This document shows, piece by piece, positions 1-43,490 of a stretch of 43,490 bases of DNA. Positions within the stretch are counted from its first letter, which is position 1. Each line of letters begins with the position of its first letter. The notes below the pieces were generated by a model. That model did not search any database, had not been told where the DNA came from, and saw only the letters and a program-made list of their open reading frames with translations. The stretch is from NCBI GenBank assembly GCA_900315555.1, contig OMZN01000070.1, positions 1 through 43,490 of the forward strand, read 5' to 3'. The position numbers were made by a program, and so were the translations under genes. This stretch comes from an uncultured Eubacteriales bacterium (GTDB taxonomy: Bacteria > Bacillota > Clostridia > Peptostreptococcales > Anaerovoracaceae).

Positions 1-32
1 CCGACATATTGAATGTCTTCTGTTATTTTCAT
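1..32 (-). CDS. 5' end of a leftward gene, possibly an A-type flavoprotein (FprA-like)
   Basis: The window cuts this gene after its first 10 codons; the visible N-terminus reads MKITEDIQYV followed by the first bases of a Gly codon. A GGGGGAAGGAAAC ribosome binding site sits directly before the ATG at 32, and a strong promoter lies upstream. The start resembles the N-termini of clostridial A-type flavoproteins (metallo-beta-lactamase plus flavodoxin domains, O2 or NO reductases), which often begin with a similar Lys-Ile-x-Asp/Glu-x-Ile-x-Tyr-Val/Ile-Gly stretch. That assignment rests on memory of the family and very few residues. That a gene starts here is well supported; its identity is not. 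Confidence 0.5.
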   Translation of the reverse strand, partial: MKITEDIQYV

Positions 33-104
33 GTTTCCTTCCCCCATTTCAACGTTTATTTATTTGGTTTTCAATATCTGTCTTTGATCGATTTCCGCGA
101 TGTT

Positions 105-133
105 ATTACACTACAAATTCGTTGAAAAGTCAA
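105..133 (-). promoter_or_regulatory. Sigma-70-type promoter for the leftward gene at the window edge
   Basis: Reading leftward, TTGACT (128-133) and TGTAAT (105-110) are separated by exactly 17 bp. The predicted transcript would start near 98 and have a leader of about 65 nt. The -35 box lies inside the short inverted repeat GTTGA-AAAG-TCAAC (121-134), a possible operator. Confidence 0.75.
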
Positions 134-201
134 CATTACACCCTGCCTGTGCGTCGCCGCAGGCCGCCTTTTCACCTGCCTCTGCACCCGGCGCCGGGCA
201 A

Positions 202-230
202 TTGAATTTTCGCGCTGTATTCGTTATGAT
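202..230 (+). promoter_or_regulatory. Sigma-70-type promoter of ilvA
   Basis: TTGAAT (202-207) and TATGAT (225-230) are separated by 17 bp, giving a start near 237 and a leader of roughly 95 nt before the ATG at 331. No T-box-like or leader-peptide attenuator is evident in that leader. Confidence 0.75.
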
Positions 231-330
231 GGTATCGTTCTATGCATACCAATGAAAGGCGCTGCATCATAGCCCGCACCAGGACGCGGTTATGAAGCGC
301 CACCGCAGCCATAAAGGAGAAGATGCGAAC

Positions 331-1542
331 ATGCTTACACTTGATAAATTTGAAGAAGCGGCTAAAAAGGTGAAAGAGGTCACCACGCCCACACCGCTGG
401 TCTACAGCGACTACCTGTCCCGCCAGTGCGGCGGCAGAGTCTATTTAAAGCCGGAGAACATGCAGCTGACAGGCGCCTACAAAGTACGCGGGGCTTACTA
501 CAAGACCTGTACTCTTTCAGAGGAAGAGCGGGATCGGGGACTGATCACCGCATCTGCAGGCAACCATGCCCAGGGTGTAGCCTATGCGGCCAGCCGCTTT
601 CACTGCAAGGCGGTCATCGTCATGCCTACCACGACACCGCTGATCAAGGTCAACCGCACGAAAAATCTGGGTGCCGAGGTCATCCTTCGAGGTGACGTTT
701 ACGATGAATCCTGTGCCTATGCGCTGGAACTGGCCGAAAAACACGGCTATACCTTCATTCATCCCTTCGACGATCTGACGGTGGCCACCGGGCAGGGTAC
801 CATCGCCATGGAGATCTTTCAGGATCTGCCGCTGGTGGAATACATTCTGGTACCTATCGGCGGCGGCGGTCTGGCCACCGGTGTCTCCACCCTCGCCAAA
901 CTGCTGAATCCGAAGATCCAGGTCATCGGCGTGGAGCCGGCCGGCGCCAACTGCGCACAAGTATCCATCCGCAGCGGCAAAGTAACCACCCTGCCTGCCG
1001 TCCACACCATCGCTGATGGTACGGCCGTGAAGACCCCCGGAGAAAAGATCTTCCCCTATCTGGCAAAAAATCTGGATGATATTATCACCGTAGAAGATGA
1101 TGAACTGATCACAGCCTTCCTGGACATGGTGGAAAACCACAAAATGATTGTTGAGAATTCCGGTCTCCTCACTGTGGCGGCACTGCGCCATCTCGACGTC
1201 AAGGGCAAGCGGGTCGCCTGCATCCTCAGCGGCGGCAACATGGATGTCATCACCATGTCTTCCGTCGTCCAGCAGGGTCTGATCCTTCGTGACCGGATCT
1301 TCACCATCTCTGTCCTTCTGCCTGATAAACCGGGCGAACTCTCCCGTGTCTCCGGCATTCTGGCCGAGATGAACGGCAATGTTATCCGCCTGCAGCATAA
1401 TCAGTTCATCACCACCAACCGGTCCGATGCCGTGGAGCTTCGCATCACACTGGAAGCTTTCGGCACAGAACACAAGCAGCAGATCATTGAGCGTCTTACG
1501 GAAAAGGGCTACCGCCCGCGGGAAGTACAGGCCGCCCTGTAA
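331..1542 (+). CDS. ilvA: Threonine ammonia-lyase (threonine dehydratase) with C-terminal ACT domain
   Basis: PLP-dependent deamination of L-threonine to 2-oxobutyrate and ammonia, feeding isoleucine synthesis or threonine fermentation. The ATG at 331 is chosen because AAAGGAG (313-319) precedes it; a longer frame opens at 292 but has a poor ribosome site and an uncharacteristic N-terminus. The product is 403 residues, the usual size of the ACT-containing TdcB/IlvA class. The PLP lysine is K51 in TGAYKVRGAYYK, the phosphate-binding glycine loop is PIGGGGLATG, and the late SGGN motif is present. Residues about 326-403 form a single ACT domain (DKPGELSRVSGIL), so it is shorter than biosynthetic IlvA with its two C-terminal regulatory domains. 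It is a single-gene unit with its own promoter, pointing toward the convergent surface-protein gene. Confidence 0.93.
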   Translation: MLTLDKFEEAAKKVKEVTTPTPLVYSDYLSRQCGGRVYLKPENMQLTGAYKVRGAYYKTCTLSEEERDRGLITASAGNHAQGVAYAASRFHCKAVIVMPTTTPLIKVNRTKNLGAEVILRGDVYDESCAYALELAEKHGYTFIHPFDDLTVATGQGTIAMEIFQDLPLVEYILVPIGGGGLATGVSTLAKLLNPKIQVIGVEPAGANCAQVSIRSGKVTTLPAVHTIADGTAVKTPGEKIFPYLAKNLDDIITVEDDELITAFLDMVENHKMIVENSGLLTVAALRHLDVKGKRVACILSGGNMDVITMSSVVQQGLILRDRIFTISVLLPDKPGELSRVSGILAEMNGNVIRLQHNQFITTNRSDAVELRITLEAFGTEHKQQIIERLTEKGYRPREVQAAL

Positions 1543-1567
1543 TCCGCCGGAACGGGCCCATGCAAAA

Positions 1568-1601
1568 CGGCGGGCAATCCTTCGAAAAAGATTACCCGCC
1601 G
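1568..1601 (-). terminator. Rho-independent terminator of the surface-protein gene
   Basis: Twelve-base arms CGGCGGGTAATC and GATTGCCCGCCG (leftward reading, one G-U pair) enclose a 10-nt loop and are followed by TTTTGC. It lies 16 bp past the stop of the leftward gene. The rightward side has no T-run, so it does not obviously terminate ilvA. Confidence 0.8.
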
Positions 1602-1617
1602 AAAAATGAACGTGCTG

Positions 1618-4600
1618 TTATTCATGCCGCGCGCTGCGTCTTCTGCCCAGGAAGAGGAAGACGAGCGCCAGCAGCGCTGAAGCACCGGCCACCCCATACA
1701 GGAAGGCCGGAAACCGGCTTCCTGTCTTTGGCGAGGAGCCGCTGACTGCGGCTGTTGTTTTCTTCACCTTTGTATTCTCCAGCGTGTTGACCAGGGTGCC
1801 GCCGTTTCTTACCCTCGAGGTGCTCTGCGCATAGCCCTTTACACTGTTCTCCCGAACACAGTAGTCAATAGTCTTGCCCGACCGGTATTTCGGAAGACCG
1901 GTATAAACAACGGTATACGTATTGTCTCCGTTGTCTTTAATTTCGGGTACAAAGCCGGTCACCCTGCCTTCTCCGTCAAGGAGAGACAGACTACGGGCAA
2001 AACTTTTGGCATCGGGGCGCATACCAGCCTTGTCGCCATGGTCTTCCCATTGTTTAGTAAAGCGGAATGCCGTCACTGCAGGCGTATGCGTATTGGTAAT
2101 GATATACCCCTTCTGCGCATTGCCGACAATGTCCGAGGTATAGCCCGACGCCTTGGAAAGCTCCCGTACAGTATAGTCAATCTCGCTGCCTGACGCTTTC
2201 TCATCCAGCCCGGTCCATGTATGGGTCCACTGATCCTTATCTGTCAATGTCACCGGATCACCGCTGGGCTGTCCGTCGGCATACAGCTGCACCTGCACCT
2301 GTTTTGGACGAACCCCGTCCTGATCATTGCCGTCCTTCCAGGCCTTGGTTACCGTGACGCTCGTTTTCCCCGGCGTATAGGCGTTGGTGATCTGGCCGCC
2401 GGCAATTTCCGTGCTGTAATCCGTCACGGCGTCTTCTGTTACCGTATACGTAATCGCCTTGCCGTTTTCATTTTTGGGAAGATCCGTGAACCGGTAGTTC
2501 CAGTTTCCATCCGCATCCGCTTTCACCGTAAGGCTGTCCACCGGTGTGCCGTTTGCCAGCAGCCGCACGGTGATGCTCTCCGGACGTTTTCCGTCCTGGT
2601 TATCTGCATCATGCCAAGTTTTTGTCCCGGCGACTTCTGTCTTTTCCGGCGTATATTTGTTGGTGATGGTACCGCCGCCGGAAACAGAATCCGCATCGGC
2701 AGCATACGGTGCCATGGCATCCTCTTTCACCGTGTAGGATGCCTCTTCACCATCCACCTTCGCCGGCAGCCCGCTATAGGTGACAGTCCAGGTACCATCC
2801 CCCTGGTCCGCCACTTTCGGCGTGCAGTCCGTTATTTCCGTCGTGCCGTTTGCCAGCAGATGGATCTTCGAGGTGAAGGTGTCGATGTCCGGGCGAAGCC
2901 CGTCTCTGTTATTCTGATCATCCCATACTTTAGTGAAGGTAAAGCCGGCAGATGCCGTGGATAGTGTGACACTTCGGGAGATCTTTGCCTGATGAATCAC
3001 GGCGCCGATCATATTCTGGTATCCTTTCCCGTCACTTGCCGTCACATTGCCCGCCGCCGTATAGACTTTCGGATTCGGCTCCATCCAGGGAACTGTGGAA
3101 GAAAGGGTCATGGAGACGTTATCCGATGGTCTCACGGAAGAAACCAGTGAAAAGCTGTCCCCCGCTTTGATTTGGGTAATACCGTTTTCTTCTGCTATCC
3201 CCTCCGGCAGTTTCAATGTGAAGGAAGTGCTGTAATTGGACGGTGCGGAAAGGACAAGCCGTCCCGTATGCCATTTTTTATCCGCTGTGCTGTAAGAGAA
3301 CGAAGTATCGCCGGTAACCTTCACATTCTCTGCCTTAGGTGCCTCTGTAAGAATCATATTCTTGGAATCTGCGTCCAGCAGTCTGCCCGTTAATCCGGTT
3401 TTGTCGACCGCCGAGTTATTGCTTACCCCGGCCTCATACATCAGCGTCCAGATGGCATTCGATGTGCTCGTATAAGCCTGGCTCTCTGTCACATAATAAT
3501 CTGCAAGAAACAGACTGGAATACGAGTCAACCGGATCACCGGAAAAATATACCATGCAGTAGGCCGCTCTCCAGAAAGGAAGCTGCGTCAGCTGCTGATA
3601 GGTCATGCCGGACTTGGTCGTTCCGCCGCCGTAGTAACTTCCCGCTTCCTGCAGGAACTTCTCCAGCAGAGCTGTCTTGTCAGCAGATGTCCGATCCGCA
3701 TAGGAGAATGATTGATTGCCGATACTGTTGGGAAAATCCGTGCGGAGATACTGCGGGGGAACCAGCAGCTGATCGAATTCTTCCTCCGAAAGAGAAGAAG
3801 GGGAATCAACGATCTGATAAAGGCCATACCCATTATAGGGATACCCCGCGTACAGAACGTTCTGCACGCGCATCTTCAGATCGGCCGCTTTGTCGGCAAC
3901 ACCGCCTTCTTCACAGAATTTCTCCAGTGTCGTTTCCGTATACAGCGGAACATTCGGTGTGCTCGATGTCGCATGAGGCCAGTGCAACCCATTGTTCATG
4001 CAGTAGAGAATGATCCTGGTACCATCCGCCGTTGTTATGGAATGAATATCCGTCTGCGGATCGTAATCGATTTTGTAGGAATCGTTGGACGCGTTTTCTG
4101 CACCGCTGAGAACGATGGCATGTCCCGAAAACTTATCGGTTGTCAGCACCGCCGCATCCGAGGCACTGTCTAAAGACACCTGCTCCCGCTCCGCGGCAAG
4201 ATTCTCTGTAAGATGATATGCCTGCACGGTTTCATGCTTCCCGCATTCCGGAAGATCTATCCGGATGGTAACGGCTTTCCTGGGTTCAAGGTTATGCTTT
4301 CCGCCTTTTACGTAGAAATCGAAATCATAGGCCGCCACCTGCTCGGACGTCAGGTCAGACACACCGGCAGCCTTTTCCAAGGCCACAAGGATGCTTTTGC
4401 CCTGCATCTTCGTTACAGAAACCTGCACGCCGACAGGAAACGCGCCTTCCGGCGCATGAATGCGAACCGCTCGCCCGTCATCCGCTTTTGTATTCAGCGT
4501 ACATGCCGGATATGAATGCTGCGTATCTTCTGCCTTCTGCCCGGATGCGGGCGCAGCATCAGATGCGGCATCCTTCTGCACCTCATCATTTTTCTGTGCC

Positions 4601-4773
4601 TCGGCATCTTGTTCCTCAGTGATTTGTGTCTTCTCCTGTCCTGCCACGTTCTGCGACTTGGAAAGCGCTGCCGCCGGATCAGAGGATTCTCCGGCATACA
4701 CTGCCGGCTGCACCATGGCGGCGATGATGAGCAGAGCTAAAAACAGCCACTTCATACGTTTTCTTTTTTTCAA
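1618..4773 (-). CDS. Sortase-anchored surface protein with N-terminal thioester-like region and four CnaB repeats
   Basis: A 1051-residue wall-anchored protein. Residues 1-27 are a signal peptide (basic start, hydrophobic LFLALLIIAA). Residues 30-90 are low-complexity and acidic. About 100-225 resemble an N-terminal beta domain. About 230-460 resemble a TQXA/thioester domain, with C258 in ILYCMNNG and a late TSNAIW motif at 437-442. Four CnaB-type Ig-like repeats follow, about 611-708, 711-801, 803-897 and 901-998, most carrying DGxRP. The sorting signal is SPKTG (1014-1018), then a membrane segment and a basic RRRSARHE tail. SPKTG is the motif preferred by Clostridioides difficile sortase B. 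The start codon is TTG at 4773: AGGAG lies five bases before it, while the next ATG (M7) is too far from any ribosome site. Likely an adhesin or pilus-type stalk. No sortase gene is in the window. Confidence 0.9.
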   Translation of the reverse strand: MKKRKRMKWLFLALLIIAAMVQPAVYAGESSDPAAALSKSQNVAGQEKTQITEEQDAEAQKNDEVQKDAASDAAPASGQKAEDTQHSYPACTLNTKADDGRAVRIHAPEGAFPVGVQVSVTKMQGKSILVALEKAAGVSDLTSEQVAAYDFDFYVKGGKHNLEPRKAVTIRIDLPECGKHETVQAYHLTENLAAEREQVSLDSASDAAVLTTDKFSGHAIVLSGAENASNDSYKIDYDPQTDIHSITTADGTRIILYCMNNGLHWPHATSSTPNVPLYTETTLEKFCEEGGVADKAADLKMRVQNVLYAGYPYNGYGLYQIVDSPSSLSEEEFDQLLVPPQYLRTDFPNSIGNQSFSYADRTSADKTALLEKFLQEAGSYYGGGTTKSGMTYQQLTQLPFWRAAYCMVYFSGDPVDSYSSLFLADYYVTESQAYTSTSNAIWTLMYEAGVSNNSAVDKTGLTGRLLDADSKNMILTEAPKAENVKVTGDTSFSYSTADKKWHTGRLVLSAPSNYSTSFTLKLPEGIAEENGITQIKAGDSFSLVSSVRPSDNVSMTLSSTVPWMEPNPKVYTAAGNVTASDGKGYQNMIGAVIHQAKISRSVTLSTASAGFTFTKVWDDQNNRDGLRPDIDTFTSKIHLLANGTTEITDCTPKVADQGDGTWTVTYSGLPAKVDGEEASYTVKEDAMAPYAADADSVSGGGTITNKYTPEKTEVAGTKTWHDADNQDGKRPESITVRLLANGTPVDSLTVKADADGNWNYRFTDLPKNENGKAITYTVTEDAVTDYSTEIAGGQITNAYTPGKTSVTVTKAWKDGNDQDGVRPKQVQVQLYADGQPSGDPVTLTDKDQWTHTWTGLDEKASGSEIDYTVRELSKASGYTSDIVGNAQKGYIITNTHTPAVTAFRFTKQWEDHGDKAGMRPDAKSFARSLSLLDGEGRVTGFVPEIKDNGDNTYTVVYTGLPKYRSGKTIDYCVRENSVKGYAQSTSRVRNGGTLVNTLENTKVKKTTAAVSGSSPKTGSRFPAFLYGVAGASALLALVFLFLGRRRSARHE

Positions 4774-4850
4774 ATTCTCTCCTGCCTTTCACTCTTTAGA
4801 AACAGTGGTCCGCACGCGTTATAAGCCAGTAAACCACAGCCCGCACTACT

Positions 4851-4856
4851 ATCATA
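4851..4856 (-). promoter_or_regulatory. Possible -10 element of the surface-protein gene
   Basis: Leftward TATGAT in an AT-rich stretch 78 bp before the TTG start. No good -35 hexamer is found at 16-18 bp; that position is taken by the edge of the palindrome at 4877-4891, as would fit an activator-dependent promoter. Weakly supported. Confidence 0.35.
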
Positions 4857-4876
4857 ATATATTTTGACCGAAGGCA

Positions 4877-4912
4877 CAGCAAAAATTGCTGGGCAGCCAA
4901 AATTTGTTGCCC
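4877..4912. promoter_or_regulatory. Two adjacent palindromes upstream of the surface-protein gene
   Basis: Palindrome 1 (4877-4891) has arms CAGCAA and TTGCTG around AAA. Palindrome 2 (4891-4912) has outer arms GGGCA and TGCCC around an AT-rich centre containing CCAAAATTTG. Both share the pattern CAGC, A-rich/T-rich centre, G(C/T)TG, and they abut at one base. They look like tandem operator half-sites near the -35 region. The binding protein is unknown. Confidence 0.45.
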
Positions 4913-4922
4913 GCAAAATCAG

Positions 4923-4966
4923 AAAACCGCTGCAGCCATGAAAATTTCAATGGTTACAGCGGTTTT
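4923..4966 (-). terminator. Terminator of the transketolase operon
   Basis: Long hairpin with arms AAAACCGCTG and CAGCGGTTTT continuing with mismatches into CAGCCATG / AATGG. It is flanked by T-runs on the leftward strand and is almost symmetric. It lies about 50 bp past the stop of the transketolase C-terminal gene. Confidence 0.75.
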
Positions 4967-5019
4967 CCAAGCATCTTGTTTACAGCGGATTCTATCCTCT
5001 GCGCCTCTTTGGCACCGGG

Positions 5020-5952
5020 CTATTTCAGGAGACGCATGACAGCCTTGACGATACTGTCGGCCTTCATGCCATATTTTTCCATCAGCTCATCCGGTTCACC
5101 GGATTCACCAAAGGTATCCTGCTGGCCCACCATCGCCATCTTCACCGGGAAGTTTCTGGCTGTCACACCTGCCACCGCTTCACCCAGGCCGCCGATGACG
5201 GAGTGCTCTTCTGCTGTCACAATGGCGCCGGTTTCCTTGGCAGCCTTGATCACAATCTCCTCATCGAGAGGTTTGATGGTATGCATATCAATAATGCGTG
5301 CTTCCACGCCCTTGGCTGCCAGCTCCTCGGCCGCGATCAAAGCTTCATTGACAAGTATGCCAGTCGCCATGATGGTTACATCGCCGCCCTCGCGAATCTG
5401 ATTGCCTTTGCCGATCTGCAGTGTGTCATCTTCCTTATAGGTGACCGGCACTGCTGCACGTCCGAAGCGAAGATAGCAGGGACCCTGCATCGCCACCGCC
5501 TGCTCCAGAAGCTTGGCAGCGCTCACTGCATCAGAGGGGTTGATCACCGTCATCCCCGGGATGGTCCGCATCAGCGCCAGATCTTCAAACGTCTGATGGC
5601 TGGCACCGTCAGGTCCTACCGTGATGCCGGCATGCGTCGCGCACACCTTGACATTCAAATGCGGATAGCCGATGGAATTGCGAATGATCTCAAAGGCTCT
5701 GCCGCTGGCAAACATGGCAAACGTGCTGGCGCATACCACCTTGCCGCTGGCAGCCAGGCCGGCTGCTGTGCCATACATGTCCTGCTCGGAAATGCCCATG
5801 TTGAAAAATCTGTCGGGATAAGCCTTCTTGAACATTCCTGTCTTCGTGGAACCGGAAAGGTCGGCATCCAGAACCACCAGGTTTTCGTTCTCGGCGCCAA
5901 GTTTTACCAGCGTCTCACCGTAGGCTTGTCTTGTTGCGATCTTATCTGCCAT
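5020..5952 (-). CDS. Transketolase, C-terminal subunit (split transketolase)
   Basis: The pyrimidine-binding plus C-terminal half of a thiamine-diphosphate transketolase, transferring two-carbon ketol units in the non-oxidative pentose phosphate pathway. At 310 residues it matches the family of separate transketolase C subunits. The conserved glutamate of the cofactor proton relay is E56 in NMGISEQDM, followed by the SFAMFASGRAFE segment and the C-terminal transketolase domain (about 190-310). Its ATG overlaps the stop of the N-subunit gene as TAATG, so the two are translationally coupled and should make equal amounts of a heteromeric enzyme. DXS-like or acetoin dehydrogenase beta subunits are distant alternatives, made unlikely by the partner gene. 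Confidence 0.92.
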   Translation of the reverse strand: MADKIATRQAYGETLVKLGAENENLVVLDADLSGSTKTGMFKKAYPDRFFNMGISEQDMYGTAAGLAASGKVVCASTFAMFASGRAFEIIRNSIGYPHLNVKVCATHAGITVGPDGASHQTFEDLALMRTIPGMTVINPSDAVSAAKLLEQAVAMQGPCYLRFGRAAVPVTYKEDDTLQIGKGNQIREGGDVTIMATGILVNEALIAAEELAAKGVEARIIDMHTIKPLDEEIVIKAAKETGAIVTAEEHSVIGGLGEAVAGVTARNFPVKMAMVGQQDTFGESGEPDELMEKYGMKADSIVKAVMRLLK

Positions 5953-6770
5953 TAAAGTGCACCTCCCAGTTCCTTTACTGCCTGTTCGTACTGTTCATCA
6001 TTGGGCGCCTTGCCGTGCCATCCGGCCTGATCTTCCATGAAGGAAACGCCCTTGCCCTTGACGGTCTTGGCAATGACCAGCGTCGGTCTGCCCTTGCAGG
6101 CCTTGGCAGCCTCCGCTGCCTCGACAATCTGCGTTACATCATGCCCGTCGATCTTAAGTACATTCCATCCGAAACCTTCGAATTTCTTGTCGATAGGTGT
6201 TACCGTCATGACATCCTCGTTGCGGCCGTCGATCTGCAGGCCGTTCCAGTCAAGAAAAGCGGTGATCGTATCCAGCTTGTAGTGGGCCGATGTCATCGCA
6301 GCTTCCCAGACCATGCCTTCCTGGATCTCGCCATCCCCCAGCACAGTGTAGACACGGCTTTTTCTGCCGTCAAGTCTGGCGGCCAGCGCCATGCCGTTGC
6401 ACACAGAGAGTCCCTGTCCCAAAGATCCGGTGGACATATCAATGCCGGGTACTTTATTCATGTTGGGATGTCCCTGAAAACGGCTGCCGAGCTTGCGGAG
6501 GGTCATCACGTCCTCCTTGGGGAAGAAGCCGCGCTCTGCAAGCACCGCATACAGCGCCGGCGCTGCATGGCCCTTGGAAAGGACAAAACGGTCTCTTTCC
6601 GGATCATCGGGATGCTTCGGATCCACATTCATAACCTCAAAATACAATGCCGTAATGATGTCCATAGCCGAAAGCGAGCCGCCCGGATGGCCGGATCCGG
6701 CCGCATGGATTGCCTTAATGGCTGTGATCCTTGCATTGTTCGCAGCCTGTTCCAATTGTTGTTTGTCCAT
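5952..6770 (-). CDS. Transketolase, N-terminal subunit (split transketolase)
   Basis: The diphosphate-binding half of transketolase, 272 residues. It shows the GSGHPGGS substrate/cofactor loop (H28), SKGHAAPALYA, and the ThDP motif beginning GDGEIQEG (145-152) and ending DWNGLQ (about 174-179). A perfect AGGAGG lies a few bases before the ATG at 6770. It is coupled to the C-subunit by a one-base overlap of stop and start, and lies 26 bp after nnrD, so the three genes are probably co-transcribed. Confidence 0.92.
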   Translation of the reverse strand: MDKQQLEQAANNARITAIKAIHAAGSGHPGGSLSAMDIITALYFEVMNVDPKHPDDPERDRFVLSKGHAAPALYAVLAERGFFPKEDVMTLRKLGSRFQGHPNMNKVPGIDMSTGSLGQGLSVCNGMALAARLDGRKSRVYTVLGDGEIQEGMVWEAAMTSAHYKLDTITAFLDWNGLQIDGRNEDVMTVTPIDKKFEGFGWNVLKIDGHDVTQIVEAAEAAKACKGRPTLVIAKTVKGKGVSFMEDQAGWHGKAPNDEQYEQAVKELGGAL

Positions 6771-6796
6771 ACTACTTCCTCCTAACCTTTCGTCAT

Positions 6797-7636
6797 TTAT
6801 CGACCGATCATGGTTTTAATCGCAAGGGGCAGTGTCTCACAGATATCGCCGGCCAAAAGCCCGTTTTCCCCTTTTTCGCCGGCAGCGAGATCACCGGCCA
6901 GACCATGCAGATACACGCCTGCCTGTGCTGCTTCCCACGGAGGGAGCCCCTGCGCCGCCAGGGAAGCGATCGTCCCTGTCAGAACATCGCCGCTGCCTCC
7001 CGTGGCCATGCCCGGGTTGCCCGTCTCCCGGTTCACAAGAATCTCGCCCTGGCGGCAAAGAATGGTCTCGTGCCCCTTGAGCACAACGACAGCCTCATAT
7101 CGTTCGGCAAGCGCTTTCGCCGCTTCAATCCTGTCCGTGATGCGCACACCGCCGAGAAGACGTGACGCCTCCCCGGGATGCGGTGTCATGATCACATGAG
7201 CCGGCCCGCGCCGAAGGGATTGTGCAAGATCCATGCGGACGACATCGTTGAGCCCGTCCGCATCCAGCACCAGCGTTCCCTCAAAGCGGGAAAACACATA
7301 GTCCAGCACCCTCTGATCCTCTTCATGATAGCCCAATCCGGGACCCATCGCAATAACGTCGACAGACAAGATTTTCTCATCAGGGACCCGTTCATACCAC
7401 GTCGCTTCCGGAACAGCGATCTGCAGCACATCGCGGATCGCAGCCGGCGCATAGTACTGCATCAGACCGCAGCCGGTGCGAAGGGCGGCGCGCCCGCACA
7501 GCACGGCGGCGCCGGCCATGCCTGCCGAGCCCGCCACAGCGCCCACAACACCGCACATGTTCTTATAGGCGTCCGGCGGCCGGTGCAGCGGCAGCATCAG
7601 ACGGGCGGCCCGCTCTTTTGTGATCGTTTCTTCCAT
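6797..7636 (-). CDS. nnrD: ADP-dependent (S)-NAD(P)H-hydrate dehydratase
   Basis: Repairs hydrated NAD(P)H using ADP as phosphate donor for dehydration. The 279-residue protein is only the ribokinase-like dehydratase domain; the epimerase domain (NnrE) found fused in many bacteria is absent and must be encoded elsewhere if present. Diagnostic motifs are MGPGLG (97-102), VLDADGLN, TPHPGEASRLL (151-161) and NPGMATGGSGDVLTGT with catalytic D217. The ATG at 7636 is preceded by AAGGA. It sits between mgtE and the transketolase genes on the same strand. Confidence 0.93.
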   Translation of the reverse strand: MEETITKERAARLMLPLHRPPDAYKNMCGVVGAVAGSAGMAGAAVLCGRAALRTGCGLMQYYAPAAIRDVLQIAVPEATWYERVPDEKILSVDVIAMGPGLGYHEEDQRVLDYVFSRFEGTLVLDADGLNDVVRMDLAQSLRRGPAHVIMTPHPGEASRLLGGVRITDRIEAAKALAERYEAVVVLKGHETILCRQGEILVNRETGNPGMATGGSGDVLTGTIASLAAQGLPPWEAAQAGVYLHGLAGDLAAGEKGENGLLAGDICETLPLAIKTMIGR

Positions 7637-7789
7637 TTCGTTTTCCTTATTTATTTCTTCGACATTTCTTCAACGCTCTTGCCGCCGGCGAAAAGCCCAG
7701 CCGCTTCCGGCAAAGAGCACAGCAAATCACCTGATGAATCTATCCTTGTGATGTGCCAAACCGAATAGTCAGCGCAGGACAGACACGGA

Positions 7790-9175
7790 TCAGATATGCA
7801 GCAGCATGGTAGCCAGCAGAAAATAGGTCGTCACCGAAACCATATCCGTCAGCGAAGAGATCATCGGCGAAGCCATCAGCGCAGGGTCTACGCCGATCTT
7901 CTTGGCCAGCATCGGCAGCATGGAACCGATACACTTGGCAGCCACCACAACGGCAATCGTAGAAAGACACACGGTCAGTGCAATCAGAAAACATCGTGGA
8001 TCGCTGTGCTGCTCGATCATCACGCGCACGAAATTAACAGAACTGAGAATGATGCCCAGCAGTACGCTGACACGAATCTCCTTCCAGAGAACCCGCCAGC
8101 CGTCCTGCAGGTCAATGTCGCCCACCGCCATGCTTCGGATGATCAGTGTGGCAGACTGGGAGCCGGAATTGCCGCCGGTACCCATCAGCATCGGCATATA
8201 AATCGTGAGGCAGATAACCTCCTTGAGGGTGGTTTCAAACCCGGCGATGATCGCCCCTGTGATGATATACATGAGCATCAGTGCCAGCAGCCAGGGAAGC
8301 CGGTTCTTCACATGGTGCAGCACGCTGGTATCCAGATACGAGGCGGTCGAATCATCGACGACGCCGGCCATCCTTTCGATATCCTCCGTGGTTTCCTCCT
8401 CGATAACTTCCAGAATATCATCCATCGTGATGATACCCACCAGACGATTTTCCCTGTCCACCACCGGAATGGCCATATAGCCGTACTTGCGGAAGGTTTC
8501 GTAAGCGTCCTCCTGATCCTCATAGACATTGATGGAGACGATATCGGTCATCATCAAATCCCGTATCAGCGCGCTGCCGTCGCTGATCACCAGCTTGCGC
8601 AGTCCGATAATGCCGATCAGATGCCGGCCCTCGTCCTTGACATAGCAGGTATACACCGTTTCTGAATCCATGCCGACCCGCTTGATGTGATGCAGCGCAT
8701 CGCGCACCGTCATATTGGCTTTCAGCGAAATGTAGTCCGGGGTCATCAGGGTACCCGCACAGTTTTCGGGATAATTGAGGAAGGTATTGATCTGCCTTCT
8801 CTCGCTCTTCGGCGTCTTCTCCAGGATCTTGTCCACCACATTGGCGGGGAGTTCCTCGAGCACGTCGATCTTGTCGTCGAAATCCAGCTCATCGATAATG
8901 TAGGAGATCTCCCGCTCGGTGATGCCGTCAATGATGGCCAGCTGATCCTCCGTGGGCAGATAGGCAAACACATCTGCCGAATCGTCCTTGGGAAGCATGC
9001 GAAAAAGGATGATGGCCGCATTCAGGCTGATCTCATCCATGACTTCCTCAATGACCTCCGCCACGTCGGCGTCCTTCCACTGCAGAAGCTCGTCACGAGC
9101 ACGGATGTATTTCTTTTCCTCCACCAGCCGGAGTTCCTTTTCGAGAAACTCTTCGAATTCCATTTTCTCGTCCAT
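7790..9175 (-). CDS. mgtE: Magnesium channel/transporter MgtE
   Basis: Dimeric Mg2+ channel of the cytoplasmic membrane. The 461 residues follow the family order: acidic helical MgtE N domain (about 1-135), CBS pair (about 145-260, with LMTPDYISL and GIITMDDILEVI), a plug helix, and five membrane helices (about 290-461). GNSGSQSATLIIRSMA and VDPALMASP lie in the pore domain; D430 of the latter corresponds to the pore aspartate of characterised homologues. GGGGAGG precedes the ATG at 9175. It has its own promoter and a leader of about 120 nt containing a terminator-like hairpin, so Mg2+-responsive attenuation is possible. No classic M-box sequence was recognised. Confidence 0.95.
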   Translation of the reverse strand: MDEKMEFEEFLEKELRLVEEKKYIRARDELLQWKDADVAEVIEEVMDEISLNAAIILFRMLPKDDSADVFAYLPTEDQLAIIDGITEREISYIIDELDFDDKIDVLEELPANVVDKILEKTPKSERRQINTFLNYPENCAGTLMTPDYISLKANMTVRDALHHIKRVGMDSETVYTCYVKDEGRHLIGIIGLRKLVISDGSALIRDLMMTDIVSINVYEDQEDAYETFRKYGYMAIPVVDRENRLVGIITMDDILEVIEEETTEDIERMAGVVDDSTASYLDTSVLHHVKNRLPWLLALMLMYIITGAIIAGFETTLKEVICLTIYMPMLMGTGGNSGSQSATLIIRSMAVGDIDLQDGWRVLWKEIRVSVLLGIILSSVNFVRVMIEQHSDPRCFLIALTVCLSTIAVVVAAKCIGSMLPMLAKKIGVDPALMASPMISSLTDMVSVTTYFLLATMLLHI

Positions 9176-9243
9176 GGCATCCTCCCCTCGTGATTCCTGT
9201 ATCTATCCTGCACAGCACGACGATCTGGCACGCATGACAAATG

Positions 9244-9287
9244 AAAAACCCGGCGCCTTAGAGCCGATCTTTCATCTGTGCGCGGGT
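9244..9287 (-). terminator. Terminator-like hairpin in the mgtE leader, also downstream of the reductase gene
   Basis: Leftward arms ACCCGCGC and GCGCCGGGT (one bulged C) enclose a 27-nt loop and are followed by TTTTTC. It lies between the promoter at 9302-9331 and the mgtE start, so it could act as an attenuator; it can also terminate transcripts from the upstream three-gene operon. Confidence 0.55.
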
Positions 9288-9301
9288 CGTCTCACAAAAA
9301 A

Positions 9302-9331
9302 AGTATACTCTATACATCCTTTTCTTTTCAA
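9302..9331 (-). promoter_or_regulatory. Promoter of mgtE
   Basis: Leftward TTGAAA (9326-9331) and TATACT (9302-9307), 18 bp apart; start expected near 9295. The -35 box overlaps the last codons of the upstream reductase gene, which ends at 9328. Confidence 0.6.
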
Positions 9332-10398
9332 GAGCGGAATTCCCCGTCGATCCGGCGCGCAAAATCCGCCGCGCGCCGGCGGATACCCGCAAGATGCTTG
9401 ACGGCACCCGGATCATTAGCCGTCTCCATCAGCGCAAAGCGCGCCGGCAGCAGGAAGGATTTGTTCATATTCAAGCCGCTGATCAGCTGCATGGCCACAA
9501 TGTCGGATCCGCTGTAGCCGGAAACAATCACAGCAAAGAGCCGCTTGTCATAGAAGGGACGCACCCGGAAGATCGCTGTGAGCCGGTTGACAAAGGCAGA
9601 GAGATTGGCGCTGATGGCATCGTTATAATTGGGACACACCATCACCAGACCATCGCACTGCGCAATGGCAGGATAAACCTCCTCGGTCATAATTCCGCCG
9701 TAAAAGCACTTGTTTTTCTCTCCCAGATGCAGACAGGTCTCATAGGAACATCCGCGGCAGTCCCAGACCTCGCCGTCCCGAAGAGAAATTTCCTTTACAT
9801 CGGCATGCAGGTTCTCCCGCACCATGTGCCAGAGTCCCAAGGTATTGGAAGTCTGCACATTGCCGGCATGGAGAACCAGGAGCCGCGGCCTGCTTCCCTT
9901 GATCTTCGGCGGCACAAAGCCGACCACGCGCCGCACCATCTCACCGACCGCTTCCTGATAGGCGCCAAGGTTGTCCAGACCCTTGATCTTCGCCTGCACA
10001 TCGAAATTCAAAAGGCTTCCTGTACCTTCCACGATAGGACGTCCGGGAAAGGTACAACCGGAGCGGTTGGCGCTGAAGACGATATCTCTTGCCACCGACT
10101 TGGTGAACAGTTCGCTGTTGCCGTCGAGAACGACACCGGCCACGGAACCGTCAAACATGCTGCGATGCGCCCGGATCGTCCGGATCATTCGATACAGCTC
10201 CAGGTTGATCCCCGAATAGCCCAGCGCCACAGAGAAAATGATTTTCCTCCCCCGCAGATCGCACCCGGTCATCGCTTCCACCGTCTCCAAGGTCTTTACC
10301 CGGCATCCTGCAAAGCCTTTCTCCAGCGCCGCCTCCAGACGTCCTGCGCGATCGTTTCCATCATATTCAGGCTTGATCAGTACAACCTCTTCGTCCAT
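9328..10398 (-). CDS. Flavodoxin-fold / NADPH-dependent FMN reductase-like protein
   Basis: A 356-residue cytoplasmic protein in two parts. Residues 1 to about 165 form an alpha/beta region I do not recognise well (RKIIFSVALGYSGINLELYRMI, GTGSLLNF). Residues about 170-356 look like an NADPH-dependent FMN reductase or flavodoxin: a phosphate-loop-like LVLHAGNVQTSNT, a cysteine cluster WDCRGCSYETC, and the family-typical block CDGLVMVCPNYNDAISANLS. Related proteins carry FMN and reduce quinones or iron-sulfur partners. It ends the three-gene unit, 25 bp after the dehydrogenase-like gene, so its redox role probably serves that pathway. Physiological substrate unknown. Confidence 0.75.
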   Translation of the reverse strand: MDEEVVLIKPEYDGNDRAGRLEAALEKGFAGCRVKTLETVEAMTGCDLRGRKIIFSVALGYSGINLELYRMIRTIRAHRSMFDGSVAGVVLDGNSELFTKSVARDIVFSANRSGCTFPGRPIVEGTGSLLNFDVQAKIKGLDNLGAYQEAVGEMVRRVVGFVPPKIKGSRPRLLVLHAGNVQTSNTLGLWHMVRENLHADVKEISLRDGEVWDCRGCSYETCLHLGEKNKCFYGGIMTEEVYPAIAQCDGLVMVCPNYNDAISANLSAFVNRLTAIFRVRPFYDKRLFAVIVSGYSGSDIVAMQLISGLNMNKSFLLPARFALMETANDPGAVKHLAGIRRRAADFARRIDGEFRS

Positions 10399-10423
10399 TT
10401 GTCCGCACCTGTTCCTTCAATCT

Positions 10424-11416
10424 CTACACCAAGGCTTCCAGATTTCTGTATGCGCGTTCAATCCTTGCAAACAGCCGTTCATCCAGCGGGAGATTCTCCA
10501 CCAGCAGACCATCCTCTGTCCGCCGGCAGCGCATCCCGAGGAAAGCGCCCCGGTTTCCTTCGCCGAAATAGGCGGAACTGTAATGCCAGTGTCCGCGCAT
10601 ATCCTCCAGCAGCGAAAGCGCTCCCGAGGAGCAGGCCGGCGCCAGGTAGGGCTTGAATCCCAGCGCACGGATCGCCAGATTGGTATTCACCGTCTGCTGC
10701 GTCAGAGCAAGCGCATTGGCATCATCGTAGCTGCGGATGCTGTCTGCAATCACCAGATCCTGCCCGTGCGGCCCGAAGGCACGGCCCTCCCTGAGATAGA
10801 TGGCAAACACCGGGTCTTTAGCCGCATAGTAGGCCGCCCGGGCATGCATGACACCCAGGCCGAATCCTTTGACCTGGCCGGGGTCCAGTCCGCAGAGAAT
10901 TGCCTGCTTGCACAGGGGATCCACCGGGTCGGAGACCACGAAGAAATCACCGCGGTAGCCGCAGGCTGCTGCCTGCTCGGCAAAGCCGGCGATCAGTTTC
11001 AGATTGCCCTCAAGCTGTGCCATGCGCACGTCTTTGCCCGTCTTCTCTGCCGATGCTTCCACCGGCGGTACGCCCCGGGTGGCGCAGAACAGAAAGACAT
11101 CACCGTCAAAAAGCGCTTCCTTTGAAATCACTTCAACCGGCGGAAACGCCGCCGGATCATCAGGCATGGCAATCTGGTTCAGTTCCATCTCGTAACGGGC
11201 GCATACCTTGTCATCGAGATCACAGATCCCGATACTGCGCACAATATCCGCCCCGGTGAGACGCAGGGCAAGCGCCAGGGTACCGCCCACATCGCCCATC
11301 GCCAGGATGTTGACACGCAGGGCTCTGCGCGGAGGATGGTATCCTTCGATCACAAAGCCGTCTTCTGTCAAGTGCATCCTGTCTTCTGCCGCAAACAATT
11401 CACTTAATCTTCTCAT
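10424..11416 (-). CDS. Lactate/malate dehydrogenase-like NAD-binding protein, function unknown
   Basis: A 330-residue Rossmann protein related by eye to the LDH/MDH fold. After a 30-residue lead, VNILAMGDVGG (36-45) replaces the usual GxGxxG, and the acidic end of strand 2 is D66 in ICDLDD, suggesting NAD(H). VSDPVDPL (161-168) aligns with the LDH NPVD segment, and AFGPHG (213-218) with the catalytic histidine motif (H217). The segment equivalent to LDH LDxxR reads VMHAR, so the partner Asp of the catalytic His appears to be Met190 while R193 is kept; a standard 2-hydroxyacid reaction is therefore uncertain. The C-terminal 70 residues are unfamiliar. Its ATG overlaps the stop of the 1596-residue gene as ATGA, indicating translational coupling. 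Confidence 0.65.
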   Translation of the reverse strand: MRRLSELFAAEDRMHLTEDGFVIEGYHPPRRALRVNILAMGDVGGTLALALRLTGADIVRSIGICDLDDKVCARYEMELNQIAMPDDPAAFPPVEVISKEALFDGDVFLFCATRGVPPVEASAEKTGKDVRMAQLEGNLKLIAGFAEQAAACGYRGDFFVVSDPVDPLCKQAILCGLDPGQVKGFGLGVMHARAAYYAAKDPVFAIYLREGRAFGPHGQDLVIADSIRSYDDANALALTQQTVNTNLAIRALGFKPYLAPACSSGALSLLEDMRGHWHYSSAYFGEGNRGAFLGMRCRRTEDGLLVENLPLDERLFARIERAYRNLEALV

Positions 11417-14400
11417 CGCAAGTAGTCCTTTATCCTCTTCAAACGTTCCATATCATCTTCTATGTAGCAGCTGGCAGCAATGGTGTAATCGTAATCAAGG
11501 CTGCTGCCCACATCGGTGATCACCGGCCAGCTGACCGCCTCGGAAAGGCGCTGCAACGTCATCTTGCGTCCGAAGGCCTTCTGGTACTCGGCTTCCAGCG
11601 TCTGCAGGATCTCCTTGGTATTCTCAAGGCAGGTCATCGAAAAATCATACAGAGATTCCCGCGAAACATGCTCCAGGAAGTGTGGTGCCACATACGGCAT
11701 GATCATATTGATCGATGTGAAATCCATGTCCTCTTTGCCTTCGTCATGCTCCACCCCGTCGCCGTCGATGAAGGGATACATCTCCGATTCCACGAACCAG
11801 CATTTGAGATTGGGCACGAAATACACGCTGTCCACATCCATGCCGTGAAGCTTCATCATATCCTTGCCGCTGCCGGACATGATCCCGACGATCACGCGTT
11901 CCACATCCACGCCGCCCTCCTTCAGTGTCGGCAACAGGCGCTGGATCTGATAGCCCTTATGCAGGATGTCGTCCACCAGGATGGCCTTCCTGTTAAAGGA
12001 ATGAATCGTTCTCACCTGATCCTCTATGCTGGCGTAGAAAGGATATTCCTTGACATAGGATTCATGCAGATCCTTGGTAAAGCATTTCTGGGTATGGAGA
12101 ACCTTGGTCACCGTATTGGGCACCACCGTACCCGTCAGGATCTTGCCGTATGGGACGCAGATGTAGGGACCCAGCCGCCGTTTTTTGCGGGGTTTTGCCG
12201 GCACATTGTTCTCCACGGTCACTTTCTTGATCAGCTTCTGCTGCATGACGGTGGAATTGATGGCCAGAATCAGTGTCCCGGGGAACATCCTGTTCAGAGA
12301 TTCCTGCATCCGGATGCGCGCCCTGTTGAGCGTTTTCTGCATCACCGGATCGGAGCGGAAGGGTTCCTTCAGCTTGGTGTCCATATTCTGCAGCAGGACT
12401 ACCGGATTGCGCATATCCACAGCATAGCAGTCTGTCGGCGTGCCCTTGTTGATGATCTGCGCAAAGCCCTGCCTGGCGAGAACATCCAGGAACGGACCTG
12501 CCTCCCTGCGATCGTCAGGATGATACACCGCATAGGTGAAATCCTGCTTCAGCGCCTCGGCCAGGGTCTCCGACAGGATCATCTGAGAGGCATCCGGCTC
12601 ATCCCAGTCCGGATCCACGTAGATGGATTTGATGATGCAGATCATGCCCACCGCGTACCCGCGGATGTATTTCATGGTCTCAAAATCCTCGAATTCCTCA
12701 TAGAGGTGCCCAAGATCCAGCTTGCGGACGTTCGCTTCCGCCAGAATCTTTCCATCCCGGCTCTCATCCACGATACTGATGGTTTCTCCCGGTCCTTCCC
12801 ACCGTGAAACACGATAGCTCAGATCGTTCTCCTCCAGGACGGCCTTATACTGAGAAGACCGCATATAGAGGCTGTTGTCATAGATATAGTTCTGCACCAC
12901 CGGGTCAATCAGACTGGCGATGTCCCGGTTGTTATCAATGTTCTCACGAATTCTGGTGGAGCTGATGTCCTCCAGCTGCACCGGCAGCGCCAGTTCCACG
13001 ATATGTCCCCGGATCTGCTTCTTGTTCTGCATATAGTGGTCCTCGCTGCGTTCTCCCTGCTCTGCACTGACCCGGCGGAAGATGATGTGGTTGATGGAAT
13101 GAATAGAGTGCTCCCCTGCCGGCTTGCGGTAGGAACTGGCGTTGGCCACCACATCGCTGCCAACCACAATATAGAGATCCTTGCCGCTGAAGATCTCCTT
13201 GAGGATCTGCAGATCCTCCCCATTGGCAATATTGATCGGTACATCATCGGGCAGCAGGAAGACCTCTGTCTCGCTGGCACAGGACATCTCCACAATCTTC
13301 TTGCGGTATTTCCTGGGCTGGGTATTTTTGGACCAGGAAAATTCATCCAGCGCCAGGTACACCTGAAAGCCCATGCTGACAATGGTTCTGACGATCCCCT
13401 TGTGCCCCAGCGAGAAGGGATCGAACGTACCCGGGAAGAAAGCCACACGCTTCTTTTCCTCCAGCGTCGTCTCCTCAAGATAGAACTGATAGTCGGAGAT
13501 GAAACGGTAAATATGGTTCAGCGCTGCCGCATTATTGTAAAAGCGAAGTTCCGCATTTTCATCAGGCTGAATCAGCGTCAGCATCTTCTTGCCCATGATC
13601 TGGAAAATATCGAGTTTTTCCTGCAGGCTCAAATGCCCGGATCCGAAGATCTTTTCCCCGATGACCATGAAAGCTTCCTGGCTGACCGACTCATGGTAGT
13701 TGGCAAGCCCCCGCAGCAGCATGCCGATAATTCTGATGCGATGCCGCTTGAAGCGCTTTTGCGCCTGGACATCGTAATTGTATTCCATATAGTAATTGAG
13801 AAGAACCGCCAGCGTATCGAGCGTGACCCCGGCCACCCGATCATTGCTGCTCTCCAGCAGATGCTCCAGTTCATACAGCGTCTCGTTAAAGCTCTCCAGA
13901 GGAAGCTTGGCGATCATAATGCCAAGATAGTCCGGAATGTATTTGGAAAACTGATACTCACCGATCTCCAGGCCCTTGGTGAGCTCGATAACGATCTCTG
14001 AACGCTGATCCATGTCCAGCATGTCAAAGAGACGGATCAGGCCTTCTCCTGCACGGTGCCGCACCGTGACCCGTTCGCTGACCTTCAGCAGGTTGGCCAG
14101 GTGGGTGGCAATATAGAAAGCGCTTGTGCGTTTGCCGTGTTCCAGTTCCTCCAGCATCAGCTCAATATTGACCACCTTGATGTTCCACGGCGTGCCCACC
14201 TGCAGATTCTCCCGGAAGATCCGGCTGGTAGCCTTGCTTAAGTCATAGAAGGCATTGCGGCATCGCGCCGAGCGCTCTCCCCAGAAATCCAGGGCGCTGG
14301 CGGTGGTTGCCTTCAGATAGACAACGCTGGCCTCCTCGTCGCCTTCCACGTCCGTCTCCAGCGTCTGCTCCATCAGCTCCACAGCGCGGGCCGAAAGCTT

Positions 14401-16203
14401 GGCATAGCCGGCTGTGGTTGCAATACACTGCACCGCGCGCAGCGCCGCCACTTGAATCTCCAGCACGTCCCGCATGACCGCCTTGCTGCAGAAAGCCGCC
14501 ATCAGCTCGATATCCTCCTTGCTGCAGACACCAAAAGGCACCTCCAGCATGGTATCCAGCACGACGAAAAGAGTATCTTCATTTTCTATGCGCCCGCGGA
14601 GCACATCAACAAACTGCTTCATGTACAGCCGCTTCTTTTCCCGGCCGCTGGCATTTTCGATCAGCTCGGACATCGTGATCTTCAGGGTATAGCCTCTCCA
14701 TCGTCTCTGCCGCTCCGTCAGCTTGCTGTCTGCGTTGATCACGTAGTCAATATGCTCACTCCACAGCCGGCTGCTGCCGGTCTGAGGATCCTCCACCACA
14801 TCCTCAGGCAGTTCCTTACGGCTTTCCTTGTCATAGCTGGCCAGAATCTGACCGATCAGCGAAGCAGCCAGCCGCCGGATATCTCCCTCATGATGAATCA
14901 GCAGTTCTCTGGCAAAATTCATGGTCATCCTCTTTTGGGAACCGGTCATATAGGTGAAGTATTCTTCCAGGGTGTTCAGGTAAGCCCGGATATTCTTCCA
15001 TTGCTTCTCACTGCGGGCATCTTCCAATAGACTTGCCAGGTCCGCATCGTTGCCAAAGTGGTGCATCACCAGAATATTGTGTTCGATGGCCATGTACTTG
15101 AAGCGCTGTACCGATTCCTCCGGGTTCAGCAGCACCGCGTCCTTCTTTGTAACGTGCCGCCCCATGTAGTCATCCAGATCGGTGGAGATGCCCAGACTCT
15201 TCATGTAGTCTTCAAAGTCATGCAGCTTGGCATAGACACGCTGGTATCTTGCCTTTTTTCGGTCATCAACATTGTCCAGCTTCTGCAGGATTATATCGAA
15301 GGCATCATCCAGCGTGTTGATATGGATGATCTCGGTGCCGTCCTCCGCATGGGTGCTCTTGACCCGGAAATCTGCATAGATCAACAGCAGATTCTCCACG
15401 GAAAGATTCTCCAGCTCCAGATCCCAGGTGGAATGGTTGCTGGCGATGTGCGCTGTCATGGGCATGCCCAGATGATTCAGACATTCATCCGTATAGTAGT
15501 AATGAAGATAGGGTACCCGGCTCTGTTCCTTCTTCCTGCATCCGTACTTGCCGATATCGTGCAGTGCCGCACTGGCCGATACCAGCGCCAGATCAACGGG
15601 CACATCCCGCTGCGCAAGCTGCCGGCCCGCAAACATGGCTACGTTATGCACCCCTGCTACATGGCCCAAAGTATTGTAACCAGTAAGTTCTGCTCCAAGA
15701 TGCATGAATTCATACAGATAGTGATTTCGATCCACCCGGCGGTACGTGAGATATTCCTCATAGGCGCCGCTGCCGCGGATTTCCTCTTCTCCTGGCAGCT
15801 CAAAGTCAAATACCGGATCGTCGGGGCGTCCGTCCCGGCTGACCATCAGGATGGTGCGCATCATTTCATAAATGAAATACACGCCCTGATCGTAGCGCGG
15901 ATCCGCCGGGATCGCTTCCGCTCTGGGAAAAAGATACTGCAGCACCCAGTCATAGCAGTATCTTCGCCAGCCCGCAGGCGGCGTCGGACAAAGCAGCCGG
16001 ATCCCGTCCTTCATTTCCTCAATGACACTTTCCCAGGTGATCTTCGGCTGTCTGGCGATTCTGGCCGCATGCCCTGCGATATCGATATCCCGCAGGAAGG
16101 CCTCCATATTACCTCGTTGAATACCTATCTTTCGCAGATAATGACGGTTTGTCATCCTGCGCTCCAGCGCCTCCTGCAAGTCCAGACTATTGATTTGACT
16201 CAT
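11413..16203 (-). CDS. Giant multidomain protein: HD, helical repeats, NadD-like nucleotidyltransferase, GNAT-like and PRTase-like regions
   Basis: 1596 residues in one frame. About 180-290 form an HD-type metal phosphohydrolase region, with H186, then ALHDIGKYG giving H215-D216 and later D278. About 380-880 are helix-rich, HEAT-like, with no recognised catalytic motif. About 918-1115 are a nicotinate-nucleotide adenylyltransferase-like domain: AFFPGTFDPFSLGHKG with its GH signature at 933-934, and the C-terminal ISSTRIRE motif at 1080-1087. About 1125-1265 resemble a GNAT acyltransferase (GKILAEANVRKL, ARQGFAQI). About 1340-1480 resemble a phosphoribosyltransferase: AILVDDILHKG (1407-1417) matches the PRPP-loop core but lacks the usual TGxT ending. 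GGAGGTGA precedes the ATG at 16203. NadD and the HD protein YqeK are genomic neighbours in many Bacillota. Substrate and function are unknown. Confidence 0.8.
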   Translation of the reverse strand: MSQINSLDLQEALERRMTNRHYLRKIGIQRGNMEAFLRDIDIAGHAARIARQPKITWESVIEEMKDGIRLLCPTPPAGWRRYCYDWVLQYLFPRAEAIPADPRYDQGVYFIYEMMRTILMVSRDGRPDDPVFDFELPGEEEIRGSGAYEEYLTYRRVDRNHYLYEFMHLGAELTGYNTLGHVAGVHNVAMFAGRQLAQRDVPVDLALVSASAALHDIGKYGCRKKEQSRVPYLHYYYTDECLNHLGMPMTAHIASNHSTWDLELENLSVENLLLIYADFRVKSTHAEDGTEIIHINTLDDAFDIILQKLDNVDDRKKARYQRVYAKLHDFEDYMKSLGISTDLDDYMGRHVTKKDAVLLNPEESVQRFKYMAIEHNILVMHHFGNDADLASLLEDARSEKQWKNIRAYLNTLEEYFTYMTGSQKRMTMNFARELLIHHEGDIRRLAASLIGQILASYDKESRKELPEDVVEDPQTGSSRLWSEHIDYVINADSKLTERQRRWRGYTLKITMSELIENASGREKKRLYMKQFVDVLRGRIENEDTLFVVLDTMLEVPFGVCSKEDIELMAAFCSKAVMRDVLEIQVAALRAVQCIATTAGYAKLSARAVELMEQTLETDVEGDEEASVVYLKATTASALDFWGERSARCRNAFYDLSKATSRIFRENLQVGTPWNIKVVNIELMLEELEHGKRTSAFYIATHLANLLKVSERVTVRHRAGEGLIRLFDMLDMDQRSEIVIELTKGLEIGEYQFSKYIPDYLGIMIAKLPLESFNETLYELEHLLESSNDRVAGVTLDTLAVLLNYYMEYNYDVQAQKRFKRHRIRIIGMLLRGLANYHESVSQEAFMVIGEKIFGSGHLSLQEKLDIFQIMGKKMLTLIQPDENAELRFYNNAAALNHIYRFISDYQFYLEETTLEEKKRVAFFPGTFDPFSLGHKGIVRTIVSMGFQVYLALDEFSWSKNTQPRKYRKKIVEMSCASETEVFLLPDDVPINIANGEDLQILKEIFSGKDLYIVVGSDVVANASSYRKPAGEHSIHSINHIIFRRVSAEQGERSEDHYMQNKKQIRGHIVELALPVQLEDISSTRIRENIDNNRDIASLIDPVVQNYIYDNSLYMRSSQYKAVLEENDLSYRVSRWEGPGETISIVDESRDGKILAEANVRKLDLGHLYEEFEDFETMKYIRGYAVGMICIIKSIYVDPDWDEPDASQMILSETLAEALKQDFTYAVYHPDDRREAGPFLDVLARQGFAQIINKGTPTDCYAVDMRNPVVLLQNMDTKLKEPFRSDPVMQKTLNRARIRMQESLNRMFPGTLILAINSTVMQQKLIKKVTVENNVPAKPRKKRRLGPYICVPYGKILTGTVVPNTVTKVLHTQKCFTKDLHESYVKEYPFYASIEDQVRTIHSFNRKAILVDDILHKGYQIQRLLPTLKEGGVDVERVIVGIMSGSGKDMMKLHGMDVDSVYFVPNLKCWFVESEMYPFIDGDGVEHDEGKEDMDFTSINMIMPYVAPHFLEHVSRESLYDFSMTCLENTKEILQTLEAEYQKAFGRKMTLQRLSEAVSWPVITDVGSSLDYDYTIAASCYIEDDMERLKRIKDYLR

Positions 16204-16226
16204 GCGGTCACCTCCAAAACATAGTC

Positions 16227-16235
16227 ATTATACCA
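16227..16235 (-). promoter_or_regulatory. Extended -10 promoter of the giant-protein operon
   Basis: Leftward TGGTATAAT: a perfect TATAAT (16227-16232) with the TGn extension. The -35 position has only a weak match. The leader would be about 17 nt, ending in GGAGGTGA before the ATG at 16203. Confidence 0.7.
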
Positions 16236-16290
16236 TAAGACACTCTAAGTAGAAACCGGTTCCAACCCATTGATATTACTGGATTTCTTC

Positions 16291-16328
16291 ATGTATACAT
16301 GATACATTCATCAAGTGAATGTATACAT
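16291..16328. promoter_or_regulatory. Twin perfect palindromes between the divergent giant-protein and gdhA promoters
   Basis: ATGTATACAT, a perfect 10-bp palindrome, occurs at 16291-16300 and again at 16319-16328. Between them ATACATTCA (16302-16310) and TGAATGTAT (16316-16324) form a further inverted repeat around TCAAG. The cluster lies about 35-70 bp upstream of the gdhA -35 box, as expected for a regulator site. Factor unknown. Confidence 0.55.
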
Positions 16329-16361
16329 CTTTGCTTAATTTATTTGGAATAAGCACACTTA

Positions 16362-16390
16362 TTGAATTCCTCGTTTTTATGTGCTATGTT
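16362..16390 (+). promoter_or_regulatory. Sigma-70-type promoter of gdhA
   Basis: TTGAAT (16362-16367) and TATGTT (16385-16390) are 17 bp apart. Start expected near 16397, leaving a leader of about 80 nt that ends in AAAGGAG (16462-16468). Confidence 0.7.
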
Positions 16391-16478
16391 TCTAATTGAA
16401 CGTAGAGACAACTCCCTGTTGAAACGTAAATAATGATTCATGTTTTTATGTTTTTAAAAGCAAAGGAGAGCAAAAAGA

Positions 16479-17822
16479 ATGTTGGATTACATCGAAAGAG
16501 TTATTAAAGAGTGCGAGGAAAAGAACCCCGGCGAAGTGGAATTCCACCAGACAGTTGAAGAAGTTCTGCGGTCTTTGGAGCCGGTTATCGAAAGGCACCC
16601 TGAATATGAGAAGGCAGCCCTGCTGGAGAGGCTGACCGAGCCGGAGCGCGGCATTACCTTCCGTGTCGTCTGGACTGATGACAAAGGCAAGGTTCGCGTC
16701 AACAAAGGATATCGTTACCAGTTCAACAGTGCGATCGGGCCCTACAAAGGCGGCCTCCGCTTCGCAGCGAATGTATATCCCGGCATCATTAAGTTCCTTG
16801 GCTTTGAACAGATTTTCAAAAACAGCCTGACCGGTCTTCCCATCGGCGGCGGCAAGGGCGGTTCCGACTTTGATCCCAACGGCAAGAGCGACGGAGAAAT
16901 CATGCGCTTCTGCCAGGCGTTCATGACCGAGCTTTACAGACACATCGGTCCTGAAACCGACGTACCTGCCGGCGACCTGGGCGTAGGCGCCAAGGAGATC
17001 GGCTATCTGTACGGACAGTACAAGAGAATTGTCAATCGCTTTGAGGGCGTTCTGACCGGCAAGGGACTTCCCTTCGGCGGCCTCAACGGACGTACGGAAG
17101 CCACCGGCTACGGCATCGTCTACTTCGCACAGGCTATGCTGGAAGCTAACGGCGAAGCGCTGGAAGGTAAAACCGTTGCTCTCTCCGGATTCGGTAATGT
17201 GACATGGGGCACCGCAAGAAAACTGAACGAGCTGGGTGCCAAGGTCATCACCATTTCCGGTCCCGACGGCTATATCCTGGACGAGTCCGGCATCTCCGGC
17301 GACAAAGTTGAATACCTCAGAGAACTGCGCGCCAGCGGCGAAAACATCTGCTCTCCTTATGCAGAAAAATATCCTGAAGCGAAGTTCTACAGAGGCAAGA
17401 AGCCCTGGGAAGTGGAAGCTGACCTCTACATCCCCTGCGCGACTCAGAATGAGATCCAGGCAGAGGATGCACAGGGCTTCGTAGACAGAGGCGTCAAGTT
17501 CGTCTGCGAAGGTTCCAACATGTCCTCCACCAACGAGGCGATCAAGATCATGCAGGACGGCGGCATCATTGTCGGACCTTCCAAGGCAGCCAATGCCGGC
17601 GGTGTAGCCTGCTCCTGCATCGAAATGGGACAGAACAGCGGCAAGACCGTCTTCAAGGCAGAACAAGTACACGCACAGCTTAAGGACATCATGCTGGGCA
17701 TCCACAAGGCATGCCAGGAAGCTTCCGAAGAGTACTATGGTACCTACGATCTGGTCAAGGGTGCCAACATCGCTGGCTTCCTGAAGGTTGCCGATGCTAT
17801 GATGAGCCAGGGTTTGGTATAG
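16479..17822 (+). CDS. gdhA: NADP-type glutamate dehydrogenase
   Basis: Hexameric glutamate dehydrogenase interconverting glutamate and 2-oxoglutarate plus ammonia, central to nitrogen assimilation or glutamate fermentation. The 447-residue length and motifs match the hexameric class typified by Clostridium symbiosum. Expected active-site residues are present: K90 in GPYKGGLRF, K114 in IFKNSL, catalytic K126 in PIGGGKGG, and D166 in PAGDLGVG. The Rossmann loop is SGFGNVTWG. AAAGGAG lies 10 bases before the ATG. Coenzyme preference is inferred from family resemblance only. Single gene with its own promoter and terminator. Confidence 0.96.
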   Translation: MLDYIERVIKECEEKNPGEVEFHQTVEEVLRSLEPVIERHPEYEKAALLERLTEPERGITFRVVWTDDKGKVRVNKGYRYQFNSAIGPYKGGLRFAANVYPGIIKFLGFEQIFKNSLTGLPIGGGKGGSDFDPNGKSDGEIMRFCQAFMTELYRHIGPETDVPAGDLGVGAKEIGYLYGQYKRIVNRFEGVLTGKGLPFGGLNGRTEATGYGIVYFAQAMLEANGEALEGKTVALSGFGNVTWGTARKLNELGAKVITISGPDGYILDESGISGDKVEYLRELRASGENICSPYAEKYPEAKFYRGKKPWEVEADLYIPCATQNEIQAEDAQGFVDRGVKFVCEGSNMSSTNEAIKIMQDGGIIVGPSKAANAGGVACSCIEMGQNSGKTVFKAEQVHAQLKDIMLGIHKACQEASEEYYGTYDLVKGANIAGFLKVADAMMSQGLV

Positions 17823-17878
17823 TCCTCCTGCACAGACAGTCATCGATGCCTGCAAAACGCATTGACAAAAAACAGCTG

Positions 17879-17914
17879 AAAAACGGGATCTCCTTGCTGG
17901 GAGATCCCGTTTTT
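17879..17914. terminator. Bidirectional terminator between gdhA and addA
   Basis: Perfect 15-bp arms AAAAACGGGATCTCC and GGAGATCCCGTTTTT around a 6-nt loop, T-rich on both strands. It lies 57 bp past gdhA and 90 bp past addA, which converge here. Confidence 0.92.
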
Positions 17915-18003
17915 ACGCAGCTGCAGCGCCGTTTCCACATGCATCCTGTCCTGCACGCAGCCGCCTGTCCTACGCCATGGTTTCACCCTGCAGGCCGGCG
18001 GCC

Positions 18004-21000
18004 TCAGCGTGCGGCCGCCGGCACCGCCATAGGAATGAACCTGCCGGTCTTGAACAGATACAGATACGCCTCATCGACCGGACGCCCTAGGGAAGCCGCC
18101 AGCGCACGGCAATAAATCCGGATCTGTTCTTCGTAGCGTTCCTTGATGTGCTCCATACGCTGGTTGGTTTTGTAGTCCAGCAGCACCAGCCCCTTCTCAT
18201 CCAGAAACCAGCAGTCGATGATACCCTGTACCATGATCTCGCCTCCGTCCAGCTCCATCATCATATTAAAGGGCGTCTCTTTGCGCACCTTGGCGGCGGC
18301 AGCCCGGCGGCCTATCGGCGTATCAAAGAACGCCTCAATGGAAGCCAGGTCGATGGTCTCCGCCTCCGCAGGGAGCAGGAGCTGTTCCTCCACCATCTGT
18401 GCCAGCGCCTGTGTAAGGTAGGCTCTGCCGCCTTCCAGTGCGGCGGCAAAGTCCAGATGCTCCATCATCGTGTGCACGAAAGTACCCTTCTCGGCAGCGG
18501 TGAACGCTTGCCGGGAAACTGTGAAGAGCGGGGAAACCAGAGAAGGCCCGCTCTCATCCCCGCGCGCATTCAGCTGACTGACTGAATACTTGGAGCGAAG
18601 CCGCCGGTCGCCCTCGAAAGGATAGCGGAAGCTGAGGCGCCGGTCCAGCGCCTCAGCTTCCGCTTCCTGTCCGGCGGGCGCCGGCGCATGCAGCAGACTC
18701 TCTTTCATCGCACGCCTGTGATCCACATTCTCGAGCACCCGGTCTGCCAGAAAGGCTCTGTCCTCCAGATCAATGGCAAAGCCGGCCGCCTTCGCATTAG
18801 GATATACCAGATCCAGATAGCAGCTCTCCCCGGCAGCATCGTTGTCATAGGCTTCGATCTTCTTTTCCGCATCGTTGACAGCCGCTGTCAGAATCAATTC
18901 ATCCTTGGCCCTGGTCAGCGCCACGTAGAGAATCCGGATTTCCTCCTTCATCTCTTCCGCCCGTTCGCGGCGCCGGATCAGATTCTGCGGCAGCGTGTGC
19001 CGCTTCCAGTGCTCGTCTCTTTTGATCCGGTTCATGCCGATGCCGATGTCTTTGTGCATCACCGCAAGCGCATTGTCTTCCCTGAAGTTAAACCGGCGGC
19101 CCAGGCCGGATACGATCGTAACCGGGAATTCCAGCCCTTTGCTCTTGTGGATGGTCATGATCCGGATCACATCCTCGTTCTCGCCCGTGACACCGGCCTG
19201 CCCAACGTCCACCTTGCGGTCCTGCATGGCATCGATATAGCGGAGCAGCTGATAGAGGGTTCCTGTGTCCTGCCGGCAAAAGGCGGCTGCCTTATCAACG
19301 AGTGCACGCAGATTGGCCTGCCTCTGCCGGCCGCCCGCAAGCGCTCCCATGAACGTATAATACCCCGTGTCCAGCATCAGCTTCCATATGAAATCATCCA
19401 GCGGCATGGCCGCCGCTTCCAGACGCCAGTGCACCAGCTGTTCCTGCAGTGCACGGAGCCTTGCAGCCAGCGTCTGATCCGCACCCGCTGCAGCATACGC
19501 CGCTGCAGCATCACAGAAAGCTCCCTCCTTCTCCGCCAGGCGGATTTCGATCAAATCGTCAATGGAAAACCCGAAAGCACAGGAACGCATCACCGAAAGA
19601 AGGCCGATATCGTTTCTTTCATTATCAATGAGCCGCAGGAAATCCAGAAACTGTGCGATTTCCGGCGTGTCAAAATACCCGCTGTTGTCGTCGAGCACCG
19701 CATCCAGGCCATTCTCGCGGAGCACATCAAGGAACACCGAGGCCGTGCCCCGCACAGCACGCATCAGGATCACGATGTCCTTCTTTTCAATCGGGCGGAC
19801 CCGCCCGGCTTTATTGTCATATATATCCTTGCCCAGGAGTCCCTTGATCCTGCGGGCCACCGCCATGGCTTCCAGCTGTTCGGTCCGCAGCCGAGCGATC
19901 TCCTCGGGAAGATCCTTTTCTTCATCCTGGCCGGCATCCACCACGACAAGGGCCGGCTGACTGTGGATGCCGGCGGGATCGCTGCATCCTCCATGAAGTG
20001 CCGCCTCCTCGTCATACTCCTCCATCAGGGGCGCAAAGAGGCCGTTGACCGCACGGATGATCTCCGGCTTGCTGCGGAAATTCTGGTTCAAATCGATCCT
20101 GATGCCCTGCGCGGGATCCTGATACAGCCGGTACTTGCTCTGAAAGATGTCCGGCTCCGCCTGCCGGAAGCGGTAGATGCTCTGCTTGATATCGCCGACC
20201 ATGAACACGTTGTCAGCCCGCCGAATTCTGTTAATGATCTCCTCCTGCAGGTAGTTGCTGTCCTGGTATTCATCAATGAAAATATAGCGAAAGCGATGCC
20301 GGTACTCCGAAGCGGCGGCTGTATCACTCAGAATCTGCAGGCAGTCATGTTCTACATCGCTGAAGTCAATCCGATTGCGATCAGCCTTTCTTTCCTTATA
20401 GACCGTATCGAATGCGTGCAGAATCTTCTGCACCATCCTGCCACTGCCTGCTGTGACGGCCATATCCTCCCCGTATACGGCAAGCGGCAGCGTGAAGAAG
20501 TCCTTTTTGAGGCTGTCGATTTCTTCTTTGGCGCGCTTGCGCAGGCTGTCCACAGCAGATCGGACGAGCTTATACCCTTCCTTTTCCTCCTTGGACGCTG
20601 CAAGCTTGGGCCAGCTGAATCCGCGGATCTGCTGCGCCAGCTCTTCAAATGCAGTGCAGGCGAGCATGGCATCCAGCGCCGTCCTCGCCTCGGCCAGCTT
20701 GCCATAGAGGCCTTCCAGTCCCTGCATCTCCAGCAGCGAAAGAGCACGATCCAGAAAGTCCGCGGCTCTTTGCAGGCTGCAGGCGGCCTCGCGCATGACC
20801 TCCTTCACCAGGGGACTGTCCTGCGGCGAGGATCCTGCCTCCTCCATCTGCTGCAGTGCATCCTCCAGCCAGCCGGCCGGCGCCGGCATGGCCATCAGTT
20901 TCTTATAGAGCTGGATCAGATCGTTTTTGATCCCGTCGTCTCCGCGCGATGCGCCGTAGCACGAGAGAAAATCAAAGAAAGCTGCGTCCTCCGCCGCATA

Positions 21001-21477
21001 AAAGTCCTCGAAGATCTGATCCATGGCCTCCTGCTGAAGAATGACGGCTTCTGTCTCATCGCAGATCACGGCCTGAGGGTCGATATCGATGAGATAAAAG
21101 TAGTTTTGGATCAGCTCGTGCGCGAAGGCGTGAAAAGTGCAGATGCTTGCACGGTACATCCGCGCCAGCTGCTCACGCATCCTGGGAATCTGTGAGGGTT
21201 CGCTCTCAATCTCATCGTAGATCGCCGTGATGAGTTTTTCCTTCATTTCCGAGGCGGCCGCCCTGGTGAATGTGACGACCAGCATTTCATCCACATTGAC
21301 GCCCTCTTCTATGATCAGCCGCTTGATCCGCTCGATCAGAACAGCCGTTTTGCCGGAGCCGGCGGCTGCCGATACCAGCATATTGTGCTCCCTGAGTTCT
21401 CTATACTCGCCGTCGCCGATCGCCTGCCGCTGCCGATCGTTCCATTGGATTCCCTTTTCCCTGCTCATCTCGTGCAT
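18004..21477 (-). CDS. addA: ATP-dependent helicase/nuclease subunit A
   Basis: AddA is the SF1A helicase-nuclease subunit of AddAB, which resects double-strand breaks for homologous recombination. The 1157 residues show Walker A AAAGSGKT (37-44), the DEYQDSN Walker B/motif II region, the HKSKGLEFP helicase motif, and a C-terminal RecB-family nuclease with GIIDCW (D1088) and LLDYKTNQ (D1101, K1103), so both activities look intact. AAGGAGAGGA precedes the first ATG (21477); a second in-frame ATG two codons later is possible. Its usual partner gene addB, normally just upstream, is not here: the upstream neighbour is gpmI on the other strand. Confidence 0.95.
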   Translation of the reverse strand: MHEMSREKGIQWNDRQRQAIGDGEYRELREHNMLVSAAAGSGKTAVLIERIKRLIIEEGVNVDEMLVVTFTRAAASEMKEKLITAIYDEIESEPSQIPRMREQLARMYRASICTFHAFAHELIQNYFYLIDIDPQAVICDETEAVILQQEAMDQIFEDFYAAEDAAFFDFLSCYGASRGDDGIKNDLIQLYKKLMAMPAPAGWLEDALQQMEEAGSSPQDSPLVKEVMREAACSLQRAADFLDRALSLLEMQGLEGLYGKLAEARTALDAMLACTAFEELAQQIRGFSWPKLAASKEEKEGYKLVRSAVDSLRKRAKEEIDSLKKDFFTLPLAVYGEDMAVTAGSGRMVQKILHAFDTVYKERKADRNRIDFSDVEHDCLQILSDTAAASEYRHRFRYIFIDEYQDSNYLQEEIINRIRRADNVFMVGDIKQSIYRFRQAEPDIFQSKYRLYQDPAQGIRIDLNQNFRSKPEIIRAVNGLFAPLMEEYDEEAALHGGCSDPAGIHSQPALVVVDAGQDEEKDLPEEIARLRTEQLEAMAVARRIKGLLGKDIYDNKAGRVRPIEKKDIVILMRAVRGTASVFLDVLRENGLDAVLDDNSGYFDTPEIAQFLDFLRLIDNERNDIGLLSVMRSCAFGFSIDDLIEIRLAEKEGAFCDAAAAYAAAGADQTLAARLRALQEQLVHWRLEAAAMPLDDFIWKLMLDTGYYTFMGALAGGRQRQANLRALVDKAAAFCRQDTGTLYQLLRYIDAMQDRKVDVGQAGVTGENEDVIRIMTIHKSKGLEFPVTIVSGLGRRFNFREDNALAVMHKDIGIGMNRIKRDEHWKRHTLPQNLIRRRERAEEMKEEIRILYVALTRAKDELILTAAVNDAEKKIEAYDNDAAGESCYLDLVYPNAKAAGFAIDLEDRAFLADRVLENVDHRRAMKESLLHAPAPAGQEAEAEALDRRLSFRYPFEGDRRLRSKYSVSQLNARGDESGPSLVSPLFTVSRQAFTAAEKGTFVHTMMEHLDFAAALEGGRAYLTQALAQMVEEQLLLPAEAETIDLASIEAFFDTPIGRRAAAAKVRKETPFNMMMELDGGEIMVQGIIDCWFLDEKGLVLLDYKTNQRMEHIKERYEEQIRIYCRALAASLGRPVDEAYLYLFKTGRFIPMAVPAAAR

Positions 21478-21532
21478 TCCTCTCCTTGATTCAGAGACTT
21501 TTCCGACCTGGCTTTTGACCTATTTAATGTCC

Positions 21533-21556
21533 ATTATAGCATGTCTGTGCTATAAT
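21533..21556. promoter_or_regulatory. Overlapping back-to-back extended -10 promoters of addA and gpmI
   Basis: ATTATAGCA (21533-21541) and TGCTATAAT (21548-21556) form a perfect 9-bp inverted repeat around TGTCTG. Each arm is a TGCTATAAT extended -10 element, one facing addA and one facing gpmI. Neither has a convincing -35 hexamer, and each -35 position falls at or near the opposite -10, so polymerase should occupy only one direction at a time. Confidence 0.7.
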
Positions 21557-21650
21557 GACGTTGAGTAAATGCGGCCTCTCCCGGCATTGACACGACACCG
21601 TGCCAGCGGCGGGAGCCACCGCCGCCAGCAAAACAAGAAGGGACTACGGG

Positions 21651-23177
21651 ATGAAGAATACTACACCGACAATGCTGATGATCTTAGACGGATTCGGCGC
21701 CGCACCGGCAGGACCGGGCAATGCCATTTCACTGGCTGATACGCCGCATCTGGATGCTATCTTTGCGAACTATCCTCACACCACCATCGCTGCCAGCGGC
21801 CTGGATGTCGGTCTGCCGGACGGTCAGATGGGAAACTCCGAGGTGGGGCACATGAACATCGGCGCCGGCCGCATCGTCTACCAGGATCTGACACGGATCA
21901 GCAAGGCAATCGAGGATGGCAGCTTCTATGACAACCGCGCCTTCCACGCGGCCGTCGACCACGTGAAAGCCAACGATGCAGCACTTCACCTCTTCGGTCT
22001 GCTCTCCGACGGCGGGGTGCACTCCCATATCGATCACCTGATGGCGCTCCTGCGTCTGGCTGCCCGCGAGGGGCTGGAGCGGGTCTATGTGCACTGCTTC
22101 CTGGATGGCCGAGATGTGCCGCCCGACTGTGCCAAGGTGTACACCGACCGCCTCGAGGAGGCAATGGCCGACATCGGCTGCGGACGCATCGCCACCATCG
22201 CGGGACGCTACTATGCCATGGACCGCGACAAGCGCTGGGATCGCGTGGAAAAAGCCTATCTTGCCATGACCGAAGGCAAGGGGAAGCACGCTGCAACAGC
22301 CGCGGCGGCCATCAGCCAGTCCTATGAGGAAGATACCTGGGATGAGTTCGTGCTGCCGACCGTGATCGACGAGGGAGGCACGGTCAGTGATGGAGATGCT
22401 GTCATCATGTACAACTTCCGTCCCGACCGCGCCAGAGAGATCACACGTGCCTTCGTTGATCCCGCCTTTGACGGCTTCCAGCGCACGACCGTCGTCAAGG
22501 ATCTGACGTATGTCTGCATGTCCCAGTATGACGCCGCCATGCCCGGCGTCCTTGTGGCCTATCCGCCGGAGAACTACAAAAATACCCTGGGAGAATATGC
22601 TGCTTCCCAGGGTCTTACCCAGCTGCGCATTGCAGAGACCGAAAAATATGCTCATGTCACCTTCTTCTTTAACGGCGGCGTGGAAGAGCCCAACCCGGGA
22701 GAAGAGCGGATCCTGATCCCCTCCCCCAAGGTAGCCACCTATGATCTGCAGCCTGAGATGAGTGCCTACAAGGTCACGGATGCTGTGCTGAAAGAAATCG
22801 AAAAGGACAAATTCGACCTGATCATCCTCAACTTCGCAAATGCCGACATGGTAGGGCACACCGGTGTCATGGAGGCCGCCATCAAGGCGATCGAAGCGCT
22901 GGATGCCTGCGTTCCCCGCATCACCGAGGCCATTCTTGCCAAAGGCGGTCATATACTCATGACGGCCGACCACGGCAATGCCGATGTCATGCTGGATGAA
23001 TACGGCAATGTGGTAACGGCGCATTCTCTGAATCCTGTCCCGCTGGTGCACATCGCCAGGCATGCGGCACCCCTGCTGGACGGCGGCCGTCTCTGCGACC
23101 TTGCACCGAGCCTGCTGGACATCATGGATCTCCCCATCCCCAAGGAAATGACAGGACACAGCCTGCTTCAAAAGTAA
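21651..23177 (+). CDS. gpmI: 2,3-bisphosphoglycerate-independent phosphoglycerate mutase
   Basis: Mn2+-dependent interconversion of 3- and 2-phosphoglycerate in glycolysis. The ATG at 21651 is preferred over a longer frame from 21600 because AAGAAGGGA precedes it and the protein then starts directly before the strand leading to ILDGFG. It gives 508 residues, the normal length. Metal ligand D13 lies in LDGFG, the catalytic serine is S63 in GNSEVGHMNIGAGR, the substrate loop is HCFLDGRDVPP, and the C-terminal metal site is TADHGNAD. It is transcribed away from addA and converges on the next gene with only 15 bp between stops; no terminator was recognised there. Confidence 0.96.
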   Translation: MKNTTPTMLMILDGFGAAPAGPGNAISLADTPHLDAIFANYPHTTIAASGLDVGLPDGQMGNSEVGHMNIGAGRIVYQDLTRISKAIEDGSFYDNRAFHAAVDHVKANDAALHLFGLLSDGGVHSHIDHLMALLRLAAREGLERVYVHCFLDGRDVPPDCAKVYTDRLEEAMADIGCGRIATIAGRYYAMDRDKRWDRVEKAYLAMTEGKGKHAATAAAAISQSYEEDTWDEFVLPTVIDEGGTVSDGDAVIMYNFRPDRAREITRAFVDPAFDGFQRTTVVKDLTYVCMSQYDAAMPGVLVAYPPENYKNTLGEYAASQGLTQLRIAETEKYAHVTFFFNGGVEEPNPGEERILIPSPKVATYDLQPEMSAYKVTDAVLKEIEKDKFDLIILNFANADMVGHTGVMEAAIKAIEALDACVPRITEAILAKGGHILMTADHGNADVMLDEYGNVVTAHSLNPVPLVHIARHAAPLLDGGRLCDLAPSLLDIMDLPIPKEMTGHSLLQK

Positions 23178-23192
23178 CAGCGGCTTCAGCCC

Positions 23193-24713
23193 TCAGGCTT
23201 CCCTTTTGAGGATTGCCTCGGCGATCCGGATCCCGTCCACAGCGGCCGAAACAATACCGCCAGCGTATCCCGCACCTTCACCGCCCGGATAGAGTCCCAA
23301 AACCGGTGCCATCAGATGTGCATCACGCAGCAGGCGCACCGGTGAGGAACTGCGGGTCTCCACGCCGATCATCCTCGCCCGAGGATCATCAAAGCCCTTC
23401 AGCTTCTTCCCCAAATGCGGCATGGCCTCGCAGATGGCCTCCACAGCAAAAGGCGGAAGGCATTGGGCCACTTTGGAAGATGCGAACATCCCCCACGTCG
23501 TCTCCGGCGCTGTATAATCACCGCCGCCGGCCTCGTAGGCCAGATGTTCGTATTTTTGCTGGAAAGCAATCCCCGCCAGAGGATGATCATCGCCGAAATC
23601 AGACACCCGTACATCCACCAGCAGCGCACTGTTGGCGAACCGGCCATCCCGCCGCCGGTTGCTCATGCCGTTGGTCACCACCTCGCCCGGTGCAGAGGAA
23701 GTCACCACCACTTCGCCGCCGGGACACATACAGAAGGTATAGACGCCTCTGCCGCTGCTGCAGTGCCAGGACAGCTTGTACTCGGCGGCGCCCAGCCGCT
23801 CTGCCAGCGTCGGATCGCCGTACTGCACGCGGTTAATCATATGCTGAGGATGAACGATGCGCACGCCGATGGAAAAGGGCTTCTGCTCCATCGGAATCCC
23901 GGCCTCCCAGAGCATGCGGAAGGTGTCGCGGGCACTGTGTCCCATGGCAAGGATCAGGTCATCGGTACGAAGGAGACTGCCATCCGACAGCACCGCTCCC
24001 TCAATCCGGGATGAGGAAGTATCACTTTGAGACGAAACGGCTGTCTTCAGTCCATCCAGTCTCGTCCCAAAGCGGATCTCCCCGCCCAGGCTGAGAATCT
24101 TGGTGCGGATATTCCTGACCACCTGACAGAGCACGTCGGTGCCGAGGTGCGGATGCTGCTTGTAGAGGATGTCTTCTCCGCCGCCGGCCTCCGCAAACTC
24201 CTCCAGGACCTTGCGGATCCGTTTGTCCTTGATGCCTGTCGTCAGCTTGCCGTCGGAAAAGGTGCCGGCACCGCCCTCTCCAAACTGAAAGTTCGACTCC
24301 GGATCCAGCCTGCCGTGTGCGCGAAAAGCCGCCACATCCCTGGTCCGCTGTTCCACAGCCTGTCCGCGCTCCAGGACGATGGGCCGCATCCCGGCTTCTG
24401 CCAGAATCAGAGCGCAGAACATCCCGCAGGGACCGAATCCCGTCACCACCGGCTGCCGTGCATTTTCACGAACCGGCTCAGGAAGGACGTAGGTCAGATC
24501 CGGTGCCTGCGCACATCGAATCGTTTCCCGACACGCAAAGTCCACGGTGTACACCAGCTTGATATTCTCCTTGTGCCTTGCATCAATCGATTCCCGCACA
24601 ATCTTCCAGTCGGTGATGGCAAGTCCCGGCAGGTGCAGCTTCTTTTTAATTTTGTAGGGAATGGAACGCTTTTCCTCGTCCAGTCCCAGCTTGATCTGAT
24701 GTATCCTATACAT
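23193..24713 (-). CDS. FAD-dependent dehydrogenase of the COG2509 type
   Basis: A 506-residue FAD protein of the poorly characterised COG2509 family. The ATG at 24713 is chosen because GGGAGGAAAC precedes it and family members begin MYRI; a 16-residue extension is unlikely. An N-terminal region of about 85 residues precedes the FAD-binding loop VTGFGPCGMFCALILAEAG (GxGxxG at 92-97). The conserved FGEGGAGTFSDGKLT stretch and the C-terminal GLYPGGEGAGYAGGI FAD contact are present. Electron donor and acceptor are unknown. Its start lies inside the 3' end of the next FAD-protein gene (8-nt overlap), so the two are coupled. Confidence 0.85.
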   Translation of the reverse strand: MYRIHQIKLGLDEEKRSIPYKIKKKLHLPGLAITDWKIVRESIDARHKENIKLVYTVDFACRETIRCAQAPDLTYVLPEPVRENARQPVVTGFGPCGMFCALILAEAGMRPIVLERGQAVEQRTRDVAAFRAHGRLDPESNFQFGEGGAGTFSDGKLTTGIKDKRIRKVLEEFAEAGGGEDILYKQHPHLGTDVLCQVVRNIRTKILSLGGEIRFGTRLDGLKTAVSSQSDTSSSRIEGAVLSDGSLLRTDDLILAMGHSARDTFRMLWEAGIPMEQKPFSIGVRIVHPQHMINRVQYGDPTLAERLGAAEYKLSWHCSSGRGVYTFCMCPGGEVVVTSSAPGEVVTNGMSNRRRDGRFANSALLVDVRVSDFGDDHPLAGIAFQQKYEHLAYEAGGGDYTAPETTWGMFASSKVAQCLPPFAVEAICEAMPHLGKKLKGFDDPRARMIGVETRSSSPVRLLRDAHLMAPVLGLYPGGEGAGYAGGIVSAAVDGIRIAEAILKREA

Positions 24714-26007
24714 GTTTCCTCCCTGCAGCCGTACCTGCCCGCATGCCGGTCTGCCAGGCATGGTTCAGATTAAATCCTCCGCAAGGTCCGTTATAATCCA
24801 GCACCTCACCGGCAAAGTACAGTCCCGGTACCAGGCGCGAGGCCATGGTCTTCTCCTCCACCTCCGAAAGCGGAACGCCTCCGCCGCTGCACTGTGCCTG
24901 CTTCCAGCCGCGGGCGCCGCAGAGCGGCACCACCCAGCCGCCGCAGAGCAGCGCCTCAATGCGCCGGACAGCCTCATCCGAAAGCAGACGCGCAGGACTT
25001 GACAGCGCCGTCTCCCCCAGCGTCTTCTGCAGCAGATGATGCGCCGCCCTGCGGGGCAGAACGGATCGCAGAAGATCGCCTGCCGCAAGGCCCCGGACAG
25101 CGCGCCGCGCAGCAAGATCCACCCGGCCGGCCGCCGGCAGAATACGCACAGCGTAGTCACCGAATCCCGTGTCCTTGCCAATGCGCACGAAGCGGCTCAG
25201 ATTCATGATACAGATGCCGGAGAGACCGTCCCTGGCAAATTGAATTTCCCCGCTCTCGGAAGCGATACAAACACCGCGGCGCAGCAATTCTGCACGTGCT
25301 TTCAAGCGTACGCCCTGCAGATCCTCCATGCCCTTTGCCTCAAGTCCAGTCAGCACCGGATACACCGGTGCCACGCTATGCCCAAGAGATCGGGCCAGCC
25401 GGTAGCCATCGCCGGTGCAGCCGAAGCTCGGTCCTGCTTTGCCGCCGCAGGCGATCAGCACCTGCGCCGCTTTGATCTCACCGTTAATAAGAAAGCCGGC
25501 ACCGTGCGGGGAGGAAGCAGCGCCGGATGCCCTTTTCGATGCAGCGGCAGCATCATCTTCTTCCATGCCGCACCGCACCAGCGTCTCTGCCGGATAGGCC
25601 GTGATGATCTCCACACCCTCTGCACGACAGCCGCCGACCAGCGCCTCGGCGACATCCGCCGCCGACTCACTCAAAGGATAGATCCTGCCCGCTTCCTCTT
25701 CCATCGTCTCCACGCCCAAGGTGGCAAAGAAAGAAAGCGTACTTAGATAACCCTCGCTGTCCGTATTCGTCAGGTTGCAGCGTCCGTTCCCTGTTGCCCG
25801 GATCTTCTGCGCCGGCGCCGGCTGCTTCTCCAGGACAGCCACACGCTTATCCGGATCCTCACGCGCACAGCACACTGCGGCCGCAAGACCGGCCGCCCCG
25901 CCTCCGATCACACAAAAATCAAAGGAAAAGCCCTCTTTGCCTGAACTTTTCCTTTGCCATCCTCGCTTATGTACGTTGTTATGCTTCCTGCTCCGCCTGC
26001 TGCACAT
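24706..26007 (-). CDS. HI0933/BaiN-type flavoprotein (NAD(P)/FAD-dependent oxidoreductase)
   Basis: A 433-residue flavoprotein of the HI0933 family. FAD loop VIGGGAAGLAAAV (GxGxxG at 35-40), the family signature ATGNGRCNLTN (71-81), and C-terminal LYFAGEVLDYNGPCGGFNLNHAW are all present. Members are called oxidoreductases, and BaiN has been linked to bile-acid dehydroxylation, but most have no proven reaction. The only good start is the ATG at 26007, 29 bp inside the upstream UspA-like gene, with GAGGA before it. This leaves an unusually long 29-residue basic lead before the FAD domain, so the true N-terminus is uncertain. Confidence 0.85.
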   Translation of the reverse strand: MCSRRSRKHNNVHKRGWQRKSSGKEGFSFDFCVIGGGAAGLAAAVCCAREDPDKRVAVLEKQPAPAQKIRATGNGRCNLTNTDSEGYLSTLSFFATLGVETMEEEAGRIYPLSESAADVAEALVGGCRAEGVEIITAYPAETLVRCGMEEDDAAAASKRASGAASSPHGAGFLINGEIKAAQVLIACGGKAGPSFGCTGDGYRLARSLGHSVAPVYPVLTGLEAKGMEDLQGVRLKARAELLRRGVCIASESGEIQFARDGLSGICIMNLSRFVRIGKDTGFGDYAVRILPAAGRVDLAARRAVRGLAAGDLLRSVLPRRAAHHLLQKTLGETALSSPARLLSDEAVRRIEALLCGGWVVPLCGARGWKQAQCSGGGVPLSEVEEKTMASRLVPGLYFAGEVLDYNGPCGGFNLNHAWQTGMRAGTAAGRKHV

Positions 26008-26395
26008 CGTCCGCTTCTTCCTCGGGAACCGTAATCAGCTCCACATCGCCTCCGATCATCGCTTTGAGTTCCCTCGTCATATCACTGCCGTTGTCCCCTT
26101 CGCGATGAACTCCCATGACCACTTTGCCGATGTCGTTTTTTTCCACCTGACTGGCCAGAGTTGCCAGTACATTGTTGGATCGGATCACTGTCAGGTTGGC
26201 GCCATACTCCAGCGACTTCTGATACAGGTATTCCAGCGCCTCGCCATCGTCTGAACCGGCCAGATATTTGAATTCATAACTGGCAATGTGGATGATCATC
26301 AGATCACCGCCATTCTCATCAGCCAGCTTTCTTCCATACGTAATCAGACGATCGCATGTTTGCTGCTGCGTAACGCAGACCAATACATTATTCAT
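25979..26395 (-). CDS. UspA-like universal stress domain protein
   Basis: A 138-residue stand-alone protein with the alpha/beta USP layout: strand NNVLVCVTQQ, helix, strand DLMIIHIAS, then DIGKVVMGVHREG near the position of the ATP-binding G-x2-G-x9-G motif. It is closest in feel to the USP domain found inside KdpD sensor kinases. The C-terminus is acidic (PEEEADDVQQ). Role unknown; possibly nucleotide sensing. Its 3' end overlaps the HI0933-type gene, so the two are coupled. GGGAGAA lies before the ATG, and TATACT about 60 bp upstream could be a -10 element. Confidence 0.7.
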   Translation of the reverse strand: MNNVLVCVTQQQTCDRLITYGRKLADENGGDLMIIHIASYEFKYLAGSDDGEALEYLYQKSLEYGANLTVIRSNNVLATLASQVEKNDIGKVVMGVHREGDNGSDMTRELKAMIGGDVELITVPEEEADDVQQAEQEA

Positions 26396-26474
26396 CTCGC
26401 GATTTCTCCCGCTTTGTGTCTATTTCAACTTTCTTTCTCAAGTATACCCCAGCTTCTGCAAAAAGGAAAATGGA

Positions 26475-27866
26475 TTATCCCTGCGCCGCACCCGCGGCAT
26501 GTTCCTCGTCTTCAGCTTCGGCTGCCTTCATCATCACGGCGCATTCAATCCTTTTTTTGTGCAGTGTGCATCCCAGCTCATAGACACCGCGGATGCTGCC
26601 TGTCGTGTGGTAGGCATTGGCCGCACAGCCGCCGCTGCAATAGAGCCTGGCAAAGCAGTCGCGGCATTCTTCATGGGAATACACATTGCAGTCCCGGAAG
26701 GGCTCCAGCTTCTCCGGCGCCGTGATTCCCTCCCAGATGTTTCCCAGAAGAAAATCCGGTTCACCTACAAACTGGTGGCATGGATACAGATCACCCTCCG
26801 GCGTGACCGCCATATACTCCGTCCCTACGCCGCACCCCGAAATTCTCTTGGCGATGCAGGGGCCGCCCGTCAAATCGATCATATAATGATAGAATGTGAA
26901 TCCGCTGCCGCTGCGGCGCCTGCGGATCATCTCCACGGCCAGCCGCTCATATTCGCTGCAGAGCTTTTCCGCATGCTCGGGATGCAGTGCATAAGGCGCG
27001 TCCGGGGAAGCGACCACCGGTTCAATGGAAAGCTCCTTGAACCCCAGATCCGCCATGTGCAGCACATCGCTGGCGAAATCCAGGTTCTCAGCGGTGTAAG
27101 TGCCCCGCATATAGTAATCCTTCTGTCCTCTGGCATCGGCCAGCTTCTTGAAGCCTTCGATGATCCTGTCATAGGTTCCGCCGCCGTCAGGCATCCTGCG
27201 CATCCTGTCGTTGACTTCCCGGCGTCCATCCAAAGAGATGACGACGTTGCTCATCTCGCAGCTGGTAAACTCGATGACTTCATCATCGAGCAGCAGCCCG
27301 TTGGTCGTCAGCGTGAAGCGGAATTTCTTGCCGCTTTCTTTCTCCCTGGATCTGCCGTAGGCCACCAGCTTCTTGACAACCTGCCAGTTCATCAGCGGCT
27401 CGCCGCCGAAGAAATCCACCTCCAGGTTGTGGCGGTTTCCTGAATGTTCGATCAGATAATCCAACGCGCGCTGCCCGGTCTCGTACGACATCAGGGCTCG
27501 CTCGCCATGATACTGCCCCTTGCCGGCAAAGCAGTAGCCGCAGTCCATATTGCACGTGTGCGCCACATGAAGACAGATGGCCTTCAGTACAGACTGCCTG
27601 TCCTTGAACTCCTTCGCCAGGTCATAGAAAGGATCGTCGGAAAAGAGCTTTTTCTGCTTTTTGAGGGTGTCGATATCATTGAGGATCGCATCGATTTCCT
27701 CGCCGGCAAGATGATACCGTGCGCCGATTACGCGGCGGATTTCTTCCTTTGGATGCTCTTCAACCATCCCGATCACATCATACGCTGCCTCATCCACCAC
27801 ATGGATGCTTCCGCTGCAGCCGTCAATGACGATATTGTATCCATTCAGTTTGTACCGATGCACCAT
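26475..27866 (-). CDS. scfB: SCIFF peptide radical SAM maturase
   Basis: Radical SAM/SPASM enzyme that installs a thioether cross-link in the adjacent SCIFF precursor. The start is the ATG at 27866, because family members begin MVH-x-YKLNGYNIV; an 11-residue upstream extension is unlikely. It gives 463 residues. The N-terminal region resembles the peptide-binding RRE-like part. The radical SAM cluster is CNMDCGYC (C105, C109, C112), followed by FFGGEP. The SPASM region carries C337, C345, C363, C393, C401, C404, C410, C414 and C433, enough for two auxiliary [4Fe-4S] clusters. It follows scfA by 87 bp, with a terminator-like hairpin between them. Confidence 0.95.
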   Translation of the reverse strand: MVHRYKLNGYNIVIDGCSGSIHVVDEAAYDVIGMVEEHPKEEIRRVIGARYHLAGEEIDAILNDIDTLKKQKKLFSDDPFYDLAKEFKDRQSVLKAICLHVAHTCNMDCGYCFAGKGQYHGERALMSYETGQRALDYLIEHSGNRHNLEVDFFGGEPLMNWQVVKKLVAYGRSREKESGKKFRFTLTTNGLLLDDEVIEFTSCEMSNVVISLDGRREVNDRMRRMPDGGGTYDRIIEGFKKLADARGQKDYYMRGTYTAENLDFASDVLHMADLGFKELSIEPVVASPDAPYALHPEHAEKLCSEYERLAVEMIRRRRSGSGFTFYHYMIDLTGGPCIAKRISGCGVGTEYMAVTPEGDLYPCHQFVGEPDFLLGNIWEGITAPEKLEPFRDCNVYSHEECRDCFARLYCSGGCAANAYHTTGSIRGVYELGCTLHKKRIECAVMMKAAEAEDEEHAAGAAQG

Positions 27867-27897
27867 CGCTTGCTCTGCACTCCTTCGTCTGCATGAC

Positions 27898-27935
27898 AAA
27901 ATCGCTGTGAAATGCCAGGCATATCACAGCGATTT
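27898..27935 (-). terminator. Attenuator/terminator between scfA and scfB
   Basis: Arms AAATCGCTGTGA (27899-27910) and TCACAGCGATTT (27924-27935) pair perfectly over 12 bp, with an internal TGCC/GGCA extension, and are followed leftward by TTTTGT. It lies after the scfA stop and before the scfB ribosome site, so it should let abundant scfA message end here with partial readthrough into the maturase gene. Confidence 0.8.
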
Positions 27936-27953
27936 CCCCGTTCCATTTATCGA

Positions 27954-28097
27954 CTATTTCTGCTGTTCGCACTTCTGATTGGCGACGCTGCAGGAAGTCT
28001 TGCTCGCCGACTGGCAGGACGTCTGGCATTCACCGCATCCAGCCCGGTCAACTTTTGCAGTAAGGTCTCTGGTTGTAAGTGTCTTGATCCGTTTCAT
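27954..28097 (-). CDS. scfA: SCIFF ranthipeptide precursor with five cysteines
   Basis: A 47-residue precursor, too short for most gene callers. It begins MKRIKTLTTRDL and has the SCIFF cysteine block: C21, C24, C28, C36 and C43, in GECQTSCQSASKTSCS. The family name means six cysteines in forty-five residues; here the usual cysteine at 32 is Ser (codon AGC), leaving five. Position 37, Thr in characterised peptides, is also Ser. AGGAGGAAGG lies just before the ATG at 28097, behind a near-consensus promoter, consistent with high expression. The peptide's biological function is unknown family-wide. Confidence 0.95.
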   Translation of the reverse strand: MKRIKTLTTRDLTAKVDRAGCGECQTSCQSASKTSCSVANQKCEQQK

Positions 28098-28132
28098 TTT
28101 CCTTCCTCCTGATTCCTTTAATATCTCCGACA

Positions 28133-28161
28133 AGTGTAGCAAAAAAGAGCATCCCTGTCAA
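28133..28161 (-). promoter_or_regulatory. Strong promoter of scfA
   Basis: Leftward TTGACA (28156-28161, perfect) and TACACT (28133-28138), 17 bp apart, with a TGC extension before the -10. Start near 28126, leader about 30 nt. Confidence 0.85.
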
Positions 28162-28224
28162 ACGCGGAAGCCGCAGCTGCGCTGCACGGCACGCTTTCAG
28201 GCTCACACACGTTTTCATGCAGGC

Positions 28225-28992
28225 TCACGATTTGGCGGCATCGTGCACGTACTGCCCATGTTTTCTGGTCCTGCTGCCATACTGGATGGCAAAGACAGGG
28301 CAGCGGTGCAGACAGCGAAGACACAGGCCGCATTTTTCCTTGACCATGACAGGGCGCGCATCCGCACCGTCTTCCGCTTTCTTCATCGCGATCGCCTGCT
28401 CCGGGCAGTCTTTAGCGCACAGTCCGCAGCCGATACAGGCGCTTTCTATCCGCAGGTGCTTTGTCTTCCTGGCTTGTTCGTAAGCCATTCTGGCAAGAAT
28501 AGCAAGGAAGACAGGCACGCCCCGATCCATATGATCACCCTGGCGGTGGGAACGGATATCCTCGATAATCTCCTCCAGCCTTTCATCGGCAGCGCGATTC
28601 TGTGCCGCTACCTTCTCCGCATCCGAAAGATCGAAAAGCGGTGTCCAGGTGTCCGGCATCTTCAGACTGAATCCCGCATCCATTTCCATCCCGCGCACGC
28701 TGAAATGACTTCGGATCTGCACACTGGTCGCCCCGCTGGTGGTGCCATAGGTGCAGAGGAAAAACAGATAGGAAGGACGCGGGCCGTGCAGTTCAAGCCG
28801 CTGCATGAACTCCTCCACATACACTGGCAGATTCCAAAAGTACACAGGACATACGATGCCCAGCATCTCCCCCTCCCGGATGGTAACAGAGGATGGCAGC
28901 TCCGTCATGGATACGGCCTGCTCGCCTGTAGCCGCCGCAATTCTCTTGGCGACATAAGCACTGTTGTCCGTCGCACTGAAATACATGATCAC
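28225..28992 (-). CDS. EFR1-family flavodoxin-ferredoxin fusion
   Basis: A 255-residue electron carrier. The N-terminal flavodoxin-like domain starts MIMYFSATDNSAYVA, matching the FMN-phosphate loop of EFR1 proteins, with CPVYFWNLPVYVEEFM as the second flavin contact. The C-terminus has two [4Fe-4S] motifs, CIGCGLCAKDCP and CGLCLRCLHRCP. The start is taken as GTG (28992), eight bases after AAGGAG; an ATG two codons later is the alternative. It lies between a radical SAM gene and the SCIFF genes on the same strand, and could supply low-potential electrons to one of those enzymes, though this is inference. Confidence 0.85.
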   Translation of the reverse strand: MIMYFSATDNSAYVAKRIAAATGEQAVSMTELPSSVTIREGEMLGIVCPVYFWNLPVYVEEFMQRLELHGPRPSYLFFLCTYGTTSGATSVQIRSHFSVRGMEMDAGFSLKMPDTWTPLFDLSDAEKVAAQNRAADERLEEIIEDIRSHRQGDHMDRGVPVFLAILARMAYEQARKTKHLRIESACIGCGLCAKDCPEQAIAMKKAEDGADARPVMVKEKCGLCLRCLHRCPVFAIQYGSRTRKHGQYVHDAAKS

Positions 28993-29043
28993 GATTCCTT
29001 CTCCTTAGCCCTTCGTTCTTAAAACAGAAGCCGGTTCACACCG

Positions 29044-29080
29044 AAAAGCCGCCGCACGATGCTATCGATGCGACGGCTTT
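29044..29080 (-). terminator. Terminator of the 459-residue radical SAM gene
   Basis: Leftward arms AAAGCCGTCGCA and TGCGGCGGCTTTT (one G-T pair) around a 12-nt loop, ending in TTTTCGG. It begins about 20 bp past the radical SAM stop and separates it from the EFR1 gene. Confidence 0.75.
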
Positions 29081-29102
29081 AATGCGCAGTTTTTCTTTCC
29101 GT

Positions 29103-30482
29103 TTACTGGTTGGCCGCCTCACGCTGTGCGACTTCTTCCAGATGCTCCTTCCAGAGCTTATCTGCAACCGGCTTCCAGTGCTCCGCCGTGGATCTGCAGC
29201 GTTCGCAGTAATCGTCCACGCTTTCGGGGCTCTCCAGGTCGGTGGAGTGAGCGCCGCAGCGATGTACCATGTCGGCCAGTCTTCCCGGATTGTCAAGCAC
29301 CGGGCACGGTCTGTACAAGTTGCTGTTGAACGGCTGGTTGTCATGGTATTCCATGAACATAGGCGACTGATAGGCCTCCAGCAGCGTCTTCTCATAGATG
29401 TTGGAATCCGAATAGTGAATGAAAGCGCAGGGCTCGATATCACCGTTCGCATTGATGTGCAGATAGTTACGTCCGCCGGCAATGCATCCTCCTACCGCAT
29501 CGCCGTCGTTCCAGAAGTCCATCGTGAAGAGCGGCTTGGTGCTCCTGAACTTTCTGATCTGTCTGTACATATATTCTCTCTGCTCCGCCGTGGCAATCAG
29601 ATCGGTTACAGCATCATTGCCGATGGGCATGTAGGTGAAGAACCATGCGAACTTGCAGCCCTTGGCAATCAGGTCGTCAATGTAAGCCTCACTGCCGATA
29701 ACCTCTGCATTGGCTCTGGTGTAGCAGCAGCTTACGCCGTAAGCCAGCTTCTTCCTGTGCAGGATCTCCATGGCCTTGCAGACCTTATCGTAAACGCCCT
29801 TGCCTCTGCGGTTGTCGGTCGCCTCATCAAAGCCTTCCACACTGATAGCAGGAATAAAGTTCTTCACGCGCAGCATCTCGTCGGCGAACGCCTCGTCGAT
29901 GAGGGTGGCGTTGGTGAAGGACAGGAAGATGCAGTCGGGGTGCATCTCGCAGAGCTTGATCAGATCATCCTTTCTGACCAGGGGTTCACCGCCGGTATAG
30001 ATGTACATAAACGTACCCAGTTCCTTGCCCTGCCTGATGATGCTGTCCAGTGTCTCAAGCGACATGTTCAGTTTGTTGCCGTACTCAGCTGCCCAGCATC
30101 CGGTGCAGTGCAGGTTACAGGCCGTGGTGGGATCCATCAGGATCGCCCAGGGAATGTTGCAGTTATATTTAATTCTGTTTTCCCGCTGTCTGGAAATACC
30201 GGTGTAACAGGCATTGATCATGAAGCTCTCGAAGAAGTTCATGCGGACGCTGTCATCAATATCTGTCCACAGGCTCTTCATGAACTTGTACCAGTTGCCG
30301 TCCTTGTTTTCAATCCATCTTCTGAAGTACTTTCTGTACTTCTCAAATTCACCAGTCTTGTCGATCTTGTCGGCCCAGTCGATCAGCTTCGGCAGGTTCT
30401 TGTCCGGATCCTTCTCCATGTACTTAAGTGCCTGCTTGATCATGCTCATCTGCACTTTGCCTTTGATAGAACTCATTGACAT
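29103..30482 (-). CDS. Radical SAM/SPASM-like protein of unknown function
   Basis: A 459-residue radical SAM enzyme. A helical N-terminal region of about 105 residues precedes TTACNLHCTGCWAAEYG (C122, C126, C129), and the SAM-binding YTGGEPL follows. The C-terminal part has cysteines in GGCIAGG, DIEPCAFIH, YRPCPVL, HRCGAH and DYCERC, consistent with a SPASM-like auxiliary cluster region. Close relatives occur widely in Clostridia, but I know of no assigned substrate and no obvious precursor peptide is adjacent. AGGAGGG precedes the ATG at 30482; a second in-frame ATG lies two codons later. It has its own terminator, so it is probably expressed separately from the SCIFF pair. Confidence 0.85.
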   Translation of the reverse strand: MSMSSIKGKVQMSMIKQALKYMEKDPDKNLPKLIDWADKIDKTGEFEKYRKYFRRWIENKDGNWYKFMKSLWTDIDDSVRMNFFESFMINACYTGISRQRENRIKYNCNIPWAILMDPTTACNLHCTGCWAAEYGNKLNMSLETLDSIIRQGKELGTFMYIYTGGEPLVRKDDLIKLCEMHPDCIFLSFTNATLIDEAFADEMLRVKNFIPAISVEGFDEATDNRRGKGVYDKVCKAMEILHRKKLAYGVSCCYTRANAEVIGSEAYIDDLIAKGCKFAWFFTYMPIGNDAVTDLIATAEQREYMYRQIRKFRSTKPLFTMDFWNDGDAVGGCIAGGRNYLHINANGDIEPCAFIHYSDSNIYEKTLLEAYQSPMFMEYHDNQPFNSNLYRPCPVLDNPGRLADMVHRCGAHSTDLESPESVDDYCERCRSTAEHWKPVADKLWKEHLEEVAQREAANQ

Positions 30483-30551
30483 TGTGTCTCCCTCCTTGCA
30501 TCCGAGTACCTGACTCGCACGAAATCAATATACCTTTCAATCTTATTTGCT

Positions 30552-30557
30552 ATTATA
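30552..30557 (-). promoter_or_regulatory. Possible -10 element of the radical SAM gene
   Basis: Leftward TATAAT 70 bp before the ATG at 30482. No convincing -35 hexamer and no TGn extension. Confidence 0.4.
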
Positions 30558-30627
30558 CCCAAACAGGATTATTTCTTCTCTTTACACTTTTTTGCCTTTG
30601 TATAAAAAATGACTGGATTTTTTCACA

Positions 30628-30659
30628 CAAAAATCCCGGACAAATTGTATGTCCGGGAT
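30628..30659 (-). terminator. Terminator of the aminopeptidase gene
   Basis: Perfect 10-bp arms ATCCCGGACA and TGTCCGGGAT around a 7-nt loop, followed leftward by TTTTTGTG, 65 bp past the aminopeptidase stop. Confidence 0.9.
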
Positions 30660-30724
30660 AAGCTTCAACTAGATCTGGTAATCCTTACCATGCCGAAGGA
30701 CAACGGGCGTTTCCGCCGCCTTCC

Positions 30725-32110
30725 TCAGCGGTGCATCCCCCGAAGGAACGCTTTGTAGCCTTTGTATGTCTCAAAGATATCCGCCTTGCTTGTCACCTCG
30801 AAGGGAGCATGCATATTGAGTACCGCCACGCCGCTGTCAACAACCTCCATGCCGTAAAGAGACATAATGTAGGCAATCGTGCCGCCGCCGCCTACATCCA
30901 CCTTGCCGAGCTCAGCAGACTGAAAGCGCACGTCCTGCGCACGCAGAACCTGCCGCAGGCGCCCCAGGTATTCCGCATTGGCATCGTTGGAACCGCTCTT
31001 GCCGCGGGCGCCGGTGAACTTGTTGAATACCATGCCGTATCCCATAAGAGCGGCGTTCTTTTTATCAAACTTAGCAGCATAGACGGGATCATATGCCGCG
31101 CTCACATCCGATGAAAGCATCGTGCTGCGGGCCAGGGTCCGGCGCAGCGCCAGATCGCCGCCTTCGCCCATCAGCGCCAGCAGCTCTGCCACTGTGTTTT
31201 CAAAGAAACGTGACTGCATGCCGGTCGCACCCACACTACCGATTTCCTCCTTGTCCACCAGCAGAGTGCAGGCACTCCTTTTCACCTTCTCGACATCCAG
31301 CATGGCCTGCAGTGAAGTGTAAGCGCATACCCTGTCATCCTGACCGTATGCCATGATCATGCTGCGGTCCAGGCCGGCATCCCTTGCGGTTCCCGCCGGA
31401 ACGACCTCCAGTTCTGCTGACCACAGATCATCTTCTTCGATCCCGTACTGTTCCTTCAAAAGCGACAGGATCCGTTCCTTTGTGCCTTCTTTCTCCTCCT
31501 CTGAGAGAGGACGGCTTCCTACGACAACGTCCAGCGCCTCGCCCTCGATCACGACGCGCGCCTTCTTGTCCATCTGGGAAGCCGCAAGATGAATCAGAAG
31601 ATCCGAGACGAAGACGACAGGATCGTTCTCGTCCTCCCCGATGCAGATCGGCACGCTGGTGCCGTCGGTTTTGACAACGACGCCATGAATCGCCATCGGG
31701 ATCGTGACCCACTGGTATTTCTTGATCCCGCCGTAATAGTGCGTATCCAGATAGGCGATCTGCGTATCTTCATAGAGAGGATTCTGTTTGACATCCAGAC
31801 GGGGCGAGTCGATGTGCGCCCCCAGAATGTTAAAGCCCTCCTGCATCGGATCCGATCCGATATGAAACAGGCTGACCATCTTCCCCATGTTGACAGCATA
31901 CACCTTGTCGCCTGCCGCAACGGACTTCCCTTCTTTCACAAGCGAATTCAGATCGCGATAGCCCGCTTCTTCTGCGGCAGCACGAATCAGCGCAACGCAT
32001 TCTCTCTCTGTCTTGCCCTGATCAAGGAAGCGGCGATACTTGCCGCAGAGTGCTTCCAGCTCCGCTTCCGCTGCCTTGTCATAGGTCGTCCATGCGTTTT
32101 TGTCCTTCAT
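30725..32110 (-). CDS. M18 family aminopeptidase
   Basis: Cytoplasmic dinuclear-zinc aminopeptidase of the M18 family, probably dodecameric, trimming N-terminal residues from peptides. The 461-residue length is typical. Metal-site motifs are visible: GAHIDSPRLD (H99, D101), LLVDKEEIGSVG (metal and catalytic glutamates), SSDVSAAYDP, and a late histidine in LNMHAPFEVTSKAD. GGGAGGA precedes the ATG at 32110. It lies 87 bp after mscL with no terminator between, so the two may share a transcript. Confidence 0.93.
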   Translation of the reverse strand: MKDKNAWTTYDKAAEAELEALCGKYRRFLDQGKTERECVALIRAAAEEAGYRDLNSLVKEGKSVAAGDKVYAVNMGKMVSLFHIGSDPMQEGFNILGAHIDSPRLDVKQNPLYEDTQIAYLDTHYYGGIKKYQWVTIPMAIHGVVVKTDGTSVPICIGEDENDPVVFVSDLLIHLAASQMDKKARVVIEGEALDVVVGSRPLSEEEKEGTKERILSLLKEQYGIEEDDLWSAELEVVPAGTARDAGLDRSMIMAYGQDDRVCAYTSLQAMLDVEKVKRSACTLLVDKEEIGSVGATGMQSRFFENTVAELLALMGEGGDLALRRTLARSTMLSSDVSAAYDPVYAAKFDKKNAALMGYGMVFNKFTGARGKSGSNDANAEYLGRLRQVLRAQDVRFQSAELGKVDVGGGGTIAYIMSLYGMEVVDSGVAVLNMHAPFEVTSKADIFETYKGYKAFLRGMHR

Positions 32111-32197
32111 AGTTTCTGTCCTCCCTTCCCGGCCTTTTCCTGCCGGTCTTGTTTCTGTCTGTTCTGTCCGGGTCCCTGTGCCTTTCCACCGGTTCTA

Positions 32198-32650
32198 TCA
32201 GACCGTTTTCTCCTCCTCGGAAAGTATTGAAGTACAGTGGGGACAGCGCGTCGCCTCCAGCGGAATCTCACTCTTGCAGAAGGGGCAGACCTTCGTCGCC
32301 GCCGGCGCATCTTCTTCCTTGTGTCCCAATGACATCAGCCGCGTCATCCCCTTGATCAGAAGGAAGATCACGAGCGCAATAATCAGAAAGTTGATGACCG
32401 CCGTGATGAAGTTTCCGTAGGCCAGCACCGGCGCATCGGCACCGCTCCCCAGGGTCACCTTGCGCGCTGAAAAATCGACGCCGCCGAACAGTCCCAGGAT
32501 CGGCATGAGAATATCCTGGTTGAGCGAAGTGACAATCGCCGTAAAGGCACTGCCGACAATGATACCGACAGCCATGTCCATCACGTTGCCCTTGCTGATA
32601 AAAGCCTTGAACTCCTGAATAAAGCCTTTTGCCTTGTCTTTTTTATCCAT
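32198..32650 (-). CDS. mscL: Large-conductance mechanosensitive channel with C-terminal zinc ribbon
   Basis: Pentameric membrane pore that releases solutes on osmotic downshock. Residues 1-110 show the MscL pattern: amphipathic start [22 protein letters not shown]1 (about 24-45), a periplasmic loop, and TM2 (about 78-100). The C-terminus replaces the usual helical bundle with a probable zinc ribbon: CPFC (C122, C125) and CPHC (C136, C139). Such tails occur in some clostridial MscL proteins; their role is unclear. GAGGTGAG lies before the ATG at 32650. Confidence 0.92.
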
Positions 32651-32754
32651 CTTCTCACCTCATATGCTTTCCCGTTGTATTCATGCAGCACACCATGCCC
32701 TGCACCGCAGAGCACACCATGGCATACCATGGCACCTGCATCACTCTCACCTTA

Positions 32755-35385
32755 TCAACCTTTATCGCCCTTGTCAATCCTGGTGGCGATCTCCCGTCTT
32801 GTCTTTTCCAGTTCTTCCAGAAATTCCCTTGACGAAATCCGCATGGCGCCATGCCCCATGGCAATCATCTGCTCCAGAGCATCGGAGGTGACGACGCGCA
32901 CGCGAAGCCGCTCTCCCTGCTCATGCGTAAATTTTTCGATCCAGGCATCGGCCGTCTGTTCGTAAGCCGTATAGACCACCTGCAGATCGCCCCGCTGCTC
33001 GCAGCTGCCGACAGCGTCCTTCCTTTTATAAGCATCAAAGACCACGATGATCTTCCGCCCGGTATAGCCGCTGTAGTTTTCCAGCACCTCCGCCAGCCTG
33101 TCACGCGCCGCATCCAGCGCATCGGAAGACGCATTTCCTGCGTCGATCCCAAGCTGGATGCCGGCAGAGCCGGCGGTGCCCTTTTGTCCGGCCGCAGCAA
33201 AGATCAAGTTGTAGCCATCGATGACATAGCACTCCTCCCGCGCGGCCTCCCGCGCCGCCCGCGCCCGGGATGCACCGCCTCGTATCTGCCTGCCGGCCTC
33301 GGCTTTGGGCTTGCTTCTGTGACGTTTTTCCCGGGGTGCCCCGCCGGCCCGGCCGACGACCCTGCGCAGCTCCTCATCGCTTACGGCAGACGGACGCCGC
33401 TGCACCGCTTCGCCGGGAGCACGCACTGAAGAAAGCACACTTGGCAGATGCATATATTTCTCCACGCGGTCCCAATGCACCACAAAACCGCTGCCGTGCT
33501 CGCAGAATACGGAATCCGGCGTATTCTCAAGATCCCGCTCCGGCTGGTAGCCGCTCTCCTCGATGACCCGGGCTGCATCCTGACAGACATCGTAGCCATC
33601 ATAGCGAAGGGCAATCTCACCCTCTCCTCTGGTGTAGCCGGCAAATTCCACAGGATAGTCCCGCATCGGTGCCACCGGCACGCGGCCCGTGAGGAAAGCT
33701 CTGTCTCCATCGGAGACCGGCGGCTCAAACGTGCCCCCCATGCGCTGCATATCCGCCATGGTGCGTCCGATCAGCGCCTGCGGCACCGCCATACGGAAGC
33801 GGTACCACGGCTCCAGAAGCACGCTCTCCGCTTTCATCAGACCCTGCCGCACCGCACGGTACGTGGCCTCCCGAAAGTCACCGCCCTCGGTATGTTTTTT
33901 GTGTGCCCGGCCCGCCGCCAGCGTGATACGCAGATCTGTCACCGGCGCGCCGATCAGGACGCCCTGATGCACCTTTTCCTTCAGGTGCGTCATGATCAGA
34001 TTCTGCCAGTTGGCAGCCAGCTGATCCTCACTGCAGCGGCTGGCAAAGACCACCCCGCTGTTTCGCGGCAGGGGTTCCAGGATCAGATGTACCTCGGCAT
34101 AGTGACGCAGCGGTTCATAGTGTCCGACTCCCTCGACCGTACTGCCTATCGTCTCACGGTAGAGAATCCGGCCGCTGTCGAACGTCACGCGGACACCGAA
34201 GCGCTCCTCCATAACCGCGCTGATCACTTCCTTCTGCACTTCGCCCATCAGGGAGACGCGAATCTCTTCCGCTTCCTCATCCCACTGCACCTGCAGCGCC
34301 GGATCCTCCTCAGCCAGCACACGGAAATACCCCAGCAGGGTGTGGGCATTACAGTCCTCGGAGAAGACGCAGTAAGCCAGCACAGGTTTGGTCTCGGGCG
34401 CATCGCCGTCTGCACAGCGTCCGATACCCTCGCCAATCACCGTATGCTCAGGGCCCGCCACGGCACAGACCTGTCCCGGCGCCGCCGCCTGCACGGTCTC
34501 GTAAGCAGGTCCGGAATACAAGCGAATCTCACTGACCTTCTCGCCGTCGATGATATCCCGCACATGCAGCGTACCACTGACCACCTTCATGTGGGTCAGC
34601 CGGATTCCCTTTTCATCCCGTTCTATTTTGAAGACACGGGCGCCGAAAGGAGCCTGGGCAAGGGGAACATCGGCAGGGCCGCCGTCCTCTTCCACGGACG
34701 CCGTCTCCTCATCCTGCAGGCCCGGCAGGAGCCGATCCATCTGGGTGAGCAGTTCCGCCACACCTGTATGGCGCAAAGCCGACCCGAAAAAGCAGGGGAA
34801 CAGACGTCTTGCAGCAACAGCCTCCCGCAGCGCCTCCCAGGTCAGCCCGCCGCGCTGCAGATAAGACTCCATCAGCGCCTCATCCACCGCCGCTGCTTCT
34901 TCCTGCGGATCCTCGGCCGTAAAGCTCACGCACCGGCTGGAAATCCGCCGCTGCAGCTCCCTGAGAATGTCCTCCGGTTCACGGCGCGCCATATCCATCT
35001 TGTTAATAAAGAGAAAGACCGGAATGTTCTGCCCGGCCAGCAGCTGCCAAAGCGTCTCCGTATGGCTCTGCACGCCCTCGCTGCCGCTGATCACCAGGAT
35101 TGCCGCATCCAGCACCTGCAGCGTGCGCTCTGCCTCTGCAGAAAAGTCGACATGACCGGGCGTATCCAGCAAAGTGAACTCCGTTTCCCCGTAGGAAAAG
35201 CATGCCTGCTTGGAGAATACGGTGATACCGCGTCTGCGTTCCACCGACGCCGTATCCAGAAAGGTATCCCGCCGGTCAACCCGCCCTGCTTTGGACAGCA
35301 CACCGGCCTGTACCAGCATAGCCTCAGAAAGTGTCGTCTTGCCCGCGTCTACGTGCGCCAATATGCCTATGACTATTCGTTTCAT
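32755..35385 (-). CDS. Tet(M)/EF-G-like ribosome-binding GTPase fused to a Rae1/YacP-like NYN nuclease
   Basis: 876 residues. About 1-645 are a translational GTPase of the Tet(M)/Tet(O)/Tet(W) type: G1 AHVDAGKTT (10-18), RRGIT switch I, DTPGH (74-78), NKMD (128-131), then EF-G-like domains II to V. About 650-717 are a basic linker. About 718-876 match YacP/Rae1, a PIN/NYN ribonuclease that cleaves mRNA in the ribosomal A site in Bacillus subtilis: YVIDGYNLIF (D723), IVVFDAYKRK (D784), TADAWIEKF, and VVTSDALEQ (D835) followed by GAMRISSREFLEEL. The acidic residues of a PIN-type site are kept. Whether the GTPase part gives tetracycline protection cannot be told from sequence. It is flanked by trxA and mscL on the same strand. 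Confidence 0.9.
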   Translation of the reverse strand: MKRIVIGILAHVDAGKTTLSEAMLVQAGVLSKAGRVDRRDTFLDTASVERRRGITVFSKQACFSYGETEFTLLDTPGHVDFSAEAERTLQVLDAAILVISGSEGVQSHTETLWQLLAGQNIPVFLFINKMDMARREPEDILRELQRRISSRCVSFTAEDPQEEAAAVDEALMESYLQRGGLTWEALREAVAARRLFPCFFGSALRHTGVAELLTQMDRLLPGLQDEETASVEEDGGPADVPLAQAPFGARVFKIERDEKGIRLTHMKVVSGTLHVRDIIDGEKVSEIRLYSGPAYETVQAAAPGQVCAVAGPEHTVIGEGIGRCADGDAPETKPVLAYCVFSEDCNAHTLLGYFRVLAEEDPALQVQWDEEAEEIRVSLMGEVQKEVISAVMEERFGVRVTFDSGRILYRETIGSTVEGVGHYEPLRHYAEVHLILEPLPRNSGVVFASRCSEDQLAANWQNLIMTHLKEKVHQGVLIGAPVTDLRITLAAGRAHKKHTEGGDFREATYRAVRQGLMKAESVLLEPWYRFRMAVPQALIGRTMADMQRMGGTFEPPVSDGDRAFLTGRVPVAPMRDYPVEFAGYTRGEGEIALRYDGYDVCQDAARVIEESGYQPERDLENTPDSVFCEHGSGFVVHWDRVEKYMHLPSVLSSVRAPGEAVQRRPSAVSDEELRRVVGRAGGAPREKRHRSKPKAEAGRQIRGGASRARAAREAAREECYVIDGYNLIFAAAGQKGTAGSAGIQLGIDAGNASSDALDAARDRLAEVLENYSGYTGRKIIVVFDAYKRKDAVGSCEQRGDLQVVYTAYEQTADAWIEKFTHEQGERLRVRVVTSDALEQMIAMGHGAMRISSREFLEELEKTRREIATRIDKGDKG

Positions 35386-35503
35386 CGTTTTCCTCTCTGC
35401 AGACTAAATAGCTGCGCTCATTTTCCTGTTTGACTTGCAGGCCGGAGCAAAGATCCGGATCGGTTATCAAAACACAAAGACCGTTACAGCGGTCAACACC
35501 ATA

Positions 35504-35537
35504 AAAAGGAGCACTGGCATACGCCAATGCTCCTTTT
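35504..35537 (-). terminator. Terminator of trxA
   Basis: Arms AAAAGGAGCACTGGC and GCCAATGCTCCTTTT pair over 15 bp with one G-U, loop of 4 nt, T-run on the leftward strand. It lies about 120 bp past trxA and 120 bp before the GTPase fusion gene. The surrounding bases 35386-35659 hold no other gene I can support. Confidence 0.85.
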
Positions 35538-35659
35538 CACTGCAATTCTGTATCATTCTTTGCACCGCCGGCATGCCGGCGCAAACGCTGCAGCCGGGGT
35601 ACACGGCGCTCGATGATTCTCCCGGGCAGGGCAGGTACTGCGCTTCGCAGGCGGATTTT

Positions 35660-35968
35660 CTAGCCGAGGATCTTTTCGATTTCCTCTTTGGGCTGCGCAC
35701 CGATGGTCTTTCCTGCGATCTCGCCGTCCTTAAAGAAGATCAGCGTCGGAATGGACATCACGCCGTATTTCATAGCCAGTTCCGGCTGTTCATCGACATT
35801 GATCTTTCCTACCTTGATATCTCCATGTTCTGCCGCGATCTCATCAACAACGGGACTGACCATCCTGCAGGGACCGCACCATGCCGCCCAAAAGTCTACC
35901 AGCACCGGCTTGTCAGAACCAACTACTTCCTGCTCGAAGTTTTCTTTCGTAATCTCTACAGTTGCCAT
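35660..35968 (-). CDS. trxA: Thioredoxin
   Basis: Cytoplasmic disulfide reductase of 102 residues with the classical active site WCGPC (C31, C34), the cis-proline segment SIPTLIFF, and the full thioredoxin fold. Two ATGs lie two codons apart; the second (35968) is chosen because AAAGGAGG then sits eight bases upstream, whereas it would be only two to three bases from the first. Monocistronic by its promoter and terminator. Thioredoxin reductase is not in the window. Confidence 0.95.
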   Translation of the reverse strand: MATVEITKENFEQEVVGSDKPVLVDFWAAWCGPCRMVSPVVDEIAAEHGDIKVGKINVDEQPELAMKYGVMSIPTLIFFKDGEIAGKTIGAQPKEEIEKILG

Positions 35969-36028
35969 TGGCATTACCTCCTTTGCGAGTAAGTCTTTCC
36001 TTTTTCTTACTTATTCCACAATCGGAAG

Positions 36029-36057
36029 AATTTAAACTGAAAACCAGCTCGCTCCAA
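36029..36057 (-). promoter_or_regulatory. Probable promoter of trxA
   Basis: Leftward TTGGAG (36052-36057) and TAAATT (36029-36034), 17 bp apart, about 60 bp before the trxA start. Moderate matches only. Confidence 0.4.
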
Positions 36058-36061
36058 GCCG

Positions 36062-36088
36062 AAAAATCACCGGGCAGCACGTGCTGCC
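36062..36088 (-). terminator. Possible terminator of yebC
   Basis: Perfect palindrome GGCAGCACGTGCTGCC (36073-36088) followed leftward, after six bases, by TTTTT. Short stem and displaced T-run make it a weak candidate. Confidence 0.4.
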
Positions 36089-36144
36089 GCAGCTTCCGCT
36101 TAAGGTGCATCATGCCAGGCCGTTGGACGCAGGCAGTTCAAACA

Positions 36145-36870
36145 TTAAACCTCTTCCAGATCCACCGCGCAGTTATGATATACCTTCTGGACGTCATCGT
36201 TTTCTTCCAGCAGGTCGATCATTTTCTTCAGATTCGGCAGATCTTCCTCCTTAGGCGTTGCCTCGGTTGCCGGAATATTCTCGATATCGGCCTCCACGAA
36301 TTCATAACCGGCTTCTGCCAGTGCGTCCTTAACTGCCATGAAATCGTTGGGATCCGTAATGATTTCGAAGCTGTCGTCGTAGGTGTTCATATCCTCCATG
36401 CCGGCCTCCAGCGCCGCTTCCATCAGAGCATCCTCGTCGATGTCCTCTGTCTTTTCAATGACGATGGAGCCCTTCCTGGAGAACATATAGGATACACAGC
36501 CGGGCGTTCCCAGATTGCCGCCGTATTTATCGAATGTACTCTTGACCGAACTGGCAGTACGATTGCGGTTATCGGTCAGCGCTTCCACCATGACGGCCAC
36601 ACCGCCGGCACCGTAACCCTCGAAATTCAGCTCTTCGTAGGTTGCGCCTTCCAGCTCGCCGGTCCCCTTCTTGATGGCCCGGTTGATATTGTCATTGGGC
36701 ATGTTGATGCTCTTTGCCCGGTCGATAGCATGCTTGAGCGAAACATTGTACTCCGGATCTCCGCCATCCTTGGCCGCCACCGTAATCGCTCTCGCATACT
36801 TTGTGAACAGCGCTGCTCTCTTTTTGTCCTGTGCGTCCTTCCTGCCCGCTATCGTTCCATGTCTGCCCAT
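36145..36870 (-). CDS. yebC: YebC/PmpR family protein
   Basis: A 241-residue YebC/PmpR-family protein, described variously as a transcription regulator and, for some members, as a ribosome-associated factor helping translation of polyproline stretches. The ATG at 36870 gives the family-typical MGRHGTIAGRKDAQDKKRAALFTK start and has GAGGAGGAG upstream; a 39-residue upstream extension is spurious. Visible signatures are GGDPEYN, NMPNDNINRAIKKG and the YEEL-NFEGYGAGGVA segment. It has its own promoter, which contains a perfect palindrome. Confidence 0.93.
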   Translation of the reverse strand: MGRHGTIAGRKDAQDKKRAALFTKYARAITVAAKDGGDPEYNVSLKHAIDRAKSINMPNDNINRAIKKGTGELEGATYEELNFEGYGAGGVAVMVEALTDNRNRTASSVKSTFDKYGGNLGTPGCVSYMFSRKGSIVIEKTEDIDEDALMEAALEAGMEDMNTYDDSFEIITDPNDFMAVKDALAEAGYEFVEADIENIPATEATPKEEDLPNLKKMIDLLEENDDVQKVYHNCAVDLEEV

Positions 36871-36938
36871 GGGAAACTCCTCCTCAACCAAAATGCATCT
36901 GTCATCTAGCTTCTGTAATCTATTTCTGTAACCTATAT

Positions 36939-36967
36939 AGTATACACCGAATGCATTCGGATGACAA
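36939..36967 (-). promoter_or_regulatory. yebC promoter with a 14-bp palindrome in its spacer
   Basis: Leftward TTGTCA (36962-36967) and TATACT (36939-36944), 17 bp apart. The spacer contains the perfect palindrome CCGAATGCATTCGG (36947-36960), centred between the two hexamers where a bound repressor would block polymerase. Leader about 65 nt. Confidence 0.7.
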
Positions 36968-36976
36968 TCCTTGTGA

Positions 36977-37822
36977 TCAATCGGCAAAATAGAAAGGGTC
37001 CTGATCCGTCTCCGTGTCCATCCAGACCTTGTTGAAAAGCATGCCCAGCACCAGAACCCAGGCCAGAATATAGAACCAGAGCATCACGGCGATGATGCTG
37101 CTGAGCACGCCGTATACACTGATGCCGCTGCGGTATCCTAAAAAGAGAGAATAGAACATCGTAACGATGACCATGCCCACCGAAGCGAAGATGCTGCCCG
37201 GCAGGATCTCCCGAAACCGCAGCCGTTCGCTGGGCATCACGTAATATTGAAAGCTGATGCAGAGAATATAAAGGAGAAGCGCCACCGGCCAGCGCGCCAC
37301 GGTCCAAATCGTCGGTGACATACCGAGAGCATCCACCAGGAAACGCTGACCATACAGCAGCACCAGCAGTGCCAGCATGATAATGACAATGAAGATCAGC
37401 ATCGTCACGATCGAACGAAAGCGCTCACGAAAATACCCCCTGCCGGTGGTGCGCCCTTCGGTATACATATAGTTGGAGATCCGCACCATGCAGAACTGAA
37501 CACCGCTGGCCGCCCACAGGGCAATGAAGACATAGACAATATTGGCCGGCACACCTGCCGATCCCTTGGCACCCAGGATGTTCTGCAGCTCATGGGTGAA
37601 GGCGTTGTCCATGCTGCCGATGCGACTGTTCATCAGCCAGGCGATCACGTCGGAGAACTGCAGATGGAATCCAAAGATAAGCAGCTGAGAGAGAATGATA
37701 ATCATAGGGACGATGGCGCACATGAAATAAAAGGACATCTGCGCCGCAAATCCCTGATAATAGGGATCCCTGATCTGGCGAATCCCCGAAAACACCATTC
37801 TGAAAAATCGATTCTTTGACAT
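36977..37822 (-). CDS. YihY/BrkB family membrane protein
   Basis: A 281-residue inner-membrane protein of the YihY/virulence factor BrkB family, with about six hydrophobic helices: CAIVPMIIILSQLLI, NIVYVFIALWAASGV, MLIFIVIIMLALLVLL, WPVALLLYILCI, IFASVGMVIVTMFYSLF and SIIAVMLWFYILAWVLVLGMLFN. The family was once misannotated as ribonuclease BN; its real function is unknown. Ribosome site is weak (AGAGAG). It follows the activase-like gene by 101 bp. Confidence 0.9.
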   Translation of the reverse strand: MSKNRFFRMVFSGIRQIRDPYYQGFAAQMSFYFMCAIVPMIIILSQLLIFGFHLQFSDVIAWLMNSRIGSMDNAFTHELQNILGAKGSAGVPANIVYVFIALWAASGVQFCMVRISNYMYTEGRTTGRGYFRERFRSIVTMLIFIVIIMLALLVLLYGQRFLVDALGMSPTIWTVARWPVALLLYILCISFQYYVMPSERLRFREILPGSIFASVGMVIVTMFYSLFLGYRSGISVYGVLSSIIAVMLWFYILAWVLVLGMLFNKVWMDTETDQDPFYFAD

Positions 37823-37852
37823 ATACTCTCTGCGCTGCCCCTCTTCGGAACC

Positions 37853-37903
37853 GGCTTCGTCCTCCGAGAGCCTCTGTTATTCAGCATCCCGGAGGATGAA
37901 GCC
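37853..37903. repeat. Long inverted repeat between the activase-like gene and yihY
   Basis: Arms GGCTTCGTCCTCC (37853-37865) and GGAGGATGAAGCC (37891-37903) pair over 13 positions with one G-T, enclosing 25 nt. There is no T-run on either strand, so it is not a standard terminator; it may be an RNA-processing or stabilising hairpin. Confidence 0.5.
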
Positions 37904-37923
37904 GTCTCATCGTCCATCGTATC

Positions 37924-40900
37924 TCAGCCGACGCTGCGATTCTCCTGCTCGTTCGCCGCTTCTGCTTCTTCTCTCTGTTTGGCGGCCAGATTCTTGTGCG
38001 CTGCTGCCATCATCAGCTTGATGCGGTTCAGCTGGTTGACATTGCTGGCACCGGGATCAAAATCTATCGCTGCGATGTTGGCCATCGGGTTGCGCTTGCG
38101 CATAGCCTTGAGCATGCCTTTGCCCACCACATGGTTGGGAAGGCAGGCAAACGGCTGCAGGCAGACAATGTTTTCCACACCGTTATCGATCATTTCCGCC
38201 ATCTCACCGGTCAGCAGCCAGCCCTCACCGCACTGGTTTCCTTCGGAAAGAATCTGCTGGGCCTTCTCCGCCGTCTCCTCGATGAATGCCGGCGGGCGGA
38301 ACCGTTTGCTCCGCTCCAGGGCCTTCCTGGCCGGCGTTCTCAGCCATTCGATGATGGAAACAAACAATTTGTTGATCTCCATCTGCTTGCGCGTGCCCGA
38401 AAGGTAACGGAAGTTGAAGGTCTTCGAATGCATACCATAGAGGAAGAAGTCGATCAGCTCCAGCACCACGGCCTCGCCGCCTTCACGCTCGATAACGCCG
38501 ACGATGTCGTTGTTGGCATTGGGATGATACTTGACAAGGATCTCCCCGACCACGCCGACCTTGGGCTTGACCAGCCCCTCCTGCAGCGGCAGATTGTCAA
38601 AGGCTTCCACCGTCTCAAAGATCAGCTTGCGGAAAGCAGTCAGCGAGCCTTTCTCCACGACGGCATCCGCCTTTTTGGAATAAGCCTCCGCCATGGCATT
38701 GGCCGAACCGGGCTCCAGCTCGTAAGGACGCGTGGCATACAGCACCTTCATCAGCACGTCGCCAAAGATGAACCCCATCAGAATCCGCTTGGCCAGTCCG
38801 GCCGTGATCTTAAAGCCGGGGTTCTGCTCCAGTCCGGAGCTCAAGGCCACCGAAACCACGGGAATCTGTTCCATATGCAGATCCCGCAGCGCCTTTCTGA
38901 GGAGCGCAACATAGTTGGATGCACGGCACCCGCCGCCGGTCTGGCTCATAAAGATCGCCGTCTTGTCCAGATCCAGTTCCCCGCTCTTCAGATACGAAAT
39001 GATCTGACCCAGGGAAACAATGGTCGGGTAGCAGGCGTCATTATTGATATATTTGAGGCCTTCATCCACCGCATTGGTGTCCACCGGCGGCAGAAGTTTC
39101 GCTGTATAGCCTTCCTTGGCGAGCGCAGTCTCCAGGAACTGGAAGTGAATCGGGGACATCTGCGGAACGAGGATGGTATAATCCTTCTTCATTTCCTTGG
39201 TGAAGACCTCCCGCTCGAACTGCCTGCCCGCTCGATCCGGCTTGATGTTGTTCTTTTCCCGCTCCTCCATGGCAGCCTTCAAAGAGCGGACGCGGATCCT
39301 TGCCGCACCCAGGTTGCTTCCTTCATCGATCTTCAGCACAGTGTAGAGCTTGCCGTGACCGCGGAGAATCTCCTCCACCTGGTCGGTCGTAACCGCATCG
39401 AGACCGCATCCGAAAGAGTTGAGCTGGATCAGCTCCACATCGTCGGTCGTCCCGACAAAATTCGCCGCTTTATACATGCGGGAATGGTATACCCACTGAT
39501 CGAGAACACGAATCGGCCGCGGCATCTGCGCCATGTCTGCCACAGAATCCTCCGAGAGTACCACCATACCAAAGGAAGTGATCATCTTGTCCATGCCATG
39601 ATTGATCTCCGGATCCACGTGATAGGGACGGCCTGTCAGGACCACCGCCTTCTTGTTGTTCTTCCTGGCATACCGGAGTGCACGCGCACCCTCGCGCCGC
39701 ACATCGTTATGGTAGCGCCGGTCTTCTTTCCTGGCCAGCCGGACAGCCTGCTCGATTTCATGATGGGGAATGCCTTCCTTATGCAGCACACGCGCCAGCT
39801 CCCGCACCAGCTTTCTGTCATCATCATAAGGCAGGAAGGGATGAACGAACGGCGTATCATATTTGACGAAGACATCGTCCATATTATTGCCGATGACCTC
39901 CGGATATGTTGCCACGATGGGGCAGTTGTAGTGATTGGGGGCTGTGTCATCCTCGCCCCGCTCATAGTTGATCGAGGGATAGAAGATCCAGTCCACGCCA
40001 TGCTTCACCAGCCATTTGATATGCCCGTGCACCAGCTTGGCGGGATAGCAGGCTGTATCCGAAGAAATGGTCTCCATGCCGCCCTCATAGAGCTTTTTGG
40101 AGGAGTGCGGCGACAGCTGAACCCGGTAGCCGAGTTTCGTGAAGAAGGTAAACCAGAAGGGATAGTTCTCATACATATTGAGCACACGCGGAATACCCAC
40201 CGTTCCCCGGGCCGCTTCTTCCTGCGGAAGCGGCTCGTACTGAAACAGTCTCAGGTACTTGTACTGATAGAGATCAGGGAGTTCGTTCTTCGTCTCCGTC
40301 TTGCCCGCTCCCTTTTCGCAGCGGTTCCCGGTAATGAATTTCGAGCCGTCGCTGAACCTGTTGATGGTAAGCATGCAGTTGTTGCCGCAGCGTCCGCATC
40401 TGGCATGGGTGTTCTTAACAGAGAAATGATCCATTTCCTCAGGACCGATAATGGAAGATTCCGTACCTTCCACGTAATTTTCCTGCGAAATGATGGCAGC
40501 GCCGTAGGCCCCCATCAGCCCGGCGATATCCGGCCGGATCACATTCTTTCCGAGGATGCGCTCGATGCTGCGGAGCACGGCATCGTTAAGGAAGGTGCCG
40601 CCCTGCACCACGATCTTTTCGCCGGCTTCCTCAGGATTCCGCAGCTTGATGACCTTGTAGAGAGCATTGCGGATCACCGAAAGCGACAGACCGGCACTGA
40701 TGTCACCGATGGTGGCGCCTTCTTTCTGCGCCTGCTTCACCTTGGAATTCATAAAGACGGTACAGCGGGTGCCCAGATCGACCGGAGAAGGCGCTGAAAG
40801 CGCTTCTTTGGCGAATTCCTTCGTCGACATATCCACCGACTTCGCATAGGTCTCGATGAAAGAGCCACAGCCGGAGGAGCAGGCTTCATTGAGCATGATG

Positions 40901-42204
40901 TTGTAAATGGCACCGTCCTTGATCTTCATGCACTTCATATCCTGCCCGCCGATATCCAGGATAAAGTCCACCCCGGGCAGGAACTTGCTGGCACCCTTGT
41001 AGTGCGCCATGGTCTCGATCTCGCCGGCATCGGCTTTGAAGGCCGCCTTGATCAGGCCTTCTCCATAGCCGGTGACTGTGGTATGGGCCAGGTAGCAGTC
41101 CTTGGGCATTTCCGCATAGAACCGGCGCAGCATCTTCATGACCGCCTTGATGGGATCCCCCTCATTGCCCTGATAAAAATCAAAGACCAGATTGTCCTCT
41201 TCGTCGATGACAGCAGCCTTCGTCGTCGTGGAACCGGCATCGATGCCCAAAAACAGCTTGCCGTGACAGTCTGCAAGAGGTTTGCGCCGAATCTTGTCCT
41301 TGTCATGACGCGCCTTGAAGGCAGCATATTCCTCCTCGTCCTTAAAGAGAGGATCAACTCTCTTGGTATCACTCATCATATCCGGCGTCAGGGAGCCGAA
41401 CTTGTTCACCAGTGCATCCAATGAGACAGCAGGTTCATCCGCCGCAAGATAGGCTGCACCAATGGCAACAAAATACTTGGAGTCTTCAGGGAAGATGACC
41501 TCTTCGGGAGAAAGCTCCAGTGTTTCAATGAAGCGCTGTCGCAGCTCAGACAGGAAGGACAGAGGACCGCCAAGGAAAGCCACATTGCCTTCGATAGGAT
41601 GACCGCATGCCAGCCCGGAGATCGTCTGGTTGACAACCGCCTGAAAAATACTGGCAGCCAGGTCGGAAACCGCAGCGCCTTCGTTGATCAGCGGCTGGAT
41701 GTCCGTCTTGGCAAACACGCCGCAGCGGGCGGCAATGGGATAGATCATCTTGTAATCCTTGGCCGCCTCATTAAGACCCTTGGCGTCGGTATTCAAAAGG
41801 ATCGCCATCTGATCGATAAACGCACCCGTGCCGCCGGCGCAGGTCCCGTTCATTCTCTGCTCAATGGTCTGCCCGTAAAATGTAATCTTGGCATCCTCGC
41901 CGCCCAGCTCGATGACGCAGTCCGTCTGCGGAATCAATTCCTCTACGGCGCGGCTGCAGGAAATAACCTCCTGCTCAAACTTCAGCCCCAGCAGTTTGGA
42001 AAGAGAAAGGCCGCCTGAACCCGTGACGACTGCACGAACCTCCTGCGGTCCGATTTGCTGCAGCATGTCTTCCAAAAGCTCTGCTACTTTTTCGAACACA
42101 TTGGACATGTGCCGTTCATATCTCTTGTAGATGATCTGACCGTCTTCCTCCACGGCCACCAGCTTAACGGTGGTGGAGCCTATGTCAATTCCCAGTTTCA
42201 GCAT
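37924..42204 (-). CDS. Giant 2-hydroxyacyl-CoA dehydratase activase-like protein
   Basis: 1426 residues combining two activator-type ATPase domains with a dehydratase-like region. The first ASKHA domain (about 1-255) has LGIDIGSTTVK and NGTCAGGTGAF (C122). The second (about 316-575) has LFLGIDAGSTTTK, DIGGQDMK and NEACSSGCGSF (C442, C446). Single cysteines in such motifs ligate the bridging [4Fe-4S] of HgdC-type activators. A cysteine knot CGRCGNNC (603-610) plus C629 follows, then a region like the HgdA/B-related DUF2229 family (about 650-1100) and a C-terminal extension. Such fused proteins are common in anaerobic Clostridia but I know of no proven substrate. No separate HgdA/HgdB genes are present. 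AAGG lies before the ATG at 42204. Confidence 0.88.
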   Translation of the reverse strand: MLKLGIDIGSTTVKLVAVEEDGQIIYKRYERHMSNVFEKVAELLEDMLQQIGPQEVRAVVTGSGGLSLSKLLGLKFEQEVISCSRAVEELIPQTDCVIELGGEDAKITFYGQTIEQRMNGTCAGGTGAFIDQMAILLNTDAKGLNEAAKDYKMIYPIAARCGVFAKTDIQPLINEGAAVSDLAASIFQAVVNQTISGLACGHPIEGNVAFLGGPLSFLSELRQRFIETLELSPEEVIFPEDSKYFVAIGAAYLAADEPAVSLDALVNKFGSLTPDMMSDTKRVDPLFKDEEEYAAFKARHDKDKIRRKPLADCHGKLFLGIDAGSTTTKAAVIDEEDNLVFDFYQGNEGDPIKAVMKMLRRFYAEMPKDCYLAHTTVTGYGEGLIKAAFKADAGEIETMAHYKGASKFLPGVDFILDIGGQDMKCMKIKDGAIYNIMLNEACSSGCGSFIETYAKSVDMSTKEFAKEALSAPSPVDLGTRCTVFMNSKVKQAQKEGATIGDISAGLSLSVIRNALYKVIKLRNPEEAGEKIVVQGGTFLNDAVLRSIERILGKNVIRPDIAGLMGAYGAAIISQENYVEGTESSIIGPEEMDHFSVKNTHARCGRCGNNCMLTINRFSDGSKFITGNRCEKGAGKTETKNELPDLYQYKYLRLFQYEPLPQEEAARGTVGIPRVLNMYENYPFWFTFFTKLGYRVQLSPHSSKKLYEGGMETISSDTACYPAKLVHGHIKWLVKHGVDWIFYPSINYERGEDDTAPNHYNCPIVATYPEVIGNNMDDVFVKYDTPFVHPFLPYDDDRKLVRELARVLHKEGIPHHEIEQAVRLARKEDRRYHNDVRREGARALRYARKNNKKAVVLTGRPYHVDPEINHGMDKMITSFGMVVLSEDSVADMAQMPRPIRVLDQWVYHSRMYKAANFVGTTDDVELIQLNSFGCGLDAVTTDQVEEILRGHGKLYTVLKIDEGSNLGAARIRVRSLKAAMEEREKNNIKPDRAGRQFEREVFTKEMKKDYTILVPQMSPIHFQFLETALAKEGYTAKLLPPVDTNAVDEGLKYINNDACYPTIVSLGQIISYLKSGELDLDKTAIFMSQTGGGCRASNYVALLRKALRDLHMEQIPVVSVALSSGLEQNPGFKITAGLAKRILMGFIFGDVLMKVLYATRPYELEPGSANAMAEAYSKKADAVVEKGSLTAFRKLIFETVEAFDNLPLQEGLVKPKVGVVGEILVKYHPNANNDIVGVIEREGGEAVVLELIDFFLYGMHSKTFNFRYLSGTRKQMEINKLFVSIIEWLRTPARKALERSKRFRPPAFIEETAEKAQQILSEGNQCGEGWLLTGEMAEMIDNGVENIVCLQPFACLPNHVVGKGMLKAMRKRNPMANIAAIDFDPGASNVNQLNRIKLMMAAAHKNLAAKQREEAEAANEQENRSVG

Positions 42205-42262
42205 AGTACAACCTTATCAGTATAACTTTATATAATATGTAGTATTCTAGTTATTCCTAGAG

Positions 42263-42271
42263 ATTATACCA
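42263..42271 (-). promoter_or_regulatory. Extended -10 promoter of the activase-like gene
   Basis: Leftward TGGTATAAT; the -35 position is weak. Leader about 52 nt and very AT-rich. Readthrough from the aldolase-like gene upstream is also possible, as no terminator separates them. Confidence 0.6.
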
Positions 42272-42301
42272 CAACAGTCATGTTTTACACACCGAGTTCT
42301 T

Positions 42302-43327
42302 CTATCGGGCATTCTTGCGGGCGGCATATTTCTTCACATAGAACCAGCGTTCCTTGGCGGCGCTGATCGGATCCACAGGTTCCCGGCCGCACAGCGTACC
42401 AAGCAGCGCTGCCTGACAGCCCTTCTCTAAAACAAGACACAGCGCTTCCGCCTCATCCCGGCTGCTGCCGCAGCAGAGTGCCCCATCATCGCGCAGCAGC
42501 ACGGCATCCCTTCCGTGCAGTGCGCGGCGCAGCGCTTTCATGGACGGCGCCGCCTGCAGGCAGTATATTCTGGTGCCTGCAATCTGTGCCACATCATCGA
42601 TATAGGGACGGAGGGTTTCGCCGCGGCGGCTCATGGCCATAACAAAAGGCGTCCTGGTATGGATCACATAGCGATCGTACAGATCGTGCATCTGGCACTT
42701 GCCGGCCTCTTTGGGAATCAGATCGCCGCAGACTGCCTGATATCTGCGTTCGCACACCGCTTCCAGCGCATCGGCAATCCGGTAAGCTTCCTCCTGGTCG
42801 GAACCGATGCTGAGAACGCCGTGATAGCGCAGCAGCACGGCCTTGCATCCTTCATGCCGGCGCACGGCATCCGCCACCATCCGCGCCAGCTTCTTCGTGG
42901 AAGACAATCCGTACGCTGCACAGGGGACACAGTCTCCCAGCACCTGCCTTTCTTCGCTGCTGGCTGACGAAGGCTCCATCTGCTGCGGCCGGAGATCCTC
43001 TCCCAGCACGCCGATGGCCGAGGCATAGCTCTGGTGCGTGTGGATCAGAAAGCTGGCATCACTGCGGAGTGCATAGACACCCGCATGAAGATGCACCTCG
43101 CTGGAAGGCCTGCGATCTCCCTCAAAGGAAGCGTCCTCGATGCGGACTACCACAAGCTCCTCCGGGGTCAGGGTGTCATAAGCCCGCCCGGAAGGTGTGA
43201 TCACAAAGTGCGTAGGAGAAATCCTTGCACTGATATTTCCCCAGGTTCTGGCAATCAACCCCTTCTTGATCATGTCGTTGCCCGCCTGTATCACCAGTGC
43301 CTTTGCTGTATCGATATCATATGCCAT
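42302..43327 (-). CDS. Class II aldolase/adducin-like protein with a duplicated C-terminal half-domain
   Basis: A 341-residue protein. The ATG at 43327 is chosen because AAGGAGG precedes it at eight bases. Residues 1-210 form a full class II aldolase domain as in fuculose- or ribulose-phosphate aldolases: TWGNISARI, ITPSG, SSEVHLHAGVY (E77), IHTHQSYA (H96, H98) and RYHGVL (H169), so zinc ligands and the catalytic glutamate are kept. Residues about 220-320 (YIDDVAQIAG, GRDAVLLRDDGALCCGSSRDEAEALCLVLEKG-type layout) look like a second copy of the C-terminal half of the same fold, lacking metal ligands. Substrate unknown. Its promoter region carries a strong inverted repeat. Confidence 0.85.
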   Translation of the reverse strand: MAYDIDTAKALVIQAGNDMIKKGLIARTWGNISARISPTHFVITPSGRAYDTLTPEELVVVRIEDASFEGDRRPSSEVHLHAGVYALRSDASFLIHTHQSYASAIGVLGEDLRPQQMEPSSASSEERQVLGDCVPCAAYGLSSTKKLARMVADAVRRHEGCKAVLLRYHGVLSIGSDQEEAYRIADALEAVCERRYQAVCGDLIPKEAGKCQMHDLYDRYVIHTRTPFVMAMSRRGETLRPYIDDVAQIAGTRIYCLQAAPSMKALRRALHGRDAVLLRDDGALCCGSSRDEAEALCLVLEKGCQAALLGTLCGREPVDPISAAKERWFYVKKYAARKNAR

Positions 43328-43396
43328 GCTTCCTGCCTCCTTCAAAATTCCCAGCATGCTGTTTCCGGAAAACGGCCCTGTCTGTCACCTGGACAC

Positions 43397-43422
43397 ATTG
43401 TCTCGCACATCAGCGAGACAAT
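43397..43422. promoter_or_regulatory. Perfect inverted repeat at the start of the aldolase-like transcript
   Basis: Arms ATTGTCTCGC (43397-43406) and GCGAGACAAT (43413-43422) separated by 6 bp. It begins about 3 bp downstream of the predicted transcription start, an ideal repressor position. No T-run follows, so it is not a terminator. Confidence 0.7.
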
Positions 43423-43431
43423 AGTATGGAC

Positions 43432-43440
43432 ATTATAGCA
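43432..43440 (-). promoter_or_regulatory. Extended -10 promoter of the aldolase-like gene
   Basis: Leftward TGCTATAAT with a weak -35. Start near 43425, leader about 98 nt including the inverted repeat. Confidence 0.65.
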
Positions 43441-43490
43441 TTAACGTATTCTAAAGGCTATGATTTCAAAGATCCCTGCAGATCAGGGAA

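Follow-up and report, generated by a model that had tools for sequence, protein, structure and literature searches.

Organization and conservation of the three-gene unit

In a 43,490-nucleotide window from the genome of an uncultured Eubacteriales bacterium, three minus-strand genes spanning 16203-9328 encode a giant multidomain protein, an LDH-like protein and a flavin reductase (Table 1). In the libraries searched, the giant protein and its partner genes were matched only by generic domain models, and by titles and abstracts no publication on this architecture was found. The gene description given in the initial annotation held: the overlap between the stop of the giant gene and the start of the LDH-like gene (ATGA) could be read in the sequence, a gap of 25 bp separates the LDH-like gene from the flavin reductase gene, and the motifs quoted for the proteins were all present. 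A GGAGGTG-type ribosome site lies upstream of the giant gene's first ATG. Since homologues of the giant protein match along its whole length (mostly 1,450-1,680 aa) in many genomes, the reading frames are not products of chance.

Table 1. Features of the three-gene locus in the window (residue numbers refer to the giant protein)
Feature	Position	Strand	Basis and remarks
Giant protein gene	11413..16203	-	1596 aa, ATG start, strong ribosome site
LDH/MDH-like NAD-binding protein gene	10424..11416	-	330 aa
Flavin reductase gene	9328..10398	-	356 aa
Shared divergent promoter region with glutamate dehydrogenase gene	16204..16478	.	sequence; GDH neighbour
N-terminal helical stretch, residues 1-140	15784..16203	-	AlphaFold model; mean column identity 0.37, poorly conserved
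HD domain, residues 141-350	15154..15783	-	weak PF01966, conserved ligands
HEAT/ARM-like helical repeats, residues 351-908	13480..15153	-	AlphaFold model, structure matches
NadD-like nucleotidyltransferase, residues 915-1117	12853..13461	-	PF01467, structure match, HHalign; GTFDPFSLGH, ISSTRIR
GNAT-fold domain, residues 1125-1272	12388..12831	-	structure match; weakly conserved
Type I PRTase-fold domain, residues 1273-1480	11764..12387	-	structure match; altered PRPP motif AILVDDILHKGYQ
C-terminal mostly helical tail, residues 1481-1596	11416..11763	-	structure prediction, conservation

The giant protein was found in 21 of 243 genomes of the class, and the LDH-like protein in the same 21. Because a greedy choice of genes missed some that were present in certain loci, loci were counted over all reading frames; all three genes lay in order on one strand in 98 of 107 informative loci, and in eight loci the giant gene lacked both partners, five of these being extra copies. 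The distance matrices of the three proteins were correlated (r 0.79-0.85 over 99 loci, compared with at most 0.17 in 500 shuffles). These data indicate that the three genes, over a conserved length of about 7 kb, form a real, co-inherited unit, and the neighbourhood survey thus came out in favour of the initial annotation, which had named a lack of joint conservation as a refutation. The unit is chromosomal and clade-limited; it is present in many clostridia of gut and sediment, and was found in genomes common in the gut, those of Anaerovorax, Sedimentibacter and Anaerotignum and others of Lachnospiraceae and Oscillospiraceae type. Two further candidates were rejected: a mobile element, for which the sole match in the plasmid collection was a chromosome-sized, 2.6-Mb Acetoanaerobium noterae record, and a fourth conserved gene, the next cluster (36 loci) lying on the opposite strand wholly over genes 2 and 3 and being read as antisense frames.

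Domains of the giant protein

AlphaFold models and profiles gave the domain order HD, HEAT repeats, NadD-like nucleotidyltransferase, GNAT fold and type I PRTase fold. The structure matches cover the last four regions, while the HD call comes from profile and ligands; motif counts were taken from an alignment of 115 non-redundant sequences. When each segment was searched by profile and modelled, none was assigned to an unrelated fold, and each domain call made earlier from the letters was backed by profiles, structure predictions and conserved motifs. The long helical repeat region proved to be HEAT/ARM-like, both by model and by structure search (matches to importin, the PP2A A subunit and designed repeats). 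Columns conserved at 95% or more numbered 47/210 in the HD domain, 45/203 in the NadD-like part, 26/208 in the PRTase-like part and 5/148 in the GNAT-like part; conservation is thus concentrated in the catalytic-looking HD, NadD-like and PRTase parts.

The HD domain scored 16.5 bits against PF01966, below the Pfam gathering score of 22, and its ligands H181, H215, D216, H234, H257 and D278 were kept in 113-114 of 115 sequences. According to the available part of PMC8177086, dinuclear HD enzymes have the six-residue motif H..HD..H..H..D. The giant protein keeps this motif, which YqeK shares with other spacing, and by motif its HD domain is predicted to be of the dinuclear phosphohydrolase type. 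The YqeK profile TIGR00488 was absent among the giant-protein matches at E up to 1. A separate NadD-YqeK gene pair is present in the same genome, and therefore the giant protein does not appear to serve housekeeping NAD synthesis. Since three of the five extra copies that lack the partner genes (L030, L031 and L148) keep the HD site intact while their nucleotidyltransferase motifs are damaged, HD activity may have a role independent of the other parts.

Nucleotidyltransferases of the HIGH superfamily are recognized by the motifs GxFDP..[HT]xxH and ISSTxIR. In the giant protein, GxFDPF[ST]xxH and ISS[TS]xIR were kept in nearly all of the 115 sequences, with Ser/Thr in place of the first His of HxGH, and CTP_transf_like (PF01467) matched residues 922-1087 above its cut-off (E 2.3e-8; 34.8 bits, cut-off 21); motifs and profile together place the NadD-like part in this superfamily as a putative member. 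Its model superposed on B. anthracis NadD (3e27; Z 15.5, 171 residues, rmsd 2.7), with other NadD rows tied, and HHalign paired it with the genome's stand-alone NadD at 99.5%. The NadD profile TIGR00482 was matched over its whole length (E 2.5e-14) with 53.7 bits, below the cut-off of 112.45. In NadD, the SYT and W motifs face NaMN. In the HHalign alignment, where the genome's own NadD reads VSYTYETL and LELW, the giant protein reads NIANGEDL and NASSY, so that the ATP-site motifs are kept and the NaMN-pocket motifs replaced. Given this replacement and the separate NadD encoded in the genome, adenylylation of NaMN is an improbable activity for the NadD-like part. The NadD-like call of the initial annotation was thus borne out for the fold and the nucleotidyltransferase motifs, with NaMN an improbable substrate.

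The two remaining folds were recognized as the initial annotation had proposed, but their signature loops were absent or altered. The GNAT fold matched NAA60 (Z 12.0, 129 residues, rmsd 3.1); however, the acetyl-CoA loop signature of this family, Q/R-x-x-G-x-G/A, was not in the alignment at residues ~1186-1215, and Pfam Acetyltransf_1 was matched by 1 of 82 members (E 0.053). The PRTase fold matched the PRTase domain of UMP synthase (3qw4; Z 11.7, 119 residues, rmsd 3.0) and, by Foldseek, xanthine PRTase (E 1.8e-5), with Pfam Pribosyltran matched by 26 of 82 members. The PRPP motif of type I PRTases consists of DD/ED with T-G-x-T; the two Asp were kept in 113/115 and 112/115 sequences, but the loop is mostly H-K-G-Y-R, leaving the motif incomplete. 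Given a GNAT fold without its acetyl-CoA loop and an altered PRPP loop, at most three parts of the giant protein look catalytic.

The LDH-like protein and the flavin reductase

The LDH-like protein matched PF00056 at E 2.3e-4, below family cut-offs, and its profile matched MGS-M5 in the PDB (E 4.8e-9). LDH catalysis uses a His195-Asp168 pair plus Arg171. The protein keeps R131, R193 and H217, the last two invariant, and in the alignment to 4q3n an invariant Met (M190) occupies the position of Asp168, so that the catalytic set is incomplete. The flavin reductase matched FMN_red (PF03358) over residues 172-324 (E 5.8e-17; 62.1 bits, cut-off 24), as did 23 of 23 members at E up to 0.1. Ahead of this domain it carries an extra conserved stretch of ~165 aa. 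Its four invariant cysteines, C214, C217, C222 and C231 (C-x2-C-x4-C-x8-C), could hold an Fe-S cluster.

Genomic neighbourhood

Glutamate or ammonium genes (GDH, GltS, GlnK-GlnL, Amt, glutamate synthase), variously arranged, adjoined 19 of 115 loci and were found in 0 of 40 control stretches, the queries having been picked post hoc, after the neighbours were seen; within the flanking DNA examined, the other 96 loci were without such a neighbour. In ten loci a divergent GDH gene lies 214-393 bp from the giant gene; the window has its own at 16479-17822 on the plus strand. This recurrent neighbourhood is new here and had been missed by the initial annotation. Downstream, at 6797-7636, is an NAD(P)H-hydrate dehydratase (NnrD-type) gene, also counted in 6/115 loci; only loci of the same kind as that in the window show this linkage. 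In Rfam, no riboswitch that might hint at a ligand was matched in 21 sources, the only matches being two T-box leaders and five tRNAs, all outside the three genes. Three other leads were set aside: a promoter palindrome in the GDH-operon region of the window was not kept in nine relatives; lysine 5,6-aminomutase (PF09043 in 25/36 operon-bearing and 32/63 other relatives) was too weakly linked given kinship; and glycine/proline reductase (22/36 and 22/63) was not separable from kinship.

Proposed function

With the domain folds predicted and the conserved active-site residues, three-gene linkage and glutamate-gene neighbourhood observed, we propose, with a little less than even confidence, that the genes form a chromosomal metabolic unit for the synthesis and quality control of an unusual nucleotide-type compound, with a tie to glutamate/ammonium metabolism. 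The NadD-like domain would transfer a nucleotidyl group (AMP, donated by ATP, being the likeliest) to a phosphorylated acceptor other than NaMN, and the PRTase-like domain would bind or supply the ribose-phosphate partner. The HD domain, carried by the same chain, would act as a YqeK-like dinuclear diphosphatase that hydrolyses incorrect or excess product, with the HEAT repeats as a scaffold keeping the parts together and the GNAT-fold part playing a mostly structural role. Redox steps acting on this compound, or on a precursor of it, would fall to the NAD-dependent LDH-like enzyme and the flavin/4-Cys protein. We infer each of these reactions, their direction of flow and the link to glutamate, whether substrate or signal. 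As a precedent, a YqeK that is fused to NadD removes erroneous NadD products by hydrolysis, as stated in the available part of PMC9426524. Against this metabolic reading, the GNAT and PRTase parts look non-catalytic or altered; the eight loci in which the giant gene lacks its partners, the post hoc choice of the glutamate queries, the 96 loci without a glutamate-type neighbour and the limitation of the structure matches to the regions after the HD domain also weigh against it.

A regulator of nitrogen status, GlnD-like in its working, appears unlikely. Here the nucleotidyltransferase would attach a tag to a protein or a small effector, and removal of the tag would fall to the HD domain, the HEAT repeats offering a protein-binding surface, the GNAT and PRTase folds sensing ligands and the redox pair reporting NAD(H)/flavin state. 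Both activities on one chain, the HEAT scaffold, the adjoining nitrogen genes and two domains with altered catalytic loops fit this idea, but the nucleotidyltransferase has the NadD-type alpha/beta fold, and the known enzymes of this fold mainly have small molecules as substrates; ACT and GlnD models of Pfam and NCBIfam were unmatched at E up to 1, and such a regulator offers no ready role for the two obligate redox enzymes. A pathway that repairs or recycles pyridine or flavin dinucleotides after damage, with the HD domain cleaving, the NadD-like part rebuilding and the redox enzymes resetting oxidation state, is quite unlikely: the proofreading by NadD-YqeK (available part of PMC9426524) and the NnrD-type gene would favour it, but the limited NnrD linkage, the replaced NaMN-facing motifs and the NadD and YqeK already in the genome speak against it. 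Slightly less likely again is a mostly structural or degenerate assembly in which HD is the only enzyme and the other parts bind ligands, since among the operon copies conservation of the nucleotidyltransferase motifs equals that of the HD site, even though the solo paralogues L030 and L031 retain only the latter.

The initial annotation had offered a nucleotide pathway or a nucleotide-based signalling or defence system. Of these, a nucleotide-related pathway still explains the data best; anti-phage defence is very improbable. Some defence systems contain HD, nucleotidyltransferase and NAD-linked parts, but no PADLOC model matched at E up to 0.01, searches of phages and viral contigs yielded no homologue, the set is co-inherited and its neighbours are housekeeping genes. 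A more specific form of the metabolic proposal strikes us as doubtful: an operon with which Clostridia of gut and sediment make an undescribed redox cofactor or signal of dinucleotide type, through a five-part enzyme with a built-in proofreading hydrolase, LDH-like and flavin/Fe-S modification and a link to glutamate fermentation or nitrogen control. Should the enzyme form and police a new nucleotide, anaerobic metabolism would gain a cofactor or signal, and metabolomics a concrete gene set; since the genes co-occur so closely and their active-site motifs are intact, direct assays are feasible.

Comparison with known systems

Among known systems, the L-lactate/malate dehydrogenase family (PF00056) shares the NAD-binding fold and the equivalents of Arg109, Arg171 and His195 with the LDH-like protein, in which, however, the Asp168 equivalent is Met and the Asn of the NPVD motif is Asp. 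FMN_red proteins of the iron-sulfur flavoprotein type resemble the flavin reductase in their FMN_red domain and four Cys, whereas the N-terminal ~165 residues are extra and the Cys spacing is its own. GlnD, the uridylyltransferase/uridylyl-removing enzyme, has the same nucleotidyltransferase and HD logic and a nitrogen-metabolism setting, but another nucleotidyltransferase fold, and no ACT domains were detected in the giant protein. NadD (TIGR00482) shares the fold and the GxFDP..xxH and ISSTxIR motifs, but its SYT and W motifs become NIAN and Y and the score falls below the cut-off. The mycoplasma NadD-YqeK fusion, in the available part of PMC9426524, likewise combines an HD phosphohydrolase with a nucleotidyltransferase of the NadD type in a single chain; by comparison, the giant protein has the HD domain first, ~550 HEAT residues between the two parts, lost NaMN-pocket motifs, added GNAT and PRTase folds, redox partner genes, and separate nadD and yqeK genes in its genome.

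Organization and distribution of the operon

The initial annotation had described an operon in which the gene of a giant mosaic protein is followed by genes for a lactate dehydrogenase (LDH)-like protein and a flavin reductase, and this three-gene minus-strand unit was confirmed, with frames of 1596, 330 and 356 amino acids. The 1596-aa frame is joined to the 330-aa frame by an ATGA overlap, the 356-aa frame begins 25 bp beyond, and a strong ribosome site lies ahead of the giant gene in the window. An extended −10-like TATAAT was recognized by eye upstream of the giant gene; it is not among the sites called in the promoter scan, whose total was close to that obtained with shuffled sequence. 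The promoter region between the operon and the divergent glutamate dehydrogenase (GDH) gene also holds a palindromic stretch, a possible regulator site, which was not found in nine relatives. A 469-aa minus-strand frame that overlaps the GDH gene is without a Pfam match and is probably spurious.

Features of the window
Feature	Position	Strand	Description
Operon	16203-9328	-	Three genes
Giant gene	16203-11413	-	Modules HD, HEAT, NadD-like, GNAT, PRTase
LDH-like gene	11416-10424	-
Flavin reductase gene	10398-9328	-	FMN_red
GDH gene	16479-17822	+	Divergent from operon
Palindromic stretch	16290-16330		Two ATGTATACAT repeats
Carb_kinase and two transketolase halves	5020-7636	-	Carb_kinase of NAD(P)H-hydrate dehydratase type; downstream of MgtE
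Surface-type protein	1618-4773	-	1051 aa; four Cna_B stretches
EF-G-like GTPase	32755-35385	-	876-aa frame, fused to C-terminal YacP-like NYN domain
CoA-enzyme activase-like protein	37924-42204	-	1426 aa; BcrAD_BadFG, DUF2229

By hand count, 36 of 99 relatives strongly matched the giant protein outside its NadD part, and the LDH-like protein was found in the same 36, plus one weak match (genome G016). The third protein was strongly matched in 33 of these 36 carriers (the other three assemblies are fragmented) and in no relative that lacks the giant gene. The giant and LDH-like proteins occurred in an identical 21 of 243 genomes of the class, and the C-terminal half of the giant protein in 4 of 249 genomes of the phylum, the window's own counted. 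A scan of named genomes confirmed at least 570 relatives, the best 80 of which include Anaerovorax, Emergencia, Hornefia, Sedimentibacter, Anaerotignum and Clostridium fessum, and also span Oscillibacter, Flintibacter, Pseudoflavonifractor, Fournierella and many MAGs (one labelled Spirochaetes). No homologues were found in phages and viral contigs.

Both partners lie downstream on the same strand in 98 of 115 non-redundant loci (L032 and L040, counted separately here, represent a single gene split between two contigs of the same genome). Eight others are cut by a contig end, one has an inverted third gene (L062, in a MAG labelled Spirochaetes, for which misbinning and transfer are both possible), and eight have neither partner. 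Five of these eight (L021, L030, L031, L045 and L148) are extra unlinked copies, the genomes concerned carrying the operon at another site; in L030, L031 and L148 the nucleotidyltransferase motifs are damaged and the HD site is intact. The distance matrices of the three proteins were correlated at 0.795, 0.847 and 0.785 across 99 loci, compared with shuffle maxima of 0.098, 0.097 and 0.173.

Predicted domains and active sites of the giant protein

Mean pLDDT was 86.9 for residues 1-1124 and 91.2 for residues 1125-1596 in AlphaFold models from two runs, which used alignments of 52 and 82 sequences. The HD profile matched residues 179-273 at 16.5 bits, under its cut-off, and residues ~360-908 resemble importin, the PP2A A-subunit and designed repeats in structure comparison. 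Residues 922-1087 matched CTP_transf_like (E 2.3e-8), the NadD profile TIGR00482 was matched over its full length under its cut-off (E 2.5e-14), and the model of residues 917-1114 resembles NadD 3e27 (Z 15.5, rmsd 2.7, 171 aligned), with many NadD rows tied. Residues 1125-1266 resemble NAA60 (Z 12.0, rmsd 3.1, 129 aligned; many GNAT rows tied), and Acetyltransf_1 was matched by 1 of 82 members (E 0.053). Residues 1273-1466 resemble the PRTase domain of UMP synthase (Z 11.7, rmsd 3.0, 119 aligned) and xanthine PRTase (Foldseek E 1.8e-5), with Pribosyltran matched by 26 of 82 members (best E 1.5e-4).

In an alignment of 115 non-redundant sequences, columns conserved at 95% or more numbered 47 of 210 in the HD part, 32 of 558 in HEAT, 45 of 203 in the NadD-like part, 5 of 148 in GNAT and 26 of 208 in PRTase. 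The motifs GTFDPF[ST]L[SG]H and ISSTxIR hardly vary across the same sequences, and HHalign aligned the NadD-like part with the NadD of the same genome at 99.5% probability; however, the NaMN-facing SYT and W motifs of that NadD are replaced by NIAN and Tyr. In the PRPP motif two Asp are retained, with H-K-G-Y-R in most members, and an acetyl-CoA loop was not found in the GNAT part of the family alignment. H181, H215, D216, H234, H257 and D278 are present in 113-114 of the 115 sequences, and fit the H..HD..H..H..D pattern, described in a review as the hallmark of a dinuclear site (PMC8177086).

Redox partners

The LDH-like protein matched Ldh_1_N (E 2.3e-4), and its family profile retrieved LDH/MDH chains from the PDB (best E 4.8e-9). 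It retains equivalents of LDH Arg109, Arg171 and His195, but Asp168, the catalytic partner of His195 in LDH, is replaced by an invariant Met and the Asn of NPVD by Asp. Many LDH-like relatives outside the window's family carry an N-terminal extension of ~90 aa. The third protein combines four invariant Cys with an FMN_red domain (E 5.8e-17), which was matched in 23 of 23 members.

Genomic neighbourhood

With neighbours assigned by Pfam and NCBIfam, tblastn placed glutamate/ammonium genes beside the operon in 19 of 115 loci: GDH in 15, GlnK-GlnL (names we assume from a YcbB-domain response regulator) in 6, GltS in 4, and Amt with a split glutamate synthase in 2. GDH is divergent from the operon at 214-393 bp in 10 loci and downstream in L146; GlnK-GlnL is downstream, with or without GltS and GDH, in L095, L102, L111, L132 and L134, and upstream with GltS in L044; Amt and glutamate synthase are inserted between genes 1 and 2 in L140 and L141. 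No such genes occurred in 40 hand-picked control stretches of carrier genomes (786 kb, versus 1,497 kb of operon flank, a figure that counts genes 2 and 3). MgtE recurred at 10 loci, transketolase halves at 9 and NAD(P)H-hydrate dehydratase (NnrD) at 6, mostly in one family; MgtE was found in 1 and transketolase in 2 of the 40 control stretches. Several related loci also have the Carb_kinase/transketolase/MgtE set of the window close to the operon. The glutamate association is a lead rather than proof, because the queries were picked after the genes had been seen and the loci are related; it suggests a setting in which the proposed nucleotide product may act.

Proposed function

In the genome of the window, a YqeK gene adjoins the NadD gene on another contig. 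Since the acceptor pocket of the giant protein differs and the genome has housekeeping NadD and YqeK, we propose that the giant protein makes a specialised nucleotide product, with the LDH-like protein and the flavin reductase as putative redox partners. The rival explanations are a GlnD-like regulatory cycle, which would make the giant protein a regulator, and pyridine-nucleotide repair. The predicted union of a NadD-type transferase and a YqeK-type hydrolase in a single chain has been studied before, in a protein whose hydrolase disposes of wrong products (PMC9426524).

Follow-up and report, generated by a model that had tools for sequence, protein, structure and literature searches.

The window (the whole 43,490-nucleotide stretch of contig OMZN01000070.1, from an uncultured member of Anaerovoracaceae) contains on its minus strand a single open reading frame encoding a translational GTPase joined through a flexible linker to a nuclease domain of the NYN_YacP (YacP/Rae1) family (Table 1). 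Upstream of the fusion, on the same strand, we found a thioredoxin gene (35660-35974) and a gene of the YebC/TACO1 family (36145-36987). The minus-strand ORF 37924-42204 (1426 aa) resembles, judging by its motifs, a fusion containing an ATPase of the BcrA/BadF-like 2-hydroxyacyl-CoA dehydratase activator type. A hairpin followed by a T-run, which resembles an intrinsic terminator, is located after the thioredoxin gene (about 35503-35537, minus strand) and suggests that the fusion forms its own transcription unit. The Rfam search of positions 30000-37900 reported no match to an attenuator or riboswitch. B. subtilis YeeI, which shares its Pfam family with the YebC/TACO1 gene, is, together with Rae1, among the suppressors of efp loss (PMC6613710); the adjacency of the YebC/TACO1 gene to the fusion is not conserved in the relatives. 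Analysis of the genomic neighborhood of 111 loci revealed no conserved neighbor beyond clusters resembling generic superfamilies. A role in anti-phage defence was considered and rejected, as PADLOC models gave only one weak match at the level of the GTPase (E-value 0.004).

Table 1. Coordinates of the fused gene and of its parts in the window.
Feature	Residues	Position	Strand	Basis
Whole GTPase-NYN gene	1-876	32755..35385	-	876 aa + stop, ATG at 35385; ORF list
Translational-GTPase G domain	4-221	34723..35376	-	Pfam GTP_EFTU, 170.6 bits
EF-G-like domains II, III, IV, V	247-603	33577..34647	-	Pfam, Foldseek
Domain IV tip loop III, HTEGGDF	498-504	33874..33894	-	Position of SPVST in Tet
Flexible linker	646-715	33241..33450	-	Low pLDDT and length spread in relatives
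Short linker helix	670-680	33346..33378	-	AlphaFold2 helix; consensus of relatives
NYN_YacP/Rae1 nuclease domain	716-876	32758..33240	-	Pfam, 128.9 bits; phmmer 5mq8/5mq9
Predicted catalytic D723 (IDGYN)	723	33217..33219	-	Invariant in 62 fusions
Predicted catalytic D784 (VFDA)	784	33034..33036	-	Invariant in 62 fusions; kept in B. subtilis YacP
Predicted catalytic D813 (TAD)	813	32947..32949	-	Invariant in 62 fusions; kept in B. subtilis YacP
Predicted catalytic D835 (TSD)	835	32878..32880	-	Invariant in 62 fusions; kept in B. subtilis YacP

The Pfam searches identified, all above the curated cut-offs, the domains GTP_EFTU (residues 4-221), EF-G_D2 (247-318), EFG_III (350-402), EFG_IV (405-520, 77.1 bits) and EFG_C (522-603, 58.3 bits), which correspond to the EF-G-type order G-II-III-IV-V within residues 1-645, and NYN_YacP at residues 721-873 (128.9 bits against a cut-off of 24.6, E-value 2e-37). 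These matches support the first-pass annotation, which had assigned the N-terminal 645 residues to a GTPase and the C-terminal ~160 to YacP/Rae1, with the nuclease expected at residues 718-876. The phmmer search with the whole protein reported Tet(O) (4v6v) as the closest solved structure for the GTPase part, with many EF-G structures behind it, and matched the C-terminal 160 residues to B. subtilis YacP (5mq8/5mq9, E-value 1.6e-16). The Foldseek search against the PDB returned EF-G structures, mostly ribosome-bound, as top matches, which the GTPase module resembles in its fold, and the AlphaFold2 model (63-sequence alignment, mean pLDDT 88.5) exhibits confident folds for residues 1-645 and 716-876. 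A scan of GTDB genomes revealed at least 592 relatives, of which 80 named ones were kept for a frame check; all 80 carry the complete fusion in a single frame, as do 20 of the 20 fully read loci from the window's own family. A frameshift between the two halves, a danger noted in the earlier annotation, and a chimeric assembly are ruled out, because the same fused frame recurs in independent genome contigs.

In an alignment of 62 fusions, the NYN residues D723, D784 and D835, to which attention had already been drawn, are indeed invariant, and so is D813; D784, D813 and D835 align to conserved aspartates of B. subtilis YacP. In the G domain D13, K16, T17, D74, G77, K129 and D131 are invariant; of the 62 sequences, 58 retain N128 and 61 retain H78. 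Because the catalytic residues do not vary among the 62 fusions, both the GTPase and the nuclease are expected to be active. The NYN domain of the window protein matches positions 2-141 of the 166-position Pfam model, with the C-terminal ~24 positions missing, and displays an insertion of ~15 residues after helix 1 (at approximately residues 736-753, or roughly 33127-33180 on the minus strand), which the 15 other proteins of alignment A1 lack; owing to these two features, the contacts that Rae1 makes with the codon and the ribosome may differ here. The linker is predicted with pLDDT below 50 at residues 654-669 and 680-707, with the helix 670-680 in between, and its length (counted over 646-719) varies from 65 to 106 residues across the relatives. 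The helix follows in the relatives the consensus DxELxxIFERTYG, which is diverged in the window protein, and is retained in a natural variant devoid of domains IV and V (see below); it may serve as a docking element. The linker allows the nuclease domain to reach mRNA in the A site, without proving that it does so.

Of the 149 genomes sampled from the window's family, 74 carry NYN_YacP (57 among the 84 good ones), in frames of ~800-1000 aa where the contig is intact, and with one gene per genome. The 20 fully read loci share 34-49% identity with the window protein, the two most divergent (L050 and L051) being at 34%. About one third of the good genomes lack the gene, so the lineage can do without it. 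The carriers identified in the GTDB scan belong to Lachnospiraceae, Oscillospiraceae/Ruminococcaceae, Clostridium, Fusibacter and others. The GTPase-NYN pairing is common in gut Clostridia, and the fusion is a real and ordinary component of its lineage.

The first-pass annotation had proposed a survey of the frequency of the fusion and of the co-occurrence of a free YacP. In a phylum-wide sample, NYN_YacP was detected in 230 of 399 genomes, nearly always once per genome, as a free protein of ~165-200 aa or within a fusion of ~850-900 aa. The family sample contains essentially no NYN_YacP other than the fusion. Free yacP directly follows rlmB in 8 of 8 genomes that possess it, with the usual gene order cysS-like, mrnC-like, rlmB, yacP, sigH-like (the "-like" names were assigned by reading the sequences, with no search behind them). 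In 11 of 14 fusion genomes yacP is missing and the sigH-like gene comes immediately after rlmB; the remaining three rlmB loci are fragmentary or have another arrangement. In the 14 genomes rlmB is located elsewhere than the fusion, and in the genome of the window (G000) the two reside on separate contigs (C128 and C115, respectively). A tree of NYN domains, rough as it rests on a short alignment, separates all 65 fused domains from all 25 free ones by a single branch (support 93/82; 94% of bootstraps), which is consistent with one ancient fusion. Altogether, the genome comparisons suggest that the fusion has taken the place of the usual free Rae1 gene in gut Clostridia.

The ancestral location of free yacP, next to the rRNA methyltransferase gene rlmB and the mrnC-like gene, would also agree with a function in the maturation or decay of rRNA or tRNA, in which the GTPase would recruit the NYN domain to ribosomes or assembly intermediates so that structured RNA is trimmed or cut. 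YacP-like NYN domains have been proposed to participate in rRNA and tRNA maturation, and it has been proposed to test the clostridial Tet proteins for the ability to act as RNases on rRNA (Atkinson 2015, PMC4342817). However, Rae1, the relative that has been characterized, has A-site mRNA on the ribosome as its target (PMC12320835) and depends on translation for its action (PMC10100781), the gene lies away from the rlmB locus in the fusion genomes, and many members of the family live without it; we therefore consider an rRNA/tRNA-processing enzyme unlikely.

Natural variants bear on the relationship between the two halves. Of the 74 family genomes with an NYN domain, 73 also possess GTPase domains IV-V, and none of the NYN-negative ones does. 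In the sole exception, G081, an ORF (L190, G081:C22, 3863-5749, minus strand) encodes the G domain, domain II, a domain III-like stretch, the linker helix and the NYN domain, while domains IV and V are gone; the same-genus genome G134 keeps the full-length frame. GTPase-only relatives devoid of the NYN domain (639-644 aa, with loops HTEGGDF, HTSGGDF or HTVGGDF) were found in G512 (L162), in G059 (L184, contig C16), where it accompanies a fused copy, and on the Ligilactobacillus salivarius plasmid NZ_CP101531.1 (L178). The plasmid copy is labelled as a tetracycline-resistance protein, yet it scores 378 against the cut-off of 775 of the tet_protect model. An HTEGGDF match in G348 and a second one in G512 turned out to be chance occurrences in proteins that are not GTPases. 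In the GTPase tree two of the GTPase-only relatives branch outside the fusions, suggesting that the GTPase may have come first, although their branches are long.

The existence of such GTPase-only proteins, together with the long disordered linker, could be taken to mean that the halves perform two separate jobs, with the GTPase acting to remodel ribosomes or to counter stalling (EF-G-like translocation, back-translocation or splitting), the NYN domain acting as a Rae1 that does not rely on GTP hydrolysis, and the fusion merely raising the local concentration. This appears quite improbable to us, as the two halves accompany each other in all but one of the NYN-positive family genomes, and the G081 variant, which dispensed with domains IV-V and kept the G domain with the nuclease, suggests that the GTPase serves the NYN domain.

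The GTPase had initially been described as "ribosomal-protection-type", which holds for the domain order G-II-III-IV-V but otherwise exaggerates the resemblance to Tet proteins. The fusion obtained 419 bits with the NCBIfam tet_protect equivalog, below the cut-off of 775, whereas the controls Tet(M) and Tet(O) passed with 881 and 851 bits; the EF-G equivalog TIGR00484 was not reached either (265.8 bits, cut-off 659.4). Loops of the domain IV tip dislodge tetracycline (PMC4342817). At this tip the window protein and its relatives exhibit HTEGGDF, as opposed to SPVSTPADF in Tet(M), Tet(O) and Tet(Q), PISTAADF in the Otr(A)-like sequence and YHEVDSSEMAF in EF-G. Its residues H498, T499 and D503 are conserved in 60, 61 and 60 of the 62 fusions, respectively, and loop I (GHFEPLRHYAEV) provides a further signature of the group. 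Among 72,556 plasmid records, 1,356 gave a match to the GTPase, in many cases through a tet gene, and only two fused copies were seen, in a 518-kb Monoglobus and a 252-kb Agathobacter record, both typed as non-mobilizable. With this plasmid distribution and no conserved neighborhood, the notion of an acquired or mobile resistance gene was rejected. RefSeq labels some of the fusions as TetM/TetW/TetO/TetS family; for instance, the fusion at positions 24767-27568 of Agathobacter rectalis NZ_CP143948.1 (L183) is annotated as a TetM/TetW/TetO/TetS family tetracycline resistance protein, and annotations of this kind in gut genomes are likely to be false resistance calls. A same-family genome that lacks the fusion carries a genuine Tet(O) (L187, G082:C14), which differs little from the Campylobacter plasmid copy, and separate EF-G-like proteins also occur in the family (L185, L186, L188).

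The possibility that the fusion is a ribosomal protection protein against tetracycline or another drug, with an RNase-based resistance mechanism added by the NYN domain, has been suggested in print for NYN-bearing clostridial "Tet" proteins (PMC4342817) and finds some encouragement in the Tet(M)/Tet(O)-like domain order, in Tet(O) as the best structural match by sequence and in the RefSeq labels, but we regard it as very unlikely in view of the tet_protect score, the loop III that is neither SPVST nor PIST, the rarity on plasmids, the variable neighborhood and the single copy in place of free rae1.

We favor instead, with a probability of roughly 55%, the interpretation of the fusion as the clostridial Rae1, i.e. 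a chromosomal, single-copy, ribosome-targeted mRNA endonuclease that gains access to the ribosome via an EF-G-like GTPase. B. subtilis Rae1 has been described as an endoribonuclease of the A site, with stalled ribosomes as its proposed targets (PMC6613710, PMC12320835, PMC10100781). Since the fusion appears to have replaced free Rae1, it is more likely to be a routine factor of mRNA quality control than an antibiotic-resistance gene. The view expressed in the first-pass annotation, of a surveillance or rescue factor as opposed to a plain resistance protein, likewise fits one NYN domain per genome, the replaced free rae1, the lack of a mobile context and the non-Tet tip of domain IV.

In the simplest model, in which the GTPase both delivers Rae1 and gates it, the GTP-bound module would bind at the factor site when the A site is vacant, on ribosomes that are paused, stalled or drug-blocked, and the decoding centre would be probed by the fusion's own domain IV tip (loop III HTEGGDF and loop I). 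Upon GTP hydrolysis domain IV would withdraw, and the NYN domain, on its tether of ~70 residues, would enter the A site and cut the mRNA, which would then be destined for decay and its ribosome for rescue. The steps would be sequential, because domain IV and the NYN domain presumably cannot share the A site. We infer ribosome binding, A-site cleavage, the sequence in which GTP is hydrolysed and the mRNA cut, and the coupling of GTP-driven A-site binding to cleavage that had been proposed earlier. It is conceivable, at somewhat short of even odds, that much of Clostridia employs such a GTP-powered A-site mRNA endonuclease, in which a specialized domain IV tip inspects stalled ribosomes and a tethered Rae1 cuts, and which has displaced the free enzyme.

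If this is true, a large group of gut bacteria joins ribosome surveillance and mRNA cutting in one GTP-driven protein, which would be a single-protein answer to the question of how stalled ribosomes are chosen whose mRNA is cleaved before rescue. The likely role of the fusion, as judged from its sequence and distribution, shifts from drug resistance to mRNA surveillance of the Rae1 type. Moreover, some of the fusions, which are probably housekeeping proteins, are labelled in databases as tetracycline-resistance genes, so that resistome counts in gut metagenomes would be inflated. The conjecture of an RNase as a means of resistance can now be tested directly against the model of Rae1 replacement.

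The architecture itself is not a new discovery and has been known since 2015, when YacP-like NYN domains were described on "Tet" proteins of ten Clostridiales (Atkinson 2015, BMC Genomics 16:78, PMC4342817). Our search of the open literature, which missed several central Rae1 papers, found no later study of the fusion and no biochemical or genetic data on any GTPase-NYN fusion. To our knowledge, a translational GTPase that is itself an mRNase has yet to be characterized.

Compared with known systems, the fusion shares with Tet(M)/Tet(O) (4v6v, 3j9y) the domains G-II-III-IV-V and ~30% identity over 600 residues, but differs in having HTEGGDF in place of SPVST, another loop I and a nuclease, and in being rarely found on plasmids. 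With EF-G/EF-G2 it has the overall fold and the GTPase motifs in common, at an identity of only ~25%. With Rae1/YacP of B. subtilis (5mq8, 5mq9) it shares the conserved aspartates and the GAxRxSxREF motif; the B. subtilis protein is free and devoid of a GTPase, and the free YacP of related genomes is a ~170-aa gene directly after rlmB, whereas the fusion carries a GTPase and is not found at rlmB. The closest counterparts are the clostridial "Tet"-NYN proteins of Atkinson 2015, with the same domain architecture in the same taxonomic group; they were filed as Tet, whereas our analysis places the fusion below the Tet cut-off, finds no Tet-type loop and suggests that it has taken over from free rae1.
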